From contig OY783208.1 of NCBI GenBank assembly GCA_963678705.1, forward strand, positions 8,370,001-8,434,000: 64,000 bases of DNA, written 5' to 3'. The stretch is from Panorpa germanica (lineage: Eukaryota > Arthropoda > Insecta > Mecoptera > Panorpidae). Shown here in pieces: positions 1-64,000 of this stretch. Both the position numbers and the translations under genes were made by a program. Positions within the stretch are counted from its first letter, which is position 1, and each line of letters starts with the position of its first letter. The notes under the pieces were generated by a model, which was not told the DNA's origin, did no database searches, and was given only the letters and a program-made list of their open reading frames with translations.

Positions 1-602
1 ATTAATATTAATTAGCTTTATATTAATTTAATAAAAATGACATCTCTAAGAAGTATGGCTTTAAATAATTTACCTATGCTTGAAGAAACGGAGTTAAATT
101 ATATGGAAAATGAAATACAGTTAAGAAAATACAACCATTAGAATCAGAAACTAGACGTAGCCAAAACACTTAATTAATAGATCTTATTTATAATAGAATA
201 TACTGTTTATTTATTAATAAAATTAGAAACAGTATATTGTGTTTATTCTTAAATATACTTAATAAAATAAGTGCTGTTTTTTTAATCTATCATAATTTAA
301 CAAATATAATGCATTCTAATATTCTATTAATGCATATAATTTTTAAAATCCAATTGTGAAATGATTAAAAGTTCCAAAAAATTAATAAATAAGAGAATAT
401 ATAAATTATTATGCAAACTCTGTATTTAATATTAAATTTGTACTATACTAAGATAAATGCTTCTTATAAAATCCAGAAAAACGGTAGAAATAATAGTTTA
501 ACCAGATAATGATATCCAACAAAGAAAAAATATTTAAATTAATTTAAATTTCCCGCATTTTGCTGGTCTACAAAACGTTCTACACAATATATGGAGTGAT
601 AT
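1..602. other. AT-rich stretch without a recognised gene
   Basis: Very AT-rich sequence with no convincing coding region. The right end (about 595-620) holds a short duplicated motif (gatatcattatgagat twice) that belongs to the broken edge of the adjoining LRR-1 pseudogene. Confidence 0.5.
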
Positions 603-1066
603 CATTATGAGATATCTGTGATATCATTATGAGATAAATTCAGTTCTGTTAACAATAGCAAGGTAGACTGACATATTTTACTATTTACATTTCTTTCCAT
701 GTCTAACCACTGCAAACGATTTAAATTATGGAACACTTTTGGGCCGGTGTGTTGACTTCCAACTCCATCTAGTGTCATGCGTTCTTCGTTGATCAATCTA
801 GTGAAGGTGTCGTTTTCTATTGCGGATATTTAACCCCTTGGCCTCAGTTTTTCGAAGTTGGTAAAGTTTTTAAAAGCACCACTGTTCATTTTGTCAACAT
901 TTACATTAATCACATCAACGTCTGTTATAATCGATAGATCGTTAACGTTCCAATCGTTTGGAATCGATTTTGCACTTTCCAATCGAACAAATGGATCACG
1001 ATAGATTGTCTGAGCATTCACACTTAACAGAAATACAAAGAGTAGGGCCATCCGTAAGCCGCACAT
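603..1066 (-). pseudogene. LRR-1: truncated N-terminal stub of the LRR gene family
   Basis: The stub starts at an ATG at 1066 followed by a hydrophobic signal peptide (MCGLRMALLFVFLLSVNAQ). A conserved N-terminal cap follows (SIPNDWNVNDLSIITDVDV), then the first LRRs (GPKVFHNLNRLQWLDM, LLLLTELNLSHNDIT). An in-frame TAA at 830-832 replaces the residue found in LRR-2, and similarity stops near 603, so the remaining LRRs, the membrane segment and the tail are missing. It clearly derives from the same ancestor as LRR-2 at 5669-8550. I infer a dead fragment; a short secreted product cannot be excluded. Confidence 0.8.
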
Positions 1067-1139
1067 TTTGATTTTGATAGAGCAAAGTTTTATTTTAGTG
1101 AAAATGTCAGGTCCGTCACATAAATACACACACTATGTC

Positions 1140-4100
1140 CACACTGTAAATTTTAATTTTTAACACACACTGCTTCGATTAGCGAGGCTCTATTAACTAA
1201 TTCTAATTCTTATTTTGTAAAACGTTTTGCCATTGGGTTCCATCGGGTTATCGCTATCGCATTTCCTTTGGTTAATTATTTTATACGCTTATTAAAATAT
1301 CGTCAAAATTCCTGAGAGGCAGGCCCGAACTAAAGCGAGCCCCGGACCTACTGAACCACAAAATATTAATTGAATGCAATTCGCTATTTACTACATTTGT
1401 ACAGGATAGAACGGATTATTCACTTTGACATCAATCGATTAGTGTTTAAGTCTGTAAGTTAAACTAATAAGATATCAATTTAATTTTCTTTGCTCTTAAC
1501 ATTCATAATATCAAAACATTATGTGGTGCACGAGTCCGGCTGTGAGTATTAACTGACGTTTGACTAGCTCTTTAGTGCTTGTGGTTTACGCTCTGTTGTA
1601 GAAACGAATTATAATAACTCAAAAGAAAACCAATAAAAATCCTTTTTGCATAGATAGTACCAAAATAAATAATTAAAGGAATAAGCAAATGCAAAAATAA
1701 AGATAATACCGCACGAATAAAAATAAATAAAATTCCAAAAAACCATAGTGTCCAGACAGCAGAGCCGGTGTTCCAAAACACAAAAATAATATCTTATTCG
1801 CTCTCACATTTATCGTCACCGTTAGAATGGTCTATTATTGCAAAAGTAAATTTCGAAACGGCCTGAGTTGAAGGCCCCACTGAGCCCTGGACACAGGTCC
1901 GCGTCATCATATTAATAAAACTGAAAGAATTTAGACAACTTACTTTTACAATAAAAAATAGTGGAAATATTGTCACCAACCAGAAATAACTAATATTTGT
2001 TAGCTTAAAACGCTTAGGCTTCTTTACACCACCGTCACTTTTTTAGAGCCACAATGACGGTAAATTTAATACAAAAAGTATTTTATATATACTTATTTAC
2101 GTACTACATATTCGTAATATTTATGTTCTGTGTATTACATATATTTTACATTAAAAAAAACGAATTGCATCAACAACAAGAAGCGAACTTGGTATAAGAA
2201 TGTTTAGTCATTAAATTATTTGAATAAAATTGATTTTTCAAATCGAACAAAAAATCATGAATAAATTAAATTGAAGAAAAATGATTCACACGAAATATAA
2301 TTTCGTATGCGTCTCACTAGAGCACGGTTCCACAGTGTGATTTCCGGTTCTTTTCTTGCTTGGTTTTACAGCAAATTCGTTGATAACGTTATCATAGTTT
2401 GGTTTATAGATATACAGATCTCAAGAATTTTTAATTCAATAAATACATTTAATTCATTGCAAAAACAAAAACACAACAAGCTGTATTTCCTTGAAGAAGG
2501 AAGAACCCTCAAATTGCTTTTGTTGGACAACAACCTTTACAATTTATAAAAACTAGATCACAAAACGTTGTGTATTAGATAACATTATTTACTAAATAGG
2601 TATCTTTTAATTATGTTGAATAAACCTTTAATTCTCGCAAGCATTTTCTTTTATGTTGCAGATTTCTTTAATTTATTTAATTTAGTTTTAGGACATTGTA
2701 ATTGCACAGATCCATTTTCCCATTTTTGATTTATTCATTTTTATTTGTTAATTTTTTTTTTTTTTTTAATATTTATTTATTTATAGTGCATCAACTATTG
2801 AGTTATTAGCACTTAAACTAATATATATTACATTTTTATCAACATTTTATAGGACATAATCTATACAATTTATAATTTTCAATTTTATCAGCTTATTTCA
2901 TTTATTCTATTAAAATTCTTCAATCTATGCTTCTTTCCATTGTCCATCATTTTCTATTTCAACTGGATCACGATCTGATACATCGCCTCCACTATGATGT
3001 CACCCATTGCATTCTCTGGTTCTTTCTTCTACTAGCATTTTTTCTTTGTCTAATATTGTATACTTCTACTCTTCTGTTCTTTTAACTATATTTCCTTTCT
3101 TTTTAATAAACCAGTTTTCCTTCTTTTTCGTTTTTATTCCTCTGTCTATTTTCTTTATCGATTATTTCTTTTTGTTATCGTGTTTTCTTTGTTCATATTC
3201 ATGATTATGGTTGCACATAATCAATTAAATCTGATTGTTACCAAACCCAGATAATATAACACTGGCCCGGGAATCGAACCCGGAGACATAGTAGTCAGAG
3301 TCAAACATCAATGCTCTCGACTACTTGTGTCGTCTATTTGTTAATTTTGTGTCCTGTAAACATTTTAATAGTTTCTTAATATTAGTGCCATTGTCATAAA
3401 GTAAGTCAGGAATGTTGTCGTCTAGTTGTAAATTTAGTTTTATCTGGTAAAATGTATTACATGCAGTAGCAGGTGCTCGAATGTTAATTCTTTATGACAT
3501 GTGTCGCAAATAAGCTGTCGTTGTCTCTTCCGGATGTTTTCAAGTGGAATTGTTGTTTATGTTGGGGATGATTTTTTTTTTATTAAAATGCAGTGCAGTG
3601 GATTATCCCAGGGTGATGCAAGTCTACAAAATGCCGCCTCTTAAATGTTCCTCCCTTAAAATGAACTTTGATTGCGATTTAAGGAAAAACTGCACAAAAT
3701 CTGCAAACGCTATTTAAATCTTGAAAATGAAAACAATTTGATCTACTACAGTTCAACCCAGTTTAGCTTTAGTAAATTCGTGAATTAGGGATGTAAAGCG
3801 TAGGGTGGCGAGGCAAAGTATCGACTGGAGATTTTCTTCTCTCTCTCTCTTTTTCTCTCACATTGAGTTTTAAATGTCAAAAAGAAACGAAGAGTATTCA
3901 CTACGGGTTTCAAAAAGGGCGAGTCGATTATTCGGAGAATTAAGTACGCTAACTTCAGTTGGAAATTCTTTAACGCACTTTTTCTAATTAGGTGTCTGCC
4001 GCCTGAGTTGCAAGTATAATCATATAAGAATATAAACATACACCTGGCACATTACAATAAAGAGAGGATTCCATAGTTTTATAGAAATTAAGACAAGGAC

Positions 4101-5420
4101 CACAAGTCCATTGGATGTTTGACAGTTGAACTAATATGCCGATGTTCACAAATTGGTTTTGATTCCATTTTGAAAAGACACGTAATTCCAGTACGACCCA
4201 TCATGGAGACTTTTCTCGCCATGATAACTGATAAGCTCTTTGAACGGTGCGACAATACGCTCTAGTGATGGATAAATTTCAACCCGAAAGAAATAACACG
4301 TTGAATGCTAGCACTAAATAATAAATATAAAAGATTCTTTATCTTCTTTTCTACGTTTTACTTTGGTAACTAAAGAGACTAAAAAAGGAAAATTAAAATT
4401 AAATGCAAAATGTTTTTTATAAAATAATCTTTAATTTGTTTCAAATGAATGAAGTAATTAATGAAAAAGAAAAACATAATAAAAGCGTGGTGCACTTAAA
4501 ATATATAAACATTATATTCTACTTTAAATAACTATTTCACTCATATTATGCTATGTTATCCAAGTTATATATATGTTACATAATCTAAACATTAATGAAG
4601 TTCTAAAATATTCTCATAAAATTTTACAAGTTACTTCAAATTTAATAAAAATTTATTTCAATAAATTCACTTAATTTTAAATTAAAAATTTATTTAATAA
4701 ACATAAGTTACGTAGGTCTTAACTTTTGGTAATTTTTAGCCATGTAAGTACAAGTGGTGTAAGAGGGGGGTCATGAGATTGTCCGCATCCGGATCCCCAG
4801 TAAGGCAGCTCTCACACTAAAACTGTCTATGCCGACTTTTTCGTTTCGCATTAAATCACTTTATCAATGAAATACGAGCACACCGTACTGCATAACTCGG
4901 ATGCTGCAAGTAGTTAGAACCAGTGTGAAAGCGCTCTTACATTTTAGCTGCGTAATGGCGGTTTGTGTTCGTTGTTCGATGAACGCACGGAGCGGATCTG
5001 ATACCGCATTTCCGTTTTGATTAGAAATGATTCAAATCAAACTGTGAAATCATATTTTAAAGTTGGTATTTTTTACATTTTTAATCAAATATATCGATCG
5101 TGCTATTCATTACAGAGACAACTCGGAATATTGAGTTTTGATAAAACGACAAAATAAATATTCGAGTTATCTAAGTATTGAATTATATAGAGGATACAAT
5201 TTTACATAAAAGTCTGCATTAACCCAAATTAAATAGTTGCACATTTGAGGGACGACCTGACAGCAAACTTTATTAATATACGAGTACGGCGCCATTTTAT
5301 AGAAACGACGGCTATTATAGTCAAGTCACACATTCTAATTTAAAAATGGAATTCAAATTTGAAACTACAAATAATTTTATCCAACGTCGCTTCGAGACGA
5401 GCTAACGCTAGTATTTTATA
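1140..5420. repeat. Segmental duplication, copy A (flank of LRR-1)
   Basis: Long blocks here recur with modest divergence downstream. About 1140-1500 matches 8630-9010, 1600-1980 matches 12225-12560, and 2290-5190 matches 12560-15200 apart from the SINE at 2756-3334, which is only in this copy. The blocks keep order and orientation and abut an LRR gene, so the LRR gene and its 5' flank were duplicated as one unit. No open reading frame within it looks like a conserved protein; short frames shared by both copies are by-products of the duplication. Confidence 0.75.
2756..3334 (-). mobile_element. tRNA-derived SINE with 14-bp target duplication
   Basis: An insertion of about 580 bp present in copy A and absent at the matching site in copy B (near 12990). 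It is flanked by a perfect 14-bp direct repeat (tatttgttaatttt at 2742-2755 and 3335-3348). On the minus strand the head carries a pol III B box (ggttcgattcc, complement of 3270-3280) and a plausible A box around 3309-3323, spaced as in a tRNA. The other end is a run of T on the plus strand, that is a poly-A tail on the minus strand. Head, tail and target duplication together identify a SINE. The empty site in the paralogous copy is direct evidence of insertion. Confidence 0.8.
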
Positions 5421-5668
5421 ATATTTAGGTGTATTTGTTTATTTTTTTACAATATGACCATTAATGGTTTTTCTGTGACAAGCAGATAAGAAATATAATT
5501 ATAAATAAAAAGTAGGAACTAAAAATAATTATAAAATGTATTTCATAAAATAAGATTTTTATTTAGAACGTATAAATATAATATAAACTACTGCCAGTTA
5601 ATCCAAGTTTAATATAAACTAAGGTTACCTAAAAATAAAGAAAATCTTCTTCAGAACAAAAACCATAT

Positions 5669-8550
5669 TCATTCAATTTCCTCATAATGATTCTCTTCGG
5701 ACTCGGTGTCCTCTTGTTCGAGATGTTGGGGCCCTAAAACATTGAAAAAACACATCAACTTAGAATAGTGTATTTTCTTTGTATTTACATTTTAACTATT
5801 CTTCGAAGCTTTAGGTAACAATGTTACACAATGTACTTATAAAAGCAACTAATTGACTTTTTAATAATTAGGTTCACTTCACGTTGGGTGTTCTCCAAGT
5901 ACGTACCTGGAATATCGGGCAGGACCGTTAAGTAAATAGGTTGTGGTAGTACTTCGACATAACGAGGATGAAACCTGGGATAATCATAAATGTGAGGTCT
6001 TCCCACGGAGTCGTAAATTGGAAAGATAGGATAGTGATAAAATGAACTGGATCTGCCGTCACCATCAGCCCTACGTCATCATAAAGTTCATTTAACATAA
6101 CTGCATCGTTAACATTTCGATTCGGGTTCGTCCTTTTTCGTTGTTTATATACAAATAAAATGGCGCCAATTACTGAAAAGGAACAGGTTTTCTATGTAAA
6201 TATTAATATTATGAGTTAGGATCACTTAGCTATGTTTTAATTATGTTTTGTACTCAATAAATTTGAAATTTATTTTACTCTGAATTAAGGTTGTGTGCTA
6301 CCCTAAATTGTTAGGAGGGTTGTCTATTCTACAACTAAGATAAATAGGATTGTAATTCTAACCTGCAAATACGGCAGCCAGTGCAGCGGAAGTAGCAACT
6401 ATCCATATGGTGGTCCCATTTCCGTTCATGCTTTCATTACGATTGATTTTGACGACAACTGTTTGCTGTGGTTCAATATTTAGAAATTCTATGTGACGCA
6501 ACTCATAATTTTGAATTTGCTTTACTGAGCCGGCATTCAAGAAATTCCTGCTTATATCAATTTCGTTCAAATCTGGTTGCGTTTCTTGTAAAGATTTGTT
6601 GCTATGTGTCAAATTGTAAGATGTAAACTGATTAGAAGATAAATCTACTATTCGCAGCTTCCCTCGAGTTTTGGAGCCACAAAATTTATCCAATGCTACC
6701 ACATAAAGTTCATTTTCAGATAAAAACAATTTTGTTAAGTTCAAGGGAATACATAGAGAACAATTTTTAAGTTTGTTGTTTTTCAATGACAATTCTTCAA
6801 GGTTAATCAAATGTTGAAACGAGTCGTCCAGGTGAGTCAACTTGTTGTCTTGTAAATTTATCAGGATGATGTTCCTTTGAACTGCAGCTGGTAATTTGAT
6901 AGAGTCTATTTGATTGTGTTGTAAGTAGACATGTGTCAGATGGACTAAGTTATCCGGTAAATGAAACTCTTTTAGCAAATTATATCCAAAGCTTATCAAT
7001 TCTAATTTAGGTGTGTCGTTAAATAAACTAACAGGTAAACTCGTTATAAAGTTGTGATGGAACGAAATGTAAGTCAATTCAGTCAAATTGTTTAAAAGAA
7101 ACGGATCAAGGGATGTGATATTGTTATGAGATAAACTTAATTGCTTTAAACTCGTCAACCCTTTGAAATGATTTGGCGTTATCGTCTTTAAATTGTTGTT
7201 CTCTAAAGTCAACAGTTCCAACTTTTGAAGGTCTCTAAAAGTGTCTGATTCAATATCTGCCAGCTGATTGTTATACAAGTACAATTTAGTTAGGTCCGAA
7301 CAACAAGCGAAGGTGCCCGACTTTATGGAACGTATTTTGTTATTATGCACCCCAATATAAATCAGCTCTTTCAAGTTTTTAAAATTATTGCTATTTAATT
7401 CTGTAATTTCGTTATCTGATAAATCCAAATCAGTTAAATTGCCCGGTAAATACAAAGGAAAACTTTTAATTTTGTTTTTGCTTAATGACAATTCTTGAAG
7501 GTTAATTAAATGTTGAAACGATTCGTTAAGGTGAGTCAAGTTGTTGTCGCTTAAATATAATACCTTTATGTTTCTTTGATTTGTAGCTGATAATTCTATA
7601 GATTCAATTTGATTATTTTGTAACAAAACACTTGTCAACCTTTCTAATTTATGAGGTAAATGCAATTCTTTTATTAAATTAAATCCTAAGTATAAATTTT
7701 CTAATTTAGGCGTGTTCACAAAATAATCTTTATCTACTCTCGTTATTAAGTTATGATCCAACCTGATGTCAATCAGGTCAGGCAACTGCATTAAAGTGTC
7801 CTCTCCAAGAAATGTGATCTTGTTATATGATAAATCTAATCCCTTTAAATTCGGCAATTGTTGCACTGGTATTGTCGTTAAATTGTTATGACTTAAGGAT
7901 AATACTTCCAACTTGGACAGGTGTATAAAAGCACCTGGTTCAATATTAGTAATCTAATTTTTATACAAATTTAATGTAATTAGACTGAGACAATCAGCAA
8001 ACGCACTGGATTTTACTGCACGGATTTTATTCCCACTTAAGTCAATAAATTTAAGGTTCTCTAAGTTTATAAAAGTGTCCTCACCTAATTCTGTGATATC
8101 ATTATGAGATACATTCAGATATGTTAACAATAATAAGTTAGTCAGATGTATTTTCTTAATTTCATTTTTTGCGATGTTTAACGACGTCAAACGATTTAAA
8201 TTATGGAACACTTTAGGGCCGATGTCTTCAATGCCAACTCCATTTAGTGATATGCTTGTTAATTTGTTCAATCCAGTGAAGGCGTTGTCCTCAATGGTGG
8301 TTATTCTACCAGTGAGCTCCAACCTTTCCAGGCTTGTGAAGTTCTTAAAAGCTCCGGTGTTTATTCTGTCAACGTTTACATTAGACACGTCAATGTCTGT
8401 TACAATCCATGGGTCTTCAACATTCCAATCGATTGGAATAGATTTTAATTTGTTTGCGTCATCCCAAAACAGTAATGGTGCACGATAGCTGGTCCGAACA
8501 TAAACAATTGCAAGAAATGCAATAAGCAGACATATCCTTAAACCATACAT
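5669..8550 (-). pseudogene. LRR-2: transmembrane leucine-rich-repeat gene, nearly intact
   Basis: Three exons: 8550-6363, 6172-5907 and 5733-5669, with GT-AG introns. The product would have a signal peptide (MYGLRICLLIAFLAIVYV), an N-terminal cap, about 20 LRRs of 22-24 residues (LTSLNIAKNEIKKIHL type), and a membrane helix encoded across the first intron (IWIVATSAALAAVFA then VIGAILFVY). It ends with a basic then Tyr/Pro-rich cytoplasmic tail (IYDYPRF) and an acidic end (HYEEIE). Two lesions are visible: an in-frame TAG at 7954-7956, after which 517 codons stay open in the same frame, and a frameshift in exon 2 between about 6075 and 6006. Either this is a young pseudogene, or the TAG is polymorphic or read through. 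The architecture resembles insect surface LRR receptors; the ligand is unknown and I assign no symbol. Confidence 0.8.
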
Positions 8551-8629
8551 CTTGATTTAAATACCTAAAACTAAAAACTATTCTATAAAGTGAACTGTTA
8601 TTCTTCATCAACACACTTTTAATCACTCT

Positions 8630-9080
8630 ATACACACTTTGTACACACTGTAGTTCTTAGTAGATGCTGCTTAGATGAGCGAGACTCTATTAACTAATTC
8701 TATTTCTTATTTTTTGAAACGATTTGCCATTGGGTTCCAGCGGGTTATCGCTACCGCATTTCCTTTGGTTAATTATTTTATTTATTTTATTCATTCAAAC
8801 AACCTCAAATTTCCTAAGAGGCAAAACCTGACAAAAGCGAGCCCCAAGGTTTCCGAACCACAAAATATTAACTGAATGCACTTCGCTATTTATTGCATTC
8901 CACAAATTTGTACAGGACAGAAAAGATGCTATACTTTGACATCAATCGATTAGTATTTAAGTTATTTTAGTTTTTAATTTAGTATTTATAGACTAATAAG
9001 AATACGTAATATTAAAACTTTATGTGTTGCTAGTTGCTTTGTGCCTCTCTTTTACACTCTGTTGTACAAACGAGTTGGCA
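8630..9080. repeat. Segmental duplication, copy B part 1 (5' flank of LRR-2)
   Basis: Matches 1140-1510 upstream of LRR-1. Both contain a block reading ttgccattgggttcca followed by the same purine/pyrimidine order. It probably carries the promoter-proximal region of the LRR family. A related but more diverged block lies upstream of LRR-4 near 28780-29060. Confidence 0.65.
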
Positions 9081-9171
9081 ATCCCTGGACGTAAAGAGAG
9101 GACGCCAATCGAACTTGATTTCTTAACTTTAATTTCTTTAATGATTTATTACAGGCTCAAAATTGATTTAA

Positions 9172-9902
9172 GAAATCAGTATTCTACTGTAGAATTTTGA
9201 AAAAATCGAAAATTTTTTTTTTTCATATTTTCAAAGATTAGATATTCAAAAATATGTCATTAAAAGGATTTTTTAAAATTCCTATTATTTCATGAGTTAT
9301 AGCCATATAATAATATATAGTTATATATATTATTATACGAGTTATAAAACTTTGAACGCGTTTTTCTGGGAACTACTTTTTTCGAGCTGGGGGTAATGAT
9401 ATCTCAAGTTCTAATGAACTGATTCACTTCAAATTTGAAGAGGATGTTCCCTATACGTCGCTTCATCGCGTGAACCATGCCCAAAACTATAACTTCTCAT
9501 TTAGTATTTTTTTAAAATTCGGAATTGTTAAAAAAAAATGAAAAAAAATAATTCTTTTTTCAAACTGCCGCCATTTTGAAAAAAAAAATTTCTTTAGCTT
9601 ATCCAAGGTTCATGCGATAGCAGCATTTATAATAATTAAGAATCCGTCTGTTTTTTATGTTTCAGAGCACCAGGAGGGTTGGAATCATGCACGCCAGGAC
9701 ACCATCTTTTTTTTTGACCACTCACTTTGACTGCATATAACTTTGTCAATCTTAATTATTTTTTTTTAATAATTTTTTTATGTAATAATAAAACATCAAT
9801 AAACAAATAATAAAAAAATTGATTGTAAAAATATTTTTTGTTTGCTTCATACAGCGCTTCAAAAACCGGGCTAAATTCATGCCTCTACAGTAGAATACCC
9901 CC
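9172..9902. mobile_element. TTAA-flanked non-autonomous DNA transposon (piggyBac-like MITE)
   Basis: A block of about 730 bp bordered by TTAA at 9168-9171 and 9903-9906, with inverted termini (left tattctactgtagaa, right its complement in ctacagtagaata). It encodes nothing recognisable. The interior shares the string acgcgtttttctgggaac with the TTAA element at 32324-33036, which suggests related families. The left terminus is slightly degraded. TTAA target duplication is the hallmark of piggyBac, so that superfamily is my inference; no transposase is present. Confidence 0.6.
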
Positions 9903-9906
9903 TTAA

Positions 9907-11979
9907 TATTTCCTAAAGTACAGTGATTTGTTAAAAAATTATTGGAAATTTGTGGCCCTCAATATATCAATGTTTGCATAGTTTTATAGGAATTAGGACA
10001 TGGGACACTTCCCCATTAAGTTAAACTTAATTCCGTACGAATTTCTGGAATAATTTTCTTGTAAAACTCAGATATGGTTACCATCTACACTGTTAAAATT
10101 GTTCCTTTTTTTAATACAAATTTAATATACAAATGCTCATTAGAATTAAGAGCCGGTTATTAATTTTTGTTTTAAGACGAATTGTTGTCTGAATTTGTTA
10201 AACAATTATATGAAAATGCACTGCACATGTTATGAAAATCATTGCATTAATGGGTCAAATAGTAAAAAGTTATTTATTTTTGTTCGTTTGAACCAAGCGG
10301 CTGTTAAAAGCGCACTCTGTACTTAGGCGTACCCTTAGGGCCCACAAATTAAACGCGCCCTTCCGATCAAACACTTTTAATGAAATTATGACGCTGGTCT
10401 TACTTATGCAGGACCGTTTCTAGGGAGCCACGTGGTCTGCATTTAGAACGGCGGCAAATTAATAGACAAAATAATTTCTATCAACTTTTCTAACGCTCTG
10501 GAGACAGTGTACACGCTTAAACGTTTTCATATTTAAGAAGTTTTACAGCTTGTTCAATAAGCCAACGGTTCCGCACTTCCTTTGGTTCATTATTTCGATA
10601 ATTTTTAATTGCGGTCATTTTGATAAACATTTTCTACAAGTTTCCGTTTTATACGCTAGCTTGACTTAAAGTTTTTAAGCTTGACTTAAAGTTTAATAAA
10701 ATAATAATTTATTGCAATGCACAAATTGGTCTAGTAAGGAGAAGTTGCGGTACCCCGAGTTACGAACTTAATTCGTCCATTGAATTCGTTAGTAAGATTA
10801 ATGTGAACCCAATGAATCCGTCATATCACTTGTCTTCTTCGTTCTTTATGCAATCCGCGGGACTTCATATTCTGTTGCTCCTGGAGGTTAAATAAAAAAG
10901 ACCTTTTTTCGTTTAGTTATAACATTCATTGATATTTGAACTGCACGTCTTCAAATTAATATTAAGTAAATACAGAGTGCTATTATTATTTAAACATTAT
11001 CAAAATACAATTTCCGTACAGGCTTAATTCTTTGGCACCGTTTAACTATTCAAAGTCGTAACAATCTGCAAACAACCATATGCTAATAATATAATAAATA
11101 TAAAATATGACAAATAAACTGATACTTAATATAACTAGTTAATACAACCAAACCGCTGCTTAATTGTTTCTAGTAAAAGGAATAATGTCATCACAAAATG
11201 TTGTTCAAACCACTCCGCTATCAAACTGTTTAGAGGAGGACAAATTATATTCAATACAACCTCGCACTAGTAAACTTATTTGCAATCGATATAGTTAGTA
11301 GAACCCATCGTTGTCAGAAAATAGTATAGTATCATTACTACCTAGTTCAAATCTCCCGTCGCAATACAATAGATATAGTTAGTTAGAACCATTGTTATCG
11401 TATCAAACAACAAACTATTCGTATTAACAAGAAATATTATATTTCTCTTTAAATTTAACAAATCATACAGTCCACTTTAAATATAAGGTTTAAGCGACCA
11501 ACGGAAAATTATTCAATAATTCAGTGCATTAAGAACTCGCGTACGTCGTGTACAGAGTGTAAATGCTGTCTTAGCTTTGTTATCGATTTAAAGTTACGTA
11601 ATTGAAACAGTGTTTAATTTAATATTCCCGTTGATGCCTTTTTGCCTTAACCTGCTACACGTTAGAAATCTAAATCTTTGTGTTTCTTATATTTACGACT
11701 AGGTCTCTTTCCCACTGATTAATAAAACTATAGCCGAGCGCCGGTTACAAACCGTCCTTAGTTTCTTTAAGGTAGTACTAGTTTGTTTGATGGTTCTTGT
11801 TTGTAAGGAAAAAACCATGGGGATGTAATTCCTTCATCCCTTATTTATCTGATCAGTAATTAACCAGGGTGACAATGAGCAAGAACTAGGATTATATAAA
11901 TAATGGATTCACTAGTAAAGTTAAGTAACAATTTAATCCATAAAATATTGCATCTAGAGATCATAGATTTATCCCAATA
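9907..11979. other. Intergenic, partly duplicated sequence
   Basis: No coding region seen. About 9950-10560 is similar to 21170-21500 (shared strings such as aggacatgggacacttc and tctggaataatttt), another piece of the duplicated LRR flank. The rest, 10560-11979, is AT-rich and unrecognised. Confidence 0.5.
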
Positions 11980-14900
11980 ATGATAACTCAAAAGAATGCC
12001 AATTTACATCAATGGCAAGAAATGGACTCCAAAGGGCGGTACTACAGACTTCGCAGACGCTTCCTGTTAACACCGCTTTTTTGATTGAGAAACCGAGATT
12101 TATAACTGCAGTTGCCATGAACAGATCATTCTTGTTATCTGGGTATAATATATAAGAAAAGACAGAATAGTATTAGGGGCGATAAAAGGCTACGTGCCTA
12201 CGAAGCCCAAAAATCTATATTAAAAAAAAAAAAAAAAAAGAATGCCAATAAAAATCCTTTTTGATAACAAAATAAACAATCAATATTATAAGAAAATCCA
12301 AAAATAAAGAATACCACACGAATAAAAATTAATAAAATACCAAAAACTATGGCGTCCCAGTCATCAGGTCCGTGCGGTGTTCCAAAACACAAAAATAACA
12401 ACTTATTCGCTCTCACGTTTATCATCGATGCAAAATAAATTCTAAATCACCTAAAAGTTATAATGGTTCATAATTGCAAAACAAAATTTCGAAACGGCCT
12501 CAGCTGAAGACCCCACCGAGCCCTGGACCAGGTCCACGTCATCAAATTAATAAAACAAAAAGAATCTCACTAGAGCATTGTTCCAAAGTGTGATTTCCGG
12601 TTCTTTTCTTGCTTGGTTTTACAGCAAATTCGTTGATAACGTTATCATAGTTTGGTTTATAGATATAAAGATCTCAAGAATTTTTAATTCAATATATAAA
12701 TATTTAAGTCATTGCAAAAACAAAAACACAACAAACTGTTTTTCTTTAAAGAAGAAATAACCCAAGGTTACTCAAATTGCTACTCAAAATAGGTCACAAA
12801 ACGTTGTATATTAGGTAACAATGTGTACTAAACAGGTACCTCTAATTATGTTGAATAAACCTTAAATTCATGTAGGTATTTTCTTTTATGTTGCAGATTT
12901 CTTTAATTTATTTAATTTAGTTTTAGGACATTCTAATTGCACTGATCATTTCTCCTATTTTATTTGAATTATTCAAATTTATTTATTAATTTTCTGTCCT
13001 GTAAACATTTTTTAGTGCCATTGTCATAAAGTATGCCATGAATGTTGTCGTTTAGTTTTAAATTAGGTCTCATTTAGTAAAATGTATTACATGCAGTACC
13101 AGGTGTTCGAATGTCAATTCTTTAAGACAAGTATCGCAAATAGATCGTCGTTGTCTCTTCCAGATGTTTTCAGGTGGAACTCTTGTTTATGTTAGGAATC
13201 ATTTGGTTTTTTGTTAAAATGCAGTGCAGTGGATTATCCTAGGATGATGCAAGTCTTTCAAATGCCGCTTCTTAAATGTTTCTTCCTTAAATTGAACTAT
13301 GATTGCGATTTAAGGGGAAACTGCACTAAATCTACAAACTCTATTTACATCTTGAAAATAAAAACAACTTTAAAATGATGATCTGCTACAGTTCAACACT
13401 CCTAGCAGGCTCCTGGGCAGGGTGGGGTGGCGAAGGAATAAAACTGGCTGGAGACTTCCTCTCTCTCCCCCCTCGAGTTTAAAATGTCAAATAGAAACTG
13501 GAAGTTTTTACTACGGGTTTTAAAAAGGGCGCGTCGTTTATTCGGAAAATAAGGGCTACGTCCAGAATTTAATTGAGCAGGTTTTTTCTAAATTTATCAA
13601 AATCATCAAATGGAAATTCTTTACTGCATTTTTCTTAATTGGGTTTCTGTAACGGTGTTCTTGCACTGGAAACGGAAATAAAAGTATACTAAAAGTGGCG
13701 TGCAACAATTCATGAATTGATTTTTTAAATGTTGTAGTTTGATGTTGCTAGTTATGCCGCCCCTTAAGGTGTCGCTTGAGTTGCAAGTATAATCATATAA
13801 GAATATAAACATACACCTAGCACATTACAATAAAGGTATGATTCCATAGTTTTATAAAAATTAAAACAAGGACCACAAGCCTATTGCATGTTTGACAGTT
13901 GAACTATTATGACGTTGTTCACAAATTGGTTGTGGTTCATTTTTCAATAGACACGTGCGCGTAATTCCAGTACGACTCATCATGGATGTTGTTTCTCACC
14001 ATGATTCCTGATAAGCTCTTCGAATGGTGCGACAATATGCTCTGCTGATGAATAAATTGCAACTAGATAGAAATGACACGTCTAATGCTTGCACTAGATA
14101 ATAAATATAAAATATTCTTTATTTTCTTTTCTACGTTTTTCTATGATAACTAAAGTGACTAAAAAAGGGAAATTAAAATTAAATGGAAAATGTTTTTTGT
14201 AAAATAATCTTTAATTTGTTTCAAATGAATAAAGTAATTAATAAAAGAGAAAACCATTTTAGTCATACTATAATAATAAAAGTGTGGTGCGCTTACAATA
14301 TCTAAAATTTATATTCTACTTTAAATAATTATTTTCCGAATAAAAGGAACAATTTTTTTTCCGTGAAGTCTTTCAAAAAGGGGCAGCCCTTTCTCAAATC
14401 CGAACCTGCCTATGTTATCTAAGTTATATAAATGTTACATAATTTATACATGGTTCAAGTTGTACGATATTATCATAAAATTTTGCTAGTTACTTCAAAT
14501 TTATTAAAAATTAATTTTAAGAAATTCAATTAATTTCAAATTTAAAATGTATGTAATAAACTCATATTACGTAGGTCAAAACTTCTGTTAAATTTTAGTC
14601 ATGTAAGTAGAAGTGGAGTGAGAGTGGGGCCGCATCCGGATCCCCTGTAAGGCAGACCAGGCCTACGTAGAAGCCAGCGCAGCGTGTTTGTTAAGGCTGC
14701 TCTCACACTGCAACTGTCTACTAGCGATGCCGACTTTTTTAGTAACGACTATTGGAGTTTTTTCGCATTATCACACTTTACCATGAGATAAAGCTTCTAT
14801 TTACTACACCACTGTATTGAAGGTAATGAAATTGCGTTTTGATTTACAAATCTGTTAGTTTTCCCTCTCCACTGCGCATTGTTCTAATGCGACCACATCC

Positions 14901-15290
14901 TGAATAACTCGGACGCTGCAAGTATTTTGAATCAGTGTGAGAGAGCCGTTACACGTTAGCTGCATAAAGACGGTTTGTGTTCGTAGTTCGATGGACGCAC
15001 GGAGCGGGTCGGATACCGCATTTCCGTTTTGATTAGAAATGATTCAAATCGGACTGTGAAATCATATTTTGAAGTTAGATTTTTTTCATTTTTAATAAAA
15101 TACATCAATCTTGCAATTCATTAGTGAGACAACTCAATATATATTGAGTTTAGAAAGAACGACGAAATAAATATTCGAGTTGTCTGAGTATTGAATCAGA
15201 TACAGGATGCAATTATACATATAACTGCTTTCTAGTTTAAAACATAAATTAACTTATTGTCAGAGTTGTCCCAGTAAAGAACTCGACGAT
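11980..15290. repeat. Segmental duplication, copy B part 2
   Basis: Matches copy A: 12225-12560 with 1600-1980, and 12560-15200 with 2290-5190. It lacks the SINE found in copy A. Short shared open frames (for example the one beginning near 12578 and its partner near 2320, both reading SVISGSFLAWFYSKFVDN) are degraded differently in the two copies and are probably not genes. Confidence 0.75.
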
Positions 15291-15661
15291 CGATATGTCT
15301 ATTGGGTTTTTTATTTTTTTTAGTGTTTATTATAATAATAGTTTTTAGTGTTAAAGTCAGTAAAATAATAAGTAATCGATTTAATTTATTTTTGTTTATT
15401 ATAATAATAATATCAAAACTTTATGTGTTGCACGTGACAGCTGTAAGAAGTAACTCAAGTTTGACTAGCTCTTTTATACGTTTCTTTTACACTGTGTTGT
15501 CTAAACGAGATTGCAATGCATAGATTGAAAAGAGAGCAGCATTCGAACGCGGCGTCGAGGGACAGATTGCTTTTTTAGAACGTTTTATCCCTTAATAAAT
15601 AAAGGGATAAAAATAACTATTTTAATAGGTAATTTCTTCCATAATATTGCCACATACTAAC

Positions 15662-15994
15662 TGTTGTAATTATAGTAAATAATTATTTTTGTATTCACCG
15701 CTAATTATAAATATATGTACTGTCATAGTAAAGTAAGATATAAATGTAGATACCACCGTAGTACTAGTGCAAGGAACACATGAGCCATCTGCGTTTGGTA
15801 ACTCTAACTAAAAGTACCGAGAGTGCTTCGTAATGGCGCAGGAGGCAAGACAAACCTTGTGAATTCTAACGTTGTACAGAAAGGACGCTCATTGTAAACC
15901 AGTGCTAATACTACTTACAAAATACTTTTTATTAAAAATATACACCTTATAATTATAATCTTTTATTCAAACTCTGCGAGAATAGTTCCCAACA
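15662..15994 (+). repeat. Copia 5' LTR
   Basis: Long terminal repeat of 333 bp with ends TGTTG and CAACA. It is near-identical to 20837-21148 apart from substitutions and an extra segment of about 20 bp near 15828-15849 that is absent in the 3' copy. Preceded by target duplication ctaac. Confidence 0.92.
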
Positions 15995-16008
15995 GGTTAT
16001 GGGCCCAG
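15995..16008 (+). promoter_or_regulatory. Copia primer-binding site (initiator Met tRNA type)
   Basis: The sequence ggttatgggcccag starts directly after the 5' LTR. This is the site used by copia-group elements to prime on an internal fragment of initiator tRNA-Met. Confidence 0.8.
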
Positions 16009-16104
16009 ATTACGACCCTCTGCAGCATTGATTAAAAGATATATTACAAGATATCAGGATTTTGAGAAAAAAGTGAGGCAGCCATCTTGAAACAAGCGAA
16101 GATG

Positions 16105-16620
16105 ATATTAATAACTCCACATGTGCTTGTGAGACTACTTAGACATTTATATTGTGTTTATGGTGAAGGAAAAGTGATATTAATAAGTTCAGCGAAACTA
16201 TTTAGAAATTAATATACTTTCTGGGCTGAAAACGGTAACATTAATAAGTCCACATGTGCTGGTGAGACTACTTAGACATTAATGAACAGATTGTGCTCGA
16301 ACATTAACATTAATAAGTCCTCGTGTGTGAGAGACTACTTAGACATTAATGAAAAGATTGTGCTCGAACATTAAAATTAATAAGTCCTCGTGTGTGAGAG
16401 ACTCCTTAGACATTAATGAAAAGATTGTGCTCGAACATTAACATTAATAAGTCCTCGTGTGTGAGAGACTACTTAGACATTAATGAACAGATTGTGCTCG
16501 AACATTAACATTAATAAGTCCTCGTGTGTGAGAGACTACTTAGACATTAATGAAAAGATTGTGCTCGAACATTAAAATTAATAAGTCCTCGTGTGTGAGA
16601 GACTACTTAGACATTAAGAT
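16105..16620 (+). repeat. 67-bp tandem repeat array in the copia leader
   Basis: Starts of the motif aataagtcc fall at 16312, 16379, 16446, 16513 and 16580, giving an exact 67-bp period. Three more diverged units lie upstream near 16110, 16182 and 16243. The array sits between the primer site and gag, in the position of the untranslated leader/packaging region. Confidence 0.85.
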
Positions 16621-16643
16621 TGTGCTCGATCAACAAGATTAAG

Positions 16644-17424
16644 ATGACCAACAGTATTAGCATCGTCAAATTTGGTGGTAAGAACTACTAGCAATGGAAA
16701 TTTCAAATGAAGTGCATATTGAAATCGAAGGACGTGTACGAGTGTACAACAGGCACCGAAGTTAAACCAGGGGTTAACGCAACAGCTGATTTGGAAAGTT
16801 AAAACCAAAAAGATGCAACGGCAATGTGCATCATAACCAGCTCAATGGAACTACAGCAAATTACACTAATTGAAAATTGTGAGTCGGCCAAGGAAATAAT
16901 GGACAAACTTAGTTCTATATATGAGATAAAATCGGAAACAAATAAAATGTTAGTTCACGAGAGGTTTCATCAATACAAAATGGTCTCTCAACGAGACGAT
17001 GGTGCAACACATTTCTAAAGTGGAAAATTTTGGTAAGCAGATACGAGAGTCAGGCGATACTCTTAGTGATACTGCAATCATGACTAAAGTATTGAGTACA
17101 CTACTATCCAAGTATCGTAACTTTAGGCAAGCATGGTTGTCAGTGGAAGATTCAAAGCAGAATCTGGCCAACTTAACTGGACGTTTGTTGGATGAGGAGG
17201 CGAATCTCACTAAATATGAGGAAGAAGAAGAAGTCGCTCTAGCAACTACTAGGACAGTACCTTCAGAAAGAAGGCAGATTAACAAGAAAATTGTGACTTG
17301 CTTCAAATGAAACCGGAAGGGTCACTAAGCGAGGGATTGCAGAACAGAAACAAACAGTAGAAGAAATAAGCAAAATGTTTCATGCTTTAAATGTAATAAG
17401 AAGAGCCATTACGCCCGAGATTGT
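16644..17424 (+). pseudogene. Copia gag with two zinc knuckles, broken
   Basis: Starts at an ATG at 16644. An N-terminal gag motif FGGKNY is followed by an in-frame TAG and then QWKFQMK; a second stop (TAA) follows near 16800, and a frameshift near 16995 moves the frame to that of pol. The body has the usual UBN2-type gag character (AKEIMDKLSSIYEIKSETNK). Two CCHC knuckles were present. The first, near 17299-17336, is destroyed by TGA and TAA codons; the second is intact at 17383-17424 (CFKCNKKSHYARDC). Gag would form the particle and bind element RNA; this copy cannot make a full-length product. Confidence 0.85.
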
Positions 17425-19062
17425 AGAAAGATAACGAACCAATACGAAGAGGAGTCACATCATAGTAATCACGGCGCCTTCAACGCCGAAATATGCAACC
17501 AGACAATCAGCAAAGAAGACTGGATTCTAGATAGCGGGGCTTCAACCCACATAACATACAAACGTGAATTCTTTGATACGTTTAGTGACTGTAAGGGGCT
17601 CACCGTCAAACTAGGCAACAATGAAGAGGTACCTGTAGAAGGCATCGGCACTGTAAAGATTAAGAAATTAATTAAAAACAGAAGTGTGGATGGATTAATT
17701 ACGAAAGTCTGGTATATACCCAAGCTGAGGAAGAACTTATTCTTCCAAGGTGTGATAACTAAAAAAGGGATGAAAATAGTAAAGCAGAACGAGACACCGG
17801 AAATATACGACCGTGGAATGTTAGTAGCCAGTGCAATCCGAGAATCAAGCAACTTGTATAAGCTACAAATCGAAACTGTAATTACCATGGAAGCACATAC
17901 TACAGTAAGGTCAAATCTTCAAGTTTGGCACGAAAGACTGGGGCATCTGAATGTTAAGACTCTTTGCGAAATGGTTACGAAAGGGTTAGTGGAAGAAGTG
18001 GATATTGAGAACACCAACGAATTCTTCTGTGAAGGCTGTCAGCAAGGAAAGCAACAGAAGTTGAAATTCAAGAAACACACCAAAACAATGAGAAGACCCG
18101 GTGAAATCATACACAGTGATGTATGCGGCCCAATGTCTGAACCATCTGTAAGTGGTTGTAGGTACTATGTACTATTCAAAGATGACCATACTGGTTTTAG
18201 AATGGTTTGGTTTATTAAACACAAAACAGACGTCTTAGCGTGCTTTCGAAAATACGTAAAGATATGCGAAAATAAATTTGGCTACAGACCGCAAATTCTG
18301 AGAGTTGACAACGGGAGAGAATACTGCAACAGTGAGTTTCAAAGTTACCTTTCAAGCAAAGGCATTCTAATGGAAACTACGGCACCATATACTACAGAAC
18401 AGAACGGGAGATCTGAACGTGATAACAGAACGACTATGGAAAGTGCACGATCAATGTTCTACACAAGCAAGAAACCAATGTACCTGTGGGCGGAGGCTGT
18501 AAATACAGCAGTATACATACTTAATAGAACGGTAACAAGACAGATTACAGATTCAACACCATATGAAGCCTGGATGAAAAAGAAGCCGAACTTGAGCCAT
18601 AGAAAAACTTTTGGTTGTGACGCATTCATGCATATTCCAGATGCACTTAGAACGAAGCTGGAAAGTAAAAGCAAGAAATTAATATTCGTGGGTTATGAAA
18701 AGGAATCGACAAACTACAGACTGTTCGACCCAACCACTAAGAAAATCAAAGTATCCAGAAATGTAACATTTAACGAAAGTAATAATTTAGACAGAGAAAA
18801 CCCAACCCAGATGTCAGAGATAGCAATCGAAAAAGAAAAAGGGGAAATCAACAATCAAGAAGAAGTGATTGAAAACGAGACCACAGAATTAAGAAATGAA
18901 ACTGAAGTCGACCAGATAAATCGACCGAGACGTAATACAAGAAAACCTATACGTTTCACCGAAGCCAACATTGTTGAAGCGGGAATACCAAATTCATATG
19001 AAGAGGCGTTAAAGAGTCAAAATGGGACAGAATGGCAAGAGGCCATAAACGAAGAACTATTG
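17425..19062 (+). CDS. Copia pol: protease and integrase, fused in frame to Trio
   Basis: One uninterrupted frame follows the second zinc knuckle. The protease has DWILDSGASTHIT at about 17518, the aspartic catalytic motif of copia elements. GAG_pre-integrase follows (LQVWHERLGHLNVKTL). The zinc-binding HHCC region leads to the integrase core (IIHSDVCGPMSEPSVSG, then DNGREYCNSEFQ, then TEQNGRSERDNRT), which shows the DDE residues. The integrase C-terminus leads to SYEEALKSQNGTEWQEAI, where copia RT normally begins. RT does not follow: the frame passes into Trio spectrin-repeat sequence with no stop until 19432. The protease-integrase part looks competent; polymerase activity would have to come from another element. 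Confidence 0.88.
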
Positions 19063-20536
19063 CAAGAAGATGTTAAACAAGTATTAGATTGGCTTGAAAA
19101 TCACGGTGAAGTTTTTATTAAGAATAATACAGACATTGGCAGAAATATACAGGAGGCAAAAGTGTTTCAAAAGTCACATAAACATTTTGAAAATATTGCT
19201 CAGAACACATACACGAAAGCTGAGAGATTGCTAACAACAGTTGAAGAACTAACACAGACCGGCGAGTGCAACGTACAGGAGATTCACTTTGTAGCTCAGG
19301 AACTACAAGCACGCGTGACGTCTTTTGCAGCCAAAGTTGAACAACGAAAAATTAGACTAGACCTAGCTCAAGCTTTCTACACCCACGAAAAAGAACTGAG
19401 TACGTGGTTAAACGAGCTGCGTGGTAAGCTTTGAGAAGATGTCGATGTTCCTCTTATTGGTGGCGAAACGCTGGAAGGGACTGAAAGGTTGCTGGAGCAG
19501 TGGACTCAACATAGAAAGTCCTCTTTGGACGCTTGTGCAAATACCATATCACAAGGAGAGGAGCTTCTTCAAGAAATAAGGTCTGTGGGGAATATGGACT
19601 CTACGGGCTCGATCTCAACCGTAGAAGGAGCTGTGGAGCGACTTGCTAAACAGCGTGGAGAACTTGAGGAATTGTGGGACACAAGAAAAATGCGACTTGA
19701 TTTATGTTTAAGGCTACAACTATTCGAACGAGATGCACTGGATGTATGTTTCCAGCTAGATATGTGGACAGAAGAACTGCAACACAGCGAGTTATCTCGC
19801 GATGTACAAAAAGCGAACGAATTTCTCCTACACAATGAAAGGGTCAGTCAAATGCAAAACACGACGTTCCAGGTTTTGCAACAGCCCAGTAAACATTTTG
19901 GAGTAAATTCTACTTAATTTCTATTACATATCATGAATTTTTTGTCTGGAACGTGTTCGTTTTCTATTCAGTCGTTCATAGGAAAGGTCCTTTTTATGAG
20001 CTACAGACATTGCAACGACGGTTCACTGCTGAATTAAAAGCGGAGTAGGTTTATGATTTATGACCGGATAATAAAAATATACCCATGTGGGAAAGAAACA
20101 GAAATACTTAATGAATGATGTTGGAAAAAGAAAGAATATTATTATGAAAAACTAACACAAAATCTGTGACAGGTAGAGAACTTGTAAAGCGTTAGAATAG
20201 AATTGTACGAGTGACTCGAACTTCACCAAATAGGACACTTCACCAAATTGTTTACTGGGAGGGCCAAGAACTTACGCGGGTTATTGAATCTCAGGAGTTT
20301 GTGTCATTGCGGATGCACACACTATGGTACAGGCGCTACTAGAACTTCTCCATGAACGCGAAATGAATGTAGTAAATGTAGCCAAGATAAAGCGTGTTAA
20401 ATTAGAGCAATATATACAAATAAGTCAGGTTCAAAAGGATGCCGAGAAAATAATAAGGATCAGAAATAGAAAAGCTGTGTTACTAACAAGTTCCACAGTA
20501 CCCAACAGTTTGCAAGATGCAGAACAACTTAAAGAA
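19063..20536 (+). pseudogene. trio: Captured fragment of Trio (spectrin repeats) inside the copia element
   Basis: Trio/Kalirin is a Rho-GEF with a row of spectrin repeats. The frame here reads EDVKQVLDWLENHGEVF, IAQNTYTKAERLL, ELTQTGEC, KVEQRKIRLDLAQAFYTHEK, then after a TGA at 19432-19434 and still in frame ERLLEQWTQHRKSSLD, GELEELWDTRKMRLDL, FERDALDV. It resumes after a 377-bp interruption (19885-20261) with GQELTRVIES, a one-base frameshift near 20290, then MVQALLELLHERE, KRVKLEQYIQIS and NSLQDAEQL. The first 270 codons or so run without an intron, as expected for a cDNA. Copia sequence lies on both sides, so the fragment sits inside the element. Identification rests on my recall of Trio/Kalirin spectrin repeats. 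The GEF domains are not included. Confidence 0.85.
19885..20261 (+). other. 377-bp noncoding interruption of the Trio fragment
   Basis: Trio coding stops at VLQQ (19884) and resumes at GQEL (20262). The left edge is cagcccagtaaac and the right edge ctgggagggcc, so there is no clean GT-AG pair at the edges, although GTAAAC occurs 4 bases in and AG precedes the right exon. It could be a retained and mutated intron or a separate insertion. A short direct repeat (acttcaccaaat) lies near its right end. Confidence 0.5.
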
Positions 20537-20770
20537 GGTGACACAAATTATGGAATGTATACGGAAGATAACTCTGATGCTGACTACGCAAATGACATAG
20601 ACACAAGAAATGTCTTCACGTTATGCAACGGAGCTAAAACGCGGAACAGCAAACGTCAAGCATCAGTAGGACCTTCAAGTATTGAAATGAACAGAAGTGT
20701 TAAATGTGAAGGACGATTAAATATTGACAATCAAAGTGCCTTTAAACTTATAATAATATCAGGGATTTAA
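20537..20770 (+). pseudogene. Copia RNase H remnant
   Basis: Immediately after the Trio sequence, copia-type RNase H resumes: DADYANDIDTRN, VFTLCNGAKTRNSKRQASVG, PSSIE. The catalytic Asp region (SDADYA) is recognisable, but part of the following loop is missing and the frame degenerates before a stop at 20768-20770. It marks the right border of the replaced segment. Confidence 0.8.
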
Positions 20771-20836
20771 TATGTGTCAAAGATTGTTTAGGTTTAAGGA
20801 CTTTTGTATTTATAATAAGCTGTGAATATGGGGGCG

Positions 20837-21148
20837 TGTTGTAATTATAGTAAATAATTATTTTTGTATTCACCGCTAATTATAAATATATGTACTGTTA
20901 TAGTAAAGTAAGATACCAATGTAGATACCACCGTAGTATTAGTGTAAGAAACACATGAGCCATCTGTGATTGGTAACTCTAACTAAAAGTACCGAGAGGC
21001 AAGACAAACCTTGTGAATTCTGACGTTATACAGAAAGGACGCTCATTGTAAACCAGTGCTAATACTACTTACAAAATACTTTTTATTAAAAATATACATC
21101 TTATAATTATAATCTTTTATTCAAACTCTGCGAGAATAGTTCCCAACA
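20837..21148 (+). repeat. Copia 3' LTR
   Basis: Matches the 5' LTR. It is preceded by a purine-rich tract (gaatatgggggcg, 20824-20836) that would prime plus-strand synthesis, and followed by target duplication ctaac (21149-21153). Confidence 0.92.
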
Positions 21149-21153
21149 CTAAC

Positions 21154-22301
21154 AAATAATTGTACATTTGAGGTCCTGGTAGCCATCTCTATCAATATAT
21201 TGCACAGTTTTATAGAGATTAGGACATGGGACACTTCTCCATTAAAGTAAACTTATTTTCATACGAACTTCTGGAATAATTTAACTCTAAGATGTAGATA
21301 TATTAATTATCTGCTAAAATAAATTGTTAAAATGCGTTAAATGTTAAAAAGTTGATCATTCTAGTTCGTTTTACCCAAGGGTTAGATACGCCCTCTGTTC
21401 TTACGCGGCAAATTCAAATGCAAAATAATTTTGGTCAACTATTCTGAAGGTCTGCAAACAGTGTACGCGCAACGTTTCAACGTTTTTGTGTTTTAAAGTA
21501 ACTAACTTCAACGTCAAACATCGGTCGAAAACACGGATCAAGCAAAATAAAATCTGTTCTGAATTTAGACGTGACGTATAAAAATAGTTTGTTTCAAATT
21601 ATCATCGTTAAATAGCTCTAATGACCATTTTAAGTTCATCGATCTTATTTTCCATAAACTTGGAACTGTATATTGATAAAGTTGACTACCAGAACCTATT
21701 TACATTTTAGGCGATATTTACAGTTGAAAAAGTCATTTCGTCTCTTGGTTTAATGATTCTACGTTGTAGAACATTCCAAGACATGTGACCTCACGTCTGA
21801 TGATTTATGATCTGTTCTATACAACAGAGACGCATACGAGTGTGTGTGTATGTGTCATTTATTACTAACAGCTGAATTACTAACAGATTTAAATCGAAGA
21901 CCTAGCACTGACGATCTCGTTCTATATTGAAAGCTACTTAGACAATAAATAAATGTATGATTATGTGAGAACGTAATTAATTAAATTTCATTACAACCCC
22001 ACTCAGAAAATATGGTGCTAGTCCTAAAATCGAACCCAAGGACGCAGCAGTCTAAATATTATGTATTTGGTATGGTGAATAATTTTGGATTGGATCATTT
22101 GTAATGATTTTATAGCTAATAAGAATAGTAGTAGATTAAAAAATAATTATGATTAAAAAATAGAAAATATAAATAAATAAAAAACATATTTGTTATAAAA
22201 TAAGTTTTAATTTACTTAAAATACAAGAAAATGTAAACCAATAAATAAAAACTAAGGATTAGTAGGAATAAAGAAAATCTTCTTCAGAACCAAAACCATG
22301 T
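21154..22301. other. Intergenic; duplicated LRR flank and possible SINE scrap
   Basis: About 21170-21500 resembles 9950-10560. Near 22017-22060 a string reads, on the minus strand, like a pol III B box (gggttcgatttta) with tRNA-like context, possibly an old SINE head. No gene seen. Confidence 0.4.
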
Positions 22302-24581
22302 TCATTCAATTTCCTCGTAGTGATTCTCTTCAGGCTCGTCGTGCTGCTGTTGCAATTGTTGGGACTCTGAAACATTCGAAAAACAAATCAACTTATAATA
22401 GTGAACATACCTAATTAAAACTACCTTATTTTCGTTGTACTTACACTTTTTAATTATTGTTTAATTGTTGTATTTGAAGCTTTAGGTAACAATGTTACAC
22501 AATGTGTTTGTAAAAGTAACCAATTCACTTTTCAACAATTAAGTTCAATTCACGTTGGACATTCTCTAATTACGTACCTGGAATATCAGGCAGGACCGCT
22601 AAATAGACTGACTGTGGTTACTTCGTCATAACGAGGACGGAACCTCGGGTAATGATATATTGGAGGATTTGCCACGGTGTCGTAAACTGGAAACGTTGGG
22701 TAGTGGTAAAATGGAGGGCGTCTGACGTCATCATAAAGTTCATTTAACATAACTGCATCGTTGACATTTCGATTAGGGTTCGTTCTTGTCTGTTGTTTAT
22801 ATACAAACAAAATGGCGCCAGTTACTGAAAAGGAACAGGTTTTCTATGTAGTAATTATTAATATTATGAGTTAGGAACACTTAATTATATTTCAATTATG
22901 TTTTGTACTTAATAAATTTGAAACTCATTTTATTCTGGATGTTCAGGCAGCGTTTTATGTTCCAGGTCGGTGTTATTTGATTGAGGATGGTCTAACATTA
23001 ACCCACAGCCCACGTGGTTCCTGTGAGAACTTTTACCGAACGGAATAATGTATAAATGTGGTACTTCTGAATATTTAATAAGGAGGTACGAAGGAAGAGA
23101 AGATATGCATTAGAAAAAAAATAAATAAAATAGCACAAAATAGCTACGAGAATGTTAAGAAAAAAATAAATTACAAAATGGTGTTACATTTTAAAGTAAT
23201 TCAGGAAAACAACGTCCTGGAACATAAAACGCATGTCATCGCCACTTTATGAACTCTCTCTGAATTAACATTGTAGGCCACCGTTAATTGTTAGGAGGGT
23301 TACCTATTCTACAATTAAGATAAAAAGGATTGTAATTCTAACCTGCCAATACAGCAACAGCCAGTGCAGTCGAAGTAACCACTATCCATGTGGTGTTCTG
23401 GTTTTTGTTCGGATCACTTTTTTTAACGGGCCCCAACACCTTCGCATTTTTTATTGTTGTTTCATCTTCAAGGTTTGCTTCATTGCCATTTGTGTTCCCT
23501 CCCCGTTCATGCTCTCATTAGGACTGACTTTAATCACATCCTGTCGCTGTGATTCAATTTTTAGAAATTCTATATGACGCAGATCGGAATTTTGAATTAG
23601 CTTCAATAAGTCGGCATTCAAGAAATTAAAACTTAAATCAATATCGTTCAAATCTGGTTGCGTTTCTTGTAAAGATTTGTTGGTATGCGTCAAATTGTAA
23701 TATATAAAATGATTAGAAGATAAATCTACTTTTCGCAGCTTTCCTCGAGTCACTGGGCCTCAGAATTTATCCAGTGCTATTCCATAAAGTTTGTTTTGAG
23801 ACAAATCCAAATTTGTTAAACTGCCGGGTATGCACAGAGGATAATTTTTAATTTTGTTTTTTCTTAATGATAATTTTTCAAGATTAATTAAATGTTGAAA
23901 CGATTCGTCAAGATGAGTCAAGTTGCTGTCAGTTAAATCTAATACTTCTATGTTCATTTGAGTTATGGCTGATAATTCAATAAACTCTAAATGATTGTGT
24001 TGTAAAAAGACACGTCTTAACTTTTCTAGTTTCTTAGGTAAATTTAATTCCGTTATTAAATTAAATCCTAAGTCTAAATATTCTAATTTAGGTGTGTGTA
24101 AGAAAATGAATGGAGGTACACTCCTTATTGAGTTATAATCCAACCTGACGTCAGTCAATTCAGACAACCTAAGTAAAAGATTCCGACCAAGAAATTTGAT
24201 CTTGTTATGTAATAAGTCTAAACTAGTCAATGGAATAAAATCAACGAAACTAATACTATCTATCTCATATATCAAATTATTGGACAAATCTAATCGCTTT
24301 AAATTCTTCAACCAGTAGAACTGCTGTTGTGCAACTGTCGTTAAGTTGTTATGACTTAACAACAATACTTGCAACTTGGACAGGTGTACCAAAGCATTTC
24401 AATCAATATTAGCAATCTGATTTTTGTTCAAATTTAAAGTTATTAGACTAGGACAACCAGCGAATACCGAGGACTTTAATGCACGGATTTTATTCGCACT
24501 TAAGTCAATAGAGATCAGGTTCTTTAAGTTTATAAAAGTGTCATTACTTATTTCTGTGATATTATTATGAAATAGATGCAA
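22302..24581 (-). pseudogene. LRR-3: decayed LRR transmembrane gene
   Basis: Same exon plan as LRR-2: LRR exon ending at a donor at 23343, tail exon from 22824 down to a donor matching that of LRR-2, and a last exon 22366-22302 ending HYEEIE. LRRs are clear (LQVLLLSHNNLTTVAQQQF, LSELTDVRLDYNSI, LEYLDLGFNLITEL). Lesions include an in-frame TGA where LRR-2 has Cys (LDKF-stop, near 23758-23760), a TGA near 24396 between two LRRs, a frameshift before the membrane segment, and a 2-bp loss in the tail exon. The N-terminal half including the signal peptide is absent beyond 24581. The tail keeps FYHYPTFPVYD and IYHYPRF. Confidence 0.85.
22951..23232. repeat. 17-bp inverted repeat in the LRR-3 intron
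   Basis: gcgttttatgttccagg at 22951-22967 is the exact complement of cctggaacataaaacgc at 23216-23232. The LRR-3 intron (about 520 bp) is longer than that of LRR-2 (190 bp), and this pair bounds much of the extra length. The right arm has a counterpart in LRR-4 (27020-27070), so the left arm is the newer one. Confidence 0.6.
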
Positions 24582-24666
24582 TGATTAAATTAAAAATAAA
24601 ACAATAGATGTATTCCTAATTAATTTATTTTGTCAACTATATACAAGAGTTAAAAACCATTGAACT

Positions 24667-26275
24667 CTATTTAAAATGCACTCGCAGAAGAGGATGATAA
24701 CTTCCTTTTGGAATGTTCTGCAAAATAAATAGAAATTAAAACAATGTTAAAGATGTCACATAACCTCCAGGGGCAATGTGTTAGTTTATAAATTTTATAA
24801 ATGTTATTAAAGTTGTTAGTACAAACCTCTTTATGAATTTCAACTTCATGGAACGTTACGTCTAAAATATTCGTCCTGTTTTTTTGTTGCGCCATAACTT
24901 CGGTTATTTTCAGGAGTAAATCTGGTTCTAGTGTGTTTCCACTAAGTTCCAAATTCTGCAAAAAAAATACCAGTTATTTAGAGCAATGGGCTTGTGTCCT
25001 CATTTCTTAGTGGTCGATTTTTCAATTGATGTTAATAAATGTGAATTGGCGTGTCTATTTTATTAAATATCTAAATGTTGACGAAGATATAGCAATTAAA
25101 AGTTTGAGTTTTAGTTTTAGCGCTAGAAATAGTCGGCCATATTTATGACGTAACATGTCTGTCTAATAGCGAGAGAAAGGTATATGTTTCTATTTGTTCT
25201 CTATGCGCATGCGTCGAAAGTGACAGTTGTCAAGTCAGAGCTGTCTAGATATAATACGTGACAGTTGTTAAATATGACATTATATTGACGTAGAATAATG
25301 TAGATATGTATAAATATAAATAAACTATATATAAATATAACTATAACTAAAAATGAGTATATGTTTTCACTGAACGGTCACTGTTTTACCGACAGACGAG
25401 CTTTGTACCAATTAAGGAAATATAATTTCTTTACATATTTAATATTTATTATATCTAGACAGCTGTCACTTTCGACGCATGCGCATAGAGCGCAAATATG
25501 AAACCTTTCTCTCTCGCTCACATGTTGGACACACTTTTAATCTATAGGAAATAATTAAAATGATAGTTTTAAAACTCACCTGTAAAATGCTGGAACCCTG
25601 GATCAGCATTAGGATATCTTTGCTCTTCAAACCTTGGCACCATCTTAAGTTTACTGTCGTCAAAGTGTTACTAGTAGAGAGCCAACGCATCAACGCCGTG
25701 TAATCGGAATCTCTTTGGTCATGCCCAATTTTAATTTCTTTTAGATTTGGCATTTTCGCAATTGTTTTAAGCAAAGCTGCGCTAAAACTCATCGCTTTTC
25801 CATCAATATCCACGTTGGCGCAGCTGCGGAATATCTTCATAAGTTGAGAATTCTGGTTGTATTCTAATTCTGTTATCCTGAGACTTTGTAAGTGTCTTAG
25901 TTTCTCTAAGGAGTCCAAGGAAGGCCAGAGAGGATATATACAGCAGATTATTTTCAGGTGTCTTAAAGGTGGGAGTTCAGCTATTATATTTCGGCATGCA
26001 ATTGTCAACGCAATGTCCATGGTGAAGGAATCGAGATGCCTATCTCGGAAAAACTCTATTAAGGCGGTTATGGTCATTCCACAACAATAAAGCAGACGCA
26101 AATGTTTTAGGGTCTTCGGTAATTGGAGTAGACAACTTCCGTCTTCTTCGTTACCTGTCAAGGTCACGACCTCAAGTTGTGGGTTGTTGGCAAAGATCTC
26201 ACCAACGATGTCTTGAACGATGGTTTCAATCGTTAAAGATTTCAAAGATCTTTGCGTTGCAGCAACACATGACAA
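24667..26275 (-). CDS. RNI-type LRR protein (F-box/LRR-like), 5' end uncertain
   Basis: Three exons are supported: about 26275-25580 (donor CAG|GTGAGT), 24955-24827 and 24717-24667 (stop TAG at 24667-24669), all phase 0. The product has irregular ribonuclease-inhibitor-like LRRs: LEVVTLTGNEEDGSC, TLKHLRLLYCCGMTITAL, LRHLKIICCIYPL, LQSLRITELEYN, MPNLKEIKIGHDQRDSD, LTTVNLRWCQGLKSKDILM, NLELSGNTLEPDLLL. This repeat style is typical of F-box/LRR substrate receptors and is unlike the secreted LRR family next door. I see no signal peptide and no F-box; the first exon opens after an upstream stop, so a 5' exon is probably missing from my model. No disabling change is seen. Confidence 0.65.
25147..25530. 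mobile_element. MITE with long inverted termini in the RNI-LRR intron
   Basis: About 85 bp at 25147-25232 is repeated in inverse orientation at 25460-25530. Both contain ctatgcgcatgcgtcgaaag followed by tgacag, and a purine run gcgagagaaagg near the outer end. There is no coding content. It lies wholly within the intron between 25580 and 24955. Superfamily not determined. Confidence 0.7.
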
Positions 26276-27166
26276 AAAGAAGAGACTTGTAGTTTCATTA
26301 TTTGCTTGTCCTCTTCATCTTTTTATATATCCATCTACGGATAGGTGTTCCAGCTGGGTTTCTGGGTGGAATCACCCTCGCGAAGGTGTTTTTACGTAAT
26401 ATAATGGAATTCGAACGCTTAAAGACTTTAACTAAGGCAGAAGTTTAAAAAACTTGTTCTGTCTTGGTTTATCCCGGAGATGTCCAGCGTTTCCAGAGCG
26501 GAAGAATGAAGACCAATCGCGTTTAGAACAGAGTGTGTCATGGGAACACTCATGGAACAATGGGACACTCAATGATCAATTCTTTAAGGGAAGGACACAG
26601 CCGCAAATATTGCAGGAGCTTGTCATCTACTGTCATACATTCACTAAATCTTATCACAGTTTTTTTCGCCAATACGCATCTGTGGCTTTCTTATTCAGGA
26701 TTCCTTGTGGATTCTTTTCATAAAGACACGTGTTAGTAATTCTAGTGCGGCCATCCATGGAGACAAGCTATGGAGCTCAAATTTTGGGAACACACTCTTT
26801 GTGTGGTCCAATAATATTCTCTGCTAATGGATAAATTGCAACCCGAAAGAAAAGAGAGACAAATTAAAATTACATAATAAATGTTTTTTACAAAATAATC
26901 TTTAATTTAAAAATTTTATTAAATTTAAATTTAATCTTTAAAATATAATTTAAATAGAACTAAATAGCTGCGCGAATGCTAAGAAAAATATAAATTATAA
27001 AATTGTATTAAATTTAAAAGTTATTCACGGAAACATCGGCTTGGAACAATAAACGCATGTCATCCCCACTTGGTGAACTTTCTCTGAATTGGCATTGTAG
27101 GCCACCGTAAATTGTTAGGAAGGTAACCTATTCCACAATTAAGTTAAATTGGATTGTAATTCTAAC
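26276..27166. other. Intergenic; relic of duplicated LRR flank
   Basis: About 26730-26880 resembles 4180-4300 and 13960-14080 (shared attctagtgcggccat-like and ggataaattgcaaccc strings). The tail exons expected for LRR-4 are not found here. Nothing else recognised. Confidence 0.45.
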
Positions 27167-28654
27167 CTGCAAATACAGCAACAACCAGTGCAGCCGAAGT
27201 AATAGCTATCCACGTGGTAATCTTCTTTTCGTTTTGATCTTTTACATCTTCTTTTCGCTGCGGTTCAATTTTGAGACGTTCTATATGAGGTAGCTTGAAA
27301 TTATGAATTTGCATGCTAAGTCGGCATTCAAGAAATTCCAGCTTAAATCAACATCGTTCAAAAATGGTTGCATTGTTAGTAAAGATATGTTGTTGTTCGT
27401 AAATTTTTAAGATGTAAACCGATTAAAAGATAAGTCTACTAGATAAGTCAGAAGGTAAGCTCCCACAAAATTTATCCAACGCCATCTCATGAAGTTCATT
27501 CTGAGATAAATCTAAACGGGTTAAGGTCTACGGTATACACATAAGAAAACTTTTTATTTTGTTTTATTTTTAATGACAATGTTTGAAGGTTAATTAAATG
27601 TTGAAATAAATCGTCAAAATGAGTCAAGTTGTTGTCACTTAAATATAATTGCATTATGTTTCTCTGAGTTTCGCCTGATAATTTGATAGACTCTATTTGA
27701 TTGTGTTCTAAGACATATCCCAGCTTGACTAAATTATTACATAAATAAAATTCTTTTAATAAGTTAAATCCAAAGCTTATAAATTCTAATTTAGGCGTAA
27801 AAGCTAATGTGGTTCAATTCTGTCAAACTGCTTAAAAGAAACGGGTCAAGAGATGTGATCTTGTTATGTGACAAATCCAAGTAAATTACTTGGAAACCAT
27901 TGCCGTCAATCTTATTTATCGAATTATGTGATAAAAATAATTTCGTTAAATTCCTCAACCCTTTGAACTGATTTGCTGTTATTGTCTTTAAATAGTTACC
28001 ACGTAAGTTCAATTTCTTCAACACTTGAAGGTTTGCAAAAGTGTTTGGTTCAATATTTGCAAGCCAGTTGTTCTCCAAATTCAAATAAGCTAGCGTCGTA
28101 CATCTCACAAAAGTGCCGGACTTAATTATTTTGATTCTATTGTAACTCAAGTCAATAGAGTTCACTTCCTGTAAATTTATAAAAGTGTTTTCATTTAATT
28201 CTGTAATTTCATTTTGGAATAACCACAAGAATTTCAAAATTGGTAAATTGTAGAACCGTATTTTCTCAATTTCATTAGACGCGATGTTCAACCACTGCAA
28301 ATGATTTAAATTATGGAACACGTTTAAACCAATGTTCTTAATTTTATTTCCAGCCAGTGTTATGCGTTCTATGTTATCTAATTCATTAAAGGCATCGTCC
28401 TCTATGGCCGTAATTCTACCATGCAGCACAAGTTCCACGAGGTTCGTAAAATTTTGAAAAGCATCATCTTTTATTTTTTCCACGTTCACATTTCTCTCAT
28501 TAATCCATGCTACACTGGATGGATTTGAAATATTCAAATCATCTGGAATCGATGTGATTGCGTTAGCACCGTCCCACTGAACACCTGTATCCGCATCGTT
28601 CAACTCAGCCCCCACACTTACAACGCACAACACTAAAATTATTGAACAAAGCAT
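27167..28654 (-). pseudogene. LRR-4: LRR gene with intact N-terminal half, broken C-terminal half
   Basis: I chose the ATG at 28654 because it begins a good signal peptide (MLCSIILVLCVVSVGA); an in-frame ATG at 28738 would put 28 polar residues before it. The frame is open to 27791 with cap (SIPDDLNISNPSSVAWI) and about ten LRRs (LVELVLHGRITAIEDDAF, LKKLNLRGNYLKTITANQF). It then stops after LTELNHISFYA, where LRR-2 continues. The remaining LRRs and the start of the membrane segment are recognisable out of frame down to a splice-donor-like site at 27167, but no tail exon is seen. It may still make a secreted LRR protein of about 287 residues. Confidence 0.75.
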
Positions 28655-30696
28655 TTTGATAAAATGAAGATTTTTTATTATTGTTATAAACTCTAGTACT
28701 TTCGAGAATGAATTTGTAAATCCGTTATATGGGAACACTTAACAACAAATCAAATCACTGTCTCTATTTGATTGAACTGTAATTGCTAACACACACTGCC
28801 TTGCTTTAGTGAACCAGACCCAGTAACTAATGGCCACTGCATTTTCTAGATCGTTTTAACATAACCATTAGTGCAATGAATGCAGTTGAGTGATGCATTT
28901 TTACTTGCGGTTAAATTGATATCCTGTTTTAACCTGCGTATCCGTTAGTTGAATCCTTTAGCCTAGTATCTTTCTTTAAAGTGTTTAATTTATGCCATTG
29001 AATGCAATAACTAATCGCCACCACATTTCCTTTGATTGAACTTAATTAATATTTCCATGCGGTCCTTTTAGTCATCACTTTCGTTGCCGATTTCCGTTTT
29101 AGATGCTAATTATCAACACCGGATGGATTTCGTCAATAGGCAATAGGGAACATGCACATTTTTTTTTAATTGTTTTTTTTTTTTTATAACGCATATCACA
29201 TAAAGAACTACTCTACTTTTCTTAGCTTTTCTAGCTTAAACGACTAGCTCTGTTTGAAACTCTTAGGAAAAATTTTCAGTTCCTAATGTTTTTAAAATTT
29301 GAAAGTGAATACCTTCGCTGAAGCAAAACAAGAATTTCGGTTTCAGTCATTCAGTGATTAGCCCGGTTATTCAAGAAGAAAAAAGGGGTAAATCTCGAAA
29401 TGAGCTGAAAACTTTGGAATGTTAAAAGTTGGAAGCTGAAGTAGAAGTTTTTAGCTTATTACCTGCAATTTCGAGGTTAAATCCTTATTTTACTGGTCCA
29501 GATGTCAATTCTGTTGGCGAGTGTTCTGGAAAGACTGATAAAACTAGGAAAACACAAAAAAACTTGTAATTAAATTTTAATTTTTTTATTAATTTATACG
29601 GTGTTCATACGAATCCCAAAGGATTTTACACAACAATAGTTTTACATTTGGAAACTTAGCTATAATGTAAGAGTACAATGATTTTATTAGGTAGCCTTAA
29701 TTTAGATTTGAAACAACTTAAGAGATGCAGAGAACAGCGGATCAGAACTATGAACGGTGAAAAACAAGACGAAATGAAAAAAATCAATGTTGAAAAGTGT
29801 TACAATTAGAGTTTTTTAAAGTCTTTAAAACAATACCATTCAACGTTCCTGGATCTCACAGTTTGGAAAATATTGTTACACTGATTTTCTGCAACTCTTC
29901 ATATAGTTGTCACAAATCTAAACATCGCATCTTGATGGCGTTTGCTGAACCAAGGACTAGCAAATATTGAGCAAAACAGTCATTAAAATCCAACTTACAG
30001 AACCTAAACGCACCCAATATTTCTTAAGGCTAAATACAATGATGATGATAACTATAATTAATGCCGTTTCACATTTAGTATTACTTAATTAGTATTTGAT
30101 TAAAATTTCTGCTTTTATGTGTGGAACAACTAAACCTCAATTTCTGAAAGTGTTGCATTGAAAACAATGTTCTCAAGTAGGCCTTGACCTGTTATACCAA
30201 ACTCAAAATATTAAATAGTAAACTGCAGTTACCTTTAAAAATATAAATTATGATCCTAGAACATAAAGCTAATTAGTTATTTCCAGATCTTCTCGTGGAA
30301 CTTGTGGAAATTCCGCAATTGACTATGGTAAATTAAATGGAAGGCAGTATATGAATTGTAAAGGCTCAAAAATGCCAACATCGGATAAGCGAAATTAACT
30401 AAACTTGGTAGAAGTTGATATTGATGAGGAGGAAGAAATTGTAAAGAATATAAAGTAACGCAGTTGTATTGCTGCATTGGGTAAGGTTATTTACTTATCG
30501 TATAATAGGTTTTGATATTTACTTATTTTTTCTTATGTTTATCTAATCATTTAATTTTACATTTTATTTAAGGTAGATGTAAGCATGCTCTCGCATTTCT
30601 TTGTTGGATACATCGGGAGAGCGAAGAACCATTCACTACAGATATTGTCTGTTACTGGCAAACGCCACGTTTCGCTTCTATGGGTGTCAAGCTTTA
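28655..30696. other. Intergenic, no gene recognised
   Basis: The first few hundred bases resemble the 5' flanks of LRR-1 and LRR-2 (tttcctttg.ttgaacttaatta blocks). The rest is AT-rich with no supported feature. Confidence 0.45.
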
Positions 30697-31612
30697 GGCC
30701 TGTCTCAGTATGGGACCGTATTTAAGCGACGGCGAATTCGGACGTAAATCGACGGATTGGATGAGCTATAAAGCAAACCGCCTATGTGTGTAACAATACA
30801 TGTTTATACTAATTTATTTATCTATATTTTTGATACAGCATTCAGTTGTTGTTTTCGTCTTAAATCTGGTGTGCCTGGATGTTATCATATTATGTTATTG
30901 GATACCGAGCAGATAACATAATCAAACGCATATGCTTACTGCATAATATTAAAATGGATAGTGAAGGTCTTCCCATAAATTTTGATCCCACATCCAGCGG
31001 AACTCAACAAACCTCAGACACGAATCGATCAAGTACTACAGGTAAAAAACGTGCTGCTGGAAAAGCTTACGATGTTCGCGAAAAATTCAACTTTTTTGCC
31101 AACAATCCATTGTAATTATTTTTACCAAAAATTTTAAATATATATATATATCGAATGATAGTTTGAATATTTCTGGTTCCACAAACTCTCTCTTTCTTAA
31201 ATTAAAAGAATTAATTTTTCGGTGTCCATGATTCACTGAAATACAAACATAAACTGAAGCATGCTGAACATACTCGTCACAAGCGATGTCGCCGATATAT
31301 CTCATTTGATCCGTATTGCAGCGAAACAACAAGCGATCTTAGGTATCCCCTCCAGTCTGAGGCGGTTGTTTGCATTTACAAAGGTTCAGATAGGATATCG
31401 TTGTAGTAGTGATAACGCTTGGATAAAATTCGCCTTTATACGGTTCTAATGTGCGAGGTAGTGCCGCCCGGATTCGGACTGCTTTGTAGCTTGCAGTTTG
31501 AGAGGTCCAGAGAGGTCTCATTACATTTACAGAGTTCGGATAGGTAAAGCGTAGTAGCCCGTATACGTCCGGCAGAAATTCGCTTAAATACGGTGCCATA
31601 CTAAGACAGGCC
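30697..31612. mobile_element. TTA-flanked DNA transposon (PIF/Harbinger-like), non-autonomous
   Basis: Inverted termini of about 35 bp: ggcctgtctcagtatgggac at the left and its near-complement (ccatactaagacaggcc) at the right. TTA lies directly outside both ends (30694-30696 and 31613-31615). A 3-bp TTA duplication with GGCC ends fits PIF/Harbinger best. Inside is a short frame at 30954-31115 (MDSEGLPINFDPTSS, TTGKKRAAGKAYDVREK) that could be the N-terminus of a lost element protein. Confidence 0.65.
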
Positions 31613-31615
31613 TTA

Positions 31616-32319
31616 AGATTCTCTAGAAAAGTAAGCGAAGGCGGAGAAGAGGAAGTAGTTTACCAGCCACCAGGGCTGTGGAGTCAGAGTAGGAAGGATT
31701 TTCAGGATGTGTTTTCAGGACTCGATTGCGGCTCTAACTTAATCTTCTAATTTTATGGCAATAACATCTAATTGATCAGTTTACACAGCAGGCTGTAAAT
31801 AGTGTTTTGTGACAAATTATGCAACCAGCAATATGCATGTTGCGACATGTATCCTTGCGGAAAACAATCCGTACGAACGACCAGAGTAAAAGTGCCCATT
31901 ATGGGTAGAAATGCGTCATGGTCGATAATTGGTTCTAAAATGTATAAAGTAGCTCATTACGAAACGTGTCATAAAAATTAGGAATAGACGAAATAGTAAT
32001 GGAGCATCTTAAAAGTCTTGTAACGTCGGCTAAATAAAGCAAATTGCTCTATTGTAAACAGAGTGTAAGACCAAAGTCCGAACATCAGGATCCGCCATTA
32101 AACACGTTCAACGTGGACGCAACTCCCTTAATTTAGTATGTCGATACACAACAAGTCGCTGAAGTTAGCGAAAAGTTCGAAAATGGGATAATGCTAGTGG
32201 CAGCCGTGCATTTTGCACTAGACATAGTAAATGTAGGTTATCTCCCAAAAATAACTCAATATTAGATTTTAAAAATAAGACAGAATATTAATTAAAAGGT
32301 TACAACCTCCCAAAGTTCA
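31616..32319. other. Intergenic, no gene recognised
   Basis: No supported coding region, RNA gene or repeat found between the two DNA transposons. Confidence 0.4.
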
Positions 32320-32323
32320 TTAA

Positions 32324-33036
32324 GGGGTTACATGGGTTTCGTGTGTTCAAAATTTTTTTTTTTTTTTTTTGGCTTATTAATTTCTACAACATCTCAAGAA
32401 TATTATACTAAATTTTCAAGTCGATCCGAATAATAGTTTCGGAGATACAGCCTTTGGAAGGTGTGCGCTCCAAGTCAGTTTTATTGTTACTCAAAAGATT
32501 AAACGCGTTTTTCTGGGAACCGTGTTTTCAAAGTCGGTTGTCAAATTTTCTCGAAAACTACTCAACCGATCTTGATGAAATTTTACACAGGTGTTTGAGA
32601 TACAATTTACTCGTGTTTAACAGAAGGATTTTTTTCTTTTTCAATTGCCACTATTTTAAAAAAAACAAAATGTCAAGCAAATTTACCGAAATTTTCATTT
32701 TTTTGGAAAAATGTCTGCCAAAATTCCAATTTTTACTTTTTTTTTCTTTCCTTCTGTTAAGCACGAGTTTATGGTCTTACCTAAAACACTTATTTTTGTT
32801 TTTTCACTTTAGATAATCCTGTCAGGAGTTATGCTGACAACGCTGACGAGGCGTCACCGGAAATGACGTCACAATAGAGGAGTTTTAATTTTTTTTTTTT
32901 GAAAATTTCAGAAATTATTCTTTAAATATGTATCAATAAGACAGAAAAAAGTTTGAATTAAATAAATAATTTTTTACATAGAAAAAAAAATATTGAAAAT
33001 AGGCCTTTTTTTACCCGACGAAACCCATGTAACCCC
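32324..33036. mobile_element. TTAA-flanked non-autonomous DNA transposon (piggyBac-like MITE)
   Basis: TTAA at 32320-32323 and 33037-33040 flank a 713-bp block. Its termini are exact inverted repeats over 19 bp (ggggttacatgggtttcgt). There is no transposase. The interior shares acgcgtttttctgggaac with the element at 9172-9902. An open frame in it has low-complexity Phe/Leu composition and is not a gene. Confidence 0.75.
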
Positions 33037-33292
33037 TTAACTAAAACTCCTTTCTAGTCCATGACTGGGAGTTATAACGAATTTAATTTCTAATACAAGA
33101 TATATCATTTTCTGAGAATTTAATCGATTTACCGAAATTTATAATGAATTCCCAGGGGCACCACAATTATTTTCGACAAGTGATCTATGAAATATTTCTT
33201 TAACATCATTCTGTGATGAAATATCATCAACTAAATAAACATGCCACTTGAAAATAGACGTTTAGAACTTCGGTAATAAATGTTAAAATTTA

Positions 33293-33505
33293 ATTGTGTC
33301 TACATAATACATATACACTCGCAGGAATAGAAACAAGATGTATTATGGATTTTGTTTTAAAATTAATTACTAAAAGAGTTAAATGCGCATTATTATGATT
33401 TAAAGGAATAATCCATACATTAAACTTTTTACAATCTTTTTTTAACGCCGAACTGTAAAATTCCGTCATTTTATTCACTTTATACTTAATATAACATGCG
33501 AACAA
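33293..33505 (-). pseudogene. Ulp1/SENP-like cysteine protease scrap
   Basis: A frame reading FNVWIIPLNHNNAHLTLLVI and then NFKTKSIIHLVS resembles the strand around the catalytic His of C48 (SUMO/Ulp1) peptidases, with Leu in place of the usual Trp after His and no following Asp-Ser. Such domains are common both in host genes and in DNA transposons. Only this strip is present, so it is a relic at best. Confidence 0.3.
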
Positions 33506-36500
33506 AAAAGAAACGATTATTATATCACTAGATATGATTCACTAGACACTTCTTGTTTAATAGTTTTATTATTTATTTGCATAGCTACTTCCTTGAAAGG
33601 GAGCTATTCCAAGAGAGCTTCCAAGGAGCTATTTCATTTACTTCTTGATTATTTAAATTTCCATTAGCAAATTAGTTTAAGACAACAGGTTGTGGAGAAA
33701 TATTTTTTGCGTCGGCGGGGCTTTGGACGATGACAATAGACTTCCTCTGAAGCTTCTAAATTTGGACATTTTCTTTTTAATGATAGCCTATTTGAATATG
33801 AATTTGGAAATTCTGCACACTGTAATAGTTGTTGTTCTCGAAAACGGAAATCAAATTATCTTGCAATGTAATCACCCTACGCCACTGACCTATCAACGAG
33901 ATACACTAATTTACAACGATCCAAAGTCGTTGAGTTCAAAGATAAATGGATTAAAGATAAAGTCAAAAGAATATAGTTTATAGTTTTAAATAAATTACTT
34001 TGTAATAAAATAAATATCATTAAGAGTTTAATATTAGGCTAGATAAAAACAATATTAGACTAAGTAAGAATTTGACTTTTGGAGGTCGAGGGTCAAGCTA
34101 TGTTTGTAATAAATAAATATTTAGCGATCATAAAAGAAATCAGCCAATGAAGAAACAGAACTGGAAAAAAGGCAGATAATAAAGGAGTATAAAAAGGCAA
34201 GAATCTACGCGAGACTGGACATTCCTATTTTAAAGCTCTATAACAACACTTTAAAATTATAATTACAAAAGAAAGTTAAATAATAAATTTTTGACACTTC
34301 AGCCTTCTCTTGGACAGACCGAATAAATTCACTATTTTTTTGTAACTTCTTTTTATATGTAAATTTAAGATTCCTTTTAAATATGTCCTTTTGTTTTAAA
34401 TATGTGTATTAAGTTTTTTCATCATGTTAGTAATATATCTTCATTTTCACTTAATATTAGATTTCGGTAAATAATTATTATCATTATTTTTGAGAAACTT
34501 GTACGCTTTGTATTGAACGCAATACTGTCTTAGATCGGACCGATAAGCGGGGCCGATTAATCTATATGGCTAATCAATAGTTGTCTTTAATTGCTCGTTT
34601 TGTTCATAATTACCTTTAGTATTTTATTAGCCGATTTTCTAATTTACAGCATAAATTTAAATCAGGTGGCGCTGCGAAATGCCATTTTAAATATTAGTTG
34701 GAAAGTAAAATTCGCCATTAGTAAATTAAAATAAATAAAGTAAATATTAAATTCCGATAAAATTAGTAAACAAAATTATTTTGTAGAAATAAATTATAAA
34801 TAAGTAAAAAGTAAAATAAGAACTCCCTCCAGCCAACAGATGGCTATAGTAAATCTATTTAATTTTAAATGCAATTTATTATTAAAAAATGTATGCTTGC
34901 TTTACGGTCTTAAACCAACTTTCAACTAAAGCGTTACTGTCGTGATGTATGCCGAACCCACTTAACAAGATTCCCGTTCACAATGGAGCGTAAGCCCATT
35001 TCTGATTAAAAAACTGAATCATTTAGATTTGTTATTTGATTGAGTTTGAGTTATTTAGATTTGAATTTAAATTATTTTCAGAAACACATTGTTCGTCTTT
35101 TTTCTTAAAATATGTATAAAAAAGGGGAACTAATTTTTAAATTCAAATTTATCTTCTTTACTATTATTATATTGCTCATCATTAATATCATTTGTTAAAA
35201 AATTAATGTTATTAACTGCTGCCTTTAACGCTTCGTAAGAGTTTTTACACGTGGCCGTGTTCAAAATGAAAGTATAACTCGGTTAAATCTTTAGCAATTA
35301 TCAACAAAGCAAATATTTCATGAAAAAAATGCTTAATTTGTACTTTAATGGAAGTTATGTTTTTTATTTTAAACTGCAATTATACGAACAACACGGTAAA
35401 ATCTAAGTTTTTAAAAGATTTATATCAGGTTTTATTAAAATGTGATTTTGAAATGTGATTTTGAAATGTGAGTTTTTTTGTAAATATGGAAGCATGGTCA
35501 AATTATTAAATGTTTGTAAGTAGGCCATCATCAAAGTCAAGCTAAAATCTGAACAATTTTATGAATTAAAGGTTTTTTGAAATCTAACAGAAATATTAAA
35601 ATAGAAATACCGGAATTGCACTTGTTGAAAATAAATAAAATTGTTTTTGAAAGTAATTATATCTGGCAATGAGTGAACCAGTTGCATTCCAGGATGCAAA
35701 TATAGGTTAATCTGATAATCTTGTGTTTAGTAATATTCTAATTTGATGCTCCGTAAAAAAAACAAACGGGTGCAATAGGCGTATGTACGCCACTACGCCA
35801 TACTTTACAATTATTTTTTTTGTTCCAATACTATTCGGATTCCTTACTATACTTTATAACATCGATCAGGGTACTATCACTTAGTGTAAAATTACGACAT
35901 GGAATAAACCGCTTTAAGCGACCCCTGTTGGAATAATTTATCTCCCATGAACTAAAATGCTCGGCGACTCAACATTTAAAGGGAATGAAGGGTGAAGCTA
36001 AAGTTCAGTGTAGTTCAGTGATACCACATAATAAAACACAATGTTTTTTACTTTTACAATTTCTGTTGGTAGAAATACATTTGAGTTTTATGACCACTTG
36101 ACTTTTGCCAGACTTGCTTAGCAACAGTCACAACGTATTATATTATTTCTTGACATAATAATATATAATATATTTTTATTATAAATGTGTTTTTAATTAA
36201 ATTGTGTAAAATGATAGTTTATTTTGTATTTCTTTGATAATTTGTCAAACAATTTACATCTTTGCTGAGCACATGTATTTTATGTTAGTTATACAATAGT
36301 AATAAAAGAAATAATCGTGAATTACTGTGCAATTTGTGATTTCATTGCTGAGCACGTGTTTGTTATATTAGTTGTTTATATACAATTTTTATACGATAAG
36401 ACAAACAATACAATTATTTTTGTTGTTTATTGCAAATAGCCAAATCTTATCACGTCGTCTTTTAAGTGAGTACTTTTATCAAGGGGAGGATCATTGATAC

Positions 36501-38360
36501 GGTGATAGCTACGCCCGTGCTTGTAACCTAAAATAATTATGTAAATAAATTTGTACTTTCATATGAATGGTCCCATTCTATTGCGACAATTCGCTATAAT
36601 AACGCCAAGAAATTTAAAAACTGAGTGACACTTTATTGTAATTTAGTTAAGTTATTTTACTATCAAAGATTTTTGTACGAGTAGCCAGTTGAAGACATTT
36701 CAACACAGCTGGACTCACCAAGTCTAGGGCATCATTGAACTGATTACGTAAGCTGGTACACCGTCACAACGGACAACGAATATTTGAAAGATTCACGTCG
36801 AATACATGAATAAGATAACTTTCCTACGATTAAAACCATCCATGTTTTATGCCTGTTGGTACTCATTTTACATTTACTAGGTTTGGCGGTTCGGAGCCTG
36901 TGTCAAGAAGTACCGTGCGTGATATTCTACTATAGCATCACTAACCAATTTTATTTATCTTTCAGATATCGGATCTGCCTCTAGGTCATTTCATCATAAT
37001 GTCAGAAATGAATTAGAAAGGTCTACGAAACCGTATTAACGAGTCCGCCCTTTAGAAGAACTTCTTGAGTCTACTCATAAAGAAAATCGCGAGAAGAAAG
37101 TAAGAAAATTAAACAAAAAATCTATAGTTGTCTATTGTGTATCGTTGTGTAATAATTTGGTATTGAATAACTCATTGTGGGTAAGATAGTTTAATTCAAG
37201 ATGCCACTCAGAAATTAGTTTCACTAAAGTTAACAAGCTTTGTGTTACCTACAAGGTAAATTTATGAACTGCTAATTCAATTTTAAATATCTAAGCGTTT
37301 CACACTGTTATAAAAACAATAATACACTCAATATAATTATTTAAAAGATGATTTTTCGGAAATATAATGCAGATACTTAAATAAACCTTGAAACATGATA
37401 GATTATTAATAAAACTGACTTTTAATATTAAAAGTGACACAAGTACGTTAGAAAATAGAAAATACAAATCCTTTTCCAAATCAACATGCAGAAAAGTGAA
37501 AATATGGTATTTCAAATTGCAATAATTTTTTAGAATATTATAAATAGTAGTTAATTGCATTTTAGAGAATGCATCCAGAAACTATTAATAATTTAGAGGA
37601 TGGAAGATTAAAATTGCCTCCATTGAATCAGTGTAATGCGAAGAACAAGAATCGATCCGAAAATAATGTACTCGTAAAAGTAAAAGTATACAAAAATATT
37701 CTTTAGTATAAAAAAATTAGTAAATACAATTCAATACATCAAATTACATGTATTTCCAATCTTCAAGTATTCTAGTTTGACTCTTTATGGAGATAGCTAT
37801 CTCGTGAGATATGCAAAACAATTAATAAAAAAAAAGTCGAATTTAATAAAGTCGACTTGCGAAAAGTGGCAGAAAATATGCAAACTTACTAGAACATATA
37901 AGAAGTAGAGGAAATTCTTTAAGAAGAGAAAATGCTCTAATAATGATTGAAATAAATTACATTCTTAAATTAAGTAGAAAATAGCATAGTAACCTTATGT
38001 ATAATTATTTAAATTATTTATTTATTTTACCTTTGGCCAGTCACGGATTTGAGGGAGGATAGGGGGCTACTGCCTCGGGCCAAAGTTAGAATGCGACTCG
38101 TTTCTACAAACATATGGTGATAAGACTTGGCGCTCAGTAAGCTGTGCGCATAATTTTAGATTTAGTATAGAGATGGCGATCTGAGATTAATTAATCGAAG
38201 AATTGATATGTTTAGTCGAAAAAATCGATTTTTTAAATCGATTTTAAACAATTATTAATATTGATTTTAATTTTAAACAAAAGAAATTATTAATATTGAA
38301 AATTCTCAGGTTCAGTTTGAAACAGGTAAATATTAAATTTACAAATAATATATTTAACTA
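33506..38360. other. Long AT-rich stretch without recognised genes
   Basis: A frame at 33690-33983 has no family I recognise. Near 36250-36390 a short direct repeat (ttgctgagcac followed by similar sequence about 93 bp later) is visible. No other feature supported. Confidence 0.4.
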
Positions 38361-38389
38361 CTAGCGCTTCACCCCGTCGCAAAGCGACG
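38361..38389 (-). terminator. Helitron 1 3' hairpin and CTAG end
   Basis: Perfect 6-bp stem (cgtcgc / gcgacg) with a 3-base loop, then a 10-base spacer and CTAG followed by T. In Helitrons this hairpin acts as the end-of-transfer signal. Confidence 0.85.
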
Positions 38390-39444
38390 TGTATATTATT
38401 AGTTTGGTTTGAAGTTAATAAAATAATCTTAATATATTGTTAATAAATGTATTCAATTTAAAATTGTAAATAGTTGATTTGAAAATATGTTTGTTTCCAT
38501 TAAAATCAAAAATACTATATAATTTGGTTAATATTTTGAATACTAAAAAAAATAATTTTGCTTGCATAAAGAAATTAAACGTTTTTTTAGTTCAAGTTGC
38601 GATTGTTCGGCGGTGAGTCATATTAGGAAAAGTTGTGTAAGATAATTGTTCTAAATCAGTCAATTTATTTGTAAAAGTAGTTATTAATGTAGTCAAATTA
38701 GATTTTAAGTTCTTGTTCTTTAGTTTGGTTTCACGTTTTTAGTCATTAAAGAAGAAATAAATTTATGTAAATTTATATTATGCAAGGTATATACTATAAG
38801 AATGTAGTGCCTATCGATAAAAATATTAAATAAATAAATAACTAAATATCTCGTAAATCTACATCCCGTGAAGGTTATGCATACGAAATATATCCATATT
38901 AACACTATAATAACATGAAACAATTGAACAATACATTCACCTTTCCGGTATACATCTCATAAACGCAGTCTTATATTTTTTCTATAATTGTATTTTATAT
39001 AATTTAGCTGTTTACTTCATATATTTTAACAGTTACAACATAATATCTCATTTTTAAAATGTTTGTTTATTAATATAAAAATATACAGAAACTTGACAAA
39101 ACAAATTTTGGGTTACCAGAAGTAGCTAGAATTGAAGGGATATTATAGGAAAATGAATTTATAGAAGGGTATAGAAGGTAGAACGGAATTATAATACAAA
39201 TTGGGCATTAATAGATACAAAACTTGTTACTTAGGAAAAGCTAAAAATATATTAACATTATAAGCAACACAAAGCATCAACAAATCCCAACATTTCCCAC
39301 GAGAAACAGCCTTTGTGATTAGTTGTGTGCTCTGTGCAGAATATATAATTTATATGCTCTCTTGTCTTGATTGGAATATACCTGTATATTTTAAACTTAT
39401 TATAATTGACAGCAATAAGAAAGTGAAACTAAACAAAATTATTA

Positions 39445-40826
39445 TTATAACAGAACTCTTTTATAAACTACATTGGATGTAAATGCGTAGTTATTAGATT
39501 TTTTACCTTTTGGATCAGATATTTCTATTTTAAGATTATTAGATGATTTTACTCGCGAAAGGGCTACATATAATTGACCATGTGCAAAGACTGGTTCTCT
39601 TAATAAAACGCCAACCTTTTCAAATGTTTGTCCTTGCGATTTGTTGATGGTCATAGCAAAAGCAAAACGAATAGGAAACTGAATTCTTTTGAGAGTAAAT
39701 GGAAGATTTATATCTGAAGGAGCTAAAACAATTTTTGGTATAAAAGCGCGGTTACCTGAATGACTTTCACTAATTTTTTCAGCGACTATAACTGAAGAAT
39801 GAAGTTCCTTTACTATTAGTCTCGTTCCGTTACAGAGACCATTCTTAGGACTCAAGTTTCTCAAAATCATTATTATTGCTCCGATTTTTAAATTAAGTTT
39901 AGGAGGTGGCATTCCAGCTGGCGTTAAACTATTCAAAAATTCTATAGGAAAATTATTTTGCTCAGCTTCCGAATCAGCTGAAACAGAATCATTACTAAGA
40001 TAACTAATGGTCTCGCCATTTAACATATTTCAAACTTCCTCATTTATTTCTAATGTATGTTCATTTAATGGACATAAAATAATGCGCGATTTTAGATCAA
40101 TAATGTCAATTAAATTAATATCTTCATATATTTCGTCTACTAATGACTTGTTAGCAATAAAATTTGATGGAATCTTAATCACACTTGTAACACTATCTGG
40201 AAGATCTGATACTAATCCATCGCCAATTTTAAGTAACCATGTAGTAAATTCATTTTCCTTTTCTGAAACTCTTATATTAATTGTTAAGTGTTGCACGATA
40301 AAAACAGACCATAGTCTACTATTTTGAATACAAGATGCAATTACATCTTGAACTGAACCACGTTTTACGACAGGTAGACATTGTCGAAAGTCTTCCCCAA
40401 GTAACATAATTTTATTGCCAAATGGTTTGTTATTATTCATTAGATCGCGGAGGCACATATCGATTATATCTAAAGCAAAATAAGGCGCCATTGTAATCTC
40501 ATCCCATATAATTAATTTGGCTTCTTTTAGTAATTTACCATCAACTGAATTGTGCCTTATTGATAAAGTTAAGTCGGCATTTAAAGGAACTGGTAATTTA
40601 AATAAAGAGTGTAGCATGCGACCCCATTGTAATAATGTGGCTGCAACACCAGTGCTACTGATACAGCTGTTAATCTTAAACCATGTACAACATGTAATAA
40701 AGTAGTGTACAAAAAAGTTTTACCACTACCACCTGGGCCGTCAATAAAATAACATTTTTGCGTTTCATTGTCATTATTAATACATAACATAATATTGTCG
40801 AAAACATGACGCTGTTCTAAATTCAA
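39445..40826 (-). pseudogene. Helitron 1 Pif1-type helicase domain
   Basis: Superfamily 1 helicase motifs appear in order: Walker A (GPGGSGKTFLYTTLL), Walker B (KLIIWDEITMAP), motif III (LLGEDFRQCLPVV), then [11 protein letters not shown], the motif VI region ([20 protein letters not shown]) and [19 protein letters not shown]. Helitron helicases unwind DNA during rolling-circle transposition. The coding frame is cut by a frameshift near 40600 and a single TGA at 40027-40029 inside an otherwise continuous frame. The C-terminus is complete. Confidence 0.85.
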
Positions 40827-40856
40827 TTGACTACTGTAGCTAAGGCCCTGCTCATA

Positions 40857-41697
40857 TTATGTATGCTGATTGACTGAGTAGTCATTAGTATCTTCAATAC
40901 TAACAGTTCGTTTCTCCGGTAAACCAAAATGTAAATAATTACAATTGTGAGTTATAAAAATGTCAATAATGTCATTAATGGCTAGTTGCTCTGCATTTTC
41001 TTTATCATACTTTAAATTATAATCTTCACATAAACAATCTATATGAGTATCCCACAATTTCTTAACGTCTGTAGGTTCACAGAAGATACAAATAAACGCA
41101 AAAAGTTGACGTAATTGTTTAGGCATTTTACATAAAGATGCTTCCTCTAAGCAACGGTTCCATTGAGAATCATCTTTTAATAGTCCAAGTGCTTTAGCAG
41201 TTTCAGCAAAAGTGGAATAAACAGTGCCATTAACAGTTCGCAGATCAGCATAACATGTAGCACCTCGAATATGCAATAAAACTAAACGCAAATAAAAACG
41301 TTCCCCTTCCTTGGGGCTAACACTATAGAGCCGAGCAATTATTTTAGATCCAGATCGTTTTCGCTGTGTCCAAATTTTCTTACGATTAAATACGAAATGT
41401 TCCGGAATTTCGGTGTAAAAATATTGTCTAGAATCTAACGAATGCAAATTTAATTTAAACCATGCAGTTAACGTGGTGTCAATATGGTTTAATATAGCCA
41501 ATTCTTCCTCGCCAGGTGTGAAAAGTATGCTTTGATGATTTTCCAAATGCACTGCTAAACGATAGATAGAGAGTATGTTTTAATTGCATATCGAATGCAA
41601 ATATGCGCCATATAGCTTCTGGCGGACTAACGTAAAGTGCATCCAAATAAAAAGAAACTTCGTCCCAATTTAGTTGTGTTTGTCCTTCCGTAGACAC
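40857..41697 (-). pseudogene. Helitron 1 Rep-helicase linker region
   Basis: Two overlapping frames carry the conserved stretch between Rep and helicase: QTQLNWDEVSFYLDALYVSP and EAIWRIFAFDM, then PEHFVFNRKKIWTQRKR, ARLYSVSPKEGERFYLRLVL and LRTVNGTVYSTFAETAKALG. The strings are typical of Helitron-like N/Rep polyproteins. The frame changes near 41500, so it is not translatable as one chain. Confidence 0.8.
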
Positions 41698-43133
41698 TTT
41701 AACATTGGCGCAATCATGTCCTTTATAAATATATATTTAACGCTTTTAACCGAAGCGCATATTTCCACATTAATATGGCAATTATATTTATACGATAAAT
41801 ATTTATTATATGGAACTATCCAGCGATTATCAACAGCGTATTTAAATTTACCGCCTCTATCAAAAAATGCAATTTTAGAATTATTGTCGCGATGCCTGTA
41901 TAACGGATAGCCGTTTACATTATTTAATGTTTCTGGTTCAAATTCTTTTGGAAAGCGCTTAGTACATTCGACATTTGTCAAACATGGCGATTTAGGATTA
42001 ACTGCTCCGCAGGGCCCATGGACGTTGCACTTTTTAATAATAATATATAATTCTGGTTCCGTTTCAATATCTGGTATTTCGGCACATACTATTTTATCAA
42101 TAGCTTCGGAATTTCTAATTTTATGCTCGCTGTTTAAAATAATTAAAATATGAATATGGGGCAACCCACGTTTTTGAAATTCGACTACAGACATCATTGC
42201 TGTTACTTTTCCCAAAATGTTGATTTTTAATAAATCGTTTAATAATTCTCTTATTTTTAAATTAAACACTCGAGCAACTAAATCAGGACGATGTTCCACA
42301 CGTTGATTTTCGTTTAAATTACTTTTAATTTCAGGCCATTCTGGATTACAAGTCATTGTAATAAATAAATCAGGAGAACCGAATTTTTGAACTATAGACA
42401 TTGAGTCTAAGTAATTTTGTGTTAATGAGCGAGGACTTCCAACGTAAGAAGATGGTAAAATAACCATACGACCTACAGTCATGCCCTCATTAATTGCCCT
42501 ATTTTGTACGTAATCCATTAAGCCACTGTATAGTTCTAAACGTAATTTTTTCTGACTATTACTATTTCTAATAAAATTTAACCGATTGCTTTCTATTTTT
42601 GAATAAGCATCAACGATATATTGCTGAGTTAATTTACCAGCACTTAAATATGGATTAAATAAATTTGTGCATCTTAGCCGAAAACTATAAAATTGCCTAT
42701 GTGTTACTCTTTTAAGTTTAGTAACATTTAACAGGTTCTCCGAACAACCTTTTTCACCAGTTGGACACAGAAGAGGATAGATCATTGGATCGCAGTTTTC
42801 ATTTAAAATATTGATAGTATACAGATTACTGCCTCTAGGATAGACATAGATATCTCTATTACATGGGGGTAGTCCATCAAGACTGGTATAAATTAATGCC
42901 ACTTCATTTGTTGTAGGCAAGTTATAACGCCGTGAATCATTAGATAAGTTTTGCACAATTCGCATTTCGATATCTAATGTATTTTTATTCTCTAAAGTAA
43001 CCTTTTGTTGTTCTGCTTCTTCCACTTCCCTCGTCATTTTATACGCATTAGCATAAGGATTAACATTTCTTAAAAGTGTATCTATATCCTTAAATAATTG
43101 TTCATTGCATTCTTTATTTTCATCTACAGGCAT
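41670..43133 (-). pseudogene. Helitron 1 Rep (HUH endonuclease)
   Basis: The longest open part of the element (487 codons). It shows GRMVILPSSYVGSPR, GSPDLFITMTCNPEWPEI, the two-His motif FQKRGLPHIHILI (near 42150-42180), VHGPCGAVNPKSPC and the start of the tyrosine motif (SVKYIF). The last motif normally has two Tyr three residues apart; here a loss of about 10 bases removes the second and shifts the frame. Rep nicks the element and joins its ends, so this copy is very likely inactive. Confidence 0.85.
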
Positions 43134-43226
43134 TCTATTGATAAAAGCTTCTTCCGGATCTAATATATAAAGTTGTGAATTTTGCGGCCGTTTTCCATCT
43201 GCCGGTCTTGCTGCTGATGTTCGATG

Positions 43227-43648
43227 TCAATAAGGTCCGCGTCCTGGAGGATAATCAATATTGGCTTCTAGCGAAGCAAATGCAAATGCGCTATTGTATT
43301 TTCTAATGTTATTCATAAAATTATTAGAGTGAGGGTGTACGCCAGACATTAATGTTTGCAGTAAAATCACGTTTGGAAAATCATTAGAAGTAGTTAAAGA
43401 TACCTTTCCTTTAGAGCAGCACATAGAAAATTTCTTATCTGATGGTCGTTCATCTTTAAAATTAAATGATTTGCAAAATTGGCATAACTGGCCATTAATC
43501 CACATGTGTGTTGCGATATATCTGCAGCTTTGAAATTTTGATAAGCCACACCTAATACAGGAGCAGCTGTTTTATTGGTGTGACAATTATGTCTTTCTTC
43601 AGTATTGATTAAAACATTTCCAGCATCTTTTATTTTTCTTCGTAACAA
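43227..43648 (-). pseudogene. Helitron 1 N-terminal Cys-rich segment
   Basis: Two overlapping frames. One contains CQFCKSFNF and MCCSKGKVSL, the zinc-binding pattern found just upstream of Rep in Helitrons, and ends with FASLEANIDYPPGRGPY, equivalent to FGANI in Helitron 2. The break between the frames near 43450 shows loss of function. Confidence 0.75.
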
Positions 43649-43780
43649 TTTTATTTTAACTCTTCTGTCCTCTTGGCGTTTATTTTCTATAGATAATTTC
43701 CTTTTATCCTTTAAAAATTTTTCTTTTAACTGTTTTTGTTTATCTAAATCAACCTCTTTAGATAGCTTTATATTATTTTT

Positions 43781-44143
43781 TTAAATGTTCCACAAAAGTA
43801 AATTTTTTTGTTGCATACAATTTCTATTTAAGCGTTTTTCTCTATGGCAAATTAATTTCTTCAATCTTTGTTGTCGCTCAAATTGATTTTCATTTTGTAT
43901 TCTATTTCTTTGATTAAAAATTATATTCGCCAACCTTCTTTGCTTGTCTATTTGATTTTCCGTTAGCAATCTGTTTTTTTTTTGATTATAGATAAGTTTT
44001 CGTAACCTTTTCTGTCTAACGATTTGTGTTTTGTTTAGCAATCTTTTATTTTGATTAAATTTTAGTTTTTCTAACCCTTTCTGTCTATCGATTTGTTTTT
44101 CGCTAACCAATCTGTTTTTTTGATTATATTTTAGTTTGTTCAA
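43781..44143 (-). CDS. Helitron 1 basic repeat protein
   Basis: A 120-residue frame built of about four to five imperfect repeats of 25-27 residues, each with the pattern LxxNQKxRLLxExQIDRQxxL. It is very rich in Lys, Arg, Gln and Asn. It lies between the protease-like ORF and the Cys motif, where many Helitrons encode Arg/Lys-rich repeats ahead of Rep. It is likely to be helical and nucleic-acid binding (inference). It may be part of a longer Rep polyprotein whose frame has been lost. Confidence 0.55.
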   Translation of the reverse strand: MNKLKYNQKNRLVSEKQIDRQKGLEKLKFNQNKRLLNKTQIVRQKRLRKLIYNQKKNRLLTENQIDKQRRLANIIFNQRNRIQNENQFERQQRLKKLICHREKRLNRNCMQQKNLLLWNI

Positions 44144-44232
44144 TCTTCTTTGTTTTTCGATCTTGTTTTGTTTTAAGAATGCATTTTTTTTTTTAACAAA
44201 TTCTCTATTTTCTTTCTTATTTGACCTTCATT

Positions 44233-45222
44233 TTAAGATTCTTTAAGTAACCTTTTCTTTTTACTTAATTTTACCTGTTGTAATAGACTCTGTTTCTTGC
44301 AACTTACATTCTTACTTTTTAGCCGTTCACTGCTTCTGCTATTAACTTTGCATAAATCGATTTCATCCTTATCTTCTGATATAACTAGTTCTTCTTCTGT
44401 ATTTATTACTTCAACAGATGTAGAAGTAGTTATAGCAATATTTTTATTAATAGAATTATTTAATGAATTACATATTATTTCAACAATACCTATATCACCT
44501 TCAGTTTTAGCTATAACTATTGGAATAATAGCACATAGATTATCATCGTCATTACAAAAATTATAATAAATCAAATTAAATAAATCCTTCAAACATTCAA
44601 AGCATAACAATACGACTCGTCCTGTTTGTGGCGTTACGGATTCTCCTTTTAAACCTCTGGCATGAGAATCAAAAAGCCAAAAGTAATTATTCTGCTTGAA
44701 AATTGCAAATGTCTGCAAACATGTTGTAATTAGGCCATTATTAAATTTGTTAAAATAGTTTTCTAAAATATTGCAGGTAAATATGTCACCAAGTCCTTTA
44801 TAATCGTTTTTGGTAATCATGGCATTTATATTATCTAACAAGTTATGTCGAACGGAATATTTTGCATTTCCAACGGATAATTCAACATTAATATCGTCAA
44901 CCGTCAACAATCGATGTGCATCTTTTTGATAGTTAGCCAAATAGCATTTATCACCTACATCTAAAATATAGTTTATAACAGGTGAAGTCCATTCATGTAG
45001 CGGAATGGAAGTACTAATGCATATACTAACTAACGCATTTGGGGTACATTGAACACCCCTAGACACAGAAGAATATCTTTCGCTGAATTGATTAAAATCT
45101 CCACAAGTAATAGTTAGCGGTGTACTTAAAACTATCTCAGATTTAGTTTTATGTAAATTTTTTAATCGATTTAAAGTTGTATTCTTCTTTCGCCCATACC
45201 CTAGAACTACTTGAAAAGACAT
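44233..45222 (-). CDS. Helitron 1 putative papain-fold cysteine protease (herpes-tegument/OTU-like)
   Basis: An intact 329-codon frame at the 5' side of the element. The region [17 protein letters not shown] looks like a nucleophile Cys helix of a papain-fold deubiquitinase-type protease (Q immediately before C). [16 protein letters not shown] gives the matching His strand (D-S-H). [17 protein letters not shown] precedes the Cys. This order (Cys, then about 125 residues, then D-S-H) fits the herpesvirus tegument type peptidase fold; OTU-type proteases have been reported in other Helitrons. The C-terminal third is acidic then Lys-rich ([17 protein letters not shown]). Function in transposition is unknown. 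The family is inferred from motifs only. Confidence 0.55.
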
Positions 45223-45277
45223 TTTAAAATAATTATATATTTCGTGTTCACAATAACAAAGTACGAAAGATTATTAA

Positions 45278-48026
45278 TCTACTATATAAAAATAAGTCGG
45301 GTTTTCCTTCCTGACGTTATAACTCCAGAACGCACGAACCGATTTCCACGGTTTTGCATTCGTTGGAAAGGTCTCGGGCTCCGTGAGGTTTATAGCAAAG
45401 AAAATTCAGGAATTCAGGAAAAATTTAAACAGAAAAGCGAGAAAATCTTTTTCCACATACAGCGCCATCTCTGATACATAGCATAGATACAAACCAATAA
45501 TTTAAGTAGATGGCGCTGGTGCGTGATACGTTGTTTGACAGCTACTTATTGTTCTCTGCTCAGTTAATTTCATGTGACAAACCGGTATTGTGTTCACTGT
45601 GAAATTGTGAAAAAAAAAAGTTAAAAAAAATAAGTTAATTGTTTCCTAACATTTCAATTGGAAACCATCAAATCAATCACGTGTATTGTGCAAATTTTTA
45701 TTCAATTTCAACAGCAGGCATTTGTCTTTAAGGTGGTAAGTTGATCTGCAAGTGTATTCACAGAACTTAAGCGAAGAAGGACAAAATATAATAAGAGAAA
45801 ATGCCCGATTGAGACAACGCGTGAGCACACGAAGATCATTGGCATCATACAATCGCTTGGCATTCCAATATGATCCCACTGCGAACTACAGTGATGATGA
45901 AAATTTAGATATTGGACCAACGACGACTATATGCCGATATTGCAATGCGTTAAAGTTTAAAAGAGAAACGGCTGGATTGTGCTGCACAAGTGGAAAAGTC
46001 AAACTGGATCCATTATTTACACCACCACAGCCACTAAAACCATTGTTCGATGGAAGTGATCCCGATTCCAGCCATTTTCTTCAACACATCCTTGAATACA
46101 ATAACTGCTTTCGCATGACTACCTTTGGAGCTAATATCATTCGAGAAGGCGGCTTCATGCCGACTTGCAAGGTAAAAGATACAACACACATAACCAATCA
46201 CTCACACCAACGCAATGAATTGCAACACATAACAACTACATATACACCACATACTACACCATCACACGATCAGAAGTTACACCGTATTCTTCAACAAATG
46301 ATTGTTTGCAATTACAGATACAAGGACAAATATATCATTTGCATGGTTCAATGGTGCCAACACCAGATGAACCGCATCCATTTCTGCAAATATATTTCAT
46401 TTCGTCGATGGTGGATCAACTGAATGTGCGGTGCAATATACAGGGAACACAACAGTTAAAGAGACGAATTATTGAACAGTTGCAAGCATTTTTTCACGCT
46501 AATAATGTTGTGGTTAATATGTTCAAAAAGCATTGGAACGAATGCCATTGGATACGCACAAATTTGTCATAAGAGCGGATTGTACCCCAACAGGTGAACA
46601 TGTGCGAAGATTCAATGCACCCACCGTTAATGATGGTGCTGCAATTATTGTTGGCGATCCAACTAAATCGCGAGACATTGTCGTTCAGCGAAGAAGCAAT
46701 ATCATGCATCGTGTAAACGAGACACATCGTTTGTACGATGCGTTACAATATCCAATCATTTATTGGCAAGGGCAAGACGGATACGACATCACGTTGAAGA
46801 TGGTCGATCCAATTACAGGTACAATATTCACACAATAATTATTGCTATTATTGCTATTATTGGTTTCCATTAACAATTCATTTAATTTTGCATTTTGAGG
46901 CGTATCAACGAATAAAAATCTAAGCGCAATGAATTACTATGCGTATCGTATGATGATTTGTACACATGAGGAGAATGTTATTCTGAAGTGCCGTCGTCTA
47001 TTCCAGCAATTCGCTGTCGACATGTATGTCAAAGTCGAGACCGAACGTTTAGCGTTCATCCGATTCAATCAGGCAAAGCTACGACCTGAGGACTATATAC
47101 ACTTGCGTGATGCTATTCATTCAGATGGTGATGTTCAGAATATTGGACGTCTGACGATTCTCCCATCATCTTATATCGTAAGCCCACGACACATGCACGA
47201 ATACGCTCAAGACGCTATGACGTACGTGCGAAATTATGGAACTCCGGATTTATTTATTACGTTCACAAGCAATCCGAAGTGGACGGAAATTGAACGTGAG
47301 TTGGAACCGGGCCAAAAACCGCAAGATCGCCATGACATAATCGCCAGAGTATTTCAGCAAAAACTCAAGGTTATGATGGATGTGCTTACTAAGTATCGAG
47401 TTTTTGGTGACACACGTTGTTATATGTACTCGGTGGAATGGAAGAAGCGTGGACTACCGCATGCTCATATCCTAATTTGGTGAACAAATTACTTTCAAAT
47501 GAAGTGGATGACATCATATCAGCTGAAATTCCTGATCCAGTCACTGATCCCCATCTACACGACATTGTGACGACACAGATGGTGCATGGACCGTGCGGTG
47601 CATTAAATCCATTATCGCCTTGCATGGCTGATGAAAAGTGCACAAAACGATATCATTGTTTTTCACATGGGCAGTTATACGTTGCGTGTTCACGAATTGG
47701 GAAACCATCCGCTTTGTTTGTGTTAACGTCAGACAAAAACAAAAAATGTGGTTTACCAAAGAGCACTTCAATGAAACGGATAATTTGCGGACACGTATAA
47801 CGCTTCGATTCAGTATTTACTTTGGATTCACTTTCATTTACTTAGAGAAGTTCAACTAAATAACACTAATCGAAATGAATTCATTACTGTTGTGAAATGA
47901 AATAAAATTTTTCCTTTTCAAATATAAAACAAAAAAAAATTTTTTCTTCATCTTTTAATCACCAAACGAAATGTTACATAAAACGAAGCCGCCGGGAAAC
48001 GGAACGGAGTTCGCCGGGTTTGCTAG
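45278..48026 (+). mobile_element. Helitron 2, complete-ended deletion derivative
   Basis: Starts at TC (45278, preceded by A) with the typical animal Helitron 5' sequence (tctactatataaaaataagt). It ends at CTAG (48023-48026, followed by T) after a GC-rich 3' region. Insertion between A and T is thus satisfied at both ends. A subterminal 11-bp inverted repeat (cagcgccatct 45460-45470, agatggcgctg 45508-45518) may form a stem. The coding part keeps N-terminal and Rep sequence and the very last helicase residues, with the helicase itself deleted. Confidence 0.88.
45752..47800 (+). pseudogene. Helitron 2 Rep polyprotein with helicase deleted
   Basis: N-terminal piece (NIIRENARLRQRVSTRRSLA, CRYCNALKFKRE, LCCTSGKVKL, FGANI) ends at a possible donor after FMPTCK near 46170, with a matching acceptor (ttacag) at about 46317. 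Next come IQGQIYHLHGSMVP, a frameshift near 46530, then THKFVIRADCTPTGEH and SRDIVVQRRSN. Another gap precedes MNYYAYRMM, RLTILPSSYIVSPRHMHEY, YGTPDLFITFTSNPKW and the HUH motif KKRGLPHAHILIW (near 47445-47480). After a frameshift comes VHGPCGALNPLSPC, and at about 47660 the sequence jumps directly to the C-terminal end HGQLYVACSRIGKPSALFVL. All helicase motifs between are gone. Confidence 0.85.
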
Positions 48027-48054
48027 TCTAATAATAAATATGAGAAAACTTAGT

Positions 48055-48490
48055 TCTCACCAAACCAAGACTTTACTTAATACAAGTACGAAAATTGTTT
48101 TAATCACAGCCAAACACACAAAACAAACAACGAACTGGTAGACACCACAACCAAACAAAATAGATTAAATTCTTGCGTAATACTAATACGAAAATTTGTT
48201 TTATTTCAACAGTAAATATGTGAATTTTTTATATTTCTTGGTAAATCAAAACTTTACTTAATACAAATACGAAAATTGTTTTAATCACAGCCAAACACAC
48301 AATGAACTAGTAGACACCACAACCAGACAAAATAGATTCAATTTTTGCTTAATAACAATACGAAAATTTGTTTTATTTCAACAGTAAATATGTGAATTTT
48401 TTATATTTCTTGGTAAACCAAAACTTTACTTAATACAAATACGAAATTTGTTTTAATCACAGCCAAACACACAAAACAAACAACCATACA
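48055..48490. repeat. Tandem repeat of about 175-182 bp, 2.4 copies
   Basis: The string aactttacttaatacaa recurs near 48070, 48250 and 48423, with the intervening sequence conserved (cacagccaaacacacaa, aacagtaaatatgtgaattt). It lies just outside Helitron 2 and could belong to the 5' part of Helitron 1. Confidence 0.8.
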
Positions 48491-48726
48491 TACGAACATT
48501 AAAACAAACACAAATTAATAAACAAGAAACCATTTTTGAATAAAACAAAAGGGGTTAAAATAATTTGAATATAGCCAAGGTATACACATGAACGAATATT
48601 CTGTTTGTGAGAACTATTAATTTATGAAAAGAATTCTATTCAAGAATTTGAAACAATTTTATTATTTAATATATATTTTTTCTTTATGAAAAAATAATTT
48701 AATTAAATTATTATTTTATATATATA

Positions 48727-49348
48727 TGTGGAAAACAGAGAGTACCATGCCACTACTAACGTGGAAAACAAGAACTCTCCAACTTCTTATGTGGAAAGCA
48801 ATAACCAATCCGCTAATCTGATGTGGAATCAAGGTACTCTTATTTAATTTAGGGCAAATGTCAATTCAATTAATATTCAACTATGTAATATCTTAGTTGG
48901 TTTGTCAGGATGATAAAGAATCACATAATTGGTTTAATACATTTATTGAATAAAATAATAACGATGATAATAATAATGATAATAATAATGCTAATACAAT
49001 AAGGTTACAATATAAACGTTGATGTTTACTTTACAAATACAGAACAATGAATGCATAAACAACCTTAAGTTCTAGTTAATATATACTCAGTTCTACATTA
49101 GTTTTCAGCTTGACTTAAAAAGGTTTGTTTTTATTACTTCCCAGAATAAGCCTGGTTTGTTTCAATAAACACATCCCCTCATGTATTCACTCAGTGGTTT
49201 AAAGTTCCACACATTATAATTGCTTTTAACCTGTCACTTGGTTTCTATTTAAAACATACCCTCATTAATCACATTCTTTATGACTTTCTTAGAACGGGTG
49301 TCATAGTTATGAGTTCTTTGTTTGCTTGGTTTATTTGTTCTTTCCACA
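48727..49348 (-). repeat. Gypsy 3' LTR (minus orientation)
   Basis: 622 bp, TGTGG...CCACA, matching 50826-51447 base for base as far as I can read. The last coding residues of the integrase frame (RTNKPSKQRTHNYDTRSKK) run into it. Confidence 0.9.
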
Positions 49349-50072
49349 CGGCCGTCCAACTTATCTTTGGCCCCCAAAGACGATACGTCACTGCGGTCAT
49401 CTGGTTGCGGTTCGGCACCTGACAAAACATCTACAGTTTCAGAATCGCTGTCGTCTGAGAACACACCCCATGGCTTCATGTGGTCAGCACTTGAGTGTGT
49501 ATTAAAAGAACCTTCCCCTTCACCGATACGTCTTACCCTATACCGTTCATTTGGGTCAACTCCTGTAATTTGATACGGTCCTAAATATTTATTATGCAAT
49601 TTCAATCCAGTACCAAACTGAGTTCTTTTTACAGCTACAATGTCCCCGACTTTGTATGTCCTAGCTGGTTTCCTATTTCTATTGAAATTCTTGCGATTCT
49701 CTTCCTGTGTTTTTAATATTTGTTTCTTGGCGTTAACACGTAACTCTTGCAAGTCATCCTCTCGCATTTCTCGAGTAACTTCTTCTAACAGCTGATAGAT
49801 ATGCATCTCATCTTCTGTTTTCATTGTCACACCTGTTAACAACTTGAAAGGTGTAGTATTTATGCTGCGCTGATAAGTTTTGTTTAATGCTTGCTGTACT
49901 CGTCCCACGTATTTATACCATTCGAGTGGTTTATTTATAGAAAGCTTGGCCAACACTGGTATAATAGTCCCGATTACGCGTTCTACCTGTCCATTTCCTC
50001 GAGGTACGCCTGTAGTAATCTTGACATGTTCAATATTTCTAATCTTGCAGTAATCTTCAAATTCTTCTGATT
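49249..50072 (-). pseudogene. Gypsy integrase C-terminal part
   Basis: Opens with EEFEDYCKIRNIEH and TTGVPRGNGQVERVIGT, which holds the last catalytic Glu of the integrase core, then LEWYKYVGRVQQALN. A chromodomain-like/SH3-like C-terminal domain follows (YKVGDIVAVKRTQFGTG, LHNKYLGPYQITGV, RYRVRRIGEGEG), then an acidic and then basic tail ending in the LTR at 49249. It lacks the first two catalytic Asp residues because of the internal deletion, so it is inactive. Confidence 0.85.
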
Positions 50073-50497
50073 AATTCGTATTTGAACGTCGTCCAATCCT
50101 TGACTACGTTCAAACTAGCATCAAACCAGTTTTTCGCGGCACACTGCAACTTGTTGACACCTTGATGAAGCTTCACTTTATCACTCCATCCATAAATGTC
50201 CGCTATTTCTTCCAATTTTCGCACCCAAGCTGTAGCCGTCAATACTGTGGTTGCTGGGTTAAACACAGGTATACATTCCAGGTTCTGTGTCGGCATAAAC
50301 CCATGATGATTCATTCTCTGTTCCTGTATTGTACTATTCCTGATACTCATCTGCAATAGTTCCTTCCTAAGCCTCGTCAGCTCTGCTTGTACTCCCAACC
50401 AACTATCTTCATTAGATGTTGAGTTACCTGAGCGTCCAGCTAACAAACTATCATCAACAGTAGTATCGTTCATGTTTACGTTATATGCCATTTTCAA
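50060..50497 (-). pseudogene. Gypsy gag N-terminal part, truncated
   Basis: Starts at an ATG at 50497 (or 50491). It has a coiled-coil-like stretch (LGVQAELTRLRKELLQMS) and a gag/capsid entry motif (PTTVLTATAWVRKLEEIADI-like region, here FNPATTVLTATAWVRKLEE), then AAKNWFDASLNVVKDW. The frame ends where it meets integrase sequence near 50066. The rest of capsid and the zinc knuckle are deleted. Confidence 0.75.
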
Positions 50498-50811
50498 TTT
50501 TCTCCTCGTAAAACAGTTTACACACTTTTCTGATACAATTCACTTGCTAGTCCTATTATAAAGTCCGTCTTATAAATTCTCGACTATTCCGCTAATGAAC
50601 TATCACTTGAAAGCACTGTTTGTAGAAAACTATCTTGTATTATTCTTCTCCGTATTATTCACTTGTGGATAACTCGTAGATAACTAATCCGCACTTAGTT
50701 CAATTCGCTATGAGTTACTAATCCGCACTTCTTTGTATTATTCACTTCGCGCACTTAGTTCAATTCGCTATGAGCTGCTAATCCGCACTTCTGATGTGGA
50801 AACGAGAGCTC

Positions 50812-50825
50812 AATCCCACTTCTGA
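50812..50825 (-). promoter_or_regulatory. Gypsy primer-binding site (Leu tRNA-like)
   Basis: Directly after the 5' LTR the minus strand reads tcagaagtgggatt, which I recognise as complementary to the 3' part of a leucine tRNA (without its last few bases). The LTR at 59160-60346 is followed by a similar site. Confidence 0.5.
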
Positions 50826-51447
50826 TGTGGAAAACAGAGAGTACCATGCCACTACTAACGTGGAAAACAAGAACTCTCCAACTTCTTATGTGGAAAGCAA
50901 TAACCAATCCGCTAATCTGATGTGGAATCAAGGTACTCTTATTTAATTTAGGGCAAATGTCAATTCAATTAATATTCAACTATGTAATATCTTAGTTGGT
51001 TTGTCAGGATGATAAAGAATCACATAATTGGTTTAATACATTTATTGAATAAAATAATAACGATGATAATAATAATGATAATAATAATGCTAATACAATA
51101 AGGTTACAATATAAACGTTGATGTTTACTTTACAAATACAGAACAATGAATGCATAAACAACCTTAAGTTCTAGTTAATATATACTCAGTTCTACATTAG
51201 TTTTCAGCTTGACTTAAAAAGGTTTGTTTTTATTACTTCCCAGAATAAGCCTGGTTTGTTTCAATAAACACATCCCCTCATGTATTCACTCAGTGGTTTA
51301 AAGTTCCACACATTATAATTGCTTTTAACCTGTCACTTGGTTTCTATTTAAAACATACCCTCATTAATCACATTCTTTATGACTTTCTTAGAACGGGTGT
51401 CATAGTTATGAGTTCTTTGTTTGCTTGGTTTATTTGTTCTTTCCACA
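50826..51447 (-). repeat. Gypsy 5' LTR (minus orientation)
   Basis: 622 bp, identical on reading to 48727-49348. The leader to its left contains short direct repeats (gctaatccgcacttct, ttcaattcgctatgag). Confidence 0.9.
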
Positions 51448-51599
51448 TATATATATTTTTTTTTCGTTATTTTGGATTTGATATATATATACGTGTATAT
51501 AATATTCATGAATAAATAAAAGTTATTTGCTAATTTGAAAGAAATGCAAAATAATGTTTTTAAGTATTTTTCGCTAAAATATATCATTTTTTAAATTTG

Positions 51600-52600
51600 A
51601 GTTTCCTTTCTTTGTTATAATCTTTTCATTTACAGTAATAAAGTACTGTATTGACCAGTTTCCAGTGCCCCCGCCCATAAGTCCCAATCATGACCTCTTG
51701 ACTTCATGCTCTCTTACGTTTTCGAACTTTTAATTTGATTTCTCTCAACTTCCGCCATGGAGCGCCTCCTTCCATCAGCACTCCGTATCGCTTCTTCCCT
51801 GAGCATCGTCGGTCCTTAGAGTACTTTCACAGCGCCCACGCTTTAGCACTATAATTAAATAATCCTTCGATTCCTCCTCCCTGCGTAAAATTATTATTTA
51901 CCCTAATGAAGCACAGTATTAAACAATGTCCACTGCTCCGCCCCTATACACCAATCATCACCTCTAGCGTCCATGCTCTGTATCGTTCTCGCATTTTCAA
52001 ATGTATTCCTCTGCACTTCTGCCCCAATGCGCCCACTTGCAACACCACAGCCCATCTGAGCATCATCGCTCAGTAGGGCACTTTCCTATCGCCCCCGTTT
52101 TAGCGCAATCATTAAATAATCTTTCGCTTCCACCCCCTGCGTACTAATCTCCTAGCAATTAGTTTTCAAAATAAATACTTTACTCGCAACCTACATACTA
52201 AATTTCATCCTTAGAAGTACATTATTTTTTAATAATTATTCGATAAGATAAATGCTTGATAAAATTAATTTTCACTCATTTTAATGTAAACCTACTAATT
52301 ACATCAATTCATTTATGTTTTTAAGAAAGCCTAGCGGTTCGCTCCTAATAATCTCATCTCTAGCCTTATCCTTCCCGTTATTGTACTTTCAATTTAATCC
52401 CCTGAACCGCCGCCCACATTTCCAGCACCAAAGCACATATTCTACAACACATTTACCTCCCAGAGCCAATATAATCTATCGCTACTTCTTCTAACACCAC
52501 CGTTACTTAGTGTCCTGAACCCCGGCGCCACCCTCTCCTCCAATCAGGCACTACCAGTTCAATATTACAGCAATTCATTTACATAATTAAAACTCCACTG
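51600..52600. repeat. C-rich diverged repeats of about 250 bp
   Basis: Less AT-rich than its surroundings and strongly pyrimidine-biased. The block 51650-51900 and the block 51910-52150 align loosely (catgctct, gagcatc.tcg, taaataat.ttcg, cccctgcgta). A third similar block may be 52330-52560. No open frame. It may be the 5' untranslated region of the LINE that follows, or an unrelated repeat. Confidence 0.45.
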
Positions 52601-52605
52601 TACTC

Positions 52606-53304
<699 letters not shown>

Positions 53305-55122
53305 CAATGTCAGACCTGTTCTGTAAATCGGACAAATCTACTGAGAGGAACGTCGAAATGGTAGAAAATGAAAAGAAGAGGAAAAGAATTGAGAATCCGG
53401 AAAAGGATGAAAACATAGAGAAACAAGTGGAGCCAAATGAAATCCAACATCTCATTCAAATGATTGTTAGAGAAACAGCGAAACTGGAGAAAATTGTTAA
53501 AGAAAACTTTAATACAAAGAGAGAAATTAGAGACATCTCAGCCAGACTGAACCTTCAGGTCGGAAAACTAAAAGCAGAAGGGATACAAAAGGCAATTGGA
53601 AGTTTATCTATAAGAGGAAACACTGCAGAAATGGAAACTCAAACTGATACCGAGAAAATAAAAGAAATAGCTCCAAAAGGAGAAAGGGAAGAAAAGAAAA
53701 TAACAACGAAAGATGCAGAAACTCAAACTACTACTCCTGAGGAAAACAAGAATGCGATACAAATAGAAGACAAAATAGCGAAATTCAAGCAGGAAAGGAC
53801 AGGAGACATAAACTTGGCAGAGGCTTTAGATCTAGTTCACGCAAGTTGGCCTACGGAAGCATTTAAGTCAACTAACATGGTAAGAGGTGGAGTTATGCAG
53901 GCATCAAAGGACAAGGATACGATATTGGTGATGGACCAAGAGGTGAGCGAGGATAATCCTCTTGTAAGACGGCTAAGCGAAAGAATACCGCAGATAGAGG
54001 ATATTATCAGAAGAAAACTGATACAACCAGGAAAACTAATATGCATGGAGAATAAAAGCATTATAATCCAGGATAACGGAGAAAAAGAAGCTGGTAGCAG
54101 TTACACATATCTCGCTGGACTGAACGGGGCAAAAGTGAACACTGAAAACATAAAGGACGTAACAGCGTTATTAGAGAAAGTAAAAACCATCTCTGGAAAG
54201 GAGGGAAGGAAAGAACTCATATTTATATGCTCGAAGGATGGGCTGGAGTTCCAGCTTCGCAAAATCATAGAACTCATTTTTGGAGATCAAGGTTATCACA
54301 TAACTCTACATACGAGAAGTGAAGGAAAAACAGTACAAAAAACACAAGATTGGCAACTTGCTGGAAGGACCGGAAAGGCGACAAGCAGAGAAATAGTGCT
54401 GGTTAAACCGAAGGGAGAAGGAAGAACATATGTTGATACTGTTAGAGAGATGAAGAAAAATATTGATATAGAGGAACTAGACGTCAAAATAAAAAACATC
54501 GAAAAAACACCGGAGGGCTACGTAAAGCTGAGTGTTTCCGGAGGTAAAAAAAGAAACGGGGAATCGCTAAAAGCAGCGGTACAACAGAAAATGGGAAATT
54601 CGGTGGAAGTAGAACTTGTCCAACGACAGAAGAACATAATAGTCATCGACATAGATGAAACTATCTCCGAAGAGGAAATAGTAGAAGCTATACAGAAGGA
54701 ACTAGGTGACTCCGAATCTGGTGAGAAAGGCATCACTATAAAAATGGCACTGAAGCCAAACAGCCGGGGGCTTCGATACGCGAATGTTATGTTACCCTTT
54801 GATAGCGCTTTACGTCTCTTGTCTAATGTAAGGTTGAAAATAGGATGGAGTAGGTGCAGAATAGTAGAAAGACTAGCACCAATAAAGTGCTTCAAATGTC
54901 AAAACTACGGACATTTTGCGAGTTCGTGCAAAAATGAGGAAGACACGAGGGAAAAATGCCTGAAATGTGGAGAGGCAGGACATAGGGCGAAGGAATGCTC
55001 TAATGAAGTGTATTGCTGGACCTGCAAGATAAAGGGACACAGCGGAAGGGAAATGATATGTCCAAAATACAAATCCCTAGTGAGTGAACTAATGAGGAAA
55101 AGGATTGACTCACCCGCTAAAT

Positions 55123-58642
<3,520 letters not shown>

Positions 58643-58654
58643 CCTTGCAATATC

Positions 58655-59159
58655 AAAGACGTAGAGAGCGCGAAACTTAAAGCGAAAGTCGCAGAGATTT
58701 ATGATCCGAGAAGCGAAAAAATTGATATTGCGATGGTGTTCATGGCAAAGGGAATTTGGAAGAAATGGAAACAACCAATTGCTTATTTCTTCACGAATGC
58801 TGGGATGGGTGCACCGCATTTAGTAAGATATAAAATTGATTGTTACAAATTTAAAGGAGTGTGGTCTTACTGTGATAGCTACAGTTTCAGATCAATTCTC
58901 AATAAACACAAAAGCTATCAAAATGTTAAAAGATGAAACTACAATAAATTATAAACGCAAATGCATAGAAAATACAAGCTTAGGCTGTATAACAAGTGAG
59001 TTGGAGATTATACATCTGAATGATCCACTTCACTTGCTAAAAGGCATTAGTAATATGCACTCGAAACCGACGTTGAATTTAAAATTAACAGCGACATCAA
59101 CAGAAGCCATTCCAGCCAGCTGGAATGATGTAACATTTTATACTTTAGATGTCGGAGAT
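58655..59159 (+). pseudogene. P-element/THAP9-type transposase fragment
   Basis: MVFMAKGIWKKWKQPIAYFF and then, after a frameshift near 58835, TNLKECGLTVIATVSDQFSI, KAIKMLKDET, IIHLNDPLHLLKGI and ASWNDVTFYTLDVGD. These are characteristic RNase H-like transposase segments of P elements and THAP9. The left border with the R2 fragment is near 58650. The right border is exact: an LTR begins at 59160. THAP domain and C-terminus are absent. Confidence 0.8.
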
Positions 59160-60346
59160 TGTTAGGGAAAATATCGACATTTGCAAAGTGTTCCGATATT
59201 AACAATTACGTGTCACACTTTTATTAGCTATTTAAAATAAGATTTAGTATTACGTCAGTAAGGTACTAATAAAATTCCAGATATTCAGAATATTTCTGGA
59301 TTTAAGATTTTATGTAATTGCAATTAGAGTTTATTTTCACTTTGCCAATTTAATGTTCACGACCTTTAGGATTTGTAAGAATAACGGTTATGTTTCCTGT
59401 GAACCCAAGGATGACCGTTAAGGTATAAACATTTAGTTGCCAGAAAAATATTCAATCGAAATCTGTAATTCGGCATGACAACATCTCATGTAATATAATA
59501 AGTAAGTTGTAAATTAGTTGTATTAGTTGTAATTAATTGTAATTTCTTTATCATTTTGGTAATAAAGAACTAGTGTATTTGGTGTGTTATTTATCCGACG
59601 CATCATCAAGCAATTATACAGTCCACTACCAACGAATAATTCTGGGTTAAATATTAAACTGTTAAATCAGAATTTTGCATCTACATTGTGATCCGTCAAG
59701 CCAGAATTTGCAGAATTTGAAGAAGCTATACGCATAATTAGAACTTTATGATGAAACTGTTAAAGCAAATACTAAGCTTCCAGATATTAGGAATATTTCT
59801 GAATGTTAAGATTTAATATATTTGTGACTTTGTCGGTGTAATTGTAAATAGAGTTTATTTTCACTTTGTCAATTTTATGTGTTTATGACCTTTAGGACTT
59901 CCTAGTAAAGACGAACTTGTTATTTCTATGAATAACGGTTATATTTTCTGTGAAACTTATGAAGACCTTTAAGGTATAAACATTTAGTCGGTAGAAAGTA
60001 ATTTATTCGAAATCTGCAACTCGACATGTAAACATCTCATGTAATTCAAACTCTATACGTCTACACGACATCTAATGTAAGCAGTTACTCAAGACGAGAA
60101 CATATAAGTGTTTGAACCAAGAACACACTACTGCATTACCGAGATCTAACCGCTACCAGTCTCACTAAGTGGGGGTTGTATGTTTCATCCCCTCTCTATC
60201 TATGAAGCACGTCGCATTATGAATTATAACTGAGCAATAGACTAACATATTTTGTATCGATTCTAATATTTGTGAATAAACATCTTTGTACTAAACTTAA
60301 GTTCGGCTTATAATTTCTAATTAGCACTCCCTAATTGTTTCTAACA
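59160..60346 (+). repeat. Candidate LTR (about 1.19 kb) with adjoining primer site
   Basis: Starts TGTTAG and ends CTAACA, and is followed at 60347-60361 by tatcagaagtgggat, a Leu-tRNA-type primer site. Inside, 59276-59493 and 59779-60044 are imperfect direct repeats (ggtataaacatttagt, catctcatgtaat in both). It interrupts the P-element fragment. No gag or pol follows, so it is a solo or truncated LTR; an alternative is two short diverged LTRs around a remnant. Confidence 0.6.
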
Positions 60347-60539
60347 TATCAGAAGTGGGATACACCGTGCAAAATGATGATATTTTTCCATTTTTTTTGT
60401 ACAAATAAACCCGAAAAGACAATTGTTCTGTGCAGTGACGCTGTTTTTGTTATGTTAAATTTATTGTTGAACAGTAAATTTTAAGCTATTAACATTAGTG
60501 AACTGAATTAGTGAGAAACTCATTTATTGGTTGGTTAAA

Positions 60540-63240
60540 ATGAATTCACTACGTGGTTCACCATCCTCACGACGCCGTGCACGTTCTGAGTGTTCCACAA
60601 CAATGGAAGACATGCAGGCGAAAATAATGCAGCTAGAGACAGCTCTCATGATGGGAATTTTGTGTCAACAAATGACTAATATTGTAAGTAAGTAATATTA
60701 AATATGACAGACCTCTTTAATTTGGTAATCTTAATAATACATAACTTTCTCTACGGTTTGCAAAAAACTGGCTGAGTCCTTTTATGAGATATTTTTCTTT
60801 AATATAATTTATACATTTTTAACAATGGAAATTTTTTTAGGAAAATGATTGTTTAACATCCTCTGAGGAAGAGCCATTTCCAGCTTCTGATGAAGACTCA
60901 CTTTACGTACCGAGTGATGAAGAGATAGAACAGGAAGCAGAAAATATTGTAAATGCTTCATATATATTATTTTTTTAAATTTGTTGAGCAGTTTGATTCA
61001 TATGCCTTTTTAAAAGACATGAGATTTTTACTAAACACTAATAAAATTAAATCCGTAATATTTTTAGGATACATATGTAGCGAGTTATGAAGAGGAAAAA
61101 CAAAAACCAGGAAGTCCTGTGAGTCCTTCACATATATCCCCAATATACCATGCAAGTGATAATCAACCTAAGCCCGTAAATCTGGAAAATATACTAACTA
61201 CTAAAACAGGAGCCTCTCAGAAGAAAAACACTAATAAAAGAAAGCCAGACTTTTGTTATTTTTATGAAGAAGAAGTACAAAACTTTGCACGACATATACG
61301 AAGAAATCATCCACTTGAAATTGATGTTGTGGAAATATTTTCAAAACCAATAAATAGCAAAGAGAGAAAAGATTTGATTACTATATTGAGAAGAAAAGAA
61401 AATTATTTGAAAAATGATAATGGAGGGATTAAATCTGTTAGAGTTATTATTGCCGGGGCAGTCTCTTATACCTTGTGAAAATTGTCTAGGATTTTTTTCA
61501 AGTAAGTTGCTTTATCGTCACTGAAAAAAATGTGGGAAAAATTCAAGTAAAGAAAATCCATGTAAACTGTATGGATTTATAAAAGTCGATCAAAGATTGA
61601 GAGAAGAGGTTTTCCCTACAATGAGAAATGATAAAATATCGTTAGTTGTCAAAAAGGATATCCTAATATGTGCTTTTAGAGCACGATATTTGAAAATTCA
61701 CACAGAAAAACATTTTATTAATGTAACTTCACGTAAAATGAGAGAACTTGAACGGCTATTCATTGAAATTAAAAAACTTGATCCCACGGTACAAAACTTG
61801 ATCCCACGGTACAAAACTTATTCCATGTCTTACAACCAAAAAATTTTGATCTCTTAGTTCAGGCTTGTAAAGCAGTAGCGAACTATGATGCCGTAAAGGA
61901 TACTTTTGGCTCTCCTACATTTGCTATGAATATTGCAACATCTTTAAAACAGTGCTGCGATATTGGTATTACATATGTTTAAAAAAAAAAAATTAATTAC
62001 GGGACTATTTCGTCAGCTGAAGCCGAAGCCGATTTAAAAACAATGAGTCATTTGCTCACAGCTAACTGGAGATTTGAATATTCAGCTCAAGCAGCAAGTA
62101 ATCTTGATCTAAACAAATGGAATAAAGTTACGATAGTGCCATTAGCTAGTGATTTAAAACTGTTTAGACAATATTTATTAAAAATAGCAGATAATTCCCG
62201 TGCCATATTAACAAAAGATGAAAATAATATTCAAGCATATTGTTATTTTAGGGTTGTTACATAGGGTTATTTTACTGAATCGGAAGCGGCCTGGTGAACT
62301 GCAAAGAATGCAGCTGCATACATTTCTGTCATCAAATAATGAGAAAAAAAGTTACGAGGAATTTAATGACACGATTTCCTGCACAGAAAAGATTCTACTA
62401 CAAAAATTAAAGAGAGTAGTAATAAGAGGCAAAAGAGGTAGAGGTGTTCCCGTATTATTCAGTGAAGATATCCAGGAGCATATAAACTTATTGCTGAAAC
62501 AAAGGTCTAATTTTATATCAGAAAATAACAGTTATTTATTTGGTAATTCTAATACAAATACTCCCATAACTGAGTACAAAGTGCTACAAAGGCATGCTGT
62601 TGCATGTGGAGCTAAAGATCCGTTTGCCATTACCGCTACTCGTCTGAGAAAACATTTAGCGACACTAAGCCAAGTTTTCAACATGACGGAAAATGAATAA
62701 GAACAACTGGCAACTTTTATGGGTCATACACCGGGTGTCCATAAAAACTCATACCGTCTACCTGATGATATTTATCAAACGGGCAAAATATCAAAAATAC
62801 TTTTATTAATGGAAAATGGAGATGCTGGTAAATTTAAAGGTAAAATGTTAGATGATATTATTATTGACATGGAAAAAAATTTGTTGGAAGAAGAATATGT
62901 TGAAGATGACGAAGCCGAGACAATCGATAATGAAGATAGTAATCCATTAGATAAAGATACCAGTGCTACATCTCTAGATACAGATACAATTACTATCAAA
63001 ACTATCGATGTAAGTAAGAATAAAATACAAAAAAAACGGCACCTTGTTCCTTGGACAAGTGAACAAAAACAAACAGTTAAATTATTTTTTAAAAACTATA
63101 TACAACAAATGAAACCCCCTAAAAGGGGAGAATGTGAAGAGCTAATTAAGCGTTATCCAGACATATTTAAAAATAAAAATTGGCTTGAAATTAAAGTTTT
63201 TATCCAAAATGAATATAAAAAGAAAATTATGGAACTATGA
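60540..63240 (+). pseudogene. Crypton-like tyrosine recombinase gene with zinc-finger and SANT-like ends, broken
   Basis: Exons 60540-60683 and 60841-60948, then exon 3 from 61068, all phase 0 with GTAAG/GTAAA donors and TTTTAG acceptors. Acidic N-terminus (TSSEEEPFPASDEDSL). A degenerate zinc finger follows (DFCYFYEEEVQNFARHIRRN; one Cys is Tyr). The recombinase has box I Arg (NRKRPGELQRM), the beta-hairpin Lys (GKRGRGVPVLFS), box II (ATRLRKHLATLSQ) and His...Tyr (MGHTPGVHKNSYRL). An acidic linker leads to a SANT-like C-terminus (HLVPWTSEQKQTVKLFF). Lesions: frameshift near 61460, TGA near 61523, a 20-bp tandem duplication at 61780-61819, TAA plus an A-run near 61979, frameshift near 62240, TAA at 62698-62700. 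Related full-length genes occur widely in animals; cellular role unknown. Confidence 0.75.
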
Positions 63241-64000
63241 ATTGAAACGTTAAACAACAGTCTTCAGACTTTTGTGTTTATATTTTAACTATAATATTAA
63301 TTACTTATATTTTAAATTTTTATTACTTTTTATGAAATTTCATCTTATTGTTAATTGCACTATTTTTTTTTTTTCATATACCTATATTTCATGTATTTGT
63401 TCAAATAAATTTTAAAAGACATTTTTATAAAACTGTATTTTCAATATATATTTTATATTAATTTTATTGTAATAAAACAAATCGTATTCAACGAATTAAC
63501 ACCAAAAACCTGGCAACCTTGCACGGATGCAGTATTGTTAATACGGACGTAAAAATGTATGGTGGATATAAAAAAATATACAACTAGATGCAGCAATATT
63601 ATGTACATGAAAGGAGATGGTAATGTGCGTGGCTGCCTGAGAAATTGAATATCTAAATATCAACGTAGAAACAAGCGAAATAGTGGAACGTGACGCTGGG
63701 ACCATAGAGAGTAATATATATGCCCAAGTTTCAGTATATCTATAGTATTTCTGGTGGACGCAATAAAGGCGGTTTTGTATGCGGATTCGACAATGTTTCA
63801 AGATGTAAATATATACATATACAAGTGGGATATAATTTAGGATTAGATATAATTAGTTTGTAAGAAATAGTAATTATATAGTAAAGAACTCTATAAAATA
63901 GGTTAGGAACATTGCTAATATTAAGTTATATTCAAATGTTACTAGCTCTGTTTTTTGAAACGATTTGTGGACCCCTCTAACAGGTCACGACACACAGTCG
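63241..64000. other. 3' flank, no gene recognised
   Basis: AT-rich. An aataaa-like signal occurs at about 63404 after the recombinase stop codon. Nothing else supported to the end of the window. Confidence 0.4.

Follow-up and report, generated by a model that had tools for sequence, protein, structure and literature searches.

We found that positions 15662-21148 of the window (the whole 64,000-nucleotide stretch of Panorpa germanica DNA analyzed here) are one copia LTR element in which spliced sequence encoding spectrin repeats of the host protein Trio stands in place of the reverse transcriptase (RT). We put a probability of about 90% on the reading that this non-autonomous copia was born by a template switch onto a co-packaged, spliced trio mRNA and back, a switch that replaced the RT. 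At the sequence level, this reading is built on the capture of spliced Trio (most simply a single capture), on multiplication of the LTR type, on recent copies, on the failure to detect a complete RT in the copies examined, on a near-identical RT-bearing relative in the same genome, and on recombinants between the two.

The first-pass annotation of this DNA had described one element bounded by LTRs, a primer site, and a perfect target duplication, and all of these boundaries are in place. CTAAC (no strand assigned) lies at 15657-15661 and again, directly after the right LTR, at 21149-21153. Apart from a later insertion described below, the components between these duplications are on the plus strand. 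The 5' LTR of 333 bp (TGTTG...CAACA; 15662-15994) is followed by the primer binding site GGTTATGGGCCCAG (15995-16008), which we take to be the anticodon arm of the initiator tRNA-Met, as in copia, and by an untranslated leader with 67-bp tandem repeats (16107-16640), a leader that other chimeras and the RT-bearing relative have as well. The gag region (16649-17328) is broken in the window copy, with 4 stops among the codons aligned to copy L019; the corresponding piece of the young copy L022 matches Retrotran_gag_2 at 5.6e-33. The protease-integrase part of copia pol (17329-19062) is an open frame in which rve, gag_pre-integrs, and SH3_retrovirus score above the Pfam cut-off. It leads into the captured Trio spectrin repeats, in two parts (19063-19884 and 20260-20536), and these into a copia RNase H remnant with internal deletions (20537-20770), the polypurine tract AATATGGGGGCG (20825-20836), and a 3' LTR of 312 bp with a 21-nt deletion (20837-21148). 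In addition to that deletion, the two LTRs have 11 mismatches over 312 aligned positions. The features by which copia membership is recognized are thus present: LTRs, a 5-bp target duplication, primer site, polypurine tract, a copia-type gag, and integrase before RT (the RT side of this order being seen in the relative, L039). Having no complete RT and RNase H of its own, the element is a non-autonomous copia derivative.

Copia similarity breaks off exactly at 19059 in 50 of the 89 alignments that span 18900 (among 120 copia proteins listed; 1184 hits). In the longest alignment it restarts near 20528, and the copia stretch absent between break and restart is the RT. Copia sequence therefore lies on both sides of Trio, as had been annotated, with pol before and RNase H after, the RNase H being a remnant with internal deletions. 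The annotated in-frame fusion of integrase and spectrin repeats is borne out over 17329-19431, which is open for 701 codons and runs from a zinc knuckle through integrase into Trio; it ends at a TGA (19432-19434), beyond which the same frame is still Trio up to 19884, and the second Trio part has a 1-nt deletion relative to its counterparts in related copies. Because the spectrin models fall below the curated Pfam cut-offs in the 701-codon frame, whereas gag_pre-integrs, integrase, and SH3 exceed theirs, the identification rests on homology to Trio itself. The end of the frame matches insect Trio, the best of 51 matches being Lygus hesperus (E=1.4e-69, 68% identity). A PDB search with the 123-residue Trio part returned weak matches only (best E 0.6).

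About 1.1 kb of Trio sequence had been placed where RT should be. This holds for 19063-19884 and 20260-20536, but 19885-20259 (no strand assigned), which the annotation did not separate, is a 375-bp MITE-like element with terminal inverted repeats (CCCAGTAAAC/GTTTACTGGG), flanked by a duplicated AG (19883-19884 and 20260-20261). It has at least 32 other full-length places in the genome at 98-100% identity (40 of 1665 candidates scored), which indicates that the MITE was recently active. The other Trio-bearing copies listed in the MITE search continue uninterrupted across the insertion point. The MITE entered the window copy late and is unrelated to the Trio capture. A retained intron was considered for 19885-20259 and rejected: the stretch starts with CC, ends with GG, has inverted ends, and recurs full-length at those other places.

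The remainder of the window holds repeats and genes of other kinds. Leucine-rich-repeat genes or fragments flank the element on the minus strand (6358-8556 and 23451-28738), with LRR_8 matches in the scanned stretches 6361-7953 and 27794-28738 and the remaining stretches judged by eye. A Helitron-type remnant occupies 39445-45270 of the minus strand (Helitron_like_N, PIF1), and 45740-47800 of the plus strand looks similar by eye. LINE sequence at 52643-58497 encodes, in a single frame, an endonuclease and two stretches of RT; the long TA repeats that interrupt it are read through in frame.

If the Trio segment is of host origin, as the first-pass annotation held in proposing the capture of host RNA by an insect copia element, a separate trio locus with introns would be expected, and this locus was to be looked for. 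We found a native multi-exon trio on contig 20, separate from the chimeras. Its exons lie at 1938-2135 and 2236-2425 of L038 and at 2612-2774, 4825-5052, and from 5127 of L037. On the Zootermopsis protein, five native introns map to about residues 605, 671, 727, 786, and 866 (the one at about 605 being known from its acceptor side only), and none is present in the copies. Among the best 15 matches of the native Trio protein are those to Tenebrio (87%), Dendroctonus (87%), Gonioctena (84%), and Zootermopsis (84%). The chimera thus has the arrangement by which LTR-mediated retrocopies are recognized, host sequence that lacks its introns and is enclosed by LTRs. Seven nucleotides, ACTTAAA, are common to native trio and the RT-bearing relative at the right junction; by a simple formula with a match probability of 0.26, the chance of at least 7 shared nucleotides at one random junction is about 0.0005. 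The native-to-copy synonymous distance is 0.34-0.49 (18 copies), from which the capture is expected to be old.

Trio-bearing copies occur at other places in the genome, for which we searched the same assembly (464 Mb, 249 contigs). With the Zootermopsis Trio protein as query, at least 33 Trio-bearing places were found besides native trio, the window included (34 of 158 candidates scored), so other copies of the kind the annotation suggested seeking do exist. We fetched 28 of the other 32 places, and all 28 have copia pol before Trio and an RNase H remnant after it, several being truncated or without parts of integrase. The contiguity of copia and Trio, which had been singled out for checking, is therefore seen at the assembly level in copies at many other sites. 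The chimeras form an older group (9 fetched copies and the window copy) and a younger group (19 fetched copies) that is missing 249 nt of Trio (255 relative to native). A 12-nt Trio deletion is present in 28 of 28 fetched copies and in the window copy, and a 3-nt Trio deletion in 28 of 29 copies with the window included, the exception being L017, the most divergent copy. Together with the common right junction, the 12-nt and 3-nt deletions point to a single capture. L013 and L014, about 27 kb apart on opposite strands of G000:C6, are alike in flank and nearly identical, and probably stem from a segmental duplication in inverted orientation. The 15 bases before the LTR, though not 200, are the same in L012 and L016. 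Given these shared flanks, some copies are not independent insertions. L024 (G000:C5:8356500-8365500), a chimera of the type designated B below, lies about 9 kb before the start of the window, its Trio part being about 28 kb away from that of the window copy.

The younger copies have the marks of recent movement. Among 17 LTR pairs there are no mismatches in 8 (one of these with a 1-nt gap), one mismatch in 3, and two or three in 6. The 5-bp duplication is perfect in 15 of the 17, the polypurine tract is identical in all 17 and the primer site in 16, and the 5' flanks of the 17 all differ from one another. A single open frame of 1150-1206 codons is retained by 9 of the 19 fetched younger copies; in L022, the Kalirin-like spectrin match (0.011) is below cut-off. 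For the older group, both LTRs could be compared in seven copies, with mismatches from 6/270 to 25/307 and a 5-bp duplication in five (L009, L014, L015, L016, and L017); in L011 the duplication differs at one base, and in L010 the 5' LTR is truncated. The older-group primer site matches in L010, L011, L013, and L014, is altered in L015, is absent from L009, and is unreadable in L012, L016, and L017. No complete RT was detected in 29 copies, and RT similarity was found in six only, confined to the first 90 of 346 query residues. The younger subfamily thus moved recently, with no complete RT of its own detected.

A candidate source of RT is present in the same genome. L039, the one RT-bearing copy that was read, has full RT and RNase H, no match to Trio, and a frame break. 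Compared with the young chimera L022, it is 99.7% identical in the LTR, 100% in the leader, 99.3% in gag, and 96.6% in integrase. A search with its RT found at least 23 places at 83-100% identity, L039 included (150 of 1116 candidates scored), of which 4 have open frames of 1305-1307 codons, as judged from frame lengths. Beyond those 23, the search hit a more distantly related copia family in many places, with identity of about 50%. The RT-bearing relative occurs at G000:C1:3375204, 3381545, and 3387887, a spacing of 6341-6342 bases, as in a tandem array made by unequal exchange. The combination that marks helper-dependent elements is thus found here, namely recent insertions without RT of their own and, in the same genome, a relative that has an RT and whose ends match (one copy read). 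The annotation's proposal that the carrier is mobilized in trans is well supported by these recent copies and by the near-identical relative.

The chimeras and the RT-bearing relative have also exchanged sequence. Six chimeras, which we designate type B, have about 165 nt more of the RT start before Trio than the others (type A). In the one of the six that was scanned, this piece corresponds to RVT_2 positions 1-50 of 244. It matches 38 places, 8 of them Trio-bearing and 30 elsewhere, L039 being among the 30. That six chimeras have an RT start joined to Trio implies that chimera and relative recombine, and the type B copies are scattered in the Trio tree (shown without support values) rather than forming one branch, as would be expected if pieces were exchanged. 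Synonymous differences vary along the element: between 13 young and 6 older chimeras they are 0.27 in gag, 0.24 in integrase, and 0.13 in Trio, and between L016 and 16 others they are 0.57 in protease-integrase against 0.13 in Trio. In two stretches of its RNase H remnant, the young chimera is 74% and 89% like the relative, although LTR and gag are more than 99% alike. Read most simply, Trio together with the RNase H remnant forms a cassette that has been joined to different backbones.

We then asked how the captured sequence has evolved, counting changes by column in 26 of the 29 copies (L014, L017, and L024 excluded) in three sets: 13 young copies, 5 older copies of the younger subfamily, and 8 of the older subfamily. 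For Trio, the ratio of replacement changes to the neutral expectation is 0.75 in the 13 young (49 replacement, 26 silent; 1 stop vs 4.7 expected, Poisson 0.05), 1.02 in the 5 older copies of the younger subfamily (48 replacement, 17 silent; 5 stops vs 3.5 expected), and 0.95 in the 8 of the older subfamily (108 replacement, 46 silent; 9 stops vs 8.3 expected). In the same order, the ratios are 0.34, 0.36, and 0.39 for gag, 0.21, 0.38, and 0.58 for integrase, and 1.01, 1.28, and 0.59 for the RNase H remnant, where changes are few. We rejected strong selection on the Trio sequence, given ratios of 0.75-1.02; its amino acids drift almost freely, and it is probably mainly a passenger. The constraint on gag and integrase could reflect renewal by the relative rather than use in the chimera. 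By our own grouping, 10 indels are common to many copies and 9 of these are multiples of three: 12, 3, 6, and 249-255 nt in Trio, and in RNase H 3 nt gained and 3, 18, 15, and 63-66 nt lost, the exception being 1 nt lost close to the junction. This count excludes a 1-nt difference from the joining of two native exons as well as RNase H gaps before the junction. Only 3 of 9 private Trio indels are multiples of three (one-sided exact probability against the shared indels 0.017, post hoc). We take this as a hint, not a result, that the reading frame may count though the amino acids drift.

We propose the following course of events. During reverse transcription of copia RNA, synthesis would have switched to a spliced trio mRNA packaged along with it and then back, replacing the RT and leaving RNase H as a remnant. 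The chimera has retained the signals needed in cis (LTR, leader, primer site, and polypurine tract), and about half of the fetched younger copies still have an open Gag-protease-integrase frame; RT and RNase H would be supplied in trans by the relative. Recombination with the relative would renew the 5' half, from LTR to integrase, and Trio with the RNase H remnant would move as a cassette. Alternatively, a processed trio pseudogene made by a LINE could have landed in a copia copy, with RT deleted afterwards and the product then mobilized. This too would yield an intron-less insert, and there is a LINE in the window, but the Trio piece comes from the interior of the mRNA and no poly(A) follows it; moreover, its limits lie close to the points where copia similarity breaks off and restarts, and the right junction falls on the 7 nt common to copia and trio. 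We consider such a history quite improbable. Entry of Trio by recombination at the DNA level, or a junction that is an assembly error, is the default doubt for a single locus. We found nothing in favor of either, and the absence of introns from the copies and the at least 33 places, with their own target duplications in 15 of 17 younger copies, leave next to no room for them.

Whether the Trio part has a use is a separate matter. It could have been domesticated, such that the fusion protein has a function for either element or host and selection preserves its sequence. The frame that stays open to its end in 9 of 19 fetched younger copies, the shortage of stops in Trio of the 13 young, and the 9 of 10 widely shared indels that keep frame would fit such a role, but the Trio ratios of 0.75, 1.02, and 0.95 contrast with far lower ones in gag and integrase, stops outside the 13 young occur at the neutral rate, and the young subfamily was not stopped by the loss of 249 nt of Trio. 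Domestication is therefore unlikely. We hold somewhat more readily, if still tentatively and with more doubt than confidence, that selection acts on openness and length rather than on amino acids, the host fragment being a translated filler thanks to which an element without RT can hold its own against its helper. Openness might spare the RNA from early-stop decay, or the filler might keep it at a packageable length. Counting against this are the one shared indel that breaks the frame and the same neutral rate of stops outside the 13 youngest.

The family is of interest because a captive host sequence has multiplied and changed backbones, and because near-identical copies, the donor gene, and a probable helper are all found in one genome. 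It makes testable the rate at which host mRNA is packaged, the minimum that an RT-less element needs, and whether a captured frame matters. In the literature searched, at the level of titles and the starts of abstracts, we found no Trio capture by an LTR retrotransposon, nor any animal copia family in which host exons take the place of RT in frame and which has recent copies, its donor and a probable helper in the same genome, and visible recombinants between chimera and RT-bearing relative. LTR-mediated gene capture is a known kind of event, and the RT-replacing animal copia version with helper and recombinants was not found described.

Several known systems invite comparison. Tan et al. (2016) reportedly treated LTR-mediated retroposition in metazoans, including the CG17604_r family. 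Template switching between the RNA of an LTR element and packaged host mRNA is described in the parts of PMC5408686 consulted here, and the switch is said there and in excerpts of PMC8277862 to occur at short shared sequence, with products that can amplify as pseudo-elements; the Drosophila CG17604_r is one such amplified LTR-made family (PMC8277862, in part). Like the chimera, these are host mRNA copied between LTRs. Compared by description with CG17604_r, so far as the excerpts go, the present case differs in that RT is replaced within a still open Gag-protease-integrase frame, in the very recent subfamily copies, and in the recombinants. Elements of the BARE-2 and TRIM type depend on the enzymes of their partners, and to our knowledge neither BARE-2 nor TRIMs have an open frame made up in part of coding exons from the host. 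BARE-2 and the Veju TRIM appear, in the passages of PMC13317346 concerned, as products or users of template switching, and maize Bs1 appears there as an LTR element whose hybrid frame incorporates parts of host genes. By that partial account Bs1 is a plant element with three host genes, whereas the family here carries one gene in an insect copia, numbers at least 33 copies, and has a relative with RT. Acutely transforming, replication-defective retroviruses have acquired a gene of the cell and rely on a helper virus (PMC515179, in part). As far as that source goes, the likeness lies in the captured cell gene and in helper dependence, which is predicted here; for the chimera, whose spectrin repeats come without a catalytic domain, we suggest neither infectious spread nor a role in transformation. 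With that difference, the chimera family is an insect LTR counterpart of the helper-dependent retroviruses that carry a cell gene.
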